Positions 1-37,923 are shown, counted from the stretch's first letter. The stretch: 37,923 bases of DNA from SAR116 cluster bacterium MED-G04 (GCA_002457135.1 NTKX01000012.1:1-37923), one strand, 5' to 3'. Numbers and translations: made by a program. Notes: generated by a model not told the origin, from the sequence alone.

Positions 1-501
1 ATGACCACCAATGCCGGTGCTGCCCAGCTCAGCCGTCAGGCGATCGGGTTTGGTCGCGGCATCAATATCGGCGCGGACACCGAGGCGATCGAAAAAACCT
101 TCACCCCTGAATTCAGGAACCGGTTGGATGCGACCATCCCATTTGCCAGCCTCCAGCCTGAGATTATCCGCATGGTGGTGGACAAGTTCATCCTCCAGCT
201 CGAAGCGCAACTGGCTGATCGCGGTGTCACCATCACGCTCAGTGATGAGGCGCGGGACTGGCTTGGTGAACGCGGTTATGATCCGGCCTATGGTGCGCGT
301 CCGCTCAGCCGTGTGGTGCAGGAATTCGTCAAGAAACCGCTTGCCGAAGAACTGCTCTTTGGGCGGCTGGTTGATGGCGGCTCGGTGCTGGTGGAAACGG
401 CCGAGCCGAATGACGATAGCGTGATTGAGGGCCTGACCGTCACGGCGATGCCGCCTGAGGGCAAGCCCAAGAAGAAAAGCCGCGAGACCGAGGAGGCCTA
501 G
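1..501 (+). CDS. clpA: ATP-dependent Clp protease ATP-binding subunit ClpA, C-terminal part
   Basis: This is the 3' end of a ClpA AAA+ unfoldase, which feeds substrates to the ClpP protease in the cytosol. The window opens inside the second AAA+ module: residues 1-7 carry the sensor-1 MTTNAGA motif, EFRNRLD at 37-43 is the arginine-finger region, and GYDPAYGARPL at 92-102 is the sensor-2 motif of the small D2 subdomain. A short Lys/Glu-rich tail ends the protein. The N-terminal domain and first AAA+ module lie outside the window, so the first ATG here is an internal codon and not a true start. The stop codon overlaps the stop of the convergent FemAB-like gene by three bases. Family assignment is secure; ClpA rather than ClpB/C is inferred from the short D2 end and the lack of a coiled-coil middle region in what is visible. 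Confidence 0.93.
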   Translation: MTTNAGAAQLSRQAIGFGRGINIGADTEAIEKTFTPEFRNRLDATIPFASLQPEIIRMVVDKFILQLEAQLADRGVTITLSDEARDWLGERGYDPAYGARPLSRVVQEFVKKPLAEELLFGRLVDGGSVLVETAEPNDDSVIEGLTVTAMPPEGKPKKKSRETEEA

Positions 502-1697
502 GCCCCCTTGCGGTAGGGCATCATTTCCCTCAGCTGGTCGGCATCACGGTCGATGGCGCGGGATTCCCTGTCGGTAAATTCGCGGATCGCATCGGCAAAT
601 CCCTCATGATAGAGGTAATGGGATGACCATGTGTCCACCGGCTCATAGCCGCGCTGGACCTTGTGCAGTCCTTGTGCGCCTGCCTCGACCCGGGCGAGCT
701 TATGGTCAATGGCATGGTCGATGGCCTGGTAATAGCAGGTTTCAAAATGCAGGAAGGGGATTTCCTCAAGGCAGCCCCAGTTGCGCCCGTAGAGCGTATC
801 CGCGCCAATGAAATTGAGCGCACCGGCGATCATCCGCCCGTCCCGCTCCGCCATCACCAATAGGATACGGTCTGCCATGGTCGCCCCGATCTGGTCAAAG
901 AAATCACGGGTCAGGTAGGCCCCGCCCCATTTCTTGTCAATCGTGGTCAGGTAGAAACGGTAGAAATCATCCCAGTGATGCGGCAGCAGGTCAGCCCCGG
1001 AGAGGCGGTGGAACCGCACCCCTGCATTGGCAATATCGCGGCGTTCACGCCGGATCACCTTGCGCTTGCGTGAGGCAAGGGTTTCCAGAAAATTATCAAA
1101 GCCGTCATAGGGGAGGTCGTGATCAGGGTCCCTGTTGTGCCAGTGGAACTGCATGCCCTTGCGCCTGATCCAGCCCTGATCCGACGATGCCAGAAAATCA
1201 GCCTCGGCCTCACTCAGGAAAGTGATATGCAGGGACGAAAGCCCCATCTGCCCGCCAGCCTCCACCGCGCCTGAGGCAAGGGCCTCCATGATGCTGATAC
1301 GCTGATCCTGCGGCAGGGTCCGGTCCACCATGAGGCGTTCCCCCGGGACCGGGGAGAAAGGGATCGCGCTCAACCCCTTGGGGTAATACTGCCCGCCTGC
1401 ACGCTGCCAGGCATTGGCCCAGGAATGGTCAAAGACGTATTCACCATAGGAATGGCCCTTGGCGTAGAACGGCATGACGGCAATGATCCGGCCCTCGCTG
1501 TTCTTGAGCGTCAGGTGGCGGGGCATCCAGCCGGTTTCGGTGACCGCCGACTGGCTGTATTCCATCGCGGCGAGGAGGGCGTGGCATTGCAACGGGTTAT
1601 CAGGCCCGGCGCAGCGATCCCAGTCTTCGGCCGGGATCGCCTTGAGGCTGTCATGGGTTTCGAGAACCCAGTTACTGTCAGGGGAAGCATCATCCAT
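498..1697 (-). CDS. FemAB-like GNAT-fold acyltransferase (DUF482 / peptidogalycan biosynthesis type)
   Basis: A protein of about 399 residues of the DUF482/FemAB-like family, predicted GNAT-fold acyltransferases whose substrate is not established. The diagnostic C-terminal signature is present: YGRNWGC, then FETCYYQAIDHAI, then EAGAQGLHKVQRGYEP followed by TWSSHYL. A basic SRKRKVIRRERR segment lies mid-protein. The reading frame stays open through the neighbouring RidA gene, but starting there would overlap RidA by over 100 bases, so I chose the ATG at 1697, which is 43 bases after the RidA stop and has a weak AAGG upstream. It probably forms a two-gene operon with RidA. The name 'peptidogalycan biosynthesis' comes from the family label and not from any evidence here. 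Confidence 0.85.
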   Translation of the reverse strand: MDDASPDSNWVLETHDSLKAIPAEDWDRCAGPDNPLQCHALLAAMEYSQSAVTETGWMPRHLTLKNSEGRIIAVMPFYAKGHSYGEYVFDHSWANAWQRAGGQYYPKGLSAIPFSPVPGERLMVDRTLPQDQRISIMEALASGAVEAGGQMGLSSLHITFLSEAEADFLASSDQGWIRRKGMQFHWHNRDPDHDLPYDGFDNFLETLASRKRKVIRRERRDIANAGVRFHRLSGADLLPHHWDDFYRFYLTTIDKKWGGAYLTRDFFDQIGATMADRILLVMAERDGRMIAGALNFIGADTLYGRNWGCLEEIPFLHFETCYYQAIDHAIDHKLARVEAGAQGLHKVQRGYEPVDTWSSHYLYHEGFADAIREFTDRESRAIDRDADQLREMMPYRKGA

Positions 1698-1740
1698 GAC
1701 CTTGAGATAAGGCCAGACCCCCCTTGCGGCAATAGCTGGA

Positions 1741-2211
1741 TCAGTCGATTTCGAACATGCCTTCAATTTCGACAACACAGCCGAGCGGAAGCGCACTGGC
1801 ACCAACCGCGAAACGGGCATGGCGGCCGGCATCACCAAACACCTCAACCATCATGTCGGAGGCACCGTTGATGATTTTGGGCTGGCCGGTGAAATCAGGC
1901 GTTGAGGCCACAAAGCCGCCCAGCTTGACCACCCGCTTGACGCGATCGAGGTTACCGCCGGTGGCTGTCTTGAGCTGGGCCAGCAGGTTGATGGCGCATT
2001 TCTGCGCTTCGCCAATGGCCTGCTCTTCGGTCACGCTGCCGTCACCCACAACCCCGGTGACAGACACTTTGCCTGCTTCCATCGGGACCTGACCTGAGAC
2101 AATCACCAGATTGCCGGTCACCACATACGGCACATAATTCGCCGCCGGGGCTGGTGCATCAGGGATTTCAATGCCGAGTTCCGCCAGTCGGGCGTCAATT
2201 TTTCCTGCCAT
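1741..2211 (-). CDS. RidA/YjgF/YER057c/UK114 family protein
   Basis: A 156-residue RidA-superfamily protein. The classical members are small cytosolic trimers that hydrolyse reactive enamine/imine intermediates released by PLP enzymes. The family core is clear: VVTGNLVIVSGQVP near residue 30-43, and HARFAVGASALPLGCVVEIEG at the C-terminus, whose arginine in HARxAVG is the conserved carboxylate-binding residue. The length (about 155 instead of about 128) and the long N-terminal strand fit the YjgF_endoribonuclease-like subgroup common next to DUF482 genes in alphaproteobacteria. It is the upstream partner of the FemAB-like gene. The specific substrate cannot be read from sequence. Confidence 0.93.
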   Translation of the reverse strand: MAGKIDARLAELGIEIPDAPAPAANYVPYVVTGNLVIVSGQVPMEAGKVSVTGVVGDGSVTEEQAIGEAQKCAINLLAQLKTATGGNLDRVKRVVKLGGFVASTPDFTGQPKIINGASDMMVEVFGDAGRHARFAVGASALPLGCVVEIEGMFEID

Positions 2212-2243
2212 GGTTCTATCCTCATGAGGTGCTGTTCAAGATT

Positions 2244-2267
2244 AATGGCGGGCATTTGCCCGCCATT
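2244..2267 (-). terminator. Perfect 10-bp hairpin after nrdJ
   Basis: A perfect inverted repeat, AATGGCGGGC - ATTT - GCCCGCCATT, lies between the nrdJ stop and the RidA start. Read on the minus strand, it follows nrdJ by about 40 bases and is followed by AATCTTG, so the U-tract is poor. Its position and stem strength suggest a transcription terminator or 3'-end stabiliser for the nrdJ mRNA, separating it from the RidA gene. Confidence 0.65.
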
Positions 2268-2304
2268 GAAAGATTGTCTTTATTTCAGGTCTTTCTGTCC
2301 AGCC

Positions 2305-5300
2305 TTAACTGCAACCCGTGGTGGCCCCGCAGGTGTTGCATTTCAGGCAGGTGCCGTTGCGGACCAGGGTGAAATTGCCGCATTCACCGCAATTTTCGCC
2401 TTCATAGCCCTGCATTCTGGCCTGCTTGATCCGGGTCGTCACATCATCCTGCATGCTACCGGCTGAACCGCTGGCCATGGCGGTCGTAACCGCGCTGCCA
2501 GCCTGAGCTGTAACGGCCGGGGTAGAAGGTGCCTCAGCCGTCACCACATCACCATCAGTGCCGGTGGCGAGAACATCCGCCGGTCTCAGCAGAACAATAT
2601 TGCGGTTGCGGACAAAGCCGGTGGAGATTTTGGCCTGGGCCAGTTCGGACTGGCTTTCACCCGTGCCGGTGGTCCCGGCATCAAGGTCTTCAGGGTTGAC
2701 GTGGCCAAGATCGCTCCGGTCAAGATAGGAGATCGCCAGTTCACGGAAGATATAGTCAAGGATAGAGGTCGACATCTTGATCATGTCGTTGCCCTGAACC
2801 ATGCCTTGCGGTTCGAACCGGGTGAAGGTGAAGGCCTCAACATATTCTTCAAGCGGCACGCCGTATTGCAGGCCGATTGAAACCGCAATGGCGAAGTTGT
2901 TCATCAATGAGCGGAAAGCCGCGCCTTCCTTGTGCATATCGATGAAGAGTTCACCAAGCCGGCCATCTTCGTATTCACCGGTGCGGAGATAGACCTTATG
3001 GCCGCCGACAATCGCTTTCTGGGTGTAGCCCTTGCGGCGATCAGGCAGTTTGTGGCGTTCGGCAATGAAACGCTCAACGATTTTTTCCACCACCCGGGTT
3101 GTCTGTTCAACCACCGGAGCCTCGATGATGTCCTCCAGCTCTTCCATATCCTCTTCATCCACAAGGGAGGCAGAGAGCGGCTGGCTGAGCTTGGAGCCAT
3201 CACGGTAGAGGGCATTGGCCTTGAGGCCAAGCCGCCAGGACAGCATATAGGCCGCCCCGCAATCTTCAACCGTGGCGTTGTTCGGCATGTTGATGGTCTT
3301 GGAAATGGCACCCGAGATGAACGGCTGGGCTGCGGCCATCATGGTGATGTGGCTGTTGACGCTGAGGAAGCGCTTGCCAAGGCGACCGCACGGGTTGGCG
3401 CAATCAAACACAGGCAGATGCTCATCCTTCAGGTGAGGCGCGTTTTCAAGCGTCATGGCACCGCAGACATGGGTGTTGGCGTGGTCAATCTCATCCTTGC
3501 TGAAACCAAGATGCCCCAGCAGGTTGAAGTTGAAATCATTGAGCTGCTCTTCGGTCAGCCCAAGCACGTCCTTGCAGAACTCCTCACCAAGGGTGAAGCG
3601 GTTGAAGGCGAACTTGATATCAAAGGCTGAGGTCAGCTGCGCCGAGAGCGTGTCAAGCACGGCATCGGTGAAGCCCTTGTCCTTGAGCGCGTTGATGCTG
3701 ATGGACTGGCATTTTTCAAGGCTGCCATGACCAACCGCGTAGCGGATGATATCGTCAATCTGGCTGTCGCTGTAACCGAGGTTGGACAGCGCTTCCGGTA
3801 CCACCCGGTTGATGATCTTGAAATAGCCGCCGCCAGCCAGTTTCTTGAACTTGACGATGGCGAAATCAGGCTCGATCCCGGTGGTGTCGCAATCCATGAC
3901 CAGACCGATTGTCCCGGTCGGGGCAATCACGGTGGACTGGGCATTGCGGTAGCCATGCTTCTCACCAAGGGCGAGGGCTTCATCCCAGGCCACACGGGCA
4001 GCCTCGGGCAGGCGGGCATCAGGGCAGTCGCCTTCCACCAGCGGCACCGGCTTGACGGTCAGCTCTTCATAACCGCCAGCTTCACCATAGGCCGCACGGC
4101 GATGGTTGCGGATAACCCGCAGCATGCTGTCAGCATTTTCATCATAGCGCGGGAAGGTGCCGAGCTCGCCCGCCATTTCGGCCGAGGTGGCATAGGCAAC
4201 GCCCGTCATGATCGCGCTGATGGAACCGCAGATCGCCCGGGCTTCATCACTGTCATAGGAATGACCGGCGGCCATCAGCAACCCGCCGATATTGGCGTAA
4301 CCGAGACCAAGGGTGCGGTAATCATAGGATCGCTGGGCAATTTCCCTGGATGGGAACTGCGCCATCATGACCGAGATTTCCAGCGTAATGGTCCAGAACC
4401 GGCAGGCATGACGATAGGCATCAATGTCGAACGATTTGTCGTCATTGCGGAACTGCATCAGGTTGAGCGATGCAAGGTTGCAGGCCGTGTCATCAAGGAA
4501 CATGTACTCAGAGCAGGGGTTGGATGCGTTGATCCGGCCGCCGCTCGGGCAGGTGTGCCATTCGTTGATGGTGCTGTCGTATTGCAGGCCGGGATCAGCG
4601 CAGGACCAGGCGGCATAGGCGATCTTGTCCCACAGCTCGGCGGCGTTGACCTTTTCGCTGACTTTGCCATCGGTGCGGCGGATCAGCTCCCACTCACCCT
4701 TTGAGATGACTTCTTCCAGGAATTCGTTTGAGACCCGGACAGAGTTGTTGGAATTCTGCCCTGACACCGTCATGTAGGCTTCGGAATCCCAGTCGGTATC
4801 ATAGGTCTTGAATTCGATTTCGGTGAAACCCTGTTCGGCGAACTGGATCACCCGCTGGATGTAGTTTTCAGGGATCATGGCCTTGCGGGCGGCGATGATC
4901 GCCTTTTTCAGCGGCTTGTTGGTCTTGGCGCTGTAACGGTCAACGGCCGGGATATCATCATCGGTGCAGGCCGCCATGACTTCATTCATGTGCATGCTGG
5001 CCAGTTTGGAACCGGCCACAAGCGCGGCGACTTTCTGTTCTTCAACGACCTTCCAGTCGATGTATTTGACGATATCGGGATGGTCAATATCCACCGTCAC
5101 CATCTTGGCGGCGCGGCGGGTTGTGCCGCCGGATTTGATCGCCCCGGCAGCGCGGTCACCAATGCGCAGAAAGCTCATCAGCCCGGATGATTTGCCGCCG
5201 CCAGCCAGCGGTTCCGTCTCACCCCTCAACTGGGAGAAGTTGGTGCCGGTGCCGGAGCCGTATTTAAAGAGGCGGGCTTCACGAACCCACAGATCCATGA

Positions 5301-5940
5301 TGCCGCCCTCGTTGACGAGATCATCCTTGATCGACTGGATAAAACAGGCATGCGGCTGGGGGTGTTCATAGGCGGACTTGGAACGCGTCAGCTTGCCGGT
5401 TTCATAGTCAACATAGTGATGCCCCTGGCCAGCGCCATCAATACCGTAGGCCCAATGCAGGCCGGTGTTGAACCACTGCGGTGAATTGGGTGCAGCCATC
5501 TGCATGGCCAGCATGAAACGCATTTCATCAAAATAGGTTCTGGCGTCTTCTTCGCTGGTGAAATAGCCGCCTTTCCAGCCCCAATAGGTCCATGTCCCGG
5601 CGAGGCGGTCATAAACCTGCTTGGCCGAAACCTCACCACCATAACGGTCTTCTTCGGGCAGTTCTTTCAGGGCTGCATTATCAGGCACGGAACGCCAGAG
5701 CCATGACGGAACCGAATTTTCTTCAACTTTCTTGAGCCGTGCAGCAACACCGGCCTTGCGAAAATACTTCTGGGCCAGAATATCGATTGCAACCTGGGAG
5801 AAATGCCCGGGCGCTTCAACATCATTGGCCTGGAATACGATCGTTCCGTCAGGGTTGCGGATTTCACTGATTGCGGAAATCCACTCCATCTGGTCGTAAG
5901 GCGAAGCATTTGGAGCGGTGAAGTGGCGGGTTAGTTTCAT
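2305..5940 (-). CDS. nrdJ: Vitamin B12-dependent (class II) ribonucleoside-diphosphate reductase NrdJ
   Basis: A 1211-residue adenosylcobalamin-dependent ribonucleotide reductase that makes deoxyribonucleotides independently of oxygen. The catalytic set is readable by spacing: C199 (PHACF) and C487 (TACNL) as the redox pair, C476 as the thiyl-radical cysteine and E478 in NPCSE; the 11-residue distance 476-487 matches characterised class II enzymes. PTGTIG and CDTTGIEP further on belong to the barrel core. The last 30 residues form a cysteine-rich tail (C1184, C1187, C1198, C1201, C1204, C1210) typical of the large NrdJ type, probably a zinc-ribbon/thiol-relay tail that re-reduces the active site. 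Two NrdR-like boxes sit upstream. The start ATG has only a weak AAGG upstream. No other reductase is visible here, so if this is the only one the cell needs cobalamin. Confidence 0.97.
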
Positions 5941-6013
5941 GTGTTACTGCCTTGATTTTGTTTGTTGACCCAAAGAAAAAAAGAGGTTCAAAAAGCGCAA
6001 GAACTGAGCTTTT

Positions 6014-6061
6014 TACCAATATGTAGTGTTGATTACCCCTACAGGCTACATGATATTGTTT
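6014..6061 (-). promoter_or_regulatory. Tandem NrdR-box-like operator upstream of nrdJ
   Basis: Read on the minus strand, two 16-bp sites resemble the known NrdR box (acaCwATATaTwGtgt). Box 1, ACACTACATATTGGTA at 6029-6014, matches about 12 of 16 positions. Box 2, AAACAATATCATGTAG at 6061-6046, matches about 11 of 16. Their centres are exactly 32 bp apart, about three helical turns, which is the usual spacing for NrdR pairs. NrdR is the ATP/dATP-sensing repressor of ribonucleotide reductase genes, so this predicts dATP-responsive control of nrdJ. No nrdR gene lies in the window. The rest of the 5941-6294 divergent gap holds no gene I can support and no B12-riboswitch core. Confidence 0.72.
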
Positions 6062-6294
6062 CCCCTTCCAAGAACAATTATGGCAGAATTCGAAAAAAAT
6101 GAGGTCATTCCACGGGGCTTTAAGGCGCTCATCTTTCAAGCGTATTATTTCCCCGGGGAGTTTCAATTTTAGGTGGTTATAGCGCAAGGTTTCGTTAATC
6201 TATTGTCCCCGGGGGCGTTGCCATCACGCCGGTCATGGGGTATGGATTAAGGACAGATAAGGGAAATAAATTCCCGGCATTGAGGATCACGACC

Positions 6295-6657
6295 ATGAGT
6301 TTTGTTTCGCGCCTTTTCATCAGCATGAGGTCTCGCGAAATTGGTGCTGATGCGTTCGGCAACCGATATTATGAGGCCCGCAAGCCGGACCGGCTTGGCC
6401 GGATCAAGCGTTTCGTTGTCTATAACGGCACGGCAGAGGCCAGCAAGGTCCCTGCTGACTGGCATGGCTGGCTTCATCATACCGAGGACACGCCGCCCCC
6501 TGCCGAAGGCTACGCGAGGCGCGGCTGGCAGAAGGAACATCTGCCCAATCTGACCGGCACCATTCACGCTCATCGTCCGGCTGGCCACCTCATGAAAGGC
6601 GGCAGGCGCAGACGCACAACAGGCGATTACGAAGCCTGGAACCCCGAACAGGAATAA
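6295..6657 (+). CDS. NDUFA12-family NADH:ubiquinone oxidoreductase accessory subunit
   Basis: A 120-residue protein of the NDUFA12 (17.2 kDa) family, an accessory subunit of respiratory complex I shared by alphaproteobacteria and mitochondria. Near the N-terminus EIGADAFGNRYYEAR is the characteristic segment, followed by RFVVYNG, EASKVPADWHGWLHHT and a C-terminal YEAWNPE. The frame is open further upstream, but the ATG at 6295 is preceded by GAGG at a usable distance and begins MSFVSRLF, matching the expected family length. It starts a tightly packed plus-strand run with mlaD (4-base gap) and the DUF2155 gene (overlap). Other complex I genes are not nearby, which is normal for this subunit. 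Confidence 0.93.
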   Translation: MSFVSRLFISMRSREIGADAFGNRYYEARKPDRLGRIKRFVVYNGTAEASKVPADWHGWLHHTEDTPPPAEGYARRGWQKEHLPNLTGTIHAHRPAGHLMKGGRRRRTTGDYEAWNPEQE

Positions 6658-6661
6658 GCCC

Positions 6662-7117
6662 ATGAAACGCAATACCATTGAAACCGTCATGGGTGCCGTT
6701 GTCCTGCTGGTCGCTGGCGGGTTCCTGTGGCTGGCCTATACCGCCACCGGTGTTCAATCCTCCAGCGGGACCCGCGTGATGGCCCAGTTCGGCAATATTG
6801 GCGGGCTTGGCATTGGTGATGATGTTCAGGTATCGGGCATTGCCATCGGCCGGGTGATCGCAACCGAACTGGATAAAACCAAATTCAGTGCCAGCGTCAC
6901 CATGGCCATTGATGAAAGCGTCAGCCTGCCCTCTGACAGCGCGGCGCGGATTGTTGCCTCATCGCTTCTTGGCGGCAATCACATTGAAATCCTGCCCGGC
7001 TTTGAGGATGATTTCCTCATGGATGGGGATATGATCTACGATACCCGTGATCCGGTCAGCCTCACCGACCTGATCGGCAAGGCTGTGTTCAGCACAGGTG
7101 CCGGCAGCGATGGCTAG
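6662..7117 (+). CDS. mlaD: Outer membrane lipid asymmetry protein MlaD (MCE domain)
   Basis: A 151-residue MCE-domain protein with one N-terminal membrane helix (about residues 8-27). It matches MlaD, the periplasmic hexameric substrate-binding subunit of the MlaFEDB phospholipid transporter. The MCE core is visible as the segment GIGDDVQVSGIAIGRV, followed by LGGNHIEILPG, and the C-terminal SLTDLIGKAVF resembles the end of MlaD proteins. mlaE and mlaF are not adjacent, so the transporter is split in this genome. It is sandwiched between NDUFA12 and DUF2155 genes, an arrangement familiar from alphaproteobacteria. It overlaps the next gene by eight bases. Confidence 0.93.
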   Translation: MKRNTIETVMGAVVLLVAGGFLWLAYTATGVQSSSGTRVMAQFGNIGGLGIGDDVQVSGIAIGRVIATELDKTKFSASVTMAIDESVSLPSDSAARIVASSLLGGNHIEILPGFEDDFLMDGDMIYDTRDPVSLTDLIGKAVFSTGAGSDG

Positions 7118-7532
7118 AAGGCGATTTGCCTTTCCCGCAAGGGTGATGATCGGGGCCGCCATGCTGGGTCCCCTGCTGGCTCCCCTGCTGGCCTCACAGG
7201 CCTTTGCTGATGAAAGCCGGTGGCTTCAGGGCAAGCATGTCGAACTCCAGGCCCTCGACAAAATCACCGCCAGAATCGCGACGATTGAGGCTGAGGTGGG
7301 GATGCCGCTTCAATACGGCTCGCTCCAGATCACGGTTCACGGCTGCACCTACAGGCCGCCGACCCTGCCGCCTGAAATCGCTGCCTTTATGGAGGTTCGA
7401 ACCGTTGATCACAATGATGTGGTGGCGGATGAGGCGATTTTCAGCGGCTGGATGTTTGCATCCTCACCCGCGGTCAACGCGCTCGAACACCCGGTCTATG
7501 ATGTGACCGTGCTGGCTTGCAGAAAAGACTGA
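7110..7532 (+). CDS. DUF2155 domain-containing exported protein
   Basis: A 140-residue protein of the uncharacterised DUF2155 family. The N-terminus is a clear signal peptide (arginine-rich start, hydrophobic run, cleavage near AFA-DES), so it is exported. The conserved domain reads [15 protein letters not shown], then [16 protein letters not shown], then [30 protein letters not shown], with two conserved cysteines. I chose the ATG at 7110, inside the end of mlaD (ATGGCTAG); a GTG at 7098 is an alternative. The signal peptide contains a perfect 12-bp duplication. The 3' end overlaps the convergent aat gene by 37 bases. Function unknown; the genomic link to MlaD suggests, but does not prove, an envelope role. 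Confidence 0.88.
7169..7192 (+). repeat. 12-bp perfect duplication inside the DUF2155 signal peptide
   Basis: Two exact tandem copies of TCCCCTGCTGGC encode the repeated PLLA units in the hydrophobic core of the signal peptide. Being a multiple of three, the repeat keeps the frame. Confidence 0.85.
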
Positions 7533-8164
7533 ACATAATCCATGTCGTCGTCATCCAGCGGGAACCTCGCCTCGGTTGCGAGCGCTTGCTGGAGCATGCC
7601 GCGAAATTCCTCACGCGGGATTTCCCTGACCCCGAACTGTTCCAGATGACTGCTGGTGAACTGTGTATCAAGCAGGGTGAACCCGCCTGACCACAGCCGC
7701 GCCATCAGATGCACAAGGGCAACCTTTGATGCATCACGGCCTCGGCTGAACATGCTCTCACCAAAAAAGGCACCGGCCAGCGCTACCCCGTAAAGCCCGC
7801 CCTCAAGGGATGGCTCACCGTCTTCATTCAGGCTCCATGCCTCAACCGAATGGGCAAAACCGAGGCGATGCAGGGCGCAGTAGAGCTGCCTGATCTGGCC
7901 GTTGATCCAGGTATCATCACGGCGTTTGGTGGCGGCCCGGCAGCCGTCAATAACCGCATCAAAGGCGTGATTGACCGTCACCCGATAACGCCGCTGGCGA
8001 ACCGTCCGGCGCAACCGCCGGGGAATATGCGCGGCCTCGATCGGCAGCACCCCGCGCTGGTCAGGATCAACGAAAAAAACCTCGTCATCATCACGGCTTT
8101 CCGCCATCGGAAAGACACCCAATGCATAGGCCTTGATCAGGGTTTCAGGTGAATACGCATGCAT
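7496..8164 (-). CDS. aat: Leucyl/phenylalanyl-tRNA--protein transferase
   Basis: A 222-residue Aat enzyme, which transfers Leu or Phe from aminoacyl-tRNA to N-terminal Arg/Lys of proteins, marking them for ClpS-ClpAP degradation. The family signature is clear: [13 protein letters not shown] at the N-terminus, [11 protein letters not shown], then [46 protein letters not shown] and [16 protein letters not shown] clpA 3' end lies at the left edge of the same window, though they are not in one operon. The 3' end runs 37 bases into the convergent DUF2155 gene, so the two transcripts are complementary at their ends. The gene follows accC at a 50-base gap in the same direction. Confidence 0.96.
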
Positions 8165-8214
8165 GGGAAAATTATGCGTTGAGGCGGGGTTGTGCGCAAG
8201 CCCCCGGGTGAGCG

Positions 8215-9564
8215 TCAGTCCTCATCCTTATTGAGGAAGACTTCCTCAAGCCAGCGGATGGTGTAATCACCGCTGATGATATCCTTGTCCATGACCAGCC
8301 TGCGGTGCAGATCGAGCGAGGTTGGCATCGGCTCAATGATGCATTCCTGGAGCGCGCGCCTCAGCCGTTGCAGGCAATGCTCCCGGTCTTCGCCATGGAC
8401 GATCAGTTTCGCCACCAGGCTGTCGTAATGCGGCGGGATTTTATAGCCGGGGTAGAGGAAGGAATCCATCCGCACCCCTGGCCCGCCCGGGGCATGGAAA
8501 TTCGAAACCGTCCCCGGGGTCGGGAAAAACGTTTCGGGATGCTCGGCGTTGATCCGGCATTCGATGGCATGACCGTTGAAGCTGACATCTTCCTGGGTGA
8601 AGGAGAGTTTTTCCCCGGCGGCAATGCGGATCTGTTCCCGCACCAGATCAATGCCGGTAATTTCCTCGGTGATGGGATGCTCAACCTGGAGCCGGGTGTT
8701 CATTTCAATAAAGAAAAACTCCCCGTTCTCATAAAGAAATTCCATGGTGCCAAGCCCGAGATAGCCCATGCGGGCGGCGGCATCAGCCGCGATCTTGCCG
8801 ATATGGGCGCGCTCTTCAGGGGTCAGCACCGGGGAGGGCGCTTCCTCAAGCAGTTTCTGGTGGCGTCGCTGGACCGAACATTCACGCTCGCCCAGATGGG
8901 CGGTGCTGCCGTGGCTGTCGGCGATGATCTGGATTTCGATATGCCTCGGGTTATCGAGGTAGCGTTCCATGTAGACGGTATCATCACCGAAAGCGGCCTT
9001 GGCCTCACTCCGCGCTGATGAGAACGCTTCACTCAGATCATCGGGCGTTGCCGCAACCTTCATGCCGCGACCGCCGCCCCCTGATGCTGCCTTGATCAGG
9101 ACAGGATAGCCGACCGTATCGGCGACCTTGGCCGCCTCATCAACGCTGTCGATTGCGCCATCGGAACCGGGAACCAGCGGCAATCCGGCCTCGGCGGCGG
9201 TGCGTTTCGCCTCCACCTTGTCGCCCATGGCGAGGATATGATCTGTTTTCGGGCCGATGAAAATCAGGTTATGGGCTGAAACGACCTCAGCGAAATCGGC
9301 GTTCTCAGAGAGGAACCCGACCCCGGGATGGATGGCATCGGCACCGGTGATGCTGGCGGCCGAAATCAGGGCAGGGACATTGAGGTAGGAATCCTTTGAC
9401 GGGGCGTTGCCGATGCAGACGCTTTCATCAGCCAGCCGCACATGCATGGCATCGGTATCAGCGGTGGAATGGACAGCCACTGTCTCGATCCCCATATCGC
9501 GGCAGGCGCGCAGGACCCTGAGCGCAACATCACCGCGGTTGGCAATCAGAATTTTCTTGATCAT
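8215..9564 (-). CDS. accC: Acetyl-CoA carboxylase, biotin carboxylase subunit
   Basis: A 449-residue biotin carboxylase, exactly the usual length. It carboxylates biotin on AccB using ATP and bicarbonate, the first half-reaction of acetyl-CoA carboxylase in fatty acid synthesis. Visible features are the N-terminal [14 protein letters not shown], the glycine-rich ATP loop [10 protein letters not shown] at 161-170 preceded by K158, and the catalytic strand [11 protein letters not shown] at 287-297 with the metal-binding Glu and Arg that position biotin. It lies downstream of accB and aroQ on the same strand, with a 68-base gap to accB that contains a 16-bp tandem repeat array. No key residue is missing. 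Confidence 0.97.
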
Positions 9565-9600
9565 GCGATCTACCCCCGTGGGAAATGCAGTAAGGAAAGC

Positions 9601-9648
9601 CTATTCTATAATCACGCTATTCTATAATGACCCTATTCTACAATCACC
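9601..9648. repeat. Three 16-bp tandem copies at the accB stop codon
   Basis: Three tandem 16-bp units occupy 9601-9616, 9617-9632 and 9633-9648: CTATTCTATAATCACG, CTATTCTATAATGACC and CTATTCTACAATCACC. The third unit encodes the last codons of AccB, and its first three bases are the complement of the accB stop codon TAG. Each unit starts with the same CTA, so the stop is present three times. Because 16 is not a multiple of three, the stops lie in three different frames. Confidence 0.95.
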
Positions 9649-10118
9649 AGAGCCTGGCCGTATTCAACCGGCTGGGCATTGCTGATCAGGATGCGGGTGA
9701 CGGTGCCTGCCTTGGGGGCGGCAATCGGGTTCATGACCTTCATCGCCTCAATAATCACCAGTGTCTGGCCTTCACGAACGGTATCGCCTTCGTTGATGAA
9801 AGCACTGGCCCCGGGTTCAGGGGACAGATAAACCGTCCCTACCATGGGTGATGGAACAGCGCCGGGGTGATCATCGGCGGGGGTGTCATTCCCGGCGGCG
9901 GGTGCTTCGGCGGGCGGCGCGGCGGCAGGGGCCGGGGCAGCGGCAACAGGCGCGGCGGCCACGGGCTGGGCCATCATGGCCGGTGTCGCTTTCGATAACC
10001 TGATGCTGACAGCCTCGGTTTCGTATTCGAGCTCAACCAGCCCGGTTTTATCGAGAATATCAGCCAGGGCTTGAACCAGTGGTGCTCCTGAATTGGCAGA
10101 ACTCGGTGTTTTGGCCAT
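9633..10118 (-). CDS. accB: Acetyl-CoA carboxylase, biotin carboxyl carrier protein
   Basis: A 161-residue BCCP that carries biotin between AccC and the carboxyltransferase. Residues 1-45 are the N-terminal AccC-interacting segment, about 48-85 is a long Ala/Pro-rich flexible linker, and 86-161 is the biotinyl domain. The biotinylated lysine is K127 in EAMKVMN. The start codon overlaps the aroQ stop by one base (TAATG), so translation is probably coupled. The last codons and stop lie inside a three-copy 16-bp repeat. The aroQ-accB-accC order is common in alphaproteobacteria and other proteobacteria. Confidence 0.97.
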   Translation of the reverse strand: MAKTPSSANSGAPLVQALADILDKTGLVELEYETEAVSIRLSKATPAMMAQPVAAAPVAAAPAPAAAPPAEAPAAGNDTPADDHPGAVPSPMVGTVYLSPEPGASAFINEGDTVREGQTLVIIEAMKVMNPIAAPKAGTVTRILISNAQPVEYGQALVIVE

Positions 10119-10576
10119 TACGACGACTCCTTCGCAAGAGTGGCAGCCACGGCATCAATGGCGAGGCTGTAGGAATGAATACCAAAGCCGTTGATCACTC
10201 CCGTTACCACTCCGGCAAGGTAGGAATGGTGACGGAATTCTTCTCTGGCATAGGTGTTTGAGAGATGGGTTTCCACCACCGGAACAGACAGGATGGCGAG
10301 CGCATCCCGGATCGCGATGGATGTATGGGTAAAGGCCCCGGCGTTGATCACCATCCCGGCCAGATTATCCTGGCTGGCCTGATGGATTGCATCAATGATG
10401 GCGGCCTCATTATTGGATTGAAAGAAGCGGCAGTTGAGGCCATGCGCCTTCGCCGCCGCCTGACAATGCGCCTCAATATCAGCCAGTGTCGTGGTGCCGT
10501 AAATTCCCGGCTCACGCTTGCCAAGCATGTTGAGGTTGGGGCCGTTGATGACAAGGATATCTTTTCTGGAAACCAT
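10118..10576 (-). CDS. aroQ: Type II 3-dehydroquinate dehydratase
   Basis: A 152-residue type II dehydroquinase, a dodecameric cytosolic enzyme converting 3-dehydroquinate to 3-dehydroshikimate in aromatic amino acid synthesis. Motifs are GPNLNMLGKREPGIYG near residue 12-27 with the catalytic tyrosine, NAGAFTHTSIAIRDAL with the substrate-binding region, and VETHLSNTYAREEFRHHSY with the catalytic histidine. It is the first gene of an aroQ-accB-accC run, with a one-base overlap with accB. The gap upstream to the DsbA-like gene contains an 11-bp tandem array. Confidence 0.97.
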   Translation of the reverse strand: MVSRKDILVINGPNLNMLGKREPGIYGTTTLADIEAHCQAAAKAHGLNCRFFQSNNEAAIIDAIHQASQDNLAGMVINAGAFTHTSIAIRDALAILSVPVVETHLSNTYAREEFRHHSYLAGVVTGVINGFGIHSYSLAIDAVAATLAKESS

Positions 10577-10654
10577 TTTCTTTATCCGTTCAGGCGCTGA
10601 TCATATCAGCATCAACCCCCCATGTCATCTTAGTGTCATTTTCAGGTGTTTCCA

Positions 10655-10687
10655 GAGTCATTCCGGAGTCATTCTGGAGTCATTCTG
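10655..10687. repeat. Three 11-bp tandem copies between dsbA-like gene and aroQ
   Basis: GAGTCATTCCG, GAGTCATTCTG and GAGTCATTCTG follow one another, with a decayed fourth start (GGGTC) at 10688. The array begins about 20 bases beyond the stop codon of the DsbA-like gene. Read in that gene's direction each unit contains TGA, and the 11-bp period places these in all three frames. Confidence 0.9.
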
Positions 10688-10707
10688 GGGTCTTCAGGGG
10701 GATTAAA

Positions 10708-11598
10708 TCAGCCGTTGGCGGCATTTTCACGCGCCGTGGCGACCAGCTCTTCCAGCTCTGCCTTGCTGATGGCACCGGGGACAATCTCATCACCAATAAC
10801 GAAACCGGGGGTGCCGGTCAGTTGCAGGGCCTGGGCCAGTTCGCGATTGGCCGTGATGACAGCCTCGATATCATCATCATCAGCTGCCTCATCAAGGGCG
10901 CTGCGGTCAATGCCCAGATCAGCAATCACCTGATCAACCGCGGCCTGATCAATTGTTCCCTGCCAGCCCATCAGGGCAACGTGGAAATCTTCATAAAGCC
11001 CCAGCTTGCCAGCGGCGATGGCATAGCGGGCGGCGATCACCGAGCCTTCGGAAAGGATCGGGAATTCCTTGATGACAACACGGATATTGCCGTCGCTTTC
11101 AACCAGTTGCTTGACCTCGCCGAAAACCCTTTTGCAATAGCCGCAGTTATAGTCACTGAATTCATAGATCGTCACGTCACCATCAGGGTTGCCAAAGACA
11201 GTAACGCCATCATCAGCCCTGACCAGGTTGATCGACTGGTTGACCTCTTCATTACGCCTGTCCTGGATATGATTATTGACGGTTTCGATGATGTAATCCG
11301 GGTTGGCGGCAATATAGCTGCGGATCGCTTCGTTGATCTCGGCCCGGTTCGGCGCGCTCCCGTTCTGGCCGCCCAGCATCACGCCGATCCCGATCCCCAC
11401 CGCCAAAACAATGGCGAGGGCAGGGACCATGCTCATGATCCCGGGTCTGGCCGATGCCGCTGTTGTTTCCAGATTTGCTGTAACATCCGGGGCTGCTGAA
11501 ACATCCGGGGCTGGGGGCATCTTCGCCTTTGCCTTTTTGGCGGCTGTTTTACGGGCGGCTTTGGTGGCGGTTTTCTTGGCGGCTTTTGGGGTCATCAT
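10708..11598 (-). CDS. Membrane-anchored DsbA-family thiol:disulfide oxidoreductase
   Basis: A 296-residue DsbA-like protein. Residues 1-26 are an unusual Lys/Ala-rich, histone-H1-like tail. About 52-76 form one membrane helix, placing the tail in the cytosol and the thioredoxin-fold domain in the periplasm. The active site is C152-G-Y-C155 and the cis-proline loop is T264-P265. A short helical region (about 84-120) precedes the catalytic domain, as in Com1/ScsC-like DsbA relatives that oligomerise. The start ATG (two in tandem) has AAAAAGG upstream. Oxidase versus isomerase activity cannot be decided; CGYC and the N-terminal extension resemble isomerase-like members. It lies between aroQ and the M48 protease, all on the minus strand. 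Confidence 0.92.
   Translation of the reverse strand: MMTPKAAKKTATKAARKTAAKKAKAKMPPAPDVSAAPDVTANLETTAASARPGIMSMVPALAIVLAVGIGIGVMLGGQNGSAPNRAEINEAIRSYIAANPDYIIETVNNHIQDRRNEEVNQSINLVRADDGVTVFGNPDGDVTIYEFSDYNCGYCKRVFGEVKQLVESDGNIRVVIKEFPILSEGSVIAARYAIAAGKLGLYEDFHVALMGWQGTIDQAAVDQVIADLGIDRSALDEAADDDDIEAVITANRELAQALQLTGTPGFVIGDEIVPGAISKAELEELVATARENAANG
11483..11513 (-). repeat. 18-bp-period duplication in the DsbA-like N-terminus
   Basis: ACATCCGGGGCTG occurs at 11483-11495 and again at 11501-11513, encoding the repeated APDV segments between the Lys/Ala tail and the membrane helix. The 18-bp period is in frame. Confidence 0.8.
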
Positions 11599-11656
11599 GG
11601 TACCTTTTTATAGTATGGGTTTGAGTAATATCCGAAAATACAGCCCGGGCAAAGGG

Positions 11657-13015
11657 TCAGCTCCCTGCCTGGGCGATGATGTCAGCGGCCAGCTGTTTCT
11701 GGACCGGGGTGGCATCGGGGTTGGCGGAAACACGTTTGGCCAGTTGTGTTGCCAGTTCAGTGTTGCGTTTCAAGAGGGCTTCCTCAGCCAGGGTCAGGTC
11801 AGCCTCGGCAAAGCGTCCGGCCTTGCCATAACCGATCCCGAGCTGATGTTTGACAAAGGCCCATTCGGGTTCCTCAATGGTGGCCATCTCTAGTGCCTCG
11901 ATGGCAAGCGGCAAGTGTTCAGGATCGCCGGTGGCAAGATAGGCACGGCCCATTGACAGGAGAATCTGGCCGGTATTCACCGGCTGGTCTGCAAATGCCT
12001 CCCCCTCAAAAATCATCAGGGTCTTTTCATACTGGCGGGCGGCGGCCAGCCCCTCCCCGCTGGAACGGAGGGTGTCACCATAGAACTCCCGATAATAGGG
12101 ATCATCGGGAAAGGCGGTGACCAGTTCAGCCATTTCATCACGGGCGGCGACCACATCCGACAGGCGCAGAAAGGCGACAGCTCGCTTGAACCGGGCCTCC
12201 GGGCTTTCATCGCCGATGGTGTTGGCGATGGTGGTTTTGGGCGGAAAGGTCCATGCCTCCAGCTTTTCCTTGATCCGCTGAAACGATGCCTCCATCCAGG
12301 CGGGTTCGGGCAGGGGGTCTTTTTCATGGTTGTTGATGTAGTCCTGAAAAACCGCGCTGCGTTCGAGCGCCCCGGGGTGGGACAGGTAGTAATCGGTCTG
12401 CCTGCTCTGGGGCAGCATCCGCTGTGCCGCCAGTTTGCGCATCGTTTCCGTCATGGGGTGGAGCGAATAGTTCTGGGATTTCATCAGCCGGATTGCCCAT
12501 TCATCGGCGACACCCTCATCCTGCCTTGATCGGGCCATGACAATCCGGGTGGAACGGTCAAACCCGCCTGCCAGCACCCCGAAAGCGGCATCACCGCTGC
12601 CCGCCGCCGATAATGCCACCGCCGCCACCACGCCGAGCAGGCTGGTAATGCCGGCATCCTCAATAACCTCACCCCGGCGTTGAACATGGCCGGAGGCGAT
12701 ATGCCCGATTTCATGGGCCATGACACCGGCAACCTCGATCATGTTTTCCGCCTGCATCAGCAGCCCGCTATGGATAAAGATGATGCTGTCGGCCATCACG
12801 AAGGCATTGTATTGCGAATTGTTGACGATGCGGACACCGATCCTGTCAGGGTTGAGGCCAGCCTGTTGCGCCATCGGCCGCGCCATTTTCAGCAGGGTCT
12901 GTTCGATTTCGGTATCACGGATGATCGCTGCGGATGCTGAAACGGGCAACCCGATGATCACCACCAATGCAAGGAGGCCAAGCCATCCTGGCATTATTTT
13001 TGAAGAGCGATCCAT
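11657..13015 (-). CDS. M48-family metalloprotease with C-terminal TPR-like region (BepA type)
   Basis: A periplasmic M48 zinc protease of about 452 residues. A signal peptide (GWLGLLALVVIIGLPVSASA) is followed by the peptidase domain with the zinc motif HEIGH at about 101-105 and the downstream DEGVADEWA helix bearing the third ligand. The C-terminal half is helical with TPR-like units (for example PVNTGQILLSMGRAYLATGD and FVKHQLGIGYGKAGRFAEAD). This layout matches BepA/YfgC-type proteases that monitor outer-membrane protein assembly; that role is inferred from family. The frame is open to 13075, but 13015 (MDRSSKIMPGW) has GGAA upstream and gives a normal signal peptide. It diverges from the aminotransferase gene. 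Confidence 0.9.
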   Translation of the reverse strand: MDRSSKIMPGWLGLLALVVIIGLPVSASAAIIRDTEIEQTLLKMARPMAQQAGLNPDRIGVRIVNNSQYNAFVMADSIIFIHSGLLMQAENMIEVAGVMAHEIGHIASGHVQRRGEVIEDAGITSLLGVVAAVALSAAGSGDAAFGVLAGGFDRSTRIVMARSRQDEGVADEWAIRLMKSQNYSLHPMTETMRKLAAQRMLPQSRQTDYYLSHPGALERSAVFQDYINNHEKDPLPEPAWMEASFQRIKEKLEAWTFPPKTTIANTIGDESPEARFKRAVAFLRLSDVVAARDEMAELVTAFPDDPYYREFYGDTLRSSGEGLAAARQYEKTLMIFEGEAFADQPVNTGQILLSMGRAYLATGDPEHLPLAIEALEMATIEEPEWAFVKHQLGIGYGKAGRFAEADLTLAEEALLKRNTELATQLAKRVSANPDATPVQKQLAADIIAQAGS

Positions 13016-13100
13016 CACCATTCCATTGGTGTTGTATAAAAATCCTATTCCTTTATACAGGAACAGTTCACGCAATATCTATTCCGAATGTGGTAAGTTT

Positions 13101-14276
13101 ATGTCCATCAAGATATCAAGTCGTTCTGAATTATCCCCTTTTATGGTTATGGATGTCATGGCCAAGGCCGCTGACCTGGAAGCTAAAAAGGGTGAAAGTG
13201 TCATGCATCTTGAGGTGGGCCAGCCATCAACAGGGGCACCACTGCCAGCGCGTCAGGCGATGATCGCGGCGATGGATCTGCCCTCCAGCCATGGCTATAC
13301 CCTGACGGCCGGGATCGTCCCCCTGCGGCGCGGCATTGCCAATCACTATAAACGTTTCTATGGGCTTGATATTTCTGAAGATAATGTCATGGCCACGGTA
13401 GGCTCATCGCTCGGTTTTGCGACCGCGTTTCTGTGCTGTTTTGATGAAGGTGAAACCATTGCCATGACCAATCCCGGGTATTCAGCCTATCGTAACCTGA
13501 TGGTTGCCATGGGGCTGAAACCCTTGCTGATCGATCTCAGCCCCGAGGATGGATGGCGTTTCAGCCGCAAGCATCTTGATGCGCTCGACGATATGCCCGA
13601 TGGGCTGATCATCGCCAGCCCGTCCAACCCGACCGGGGTGGTGATGACCCGTGATGAGCTTAAGGGCGTGGCGGAATGGTGCGATGAAAATAATGTCAGG
13701 CTGATTTCCGATGAAATTTATCACGGTATTTCCTTTGGCGTTGATACCGCCTCCATCCTGGAATTTTCCCCGAATGCGGTGATCGTCAATTCGTTTTCGA
13801 AATTCTTTTCCATGACCGGGCATCGAGTTGGCTGGATGATCGTGCCTGATGATCTGGTGGACCCGATGGACAGGCTGGGCCAGAATGCCGTGATCTCGGT
13901 GCCGACCCTGTCACAGATCGCCGCCACCGCCGCCATCACCGACCCTGATGCCATCTCCGAACTTGAGGCGCATATTGATCGCTATCGGCGCAATCGTGAT
14001 ATTCTGCTGGCCGGGCTTGATCAGCGTCTGCTCAATAATGTTGAGCCGCCTGAAGGGGCGTTTTATATCTATCTCGATACCACAAGGGTCAGCCCGGACA
14101 GTGTTGATCTGGCGGACCGGTTGCTGAATGAGGCCAAGGTCGCGACAACGCCGGGGGCTGATTTCGACCCCGTCAATGGCCACAAGGCATTGAGGCTATC
14201 GTTCGCGGGCAGTGAGGATGATATGCATGAGGCGGTCCGGCGCGTGAACGCCTGGATGGCTGAACACTGTCACTAG
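13101..14276 (+). CDS. Class I/II pyridoxal-phosphate aminotransferase
   Basis: A 391-residue fold-type I aminotransferase of the aspartate aminotransferase superfamily. SPSNPTG at 173-179, D204 (contacts the PLP ring nitrogen) and Y207 in ISDEIYH, and the Schiff-base lysine K234 in SFSKFFSMTGHRVGW are all present; ALRLSFAG near the C-terminus holds the carboxylate-binding arginine. The long upstream-open frame overlaps the divergent M48 gene, so I chose the ATG at 13101 (MSIKISSRSELSPF), which leaves an 85-base divergent promoter region. The substrate cannot be assigned: such enzymes are usually annotated only generically. Confidence 0.92.
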   Translation: MSIKISSRSELSPFMVMDVMAKAADLEAKKGESVMHLEVGQPSTGAPLPARQAMIAAMDLPSSHGYTLTAGIVPLRRGIANHYKRFYGLDISEDNVMATVGSSLGFATAFLCCFDEGETIAMTNPGYSAYRNLMVAMGLKPLLIDLSPEDGWRFSRKHLDALDDMPDGLIIASPSNPTGVVMTRDELKGVAEWCDENNVRLISDEIYHGISFGVDTASILEFSPNAVIVNSFSKFFSMTGHRVGWMIVPDDLVDPMDRLGQNAVISVPTLSQIAATAAITDPDAISELEAHIDRYRRNRDILLAGLDQRLLNNVEPPEGAFYIYLDTTRVSPDSVDLADRLLNEAKVATTPGADFDPVNGHKALRLSFAGSEDDMHEAVRRVNAWMAEHCH

Positions 14277-14296
14277 ACCGCCTCTGTTGGTCAGGA

Positions 14297-14347
14297 AAAT
14301 TCCTGTATTAGCGAAATTCCCGTATTAGCAGAATTCCGGTATCAGGA
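14297..14347. repeat. Three 17-bp tandem copies at the rne stop codon
   Basis: Units at 14297-14313 (AAATTCCTGTATTAGCG), 14314-14330 (AAATTCCCGTATTAGCA) and 14331-14347 (GAATTCCGGTATCAGGA). The rne stop codon (complement of TCA, 14342-14344) lies in the third unit, and the other two carry TAA at the same place. The 17-bp period puts the three stops in three frames. The array lies in the convergent gap between the aminotransferase gene and rne. Confidence 0.93.
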
Positions 14348-16903
14348 ACTCCACCAGCCTTTTTTGCGGGCTGCCGGGGTGACGCTATCGACATCCACGA
14401 CCTCAACCGGGGCTGAACTCAACGCCTCACGCGAAGGCTTTTCGGCCCCGTCCTTGGTGTCGTCACTGCTATTGTCGGCGGCGGCTGATTTGGCTTTGGC
14501 CTTCTTCGCCTTTTTCGCCGTGGCTTTCTTGGCCTTCGCCTTGGTCTTTACCTCAGCGGTTTTGGTATCCCCGTCTTCAGCGGCTGCCTTTTTCTTCTTG
14601 GCGCGGGTTTTGGCGGCTTTCTTGGCGGCTTTGGGTTCTTCTGCCGGGGTTCCTGCGGGGGTTTCTGCCGGGCTGCTTTCAGCCCCTTCAGCTTCACCAG
14701 CCTCAGCCTTTTTCGGGGCTTTGCGGCGGGACCGTTTCGGCTTTATCACCTCAGCCTGACCGGCATCGCTGTCATCCGATGGGCTGTCGCTGGCATCGGC
14801 CTGAGCTTCACCACCTTGAGCTTCCCCGTTTTGAGCTTCCTCATCACGGTTTTCTGAGGCCTGCATGCCATCGGTATCACTGCCGGTGCCATCACGACGA
14901 CGACGGCGACCCCCGCGCTTGCCACGGCGGCGACGGCGGCGTGGTTTATCCTCTTCACTGCCATCTTCGGATGGGGTGGATGGGGTGGATGGGGTGGTCT
15001 CATCCTCGCTGCTGCTATCCGCCTCTGTGGTTGTCTCGGCCTCGGGTTCGGGCCTGTTGCGGGAACGGCGTTTGCGGGAACGGCTGTTGTCGTTGCGGCT
15101 TTCGCTGTTGTCCGGGATCACCGGCACGTCACCGAACCGAACTTGCGGGGCAACCAGCAGATCGTTGGACGTGATGATGATATGCATGCTGAAACGTTCC
15201 TCAATCTCGGAGAGGATGCTTCGCTTGTTGTTGAGAATATAGAACGCGATGGTGGAATGCATCTGCACCGTCAGGCTGTCGCCCCTGGCTTTCGGTGCCT
15301 CGGTTTCGATGGCACGGAGCGCAAACAGGGCCGCGGCCTCAATCGAATGCACCCGGCCTGAACCTTCGCAATGCGGGCAGATGCGGGTGACGGTTTCGGC
15401 CAGGCTGGAACGCAGACGCTGGCGTGACATTTCCAGCAGCCCGAACTGGCTGATGCTGCCAATCTGGATACGCGCCCGGTCGGATTTGACGGCCTCTTTC
15501 ACCTTGCGTTCAACCGCGTTCTGGTTGCGGTTGCTTTCCATGTCGATGAAATCAATGACGATCAGCCCGGACAAGTCACGCAGGCGGAGCTGATGGGCGA
15601 TTTCTTCTGCCGCCTCCATATTGGTCTTGAGCGCGGTTTCCTCAATATTCCGCTCCCTTGTGGCGCGGCCAGAGTTAACGTCAATGGCGACCAGCGCCTC
15701 GGTCTGGTTAATCACCAGGTAGCCGCCGGATTTAAGCGTCACCTGAGGTTCATGCATTGAGGCCAGCATTTCCTCAACCTGATATTTCTGCAACAGGGTC
15801 TGGCCGCTTTCCTCATGCACCTTGACCTTTTTGACATGGCTGGGCATGAGGTTTTTCATATGCGAGCGGGCCATTTTATAGGCATCGCTGCCTTCAACGA
15901 CAATCTCCTCCACATCAGAGGCATAATAGTCACGGACAGCCCGTTTGATGAGGTTGCCTTCCTCATGGATCAGTGCCGGTGCGATGGATTCCATGGTCAG
16001 GGTGCGGATATCATCCCATTGCCGCATCAGGTAGGTGAAATCACGGGTGATTTCAGCCTTGGTTCTCTTGGAACCCGCAGTGCGGACAATCACCGCCATG
16101 CCATCAGGGATATCGAGGCTGCCGACAATGCTTTTCAGCTTTTTGCGATCAACAGGGTTGCTGATCTTGCGGCTGACCCCGCCGCCATGATGGGTGTTCG
16201 GCATCAGCACGCAGTAACGGCCAGCCAGCGAAAGGTAGGTTGTCAGCGCCGCGCCCTTGTTGCCGCGCTCTTCCTTGACCACCTGGATCAGCATGATCTG
16301 GCGGCGGGCGATGACTTCCTGGATCTTGTAATGACGGGAAAAATTGACGCTGCGGCGGCGCTGGGCCTGAACCTCTTCATCAGCATCATCACCGCCAGAA
16401 CTGTCAGCGGCGGTGTCATCAGACTCCCCGTTGGCTTCCCCGTTTTCATCCCCGTTATCGGGGCCGGTTTCACCATCAGCGGCATCAGCGGCCTCGGCTT
16501 CAGGGGTTTCGTCACCGGTTTCGGCAGCATCCCCGGACACGGTTTCTTCGCCGGATGCCTCAGCCGCCACGGCATCGGGGGCAGGCTCGGATGCAGGCTC
16601 GCTATCATCATCGCCGCGGCCGGATTGTTCGGCCAGCAGCTTTTCCCTGTCTTCAACGGGGATGCGGTAATAGTCGGGATGGATTTCACTGAAGGCGAGG
16701 AAGCCCTGGCGATTGCCGCCGTATTCTACAAATGCCGCCTGCAATGAAGGCTCGACCCTCGTCACGCGGGCGAGGTAGATATTTCCTTTAATGGGTTTGC
16801 GGTGGCTTGTTTCGTAGTCAAAATCCTCAAGTTTATTATTATTAAGCAGAACAACGCGAGTTTCGTCGTCCTGCCTGGCGTCGATAAGCAGTTTCTTTGA
16901 CAT
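14342..16903 (-). CDS. rne: Ribonuclease E/G
   Basis: An 853-residue RNase E, the endonuclease that starts mRNA decay and processes rRNA/tRNA. The S1 domain (from about residue 40) is interrupted at about 95-183 by a long Asp/Glu/Ala/Gly-rich acidic insert typical of alphaproteobacterial RNase E. Catalytic aspartates are D408 (AIDVNSGR) and D451 (VIDFIDM), followed by the zinc-link CPHC at 509-512; these spacings equal those of the E. coli enzyme. The C-terminal third is low complexity: an Arg-rich stretch, a TPS repeat and Lys/Ala blocks, presumably for RNA binding and degradosome partners. The ATG at 16903 (MSKKLLIDA) has GGAAGAAAG upstream and fits the family start better than the frame's more upstream ATG. 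Confidence 0.96.
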   Translation of the reverse strand: MSKKLLIDARQDDETRVVLLNNNKLEDFDYETSHRKPIKGNIYLARVTRVEPSLQAAFVEYGGNRQGFLAFSEIHPDYYRIPVEDREKLLAEQSGRGDDDSEPASEPAPDAVAAEASGEETVSGDAAETGDETPEAEAADAADGETGPDNGDENGEANGESDDTAADSSGGDDADEEVQAQRRRSVNFSRHYKIQEVIARRQIMLIQVVKEERGNKGAALTTYLSLAGRYCVLMPNTHHGGGVSRKISNPVDRKKLKSIVGSLDIPDGMAVIVRTAGSKRTKAEITRDFTYLMRQWDDIRTLTMESIAPALIHEEGNLIKRAVRDYYASDVEEIVVEGSDAYKMARSHMKNLMPSHVKKVKVHEESGQTLLQKYQVEEMLASMHEPQVTLKSGGYLVINQTEALVAIDVNSGRATRERNIEETALKTNMEAAEEIAHQLRLRDLSGLIVIDFIDMESNRNQNAVERKVKEAVKSDRARIQIGSISQFGLLEMSRQRLRSSLAETVTRICPHCEGSGRVHSIEAAALFALRAIETEAPKARGDSLTVQMHSTIAFYILNNKRSILSEIEERFSMHIIITSNDLLVAPQVRFGDVPVIPDNSESRNDNSRSRKRRSRNRPEPEAETTTEADSSSEDETTPSTPSTPSEDGSEEDKPRRRRRRGKRGGRRRRRDGTGSDTDGMQASENRDEEAQNGEAQGGEAQADASDSPSDDSDAGQAEVIKPKRSRRKAPKKAEAGEAEGAESSPAETPAGTPAEEPKAAKKAAKTRAKKKKAAAEDGDTKTAEVKTKAKAKKATAKKAKKAKAKSAAADNSSDDTKDGAEKPSREALSSAPVEVVDVDSVTPAARKKGWWSS
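14971..14997 (-). repeat. 9-bp triplicate repeat in the rne tail
   Basis: Three exact tandem copies of ATGGGGTGG (plus strand) encode repeated Thr-Pro-Ser triplets in the disordered C-terminal region of RNase E. The unit is in frame. Confidence 0.9.
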
Positions 16904-17378
16904 TTTTATGGCTTTCTTCCGCGCACAAGCTGGCCGCATTGCCCCTCAGGGTCAATGGCCGGTCTGCCGACGGATGGTTCGGGAAAGACGCATATGCCGG
17001 TTTCATTACATCAAAAAAGCCAGTCCTCTCATGGGGGTGTGGCTGTGCTGATGTCATGGCTTCAAGGGGCATGTCATCGTCTTTCATGGTTGGGATGATC
17101 GTGTCATCCGCTGTCTCGTTGGCTGCGGGAGGAACCCCGCGCTTGGAATCCTTGGAATGATATCTGAGTATCACTTCAGTAATTTATATATAGTGTTGAT
17201 CAAAGGTCATGACAACCGATTTCGATTTCAGGCAGGAAACCGGTGGCTGCGCCACGGGCAATCATTTGAGCAACAGGCACCAGCAATATGATCCGGGGCA
17301 TCAAGCGGGGGCCATCACCCTGGAGATCATTTGGGGCGGGTTCACAATCAGGCAGGCTTCGGCTAAACATGGAGACGC
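16904..17378. other. Divergent rne / amidase intergenic region with a long rne leader
   Basis: This 475-base gap holds no gene I can support. A minus-strand promoter near 17187-17215 implies an rne leader of roughly 275 bases. A weak plus-strand promoter candidate for the amidase is TTGAGC at 17266-17271 with TATGAT at 17287-17292 (15-base spacer). A 110-codon GTG-initiated frame inside the leader lacks a ribosome binding site and overlaps the rne start. Confidence 0.6.
17187..17215 (-). promoter_or_regulatory. Sigma70-type promoter for rne
   Basis: On the minus strand, TTGTCA (17215-17210; five of six to TTGACA) is followed after exactly 17 bases by TATATA (17192-17187), which continues into AAATT. 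It points toward rne and would start transcription near 17180, giving a long 5' leader as in enterobacterial rne, where the leader mediates autoregulation. That function is known for E. coli and only inferred here. Confidence 0.65.
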
Positions 17379-18695
17379 ATGATCAAGGGGTTGTCAATGC
17401 GGTCACTATTGCTTTACGGGATTATCCTCTGGACGATGGTTGCCAGCACCGCCGCATGGGCTGAAAACCGCATCACCGGTATCCGCAGTGGCGGCAATAG
17501 CGAATTGGCGCGGCTGGTCATCGAAACCAGCACTGAAATCCCTCTTTCCATGCTGCTGCTGTCCGAACCTCACCGGCTTGTGATCGACATGCCTGAAACC
17601 CGCTGGCGCGTTGAAGGCCGTTCGGTCACCGGCGGGCTGGAGACCTCATTGCTCAAGGGCTACCGGTTTGGTAATCCCGCTGCCGGCGTGTCGCGGCTGG
17701 TGATTGATCTGGATGGGCCGGCGATACCGGTTGAGGCGTTCAGGCTGCCGCCAAACGGCCGGGGCCATCGCCTGGTGATCGATATCAGCCAACGGGGTGA
17801 AACAGCCTTTCAGCTCGCCGCCCGGGCATTCAACCAGCAGGGTAATCTGCCGCTCAAACTGGATCAGCCCAGCCCTGAACAATCCGACCCCGGGCAGACC
17901 ATCCTGCTCCCTGAACAGAGGCCTGATCGCGCCAATACCGGGAAATCAGCATCGGGGCTGCTGCTGCCCCTGCCCAGGCCACGCCGCAATGACCGGGAGC
18001 CATCGCGGGACAAATGGGTTGTCTTCATTGATGCGGGGCATGGCGGCAAGGACCCGGGTGCCATCGGCGTTTCGGGGGTTAATGAGAAACACATCACGCT
18101 CAAGGCCGCGCTTGAGCTGGCTGAAAACCTGAATGCCACCGGCCGGGTGAATGCATTGCTATCCCGCAAGGGCGATCAATACCACCGGCTCCGCAAGCGT
18201 ATCCAGCTGGCCCGTGATGCCAAATCGGATGTTTTCATCTCGCTCCACGCTGATGCTGCCCCCAACAAAAAGGCCATGGGCGTTTCGGTCTTTACCCTGT
18301 CTGATACCGCATCGGACAAGGAGGCCGCGTTTCTGGCCCGGCAGGAAAACAAGGCTGACCTGATCGGCGGGCCTGATCTGGATACCACTGATCCGGTGGT
18401 GACCTCGACCCTGCTGGGCATGTTCCAACGCGAAAGCATGAACCAGTCCTCGGTGCTGGCGGCAACGATTATCAGGGAATTTGATGGTATTTCGACCTCC
18501 CAGCGCGGGCATCGTTTCGCCGGGTTTGCGGTGCTGAAATCCCCCGATGTGCCATCGGTGCTGGTTGAAATGGGGTTTCTCACCAATCGTGAGGATGAAA
18601 AAAGGCTCAAATCAGCGGCTTATCGTCAGGACCTGATGAAACGGCTGGCCCGCGCCATCGTGCTGTATCTTGAAGAAAACAGCAGTCTTGAATAA
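17379..18695 (+). CDS. N-acetylmuramoyl-L-alanine amidase with AMIN domain (AmiC type)
   Basis: A 438-residue periplasmic zinc amidase that cleaves the peptide stem from peptidoglycan glycan chains during cell separation. After a signal peptide ending near AAWA-EN, residues about 30-140 form an AMIN domain for septal or peptidoglycan targeting. A Pro/Gln-rich linker follows, and the Amidase_3 domain starts at about 213. The zinc and catalytic residues are visible: H221 (DAGHGGKDPG), E237, H290 (SLHADA) and E397 (LVEMGFLTN). Two starts are possible: 17379 with GGAG four bases upstream, or 17397 with AAGGGG at better spacing (MRSLLLYG); I list the longer one. It precedes mrcA, so two wall enzymes are neighbours. 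Confidence 0.94.
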   Translation: MIKGLSMRSLLLYGIILWTMVASTAAWAENRITGIRSGGNSELARLVIETSTEIPLSMLLLSEPHRLVIDMPETRWRVEGRSVTGGLETSLLKGYRFGNPAAGVSRLVIDLDGPAIPVEAFRLPPNGRGHRLVIDISQRGETAFQLAARAFNQQGNLPLKLDQPSPEQSDPGQTILLPEQRPDRANTGKSASGLLLPLPRPRRNDREPSRDKWVVFIDAGHGGKDPGAIGVSGVNEKHITLKAALELAENLNATGRVNALLSRKGDQYHRLRKRIQLARDAKSDVFISLHADAAPNKKAMGVSVFTLSDTASDKEAAFLARQENKADLIGGPDLDTTDPVVTSTLLGMFQRESMNQSSVLAATIIREFDGISTSQRGHRFAGFAVLKSPDVPSVLVEMGFLTNREDEKRLKSAAYRQDLMKRLARAIVLYLEENSSLE

Positions 18696-18814
18696 AACGC
18701 TACATTAGTTGTCAAAGCCATGGCAGGCCTCAATATCGGCGTGACCGCGAATAGACAGGAAATCACATAATTGCCATGATCCTGTGCAAGGGTCTGCGGC
18801 GTTAACAGGATTTT

Positions 18815-21376
18815 ATGATGCAATTGGTTGCCGACAAAAGACCGCCCAGAAACAAAGGGCCAACGGAACCGGAAGAACCGAAACGCCGGTCCAGCCTCCG
18901 GCTACGCCTTCTTGTGGGGTTGTTCACGCTGGCGCTGTTCGGGTTCACGGCCGGTGCGGGCGGGGTTTTGTGGGTATTCTGGAAATACGGCCGCAACCTG
19001 CCTGAATACGTCCAGCTGGCCCAGTACGAACCGCCGGTGGTCTCCCGCATTCATGCCGGTGACGGGGCCTTGCTGGCTGAATACGCCAAGGAAAAGCGGG
19101 TCTTCGTTCCCGTCACGGAAATTCCGACCCCGCTGATCCAGGCGTTCCTGTCGGCTGAGGACAAGGCCTTCTATGATCATTTCGGCGTTGATTTGAAGGC
19201 GCTTTTTCGGGCGACCATCACCAATGCCTATAATTATGGCTCCGGCCGCCGCCCGATCGGTGCCTCCACCATCACCCAGCAGTTGGCCAAGAACTTCCTC
19301 CTGACCAATGAAGTGTCGATAGAACGCAAGATCAAGGAAGCGATCCTCGCGATCCGCATGGAACGGGCTTTCACTAAGGATCAGTTGCTGGCGCTTTACC
19401 TCAACGATATTTACCTCGGCATGGGCAGTTACGGGGTGGCGGCGGCATCGCTCAACTATTTTGACAAGCCGTTGAGCGATCTCAACCTGCCTGAGATGGC
19501 CTATCTTGCCGCCCTGCCGAAAGCCCCCAACAATTATCACCCGACCCGCAAATACAAGGCGGCGGTTCAACGCCGAAACTGGGTGCTGAGCCAGATGGAA
19601 GAAAACGGCTATATCACCGAGAAAGAAGCCGATCTCGCCATGCAGGCCCCGCTTGAAATCAGGCCCCGGTCAGGCGTTGACGGTGCCGATGCGCCCTATT
19701 TCGTTGAGGAGGTCCGCCGCCAGATGGTTGATCGCTACGGCACGGACGCGGTCTATTCCGGCGGTTATTCGGTTCGCACCACCCTTGACCCGAAAATTCA
19801 GGCGATTGCCGACACAGTGATCATTGAGGGGCTGGAGGCGCTTGATAAACGTCAGGGCTGGCGCGGGGCCATTGGCCAGTTTGACTCGAACGAGGGGCAA
19901 CTGGAAGAAACCCTGGCCCGTTACGCCAAAACAGCGCCCAAAGGCCGGTACCCGGCGGTGGTGGTTTTTGTTGATGATGACGTCGCCCTGATCATGGTGC
20001 GCCACCCCGGTGAGGATGGCACGCCGCAACTGAGCCGTGGGGAAATCCCGTTTCAGCTGGCCGACTGGGCCTATCCGCCGCGCAACAAGGCCGGGATCAG
20101 GCCGCAGCCGATCAGATCCCTGACCGAGGCGTTGAAGATCAATGATATCGTGCTGGTCCAGCCGCCTGAAACCGTGCCGGACCGGCTGAAACGTTTTGAT
20201 GATCAATCCTTCCTCGGTCCTGATACATGGGCGCTTGGGCAGGAAGCGATGGTAGAGGGGGCGCTGGTCGCGCTTGATCCGCATACCGGCCGTGTGCTGG
20301 CCATGACCGGCGGCTACAACCCCAATACCAGTGAGTTCAATCGCGCTACCCAGGCCCAGCGTCAGCCCGGCTCGGCGTTCAAGCCGTTTGTCTATCTCGC
20401 CGCGCTGGATAACGGTTTCTCGCCCACCACCAGAATTCTTGATGCCCCGCTGGTGGTCGATCAGGGGCCGGGTCAGCCGAAATGGAAACCCGCCAACTAC
20501 ACCAGAAAATTCTATGGCCCCAGCATCATGCGCCATGGCATTGAACAGTCCCGCAACCTGATGACGGCCCGACTGGCCATGACCGTCGGCATGCCGATGG
20601 TGCAGGAATACGCCCGCCGGTTCGGGATTGATGACAGCATGCCGCCCTATCTGTCGATGTCGCTGGGGGCAGGCGAAACCACCCTGACCCAGCTGACCGC
20701 CGCCTATGGGATGATCGTCAATGGCGGCTCCTATATCGCGCCCAGTATCATTGACCGTGTTCAGGACCGCTTTGGCAAGACAGTCTACCGGCTCGATACC
20801 CGTGATTGCAGTGGCTGCAATGGTCCCGCACCGGCCAGCACCGGGGCGATCCCGCCAGAATTGCCCGATACCCGAACAAGGGTCACGGACAGTGCCTCAG
20901 CCTATCAGATGACGACCATGCTCGAAGGCGTGATCTCACGCGGGACCGGCCAGCGTATCGGTTCCACCGGATTTGCTGTTGCCGGCAAGACAGGCACCAC
21001 CAATGAGAATACCAATGCCTGGTTTATCGGTTTCACGCCTGATCTGGTTGTCGGTGTCTATGTCGGGTTTGACAAGCCGCGCCCCCTTGGCAAGCGGGAA
21101 ACAGGGTCAACCGCGGCGGTGCCGATTTTCGGTGACTTCATCCGCCGTGTCATGGATGGCAAACCAGCAATCCCGTTCCGCCGCCCGACCGGTGTCAACC
21201 TGTTCACCATCAATCCTGAAACCGGTGAACGCGCCGCCCCTGATGAGGGCAACACCATTATTGAGGCCTTCAAGCCAGGCCAGCGTCCGCTTGAAAAAAG
21301 CAGTAGCCAGAGGGTCATTGATGTACCCGGTTCAAGCACCACAACGGTTGCACAACCGCTTCCGGGTCTGTATTAA
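18815..21376 (+). CDS. mrcA: Penicillin-binding protein 1A, bifunctional transglycosylase/transpeptidase
   Basis: An 853-residue class A PBP that polymerises and crosslinks peptidoglycan. A short basic cytosolic tail precedes one membrane helix (about 30-57). The GT51 glycosyltransferase domain shows E115 in SAEDKAFYDHFGVD and GASTITQQLAKNF at 149-161. The 1A-type inserted domain follows (about 340-460). The transpeptidase domain carries S520-x-x-K523 (PGSAFKP), SRN at 579-581 and KTGTT at 725-729. The ATG at 18815 has AGGA upstream. It follows the amidase after 119 bases and is only nine bases ahead of prfB, suggesting cotranscription. Confidence 0.97.
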   Translation: MMQLVADKRPPRNKGPTEPEEPKRRSSLRLRLLVGLFTLALFGFTAGAGGVLWVFWKYGRNLPEYVQLAQYEPPVVSRIHAGDGALLAEYAKEKRVFVPVTEIPTPLIQAFLSAEDKAFYDHFGVDLKALFRATITNAYNYGSGRRPIGASTITQQLAKNFLLTNEVSIERKIKEAILAIRMERAFTKDQLLALYLNDIYLGMGSYGVAAASLNYFDKPLSDLNLPEMAYLAALPKAPNNYHPTRKYKAAVQRRNWVLSQMEENGYITEKEADLAMQAPLEIRPRSGVDGADAPYFVEEVRRQMVDRYGTDAVYSGGYSVRTTLDPKIQAIADTVIIEGLEALDKRQGWRGAIGQFDSNEGQLEETLARYAKTAPKGRYPAVVVFVDDDVALIMVRHPGEDGTPQLSRGEIPFQLADWAYPPRNKAGIRPQPIRSLTEALKINDIVLVQPPETVPDRLKRFDDQSFLGPDTWALGQEAMVEGALVALDPHTGRVLAMTGGYNPNTSEFNRATQAQRQPGSAFKPFVYLAALDNGFSPTTRILDAPLVVDQGPGQPKWKPANYTRKFYGPSIMRHGIEQSRNLMTARLAMTVGMPMVQEYARRFGIDDSMPPYLSMSLGAGETTLTQLTAAYGMIVNGGSYIAPSIIDRVQDRFGKTVYRLDTRDCSGCNGPAPASTGAIPPELPDTRTRVTDSASAYQMTTMLEGVISRGTGQRIGSTGFAVAGKTGTTNENTNAWFIGFTPDLVVGVYVGFDKPRPLGKRETGSTAAVPIFGDFIRRVMDGKPAIPFRRPTGVNLFTINPETGERAAPDEGNTIIEAFKPGQRPLEKSSSQRVIDVPGSSTTTVAQPLPGLY

Positions 21377-21385
21377 CACTGCATC

Positions 21386-22489
21386 ATGCAAGCAGAAACC
21401 GAACATAAAGTTACCGCTATCCGGTCCAGCATCGCGTTGCTCAGGCAGCATATCGGCTGGGATGAAAGCGTGGCCCGGCTGAGCGAGCTTGAACGTGAGG
21501 CCGAGGATCAGGCGCTGTGGGATAACCCTGAACGCGCCCAGACGGTGATGCGGGAAAAAAACCGCCTCGACCGGCTCATCGGCGGTATCCGTGAGATGGA
21601 AGTCACGCTGGATGATGCAATAGAGCTGATCACCCTTGGTGAAGAGGAAGGCGATGAAAGCATCGTGCTTGAGGCAGAAAGCAGCCTGACCGAGCTTGAG
21701 GCCGTTGCCGCCCGCCGCCAGATCGAAAGCCTGCTGTCGGGTGAGGCTGACGGCAATGACTGTTTTGTTGAGATCAACGCCGGTGCTGGCGGTACCGAAG
21801 CCCAGGACTGGGCCGAGATGCTGCAACGCATGTACGCACGCTGGGGTGAACATCGCGGTTACAAGATCGAGTATATTGAGGAAAGCCCGGGGGAAGAAGC
21901 CGGGATCAAATCGGTGACCATGCGCTTCACCGGTGACAGTGCCTATGGCTGGCTCAAAACCGAAAGTGGGGTGCATCGCCTGGTGCGGATATCGCCTTAC
22001 GATTCATCAGCCCGCCGTCACACCAGTTTCGCCTCGGTCTGGATTTACCCGGTGGTGGATGATGCGATCGAGGTCGATATTGAGGAAAAAGACCTGCGGA
22101 TTGATACCTACCGTGCCTCCGGCGCGGGTGGCCAGCACGTCAACCGGACCGACAGTGCCATCAGGATTACGCATATCCCGACCAATATCGTGGTCCAGTG
22201 CCAGAACGACCGGTCCCAGCACCGCAACCGCGCCACCGCCATGAACATGCTGAAAGCGCGCCTCTATGAGCTGGAATTGCAACGCCGTGAAGCCGAGGCC
22301 AGCGCCACCGCTGCGGGCAAGGCCGATATCGGCTGGGGCAACCAGATCCGGTCCTATGTCCTGCACCCGTATCAGATGGTCAAGGACCTCCGTACCCAGG
22401 TTGAAAAGGGCAATGCCCAGGGGGTGCTTGACGGTGACCTCGATGCCTTTATTGAGGCTGGCCTCGCCATGAAGGTTGGCCAGCAGTAA
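21386..22489 (+). CDS. prfB: Peptide chain release factor 2
   Basis: A 367-residue RF2, which releases nascent chains at UGA and UAA codons. The catalytic GGQ lies at 248-250 in SGAGGQHVN. The stop-recognition loop reads SPY (203-205) in RISPYDSSARRHTSF, corresponding to the SPF element of E. coli RF2. The frame is continuous from the ATG, so the autoregulatory +1 frameshift found near codon 26 in many bacteria is absent. No strong ribosome binding site precedes the ATG, and with a nine-base gap to mrcA coupled translation is likely. It converges with bcp. Confidence 0.96.
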   Translation: MQAETEHKVTAIRSSIALLRQHIGWDESVARLSELEREAEDQALWDNPERAQTVMREKNRLDRLIGGIREMEVTLDDAIELITLGEEEGDESIVLEAESSLTELEAVAARRQIESLLSGEADGNDCFVEINAGAGGTEAQDWAEMLQRMYARWGEHRGYKIEYIEESPGEEAGIKSVTMRFTGDSAYGWLKTESGVHRLVRISPYDSSARRHTSFASVWIYPVVDDAIEVDIEEKDLRIDTYRASGAGGQHVNRTDSAIRITHIPTNIVVQCQNDRSQHRNRATAMNMLKARLYELELQRREAEASATAAGKADIGWGNQIRSYVLHPYQMVKDLRTQVEKGNAQGVLDGDLDAFIEAGLAMKVGQQ

Positions 22490-22501
22490 GGGCCCGCCGC
22501 C

Positions 22502-22535
22502 CTCTAGTCCTGGAGGGTGCCAGAGGGGGCTAGAG
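22502..22535. terminator. Inverted repeat between convergent prfB and bcp
   Basis: CTCTAG (22502-22507) and CTAGAG (22530-22535) form the ends of an imperfect inverted repeat whose interior also contains CCCTC/GAGGG complementarity. It spans the 40-base convergent gap and includes the bcp stop codon. There is no clear T-tract, so a bidirectional terminator is only a suggestion. Confidence 0.35.
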
Positions 22536-22985
22536 CGCCTTCACCGCCTCCAGCACAGCATCGGCATGCCCCGGAACCTTTACCTTGGGCCAGGATTTGA
22601 TGATGCTGCCGTCTGAGCCGATCAGGAAGGTGGCGCGCTGTATCCCCATGTATTTCTTGCCATACATGGATTTTTCAACCCAGACACCGAACTGCTCACA
22701 GACATCGCCTTCATCATCGGCCCCGAGCGGGAAAGCCAGATCATATTTGGCGCGGAATTTCCCCTGCTTTGTGACCGTATCCTTGGAAATGCCGATGACG
22801 CGCACACCGGCGGCATCAAATTCGGCCTTCAGCTCGGAAAACGCGATTGCTTCCTTGGTGCAGCCTGAGGTATCGGCACGCGGGAAAAAGAATACCACCA
22901 CCGGGCCTGCCGAGGCATTGAGGCTGAATTCGCCCTCATCAGTGGGTATCGTGAAATCGGGGGCCTTGTCGCCGTCGTTCAGCAT
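22530..22985 (-). CDS. bcp: Thioredoxin-dependent peroxiredoxin, BCP/PrxQ family
   Basis: A 151-residue BCP/PrxQ peroxiredoxin that reduces hydroperoxides in the cytosol with thioredoxin. The peroxidatic cysteine is C42 in PRADTSGCTKEA, keeping the Pro-x3-Thr-x2-Cys motif. The residue five positions later, where many PrxQ proteins have the resolving cysteine, is isoleucine; the only other cysteine is C96 in DVCEQFG. It may therefore work as a one-Cys enzyme or use C96. The gene diverges from the AsmA-like gene and converges with prfB. Confidence 0.95.
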   Translation of the reverse strand: MLNDGDKAPDFTIPTDEGEFSLNASAGPVVVFFFPRADTSGCTKEAIAFSELKAEFDAAGVRVIGISKDTVTKQGKFRAKYDLAFPLGADDEGDVCEQFGVWVEKSMYGKKYMGIQRATFLIGSDGSIIKSWPKVKVPGHADAVLEAVKAL

Positions 22986-23194
22986 GGTATGTCCTTTCCT
23001 TCGATTTGATGGGCTGGTGTATTGATGGGTTGGCCTCTACATGAGTTAGCGTGGTGCTTTTCTCATTATCCTGCCACTATTTGGCGGCAATTTATGGTAC
23101 AACCCTAGTATGCTTAATATAGAGCCGGATGACAGCGTGTGGAAGGGGTGGCCCCCGTTTTGGCGGGCATTTTCGCCGTGCCGGAGGAAACACC

Positions 23195-26100
23195 ATGGTT
23201 AGAAACGGGCGGCGCCTTTTCTGGGGAGTGTTCGCTTTAGTCATTATTGCGATCTCGGCCATTGGCGGTGTTGGCTATAGCTTCTGGCGGCAGGTTGAGG
23301 ATCAGGGCGGTCTGACCAGTTTTGTTCAGGACACGCTCAACGAACGCACCAGGGGTGTGGTCAGCACAATCGAATACGCCAGGCTGGAATTCAGTTTTTC
23401 GGCGATACCGGTTCGCCTTGTTGCCCGGAACATCCGCCTCAATGCCGCTGATACGGTGCTGGTCCTGCCCCAGTCAGAATTCGGGTTTTCCCTTTCCGAC
23501 CTGATGCTGGGCCAGATCGTGCCATCGGAAATGGAAATTTCCGGGCTTGAGATTGATATTGAACACGGGGGTGAGGAATGGCAGGCCGGACCATCGGTTG
23601 CGCTCGTCACCAGCCTGTTGCAGGAAAGCCAGTCGGCGCCAGATGGGGCAGACGCGCTGGCCGCCATTCGCAAAATCAGTATCGATAACGCCCGGTTGAG
23701 GGTCAGCCATCCCGCCCGGGATGCCGAAAATGCTGATCAGGAAAAATGGCTGGTGGTTGAACCCATAGCGATTACCATCCAGCGCCGTAACCAGCAGCTT
23801 GAGGGCAATATCAACGCCACCAACCCCGCAGGCGGCACGGTATCGGTAGACTTCAGCAGCAATGAGGCCGCGACCGATGCGGTTCTGACCGCCACCATCA
23901 ACGGGGTGAGGCTGGACACGATCTACCCCTATATGGGGGTTGATGTGCCTGAGATCAGCCAGGTTGGTGAGGTCGGCGGCCGTCTGGCCATGGCGATCCG
24001 TGATCGCAGGGTTGAGAGCATTTCAGGCGATATCACCACCATGCAGGGCCGGGTTGATCTGCCCGGGTATGGCGCAATGGATTATGATCAGGTGGACCTG
24101 ATCTTTGCCCATGATGCCGAAAAAGACCTGCTCACCATTTCCAATATCGATGTAACGGCCCCGATGGGCAATGACACTGTCTCATCACGCCTGCTGATTT
24201 CCGGGCAGGTCAAGAACGTTTCCGGCGACAAGCCCGTGATCTTCACCAAGATGAAGGGCAGCAACCTCCCCGTGGACCGTGTCATGCAGGCCTGGCCGGA
24301 TGATGCTGAACCGGGTTTGCGGGAAATGATCGTGGACAGCATCGAGGGCGGCATTGTCGCCTCGCTCGGGCTTGAAACCGTCGGGGTGATTGACCGTCAG
24401 GCCCGGTCGTTTCAGGTCACCACCATTGATCTGGTCAGCGACATGCGGGCGATGCGGCTTGAAACCTCCTTTGCCTCGGTGGAACGGCTGGTCGGGACCT
24501 TGTCCTCCAGGGTTGAGCTGGCGATTGGCAACAAGGGTTCAATCAAGCATGCCTCGGCTGATTTTCTGCTGCTGGATGCCCAGCTGCTGCCGCAAAACGC
24601 ATCCCGCCTGATAGACCTTGAGGGCATAGAAATCAGGACCAGGCTGGAGGGCAATGCGCTTCAGGTCACACGGGCCGCGATTGATGCCAAAGAGCTTGGC
24701 CAGATGGCCATGGTCGCCACCCTTGATCTCGAACACGACTGGCATGCTCACCGGCTCGACATAAAGGTCAAGGCTGAACAGATTGACAAAACTCTCCTGA
24801 CCGAACTGTGGCCCCGGACGCTGCGTCCACGGACCCGGGACTGGATGAAAAACAATATTTCTGGCGGGGTCATCAATGGCCTCAATATTGAGGCCGGGTT
24901 CGATCTGCCGCGAGGGGAGAAGCCTGAAACCCTCTACCTCAAGGGCAACGCTGATGTTGTTGATACCAGCCTGACCTATCTCCGCACCATGCCGCCGGTG
25001 CAGTCCCTGACCGCCTCCATCGGGTTTGAGGGCAGAACCCTGAGGGCGGATATTTTCTCCGGCATGGTTGAAGGGCTGAACATTGGCGGCTCACGGTTCA
25101 TCATCCGCCAGTCCGAGGCCGGGCCGGAGGCTGATCTGGCCCTGCTCGCCCGGGGCAGTTTTGGTGGCGCGGTCAGACTGCTGGATCATGAACGGCTCAA
25201 CCTGCTGAAACCCGCCGGGCTTGATATCAGTGAGGCGAAAGGCACCATTGATGCCACCATGGGCATGAAATGGATCATTCCCGATAGCGGCACCATCAAG
25301 GAAAACGGCGGCATTGAGGTCAATGTATCCGCGTCGGTGGAGGATGCCGAACTGGATGGTCTGCCTTATGGCCTGCCCTACGACGATGGCACGATGGATA
25401 TCATCTATTCCAACCGCAACCTGATTGTCAGTGGCCATGGAATACTGGCCGGTGCGCCCACGGTGCTGAACCTGAAACGGCAGGCTGATGGCAAGGTGGA
25501 ACTCGATCTGGCCCTTGCCAAGAGTGATGCTTTCACGGGCTGGATTGCGGGCCGGGTGCCGCTTGATCTGGGCGGCGCAACAGGCGGTATCATTTCCCTA
25601 AAGGGGGAGTCGGGCATGGACCGGATGGTGCTGGATGCAAGGCTGGACCTTGATAGCACCAGCATCAACTTCCCCCGCCTTGGCCTTGTGAAACTGCAAG
25701 GTGAGGCGGCTGATATGATCGCCCGCTTCCAGATTGATGATGGCAAGATTGTTGGTATCAGCGATGTCACCCTCGACAGTGATGTGCTGAATATTGATGG
25801 CAATATTTCGTTTGATGAATCCGGCCGCTTCCTCGGCGCGTTTCTCAATCACGCGCAATGGCCGGGCAATGATCTCACCAATATTACGGTTGAACGCAAC
25901 GCTGAGGATATCCTGCGCCTGACGGCCTCGGCAGGGCTGATTGACCTGACACCACTACGGCGTGAGGACAGCCCCGGCAAGGGGATTTCGCTTGAAATCG
26001 AACTCACCGCGGATCGCATTATCCTTGACCAGTCGGTGAGCCTCTCCGGCAACGTCAAGCTGAAGACCGATGAAGACGGTGTTGGTGAGGCTGATTTCCT

Positions 26101-26965
26101 TGGCGGGCTTTTCCTCGGTGACAAGCCGTTCATGACCGAAGCCTCGCTGAAAGCATTTTTCGGCAATGGCCAGGACCTGATGGATGGGCGCGGCCTGATC
26201 GGCGGGTCGGAGGCTTCGATTTCACTCAGTCCTTCTGAAAGCGGCGGCAACCTTTTGGTGCTGCGCTCAAACAATGCGGGCCAGGTGCTGAAAACGCTTA
26301 ACATCACGGATGCGATCCGTTCGGGAAAACTCTATCTGGTGGCGGCGTTTGAACAGGATGACCCCAAGCATTACAACGTCAATTTTGAACTGGAAGATTT
26401 TAACGTCATCGAGGCACCAAAGGCTATCCGGGTCATGTCGGTGCTGTCGCTTGCCGGGCTGTATTCGCTTGTTGAAGGGGACGGGACCAATTTCAGTCTG
26501 GGTCATGCCCATCTTGAGATTTTCCCGGACAGGCAGATCATCCATCAGGCCCGCGCTACGGGGACGGCACTGGCGGTTGATCTGGTTGGCGTTATTGATC
26601 CGGTGGAACGGGATATGGAGGTCAGCGGAACCATGCTGCCGCTCTATGGGCTGAACAAACTGGTTGGCGGTGTGCCGATCATTGGTGAAATCCTGACCGG
26701 GATTGATCATTCAGGCCTGTTTTCAACCCAGTTTTCCATCACCGGCGATATCGATGATCCGAAAAGCTCGGTCAATCTTTCCAGCATCGCCCCCGGCCTG
26801 CTGCGTGATATTTTCAGCCCCGACTGGGTCAAGCGTGAACGCGAAAGGCTGATCCCCGAAGGCACAGCACAAGATGCTTCGGATAGCAGCCCCGAAGAAT
26901 TAGGGGAAGAAATAGGCAAAGAAATTGGGGAAAAGGGTATTGCAACCGGCAATACCGGTGGCTAG
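23195..26965 (+). CDS. Large AsmA-like/DUF3971 envelope protein
   Basis: A 1256-residue protein with one N-terminal membrane helix (about 9-31) and a very long beta-rich periplasmic region. The pattern fits the AsmA/YhdP/TamB superfamily, members of which form hydrophobic grooves bridging the envelope and move phospholipids. A DUF3971-type region occupies the middle, and the C-terminal AsmA_2-like part includes APKAIRVMSVLSLAGLYSL, PIIGEILTG and SSIAPGLLRDIF. The start at 23195 (MVRNGRRLFWG) has GGAGG eight bases upstream; an earlier in-frame ATG lacks one. The extreme C-terminus carries a 12-bp repeat giving EELG/EEIG/KEIG. Its stop is one base from the convergent tyrS stop. Lipid transport is inferred from the family. 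Confidence 0.88.
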   Translation: MVRNGRRLFWGVFALVIIAISAIGGVGYSFWRQVEDQGGLTSFVQDTLNERTRGVVSTIEYARLEFSFSAIPVRLVARNIRLNAADTVLVLPQSEFGFSLSDLMLGQIVPSEMEISGLEIDIEHGGEEWQAGPSVALVTSLLQESQSAPDGADALAAIRKISIDNARLRVSHPARDAENADQEKWLVVEPIAITIQRRNQQLEGNINATNPAGGTVSVDFSSNEAATDAVLTATINGVRLDTIYPYMGVDVPEISQVGEVGGRLAMAIRDRRVESISGDITTMQGRVDLPGYGAMDYDQVDLIFAHDAEKDLLTISNIDVTAPMGNDTVSSRLLISGQVKNVSGDKPVIFTKMKGSNLPVDRVMQAWPDDAEPGLREMIVDSIEGGIVASLGLETVGVIDRQARSFQVTTIDLVSDMRAMRLETSFASVERLVGTLSSRVELAIGNKGSIKHASADFLLLDAQLLPQNASRLIDLEGIEIRTRLEGNALQVTRAAIDAKELGQMAMVATLDLEHDWHAHRLDIKVKAEQIDKTLLTELWPRTLRPRTRDWMKNNISGGVINGLNIEAGFDLPRGEKPETLYLKGNADVVDTSLTYLRTMPPVQSLTASIGFEGRTLRADIFSGMVEGLNIGGSRFIIRQSEAGPEADLALLARGSFGGAVRLLDHERLNLLKPAGLDISEAKGTIDATMGMKWIIPDSGTIKENGGIEVNVSASVEDAELDGLPYGLPYDDGTMDIIYSNRNLIVSGHGILAGAPTVLNLKRQADGKVELDLALAKSDAFTGWIAGRVPLDLGGATGGIISLKGESGMDRMVLDARLDLDSTSINFPRLGLVKLQGEAADMIARFQIDDGKIVGISDVTLDSDVLNIDGNISFDESGRFLGAFLNHAQWPGNDLTNITVERNAEDILRLTASAGLIDLTPLRREDSPGKGISLEIELTADRIILDQSVSLSGNVKLKTDEDGVGEADFLGGLFLGDKPFMTEASLKAFFGNGQDLMDGRGLIGGSEASISLSPSESGGNLLVLRSNNAGQVLKTLNITDAIRSGKLYLVAAFEQDDPKHYNVNFELEDFNVIEAPKAIRVMSVLSLAGLYSLVEGDGTNFSLGHAHLEIFPDRQIIHQARATGTALAVDLVGVIDPVERDMEVSGTMLPLYGLNKLVGGVPIIGEILTGIDHSGLFSTQFSITGDIDDPKSSVNLSSIAPGLLRDIFSPDWVKRERERLIPEGTAQDASDSSPEELGEEIGKEIGEKGIATGNTGG
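26894..26929 (+). repeat. 12-bp tandem repeat in the AsmA-like C-terminus
   Basis: Units GAAGAATTAGGG, GAAGAAATAGGC and AAAGAAATTGGG encode EELG-EEIG-KEIG. This AT-leaning, in-frame repeat extends the charged C-terminal tail beyond the conserved domain. Confidence 0.85.
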
Positions 26966-26966
26966 A

Positions 26967-28229
26967 TCAGCCTGTCTTTTTCAGGATAACGTGGCGTTTT
27001 TTGCCGGCCGAAAGCTTGGCCTTGCCATCAGCATCGAAATCATCGGCGGTGAGGCGGGCATCCTCATCACTGATTACCGCATCATTGAGCCGCGCACCCC
27101 CGCCGCGGATCAGCCGTCTGGCCTCACCGTTGGAGCTGGCAAGCCCGGCGAGTTTAAAGGCATCAACCGCGCTCAAATCGGCGGTTTCGGTATCAACCTG
27201 AGGCAACCCCTCGGCCAGTGCGCCCTCGTCAAAGGCGGCCTTGGCGGTGGCCGCTGCCTCCGCCGCATCCTCGGCTGAATGGCAGAGCGTGGTGACAGCG
27301 TTGGCGAGGATGATTTTAGCCTCATTGATATCACTGCCTTGGAGCGCCTCAAGGCGGGCGATTTCATCCAGCGGTAATTCGGTGAAGAGTTTCAGGAAGC
27401 GGCCGACATCGGCATCTTCGGTGTTGCGCCAGTACTGCCAGAAATCCCAGACCGGGAGTTTTTCCTTATTGAGCCAGATCGCGCCTTGCGCCGATTTGCC
27501 CATCTTTGCGCCCGATGCGGTGGTGATCAGCGGTGAGGTCAGCCCGAAAACTTCCTGGGTGTCAACGCGGCGGGTCAGATCAACCCCGGTGACGATATTG
27601 CCCCACTGGTCAGAGCCGCCCATCTGCAACAGGCAACCATAACGGCGGCGCAGCTCCATGAAATCATAGGCTTGCAGAATGGCGTAGTTGAACTCAAGAA
27701 AACTGAGCGGCTGCTCACGATCCAGCCTCAACTTGACGCTGTCCATCGACAGCATGCGGTTGACCGAAAAATGCACCCCGTAATCGCGCAGGAAGGTAAT
27801 GTAATTGAGCTGCTCAAGCCATTCGGCATTATCGACCATGACAGCATCGGTCTGGCCATCACCAAAGACCAGGTATTTTTCAAAAATCTTCCGGATGCCG
27901 TTTTTATGGCGTTCGATATCCTGGTCCGATAACAGGGGCCGCTGGCTGTCCTTGCCGGATGGGTCACCCACCTTGGTGGTCCCGCCGCCCATCAGCACAA
28001 TCGGCTTATGCCCGGTTTTCTGGAGGATACGCAGCATCATGATCTGCACCAGGGAGCCAACATGCAGGCTGTCCGCGGTGCAGTCAAACCCGATATAGGC
28101 CGGGATACAGCGTTCGCCCGCCACCTCATCCAGCGCATCAAGGTTGGTGGCCTGATGCATATAGCCGCGCTCGGTGATGGTCTTGACGAAGGCAGAATTG
28201 GGCGCAGAATTGGGCACAGAATTGGGCAT
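26967..28229 (-). CDS. tyrS: Tyrosine--tRNA ligase
   Basis: A 420-residue class I aminoacyl-tRNA synthetase charging tRNA-Tyr. The HIGH-type motif is HVGS at 56-59, the tyrosine pocket is in [12 protein letters not shown] and [11 protein letters not shown], and the KMSKS motif is KMGKS at 242-246. An S4 RNA-binding domain occupies about 355-420. The N-terminus begins with an extra [14 protein letters not shown] segment encoded by a 12-bp tandem repeat, so the ancestral start may have been nearer residue 14; a GTG at codon 5 is an alternative. No strong ribosome binding site precedes the ATG. The gene is one base from the convergent AsmA-like gene. Confidence 0.96.
28192..28227 (-). repeat. 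12-bp tandem repeat at the tyrS start
   Basis: Three copies on the plus strand, GCAGAATTGGGC twice and ACAGAATTGGGC once, lie directly at the tyrS start codon. They encode the Pro-Asn-Ser-Val/Ala repeats at the N-terminus of the predicted protein. Confidence 0.92.
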
Positions 28230-28252
28230 GGGGTAAACTTTCGTGCGGGCGT

Positions 28253-28918
28253 TTATTCCGGATCAATCGGGATTGAGATATCGCCCACGGCGGTATCAAG
28301 ATAGTCACCCATTTCCACCATCAGCTGATCCAGATGGCTGGTAAAGAAATGATTGGCATCAGGGATGAAACGCATATCCACCTCAACCCCTTTCTGGGTC
28401 TGTATCCGGTCAACCAGCCTGGCGACACTTTCAGGCGGGACCGTGCCATCAGCCTCACCATGCAGGATCACCCCGGATGACGGGCAGGGGGCAAGGAAAG
28501 TGAAATCCTTGTCATTGGCAGGCGGCGTGACAGCAACAAAGCCGACAATCTCAGGTCGGCGCATCATCAGCTGCATGCCGATCCAGGCACCAAAGGAAAA
28601 CCCGGCCACCCAGCAGGCCCGCGCATTGGGACACTGGTTTTCAATCCAGTCGAGCGCGGTGGCGGCATCGGATAACTCACCCTCACCATTGTTGTAGGTC
28701 CCCATCGAACGGCCAACACCGCGAAAATTGAACCGCAGAACCGAAAAACCGCGTTCCTTGAAATGATTGTACATGGCCAGCGAAACACGATTGTTCATGT
28801 TACCGCCACGGTTGGGTTCGGGATGCAGGATCAGGGCAAGTGGAGCGGATGGGTCAGCCGCAGGCATGTAGCGCGCTTCGAGCCGACCTTCAGGTCCATT
28901 GATGTTGATTTCAGGCAT
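28253..28918 (-). CDS. Alpha/beta hydrolase
   Basis: A 221-residue small alpha/beta-hydrolase. The nucleophile elbow is GFSFG with S108, the acid is probably D157 in HGEADGTVP and the base H190 in DANHFF. The motif [11 protein letters not shown] places it in a conserved bacterial family often annotated only as alpha/beta hydrolase, near dienelactone-hydrolase-like proteins. Substrate unknown; no signal peptide, so cytosolic. AGGAAAAGC precedes the ATG. It lies upstream of tyrS on the same strand with a 23-base gap and diverges from cysE. Confidence 0.9.
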
Positions 28919-29066
28919 GCTTTTCCTATCACTCTTTTTAGAAGAAGGCTTATATCAGGCGAAAGGCTGTTTTCCAAGTATAACTAGCCTTTTGGGGGGC
29001 GGAAGTGGTTGAAATATACATCTCCATCCTTAACTGCTAAGATAGGGCAAGATGAATGGAGCAAGC

Positions 29067-29819
29067 ATGCCTGTTTTTTCAAAATTCACTGAGGAACTGG
29101 ATTCCGTCATTTCCCGTGATCCTGCTGCCGGTGGGCGGATCAGTGTGCTGTTTCTGTATCCATCGGTGCATGTCATGCTGGCGCATCGCCTGGCGCACCG
29201 GCTGTGGCGCTGGGGTTTCAAGATAACAGCACGCTTCATCATGCAGTTTGCCCGTATGCTGACGGGGATTGAAATCCATCCCGGCGCACGCATTGGCCGT
29301 CGCTTTTTCATTGATCACGGCATGGGTGTCGTCATCGGTGAGACGGCCGAGATCGGCAATGACGTGACCTTCTATCATGGCGTTACCCTGGGCGGGTTGC
29401 TGCCGAGCGTTGATACCGAAAGCCAGCGTCTGGTCAAACGCCACCCGACCATCGGTGATGATGTCATCATCGGGTCAGGGGCGCAGGTGCTGGGGCCGAT
29501 CACCATCGGGCGCTGCGCCCGCATCGGGGCCAATTCCGTTGTCGTCAAGGATGTCGCCGAATGCGTCACGGTGACCGGCATTCCGGCGCGTGAAGTATCA
29601 TCGCGCCGCCCCCAGAAAGAAACAGTGTTCCGTGCATACGGCACGGCATCAGAAAATTCGGTTGATAGCCGGGAGCTGGTCATCAAGGGCCTGCTTGATG
29701 AAGTGCAATCGCTCCGGTCACGCCTCAATGTGCTTGAGGATGACATCAAGTCACCCAAGCGTGATGAGATTTCTTCCAGTTCCGATCAAGAAAGCAAGGG
29801 TGAAGGCAAGTCGTGCTAG
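29067..29819 (+). CDS. cysE: Serine O-acetyltransferase
   Basis: An approximately 250-residue serine acetyltransferase making O-acetylserine, the precursor of cysteine. An N-terminal helical part leads to a left-handed beta-helix of hexapeptide repeats ([34 protein letters not shown]), with the catalytic Asp-His pair in FIDHG. The tail after about residue 200 is polar and ends KSC; the C-terminal residues normally bind cysteine synthase, but this tail lacks the usual terminal isoleucine. I chose the ATG at 29067, which has GGAG five bases upstream; 29052 is possible. The stop overlaps the cysteine desulfurase start. It opens a sulfur operon. Confidence 0.92.
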
Positions 29820-30919
29820 ACACCTATCTGGACTACAACGCAACGGCACCCCTGCGTGACGGTGTCCGTCGGGCCATGATTGATGCCATGGGGCCACCCG
29901 CCAACCCGTCATCGGTGCATGGCTATGGTCAGCGTGCCAGGCTGATGGTTGAGGACGCAAGGGCGAGCATTGCCCGGCGTGTCGGCTCCATGCCCGAAGA
30001 AATTATCTTCACCTCCGGCGGGACCGAGGCCAACGCCATGGCACTGCGCCAGCCGTGTTCGGCCATGGCGATTTCAGGTATTGAACATGCCGCCGTTCTG
30101 GAAAGCGCACCATCCGCCCATCACCTGCCTGTTGATGCGGCCGGGGTCGTCGATCTCACCGCGCTTGATGACTGGCTGGGCCAGCAGCCCCGGGGCGCAG
30201 GCGTGGCGATCATGGCCGCCAATAATGAAACCGGCGTTATTCAGCCCATGGCCGAGATTGCCGGTATCACCGCCCGCCATGGTGCCTGGCTGCATTGCGA
30301 TGCGGTTCAGGGGCTTGGCAAGATGCCACTGGATTTCAGCACGATGGGGGTTTCCAGCCTGGCCCTTTCCGGCCACAAGATCGGCGGGCCGACAGGGGTC
30401 GGTGCGCTCGTCCTGAAGGAAGGCATGCCTGCCCATCCGCTCAGCCGTGGTGGCGGGCAGGAAAAAAATCGCCGACCGGGTACCGAAAATCTGATTGGGA
30501 TTATCGGGTTCGGGGTGGCGGCGATGCTGGCTGACCCCGAGGTTTTTGAGGCGCATTGCAGGCCCCTCCAGCAACAGCTTGAACACCGCCTTGGGGTTGA
30601 GGCACCTGATGCCGTGATCTTCGGGCAGGCGGCTAGGCGGCTTGCCAACACAACCTCCATCGCGATGCCTGGCCGGCTTGCCGAAACCCAGGTGATGGCG
30701 CTTGATCTCGCCGGTGTTGCGATCAGCGCGGGCGCGGCCTGTTCATCCGGCAAGGTCCGGTCCAGTCATGTGCTGGAGGCGATGGGGGCCGGTGATCTTG
30801 CCGCCAGTGCCATTCGCATCTCATCGGGCTGGGATACCACGGCAAATGATATCGACAGGCTTGCCGAAGCCTGGCTCCGGCTCTATAAGCAGGGTTCATC
30901 ATTCAACCCTATCGACTGA
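29813..30919 (+). CDS. Cysteine desulfurase (IscS/NifS family)
   Basis: A 368-residue PLP-dependent cysteine desulfurase that turns cysteine into alanine and a protein persulfide. The N-terminus LDYNATAPL is diagnostic. D163 and Q166 contact PLP, K189 in SGHKIGG is the Schiff-base lysine, and C310 in GAACSSGK is the catalytic persulfide cysteine. It begins with GTG at 29813 inside the cysE end, with AAGG upstream, so translation is coupled. The protein is somewhat shorter than IscS (about 404 residues). Downstream ferredoxin and MnmA suggest the persulfide is used for Fe-S clusters and tRNA thiolation; no scaffold gene (iscU or sufB) is adjacent. Confidence 0.95.
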
Positions 30920-30929
30920 GGATATAGGA

Positions 30930-31244
30930 ATGCCATCGATTACTTTTGTGAAACGTGACAACACCGAAGTGACATTGCAGGCTGATGAGGGCCTGACCGT
31001 CATGGAAATCGGCCGGGATAACGGTATCGGGATTGAAGGCACCTGTGGTGGCAGCCTGTCCTGCGCCACCTGCCATGTGGTGGTTGATGAAGCCTGGGTT
31101 GAGGCCACGGGCAAGCCTTCGCTGGATGAGGAAGACATGCTTGATCTTGCCTTCGGCCTTGAGGCGACCTCCCGCCTTGGCTGCCAGATCACCATGACCC
31201 CGGCACTGGACGGGCTCAAGGTTCGCCTGCCCGAAGACGACTAG
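30930..31244 (+). CDS. Adrenodoxin-type [2Fe-2S] ferredoxin
   Basis: A 104-residue ferredoxin with cluster ligands C39, C45, C48 and C85 (C-x5-C-x2-C spacing), the adrenodoxin/Fdx class used for electron delivery in Fe-S cluster assembly and some oxygenases. The acidic patch LDEEDMLDLAFGLEATSRLGCQI is typical. The ATG at 30930 lies 10 bases after the desulfurase stop, with GAGG upstream, and gives the normal family length. Its place between a cysteine desulfurase and mnmA supports a role in Fe-S or sulfur metabolism, which is inference. Confidence 0.95.
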   Translation: MPSITFVKRDNTEVTLQADEGLTVMEIGRDNGIGIEGTCGGSLSCATCHVVVDEAWVEATGKPSLDEEDMLDLAFGLEATSRLGCQITMTPALDGLKVRLPEDD

Positions 31245-31264
31245 ATCAGGAGAGGCAAAACCCC

Positions 31265-32512
31265 ATGACCGCACGCGCAAATCATCCTCAAGGGCTGAAC
31301 TCCCTCGGCTTTGATGCTGCGCCTGAGGATACCCGCGTGGTGGTGGCCATGTCGGGCGGGGTCGACAGCTCGGTAACCGCCGCCCTGCTCAAGGAGGAGG
31401 GTTATGACGTTGTTGGCATTACGCTCCAGCTCTATGACCATGGGGAGGCGATCCGCGCCAAGGGGGCGTGCTGCGCCGGTGCCGATATTCATGATGCGAG
31501 GGTGGTTGCAGGACGGCTCGGCATTCGCCATTTCGTCCTCGATTACGAAAGCCGTTTTCAGCAGCAGGTGATGGATGATTTCGCCGATAGCTACCTGCGT
31601 GGCGAAACCCCGATCCCTTGTGTGCGCTGTAACCAGACGGTGAAATTCACCGATCTGCTGGCAACGGCGCGTGACCTCGGGGCGCAATGCCTCGCCACCG
31701 GCCATTATGTCCGCCGTGATGTGAAGGATGGCCGGGCCACGCTGCTCCGCGGGATTGATGACACCAAGGACCAGTCCTATTTCCTCTTCGCCACGACCCC
31801 GGATCAGCTTGATTACCTGCGCTTTCCGCTCGGCGGCATGGATAAGGATGAAACCCGTGAACACGCCCGCCGGTTCGGGCTTTCCATCGCGGAGAAACCC
31901 GACAGTCAGGATATCTGCTTTGTCCCCAACGGACGTTATGGTGACGTGGTAAGGCGGCTCCGCCCGGGCGCGGTTGAGAAGGGGGAGATCATCTATCATG
32001 ATGGCACTGTCCTCGGCCAGCATGACGGCGTTATCGACTACACAATCGGTCAGCGCAAGGGGCTTGGGATCGGCGGCATCAAGGACCGTGACGAAACCGA
32101 AGGCCCGCTCTATGTCATCGGCATCAACCCTGAAAAACATCAGGTGGTGGTGGGGGAGCGCGCCATGCTGGCCTGCCATTCCATCCTGATCAATGAGGTC
32201 AACTGGCTTGGCGGCGATGCGGCCCCCGATGAGTCTGGCGATGAGTCTGGCGATGCGGCTGATGATGCTCATCTCAATACACCGAAAGAGGGTCGCCGGG
32301 TGCTGGCCCGCCTGCGCAACACCGCGCCTGCCATGCCGGCACGGATCACGGGCTGGCCCGATGCGGCAGGTGGCGTGGCTGAAATTACGCTGGATGAACC
32401 CCAGTTCGGAATTGCCGCCGGTCAGGCCGCCGCGCTCTATGATGCGGATGACCCCGATCTGCTGCTAGGCGGTGGCTGGATTGTCGCCGCCCCGACCGGA
32501 GTAGCCAGCTGA
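31265..32512 (+). CDS. mnmA: tRNA-specific 2-thiouridylase MnmA
   Basis: A 415-residue MnmA that adds sulfur to U34 of tRNA-Lys, -Glu and -Gln. The PP-loop is SGGVDSS at 30-36. The two catalytic cysteines are C122 (PCVRCNQTVKF) and C218 (DSQDICFV), at nearly the E. coli spacing. Between the central and C-terminal domains (about 320-334) is an acidic insert DESGDESGDAADDA produced by a 12-bp repeat. It ends the cysE - desulfurase - ferredoxin - mnmA operon (20-base gap), so the desulfurase could supply its persulfide directly. Confidence 0.96.
   Translation: MTARANHPQGLNSLGFDAAPEDTRVVVAMSGGVDSSVTAALLKEEGYDVVGITLQLYDHGEAIRAKGACCAGADIHDARVVAGRLGIRHFVLDYESRFQQQVMDDFADSYLRGETPIPCVRCNQTVKFTDLLATARDLGAQCLATGHYVRRDVKDGRATLLRGIDDTKDQSYFLFATTPDQLDYLRFPLGGMDKDETREHARRFGLSIAEKPDSQDICFVPNGRYGDVVRRLRPGAVEKGEIIYHDGTVLGQHDGVIDYTIGQRKGLGIGGIKDRDETEGPLYVIGINPEKHQVVVGERAMLACHSILINEVNWLGGDAAPDESGDESGDAADDAHLNTPKEGRRVLARLRNTAPAMPARITGWPDAAGGVAEITLDEPQFGIAAGQAAALYDADDPDLLLGGGWIVAAPTGVAS
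32228..32251 (+). repeat. 12-bp duplication inside mnmA
   Basis: Two exact tandem copies of GATGAGTCTGGC, with a degenerate third (GATGCGGCTGAT), encode an acidic Asp-Glu-Ser-Gly repeat in an inter-domain loop of MnmA. The repeat is in frame. Confidence 0.88.
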
Positions 32513-32580
32513 CCCCTGGTATGGCCTCTGAGGCAAGAATGGAAACGCTCGCCTGAATGCGCCGCCTGAACGTGCTGCGG

Positions 32581-32625
32581 GGGTGTTCGCCGGGGTGTTC
32601 GCCGGGGGTGTTCGCCGGGGTGTGC
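32581..32625. repeat. 12/13-bp GC-rich tandem array
   Basis: GGGTGTTCGCCG is repeated at 32581, 32593 (with one extra G) and 32606, with a partial fourth copy GGGTGTGC at 32618. It lies between mnmA and the tRNA gene. Confidence 0.93.
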
Positions 32626-32770
32626 AAAGAGGCTCCCGGGCAGGCTCCAAAAGCGGCCATGGTATGCTGAGGGAAGGGCGGTTCGATCCCCCGAAAACCC
32701 CCGGCTTTACGCCATGTTGAGCGGATCATTTCCGGCACACTTCCAGCCAGGCTTTTGGCGGGATTTCCCC

Positions 32771-32800
32771 TTGACCAGCAGGGGGCGAATGGCCTAGAAC
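32771..32800 (+). promoter_or_regulatory. Promoter of tRNA-Met
   Basis: TTGACC (32771-32776) and TAGAAC (32795-32800) are separated by 18 bases, and the predicted start lies about five bases upstream of the mature tRNA. Good -35 match, moderate -10 match. Confidence 0.6.
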
Positions 32801-32812
32801 AATGGCTCTTGT

Positions 32813-32889
32813 GGCGGAGTAGCTCAGTTGGTTAGAGCAGCGGAATCATAATCCGCGTGTCGGGGGTTCAAGTCCCTCCTCCGCTACCA
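32813..32889 (+). tRNA. tRNA-Met (anticodon CAT), elongator type
   Basis: A 77-base tRNA that folds fully. The acceptor stem GGCGGAG pairs with CTCCGCT (one G-U at 1-72). The D arm is GCTC/GAGC, the anticodon stem GCGGA/TCCGC encloses loop ATCATAA with anticodon CAT at 32847-32849, and the T arm GGGGG/CCCTC encloses TTCAAGT. CCA is encoded. Position 1 pairs with 72, unlike initiator tRNA, so this is elongator Met; a lysidine-modified Ile tRNA is the alternative, but the body matches alphaproteobacterial elongator tRNA-Met as I know it. It marks the edge of the AT-richer copper region. Confidence 0.95.
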
Positions 32890-33033
32890 TTTCTCTTCAC
32901 GATAACCCGAACAATTCCGCTGAACACAGCCCATGTCGGTTATGTAGCCCACTTCCTATACGTGGATCGCCATTGGCTAATAGTCACTCACCAGCATGGC
33001 TTCGGCGCACTGCCGAATTGGTAACAATTTTAA

Positions 33034-33054
33034 GCAAAAAGTGGTTATCCACCC
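33034..33054 (-). terminator. Hairpin plus T-tract at the end of copD
   Basis: On the minus strand GTGG-ATAA-CCAC, extended by two G-U pairs, is followed immediately by TTTTT. It includes the copD stop codon and would end the copper operon before the tRNA. The stem is short, so confidence is modest. Confidence 0.45.
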
Positions 33055-33917
33055 ATTGGAAGATTTAGTGATGTCGTCAATAAACTGGTAAATAAAAATA
33101 CCAAAAGCACCAGCATAATTTCAGCCTGCACAGAATTTTTGAGACGTATTGCGCCCCTCTCCATGTCAGATTTTATCAATGGGACGATCCAAAACTTGTT
33201 GAGTGCGCCCAGAAAAAGCAATGTACATACAATGAGAACCTTCACACAAAGCACAATGCCGTATGAGGTTTCTATCAGTAATGAGATATCACCAATCAAC
33301 ATGTAGGCGAATGATATCCCGGCTATGAGCAAGCCAAGAACATAGAACATCGCTATCTTGCCGAATTGATGGGTAACTTGGTGCAGGTTTTTAATGTTGC
33401 TTGAAAGACACATGTTGCGCAGTGGTAATAATGAACCAATCCAGAATGCGATCCCTGTCAAATGAAAGATCAGCAATATCTGGGCAGTGGTTCCTAGTTT
33501 TGAAGCATGGCCCGAGATCACAAAGGAAAGTAACAAGAGGAATACGCCGAGTAACGTAGAACCGGATTTCAACGACGACGGAAAAATTTTTCCTTGCAGA
33601 TAAAGCACCAAAAAACCAGCCGAACAAAGCATTGCTGCAAGTCCGGACTTGGAGTCAAGGGCAAGCCCTAGCATCAACGGCGAAAACACGCTGCCTAGAT
33701 CGCCACCCATATTTCCGCTGATTGATAAAAAGAACAATGCTGAAATTATTAATCCCAGAAGCGATGCGTTATTTGAAAGTGAAGAGCAATAAGCCTTATT
33801 TTCGATCGTCTGGTATTTGTTGAAATGGAAAGCAAACAAGAGTGAACCGGTTGCAACGAGAACTGAACCATAAAGCAAAAGCTTTATTACAGGGTTAAAA
33901 ACGATCCAAATGTCCAT
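33045..33917 (-). CDS. copD: CopD-family copper resistance membrane protein
   Basis: A 290-residue polytopic inner-membrane protein with about eight hydrophobic helices. It matches the CopD domain, whose members work with CopC in copper resistance or uptake. Recognisable elements are SGHAS at 136-140, FHLTGIAFWIGSLLPL at 151-166 with H152 and W159, LNKFWIVP near 244-251, and the final helix FLFTSLLTTS. It is the last gene of the operon, 100 bases after the multicopper oxidase, and copC lies at the other end of the same run, which supports the assignment. Direction of copper movement cannot be told. The gene is clearly AT-richer than the core genes. Confidence 0.85.
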   Translation of the reverse strand: MDIWIVFNPVIKLLLYGSVLVATGSLLFAFHFNKYQTIENKAYCSSLSNNASLLGLIISALFFLSISGNMGGDLGSVFSPLMLGLALDSKSGLAAMLCSAGFLVLYLQGKIFPSSLKSGSTLLGVFLLLLSFVISGHASKLGTTAQILLIFHLTGIAFWIGSLLPLRNMCLSSNIKNLHQVTHQFGKIAMFYVLGLLIAGISFAYMLIGDISLLIETSYGIVLCVKVLIVCTLLFLGALNKFWIVPLIKSDMERGAIRLKNSVQAEIMLVLLVFLFTSLLTTSLNLPMGG

Positions 33918-34017
33918 GGCTTTACCGTCTGTCCAGGGCTTAACAAAACCAAACCCTCGCCTCTTTGTCTGCTATCCACACCGTCCATAATTAATGACAG
34001 GCTGGGATGAAGTCTTG

Positions 34018-35424
34018 CTATCCCTTCCTATAATTTGGTTTTACAGCCATGAATTGCGATACCTGTGGTGATGTTTTTGGTTCCAAAAGTCCGTCTCCGG
34101 ATGAAAGCTGCTTGGAAATTTCTGGCAGTTCCCCCGTATATTCAAAGGCTTGATGCCCTACAGGATTTTGGTACCATCCGGGGTCGGTATAGACACCATG
34201 TGGAATGTCCTTTCGCACCTTTAACATGCTGAACATACCACCCATCTCAACGGATCCGTAAGGTCCCTCACCCGTCATCATAGGGAGGGTGTTGTCCGGT
34301 AATGGCATGGACATTTCAGTCATGTCAGCCATACCCCTCTCGCCCATAACCATATAGTCAGGCACCAGTCTTTGAATCCTTTCGGTTATTCCCCTGTGAT
34401 CTACACCGATTAAGGTCGGCACGTTGTGCCCCATTGCATTCATTGAGTGATGGCTTTTGTGGCAATGCATTGCCCAATCACCCTCTTCATTAGCGATAAA
34501 CTCGATCTGACGCATTTGCCCAACGGCGATGTCGGTGGTGACCTCCGGCCAGCGACTTTCTGGACGAGTTGGTCCTCCATCTGTCCCTGTTACCTCGAAC
34601 TCTATTCCATGAACATGAATAGGGTGATTGGTCATTGTCAGATTGCCGACACGCACTCTGACACGGTCGTTTTTTCTCGCTACTAACGGTGCTATTCCAG
34701 GAAAAATGCGGCTGTTCCATGCCCAAAGATTAAAATCAAGCATGGTCATGATCTTGGGCGTTGCCGAACCCGGTACTATGTCAAACGCGTTTAAAAGGAT
34801 GCAGTAGTCCCGGTCGACTTCGTTGATCCATGGGTGTTTTGTTTTGGGATGAGTGACCCAAAAACCCATCATGCCCATGGCCATTTGCGTCATCTCATCA
34901 GCGTGCGGGTGGTACATAAATGTACCCGGGCGTTTTGCCTCAAATTCATACACAAAAGTTTTCCCAGGTGATACAGCCGGTTGATTGAGGCCGGCCACCC
35001 CATCCATACCGTTCGGCAACCTTTGGCCATGCCAGTGCATACTGGTGTGTTCCGGCAACCTGTTGGTAAGAAAGATCCGGACTTTATCACCCTCAACGAC
35101 TTCTATTGTTGGGCCAGGGCTCTGTCCGTTATAACCCCACAAGTTGGCTTCCATGCCAGGGCCAAGTTCACGAACAACAGGTTCCGCGACGAGGTGAAAT
35201 TCCTTGACACCGTCTTTCATCCGCCACGGCAATGTCCACCCGTTAAGTGTAACCACCGGGTTGTAATTAGTGGGTCCGTCAGGCTGGACTGGATCTTGGG
35301 TGTCTGGAGAATTTTGTGAGACCAAATCGGGCAAACCAGCCAAAGCTGTTGACGTAACAGACTGCCCAGCTATGATCCCACCGGCCAGTGCTGACATTTT
35401 CATGAAGTCGCGCCTTGTGTTCAT
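34018..35424 (-). CDS. Tat-exported two-domain multicopper oxidase with Met-rich tail
   Basis: A 468-residue multicopper oxidase, probably oxidising Cu(I) to less toxic Cu(II) in the periplasm. A twin-arginine signal (RRDFMKMSALAGG) opens the protein. Copper ligands are complete: HWHG at 130-133, HPH at 172-174, HPIHVHG at 267-273 and HCH at 320-322, with T1 ligands C321, H326 and axial M331. Only about 190 residues separate the first and last motifs, the spacing of two-domain laccases, not three-domain CueO. About 135 residues follow the last motif; 358-400 are Met-rich (YMVMGERGMADMTEMSM), as in copper-tolerance oxidases. GGAG precedes the ATG. It lies between tolC and copD genes. Confidence 0.92.
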   Translation of the reverse strand: MNTRRDFMKMSALAGGIIAGQSVTSTALAGLPDLVSQNSPDTQDPVQPDGPTNYNPVVTLNGWTLPWRMKDGVKEFHLVAEPVVRELGPGMEANLWGYNGQSPGPTIEVVEGDKVRIFLTNRLPEHTSMHWHGQRLPNGMDGVAGLNQPAVSPGKTFVYEFEAKRPGTFMYHPHADEMTQMAMGMMGFWVTHPKTKHPWINEVDRDYCILLNAFDIVPGSATPKIMTMLDFNLWAWNSRIFPGIAPLVARKNDRVRVRVGNLTMTNHPIHVHGIEFEVTGTDGGPTRPESRWPEVTTDIAVGQMRQIEFIANEEGDWAMHCHKSHHSMNAMGHNVPTLIGVDHRGITERIQRLVPDYMVMGERGMADMTEMSMPLPDNTLPMMTGEGPYGSVEMGGMFSMLKVRKDIPHGVYTDPGWYQNPVGHQAFEYTGELPEISKQLSSGDGLLEPKTSPQVSQFMAVKPNYRKG

Positions 35425-35478
35425 TTAATATCTCCTACTTGCACTGTCTTTAGTTATGGATGTCTAGAGTGTATTTGC

Positions 35479-36879
35479 TTAGTGGCCCTTTTTCTTTTTA
35501 ATTTTTGTTGCCGATATGGCGCCGGTTTCAACATTAGCCGGTTTACCAAGGGCAACGTTTTTCAAATTTAATTCAGAGACCAGTAAATTGTGATTGGCCT
35601 CGATGCCATTCGTTTCAGCCAGGGATTTTTCGCGGCCGGCCTCCAACAGTTCAAAAACACCAATAATCATACCATTGTAATTGTATGTGGCTTCTTCGAG
35701 TAGTGTTTCGTGCATTGGTATAATTTGATTTTGATAATGCTGCGCAATATCGAATGAGGTCCGGTATGCATTGTATGCGCTTCGAATATCAGATACCGCG
35801 GACAGCAATACCTGTTTGTAATTCTGCTGTTTGCTTAAAACCTCGGCCTGCATTGCGTCTCTTTGCAGGTTGCCCCAATCGAACAAGGGGATCTGGATTT
35901 CTATTTCGTACCCTTTTTTGTTCGATATGCTGCCATCATCGTTAATCCGGTCATTTCGCAAGCCGATCTCAATGTCCGTATAAGAGCTGACATTTTCGAC
36001 ACCAGTTCTAGCAAGTGCCAATTCGTAGTCGAGGCGCGCCAGGGTTACATCGAACCGGTTCTCAAAGTTTCGTGTAATCTCTTCCATCAATGCTGGAGTT
36101 TCGGGAACATCCGGCAAGGAGTCGGGCAGAGAAAACGTGTCGGCTTCATCATCGTTAAGGCCAATCAAGCGGATCAGCCTTTCCCGTTTTGTAATTTTTG
36201 TTTGTTTTGCCTTCGCAAGGGCGATTGTCGCTTCGGAGTATAGCAACTGTTGCCTTATCCTATCACTTGTCGTCATGTTGCCGGTCTGTTTCATCCGCTT
36301 GGCCATTTCAGCAGATGCGGAGAGCGCAACGAATGTATCTTCGGCTATAGAAAATCTTTGCTCAGCCGCAACGGCATCCAACCACGCAAATCTGACCTCC
36401 ATGATCGAGGAAAAAATCTCTGACTCCAGATTAACGGTAGCGATTTCCACAGCGATCTTTGAGGACTTCTGTCGTGAGGGCAAGGACGCCAGGTCGAGCA
36501 AACCAAATGTTAGAAACCTTCCATACTCGGTTTCGCTACCTTTCACCATTCGCTCAAATGCAAAAGCAGGGTTGGGAATTCGGCCTGTCTGGGCCGCCAG
36601 TGAACCTTCCCTCAAATTGTTGAAGAGAAGTTTCTGGAAGGCTGGACTCTTGGTTAGCATTAACTCAACAGCTTCAGCCTCACCTATTTGATTTTCAAGG
36701 AGTGTTTTGGCTCGTTCCTTTAACGCATTTTGCTCATCTATATCCTTGGCAGCGATGACTTCACCAGCAAAAACCACCTCAGAATTTTCATTCACGGCGC
36801 TTATGTTCTGCTCGAAATCATAGCTGCTGCAGCCGGTGGTTATTAATACTAAAGCAATGCTCAGGTAACTGTTCTTCAT
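35479..36879 (-). CDS. TolC-family outer-membrane efflux lipoprotein
   Basis: A 466-residue outer-membrane factor of the TolC/CusC/NodT type, the exit duct of tripartite efflux pumps. The N-terminus MKNSYLSIALVLITTGC is a lipoprotein signal with C17 as the acylated residue. Two long helical repeats typical of OEP domains follow (for example ARLDYELALARTGVE and the tail helix around LLEAGREKSLAETNGIEANHN). The frame is open to 37065, but the ATG at 36879 has GAGG upstream, lies one base after the preceding gene's stop and gives the lipobox. No RND or membrane-fusion partner is in the window; it may lie upstream beyond the right edge, or the duct may use a pump encoded elsewhere. Confidence 0.92.
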   Translation of the reverse strand: MKNSYLSIALVLITTGCSSYDFEQNISAVNENSEVVFAGEVIAAKDIDEQNALKERAKTLLENQIGEAEAVELMLTKSPAFQKLLFNNLREGSLAAQTGRIPNPAFAFERMVKGSETEYGRFLTFGLLDLASLPSRQKSSKIAVEIATVNLESEIFSSIMEVRFAWLDAVAAEQRFSIAEDTFVALSASAEMAKRMKQTGNMTTSDRIRQQLLYSEATIALAKAKQTKITKRERLIRLIGLNDDEADTFSLPDSLPDVPETPALMEEITRNFENRFDVTLARLDYELALARTGVENVSSYTDIEIGLRNDRINDDGSISNKKGYEIEIQIPLFDWGNLQRDAMQAEVLSKQQNYKQVLLSAVSDIRSAYNAYRTSFDIAQHYQNQIIPMHETLLEEATYNYNGMIIGVFELLEAGREKSLAETNGIEANHNLLVSELNLKNVALGKPANVETGAISATKIKKKKGH

Positions 36880-36880
36880 A

Positions 36881-37171
36881 TCAGTTTTCCTCGACACCTT
36901 TTTCGGGTTCGCGAGCGTAATATCGCCAACCGCCAATCTCACCAACATCTTCATTGGCCTCGCGCCAATCCTCCGTATCCAGCCACTCCCATTGTGCGTA
37001 ACTTTCGAACACCGACTTGTATTCATGGGTAGATGGAGGCAATTCGTTCGCGTCTGCCTTTCCACTGAAAATTACCGCGGTTAGGACAATAAAACCTGCA
37101 GCAACGCCGCATAGCGTTTCCTGAATAGACTTGGTCAACGTAAAATGGTTGTGAAATAAAGTCATTTTCAT
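36881..37171 (-). CDS. Small single-pass protein of the copper operon, function unknown
   Basis: A 96-residue protein I cannot assign to a named family. One hydrophobic segment (about 20-36) acts as membrane anchor or signal, followed by a periplasmic part of about 55 residues. The C-terminal core WREANEDVGEIGGWRYYARE (69-88), rich in Trp, Tyr and acidic residues, looks like a conserved motif; I have an impression of similar small proteins beside heavy-metal TolC genes but cannot verify it. It has no Cys, two Met (both at the N-terminus) and His at 7, 9 and 49, so it is not an obvious copper binder. Its stop is one base from the tolC start (TGATATG), indicating translational coupling and a role tied to the efflux duct. 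Confidence 0.75.
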   Translation of the reverse strand: MKMTLFHNHFTLTKSIQETLCGVAAGFIVLTAVIFSGKADANELPPSTHEYKSVFESYAQWEWLDTEDWREANEDVGEIGGWRYYAREPEKGVEEN

Positions 37172-37206
37172 GCATCTGCAAATTGGAACTGTAAGGTCGG
37201 ATTATC

Positions 37207-37830
37207 TTACTGACTTGTTAAATCGATAATTTCCAAGTCCTTGTTCAATGTGAAAAGGACATTGTCTCCTTTTTTAAGGCTCGCAAGAGTTTGTTTGTCA
37301 GGGACCGAATATTCCATCGTCATGGCTGGCATCAAGTCACCTATTGCACCGTGTTTGATCGTCACCTTGGAACCCCTGATCCGCTTGATTTGCCCTTCCC
37401 CTTTCAGGGATGCACTCTCAGCGCTGACAAAATCGATCCCTTCAGGTGAAACTTCAAACGAAAATTCACCCTTGATCGTATGCCCGTCTTCACTTAAAGC
37501 GCGCCAGTTTGTTTGGTATGTACCTTCGTCGAGAGGTGGCAGAGCGATGAGATGCCGTTTATTTTCTTTCATCAGATAGTCGCCACTAAGCGCAACAGTC
37601 TCACCTTCATCGGTCAAAAGGCTCCCGATGAATGATTTTTTCTCATTGGAAGCAAATTTCTGCAGTGTAAGTTTTATAAGTTTTGATGGACCTGTGAACA
37701 CTATTTCCATCTCATCGGGAGCCTTCTTTATTACCGATCCGTCCTGCGGCAAAACGTATGCAACGGGTGAATGACCAAAGGCTGTTACCGGAATGACGAT
37801 AAATATTAGAAACAAAATACGAGAAATCAT
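37207..37830 (-). CDS. copC: CopC-CusF fusion periplasmic copper-binding protein
   Basis: A 207-residue exported protein with two copper-binding domains. The signal peptide probably ends at AFG, leaving H20 as the mature N-terminus, the first ligand of the CopC Cu(II) site. The CopC domain runs to about 128, with D115 and H117 in SEDGHTIKGEFSFEV as further ligands. After a short linker, residues about 145-205 form a CusF-like domain with H160 and M167, M170 and M172 in IKHGAIGDLMPAMTMEY, the Cu(I)/Ag(I) ligands; the CusF tryptophan is replaced by Met. It is the first visible gene of the copper run. One protein could thus bind both Cu(II) and Cu(I). Confidence 0.9.
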   Translation of the reverse strand: MISRILFLIFIVIPVTAFGHSPVAYVLPQDGSVIKKAPDEMEIVFTGPSKLIKLTLQKFASNEKKSFIGSLLTDEGETVALSGDYLMKENKRHLIALPPLDEGTYQTNWRALSEDGHTIKGEFSFEVSPEGIDFVSAESASLKGEGQIKRIRGSKVTIKHGAIGDLMPAMTMEYSVPDKQTLASLKKGDNVLFTLNKDLEIIDLTSQ

Positions 37831-37854
37831 TTTGAGAGGCCCTAAAAAAAGATT

Positions 37855-37886
37855 AATCCTAAAACTCTAATACTAAAAATACTAAA
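37855..37886. promoter_or_regulatory. Repeated AATnCTAAA motif upstream of copC
   Basis: AATACTAAA occurs twice in direct tandem (37869-37877 and 37878-37886), with AATCCTAAA at 37855-37863, all just upstream of the copC start in a very AT-rich stretch. It could be an operator or simply AT-rich promoter DNA. No MerR/CueR-type palindrome is seen in the 93 bases available. Confidence 0.3.
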
Positions 37887-37923
37887 TTTTCAGCTTGCAT
37901 ATCGCGTGTCATGTTGCCGCATA

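Follow-up and report, generated by a model that had tools for sequence, protein, structure and literature searches.

A probable 'oxidase plus TolC' copper-detoxification operon in a SAR116 genome, likely brought in by a tRNA-targeted island

The five minus-strand genes that close a stretch of 37,923 nucleotides (the window) from SAR116 cluster bacterium MED-G04 are best read as an 'oxidase plus TolC' copper-detoxification operon, brought into this genome by a tRNA-targeted island at tRNA-Met; we put the probability of this reading at roughly 0.7. How copper flows, what the small protein does and where the island ends in this genome are the parts that we infer. The window's last position is also the end of its contig (C4) in a 1.56-Mb metagenome-assembled genome (MAG) that is 77% complete, and the last 31 bases occur once in that MAG. 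A sequence-only reading had described a copper gene set directly after an intact tRNA-Met, with a fall in composition at the same point. Both observations hold. The five genes are there, with domains identified by Pfam far beyond chance (Table 1), and GC drops from 57% to 46%: 0.461 in the block, against a mean of 0.574 (SD 0.008, minimum 0.559) for 282 equal-length windows of positions 1-32889. Third-position GC is also lower, at 0.37-0.52 in the block genes and 0.68 in mnmA.

Table 1. Features at the right end of the window
Feature	Position	Strand	Basis and remarks
mnmA	31265-32512		precedes tRNA-Met
tRNA-Met (CAT), intact	32813..32889	+	ARAGORN; presumed attachment side of island
Whole five-gene block	33045-37830	-	contiguous; begins 156 bp past tRNA-Met
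CopD-family inner-membrane protein, 290 aa	33045..33917	-	Pfam PF05425, E 1.9e-18
Two-domain multicopper oxidase, 468 aa	34018..35424	-	Pfam Cu-oxidase_3 and Cu-oxidase_2
TolC-family outer-membrane lipoprotein, 466 aa	35479..36879	-	Pfam OEP, E 1.4e-19; lipobox TTGC
Small exported protein, 96 aa	36881..37171	-	alignment of homologues; 1 base ahead of TolC
CopC-CusF fusion, 207 aa	37207..37830	-	Pfam CopC, E 1.4e-13; CusF_Ec, E 2.7e-15
Upstream region of CopC-CusF	37831..37923	-	cut by contig end

The oxidase lacks the middle Cu-oxidase domain by Pfam and is thus a two-domain enzyme whose C-terminal domain holds the type-1 site. It begins with a twin-arginine signal (NTRRDFMKM) and ends with a methionine-rich extension. 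Across 84 homologues, 82-84 retain the ligands of the type 1, 2 and 3 sites (H130/H132, H172/H174, H267/H270/H272, H320-C321-H322, H325/H326 and M331), and ten methionines at residues 358-397 are conserved in the same set; ligands and methionines together are as would be expected of a Cu(I) oxidase. The CopC-CusF fusion carries a signal peptide followed by His1 (GHSPVAY); in its CopC part, His1 is joined by an EDGH motif and a Met-rich loop is lacking, and its CusF part has HG...MPAMTM. Ligand motifs of both parts are kept in all nine SAR116 copies. The CopC and CopD matches exceed the Pfam cut-offs and fall under the NCBIfam equivalog cut-offs, CopD scoring 97 bits where 195 are required. For the TolC-family protein, the raw reading frame extends to 37065; the lipoprotein start (MKNSYLSIALVLITTGC) lies at 36879, one base past the stop of the small gene. 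A lipobox is present in 76 of 79 homologues, and the AlphaFold model (pLDDT 83, pTM 0.80) has the full outer-membrane-factor fold with long helices, matching TolC, OprM, CusC and SilC structurally at 14-18% identity.

The small protein between the fusion and the channel fits no Pfam, NCBIfam or PDB family, giving chance-level matches only. Its homologues align on a common pattern, YxSxFxxY...WxxxN..V..xGGWxxY (in the window YxSxFxxY...WxxAN..V..IGGWxxY), in which W69, N73, G80, G81, W82 and Y85 are invariant among 44-46 sequences. When 398 Pseudomonadota genomes were searched with a profile of the small protein, without reference to the oxidase, nine further members came up; in each of them, a TolC of the kind found in the block and the same oxidase lie directly downstream of the small gene. 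On rhizobial and roseobacter plasmids, a gene for a small lipoprotein with a YxS..Y..W..N core occupies the same place, its match to the SAR116 protein being weak (best E 9e-7, in a seven-sequence search). The protein is thus an uncatalogued family, always beside this TolC, and is new here. AlphaFold predicts a helix followed by an extended stretch of good local confidence (pLDDT about 85 at residues 51-80) and a low overall pTM of 0.25, much as a peptide might look that takes its fold on binding a partner. That partner is presumably the TolC, and there is precedent for such an arrangement: the PDB lists solved structures in which TolC is in complex with YbjP, a small lipoprotein.

A different role for the small gene can be imagined. 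CutF-like proteins are nascent-chain copper sensors, and the small gene might control translation of the TolC and oxidase genes in that way, without being a structural partner at all. It is small, exported, and both directly upstream of and translationally close to an OEP gene, a common CutF-like context (PMC9973294). Against this, the CutF-type CxxxC (or His) metal motif and the C-terminal proline motif are absent from the window gene; its invariant residues are aromatics, asparagine and glycines; and the rhizobial gene at the same place encodes a small lipoprotein. We consider sensing of this kind quite improbable. The same absence of metal and proline motifs led us to reject a CutF/CusD/SilD-like assignment of the reading frame.

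The gene set had also been called unusual, and here the comparison with known systems leads elsewhere: its core is widespread and matches the MCO operon of Sinorhizobium meliloti, given as omp-cueO-azurin-chaperone in PMC6266702. The annotated order on pSymA is small protein, TolC, copper oxidase, azurin and copper-binding protein, and the pSymA oxidase is 64% identical to that of the window. Both share the order small protein-TolC-two-domain oxidase, a CusF-type protein and a single uninterrupted run of genes without a pump. They differ in that SAR116 has CopC-CusF in front and CopD behind the oxidase and no azurin, where S. meliloti has an azurin-like cupredoxin and a free CusF after the oxidase; moreover, the SAR116 small protein ends in a GGWxxY tail and has no lipobox, unlike its counterpart. 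In strain CCNWSX0020, copper is reported to raise omp expression 646-fold and cueO expression 243-fold, and an omp mutant to be hypersensitive to copper (PMC4932525). From gene order, this omp (SM0020_18792) is probably the TolC of pSymA. Mutants of Bradyrhizobium in tolC and copA (PMC5057107) were considered as further support and set aside: that tolC has not been placed beside the oxidase, and it affects Zn and Cd as well.

Two other known systems share parts of the block. Pco/Cop (CopABCD) likewise unites an oxidase, CopC, CopD and an outer-membrane protein; however, the oxidase here is two-domain and scores 145.8 bits against the CopA/PcoA-type model TIGR01480 (cut-off 478.95), CusF is fused to CopC, and an OEP/TolC protein takes the place of the CopB/PcoB beta-barrel (PF05275). 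Cus (CusCFBA) has the CusF domain and the TolC-type lipoprotein in common with the block, whereas the CusA RND and the CusB adaptor are absent beside it, both here and in relatives. The gene set therefore varies a type that is already known, if little studied; its SAR116 composition is new here.

An outer-membrane duct with an oxidase and without a visible pump was also part of the sequence-only reading, and it proves to be a conserved property, not an accident of where the window stops. No cusA, cusB or P-type ATPase gene was found beside the block up to the contig end. Among 79 loci with enough flanking sequence, every one had TolC and none an RND match 3.5 kb or less from the oxidase; 23 had an RND match somewhere in the stretch examined. 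The sequence does stop at 37,923, and a CusF domain with a TolC lipoprotein is what a truncated Cus system would leave, with cusBA just past the contig end. This we regard as very improbable: orthologous SAR116 loci contain no RND-sized reading frame in 5-10 kb on each side, and no HME RND exceeds the cut-off anywhere in the source MAG, at its 77% completeness. In nine module-bearing genomes, the source MAG included, neither an HME RND (TIGR00914) over cut-off nor a match to a Cu-ATPase was found; three of the nine are at least 95% complete. Near-complete SAR116 carriers thus have neither a Cu-ATPase nor a CusA-type pump detectable genome-wide. The lack of a Cu-ATPase does not mark carriers as such, as TIGR01511 finds nothing at all in 54 of 61 genomes of the order; it is a trait of the order. 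A TolC subfamily is tied to an oxidase and a small protein across Pseudomonadota, in an operon that encodes no pump.

The preferred scheme for the operon is modelled on what has been proposed for its S. meliloti counterpart, the MCO operon. The CusF domain would capture periplasmic Cu(I) and pass it to the oxidase; the oxidase, exported by Tat, would turn Cu(I) into the less toxic Cu(II) using O2; the CopC domain would bind and buffer the Cu(II); CopD may move limited copper inward or serve metalation; and the TolC lipoprotein would be the outer-membrane exit, to which the small protein would bind as an accessory. As no dedicated pump is encoded, the energy for exit would come from elsewhere, perhaps from a shared inner-membrane transporter, perhaps from the oxidation and binding steps themselves.

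TolC-family channels are standard parts of energised tripartite pumps. The channel of the block could be an outer-membrane factor of the usual sort, docking to a tripartite pump that is not dedicated to it and is encoded elsewhere, such as the HAE-type RND on contig C15, making the unit an add-on to a pump. The source MAG does have one full-length RND permease, every module-bearing genome tested has non-HME RNDs, and the TolC model has the complete outer-membrane-factor fold with its long helices. However, no genome tested had a CusA-like (HME-type) RND over cut-off, RND genes are missing from the neighborhood of the oxidase (0/79, as above), and to our knowledge HAE pumps are not known as copper pumps. 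We hold this reading at somewhat less than even odds.

For PcoB, which partners a different oxidase at the outer membrane, import of copper has been argued, unenergised export being implausible (PMC9210255). The same energy objection applies to the TolC of the block, and it keeps both a shared pump and a role in import under consideration. On the latter account, controlled entry of copper would be the task of the outer-membrane protein, and the block would serve acquisition or metalation as much as defense. Besides the reading of PcoB, relatives of CopCD that function in copper uptake (PMC10304878) speak for it. The S. meliloti data point the other way: the omp mutant is hypersensitive and the operon strongly induced by copper (PMC4932525, PMC6266702). 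So do the CueR-like promoters that stand before SAR116 copies of the block. Import therefore seems improbable to us, though less so than CutF-like sensing.

These promoters were found in loci L005-L011 as TTGAC(C/T)-19 bp-TAnnnn with a dyad, starting 95-106 bp before CopC-CusF; L004 has a perfect dyad at the same spacing. Dyad promoters with a 19-bp spacer are of the type used by CueR/MerR proteins, and MerR genes neighbor the block in L005, L006 and L157. In the window, the corresponding position lies beyond the contig end.

A bolder version of export can be formulated: the oxidase hands Cu(II) straight to a trimer of TolC whose gate is the small GGWxxY protein, oxidation and not proton motive force drives release, and tRNA islets that lack an integrase and are mobilised in trans spread the unit in SAR116. 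We think this unlikely, if somewhat less so than import. The block makes it directly testable whether a TolC can function without a pump of its own.

How the block came to lie at tRNA-Met is best seen in its relatives. In L004 (MAG TMED93), it sits between a tRNA-fMet and an exact 56-bp copy of the 3' part of that tRNA, 6.1 kb apart, with one extra gene (DUF4149) in the bracketed interval; a third, degenerate copy follows at about 9.46 kb. In L010 (isolate AG-359-I23), the 3' half of a tRNA-Thr recurs as exact 46-bp copies at distances of 12.8 and 13.7 kb, and the block lies in between. A tRNA-Thr and a degenerate copy (42/45) bracket the block in L158 as well; its near-twin L157 is 99.8% identical over 13.4 kb, the match ends 14 bases inside the end of tRNA-Thr, and beyond that junction L157 has a tyrosine integrase. 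No integrase was seen in the window block or in the bracketed intervals of L004 and L010. In some other relatives, the block is found without a tRNA in the stretch examined.

The mnmA/tRNA-Met site is itself an island hotspot. In one relative (G001), another tRNA-Met lies 11.5 kb further along and an integrase sits at the first; another (G016) has a 45-bp copy of the 3' half 20 kb on, with an integrase; and GC falls after tRNA-Met in these two and in G010 and G027. In the source MAG (77% complete, with its contig ending at 37,923), a second tRNA-Met 3' end was not found, and among the close relatives compared no intact empty site was seen, flanks being either different or cut. The bracketing repeats and the hotspot in relatives make a strong case, by analogy, that the window block would have a tRNA-island origin, its right end lying past the contig end. 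Carriage of this block on tRNA-targeted islands is new here. Insertion at a tRNA 3' end, 3'-half repeats as in L004 and L010, foreign composition and variable cargo are shared with other tRNA-integrated islands, including the tycheposons of marine bacteria (PMC10872708); the copper islets differ in being bracketed without an integrase, in their SAR116 host and in their cargo. The tRNA-bracketed copies show a route by which streamlined marine bacteria can gain metal resistance.

All five genes recur in identical order, with several different flanks, in L003-L011, G014, G023, G026, G041, G043, G046 and G050 (cut in G056). About ten SAR116 (Puniceispirillales) loci have this order, and the core of small protein, TolC and oxidase is common on both plasmids and chromosomes. 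The oxidase had a full-length match in none of 11 relatives of the same family and in eight genomes of two other families; the oxidases of the block form one clade (support 100/98). Between a genome of family f3 and one of family f4, DNA identity is 91.6% along 5.2 kb of the block, with unlike flanks, whereas their MnmA proteins share 54-57% identity; the block therefore crossed families as a unit. The copy in the window is more distant, at 80-85% identity to the nearest known copies in the oxidase, 57-60% in TolC and 48-50% in CopD, so its arrival is old or its donor unsampled. Of the recent, tRNA-linked transfer proposed from the sequence, the horizontal part stands, on the absence from same-family relatives, the foreign GC, the integrase islands at the site and the repeats elsewhere; recency is not demonstrable at these identities. 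A viral vehicle was considered and discarded: it came down to a single IMG/VR contig, whose small protein equals one from Polynucleobacter.

The tRNA-Met gene downstream of mnmA is an island hotspot in SAR116. Two relatives of the window's genome carry islands 3' of mnmA/tRNA-Met: in G001 (loci L140 and L159) two tRNA-Met copies enclose an 11.5-kb island containing an integrase and type I restriction-like genes; in G016 (L144, L162) the island is 20 kb long and has a 45-bp repeat of the tRNA 3' half.

Loci L005-L011, which carry the same five copper genes as the window, have a CueR/MerR-type promoter (19-bp spacer plus dyad) upstream of CopC-CusF. L005, L006 and L157 also have genes for MerR, DUF4396 and cytochrome c close by. 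When 61 genomes of the order Puniceispirillales were matched to the Cu-ATPase family TIGR01511, 54 gave no match, several of them 99-100% complete.

The locus nearest to the window, L003 (AG-900-B21), bears the database name Litoricola, a gammaproteobacterium. Its copper block groups with SAR116 despite that label; either the genome is misnamed, or the block was transferred.

Further features, around the copper block in other genomes and elsewhere in the window, are collected below.

Repeats and small proteins near the copper block, and local composition in the window
Sequence	Coordinates	Feature	Remarks
L158 (near-twin of L157)	6171-6609 / 12462-12901	Direct repeats bracketing the copper block in G041/G043, besides tRNA-Thr copies	222 bp at 95%, plus shorter repeats
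L010 (AG-359-I23)	17069-17410	HGGASTG-motif small protein	No Pfam match
L013 (unrelated to L010)	3695-4054	HGGASTG-motif small protein	
Window	5501-6500	Local GC fall to 0.504	0.55-0.60 otherwise
Window	14001-15500	Pronounced AT skew, between -0.32 and -0.36	GC normal; rest of window differs

The L010 island that holds the copper block also contains ArsR-like and ArsP-like genes. At L007, L151, L153 and L155 a second, distinct multicopper oxidase (461-465 aa) lies 4-5.6 kb upstream of the first.
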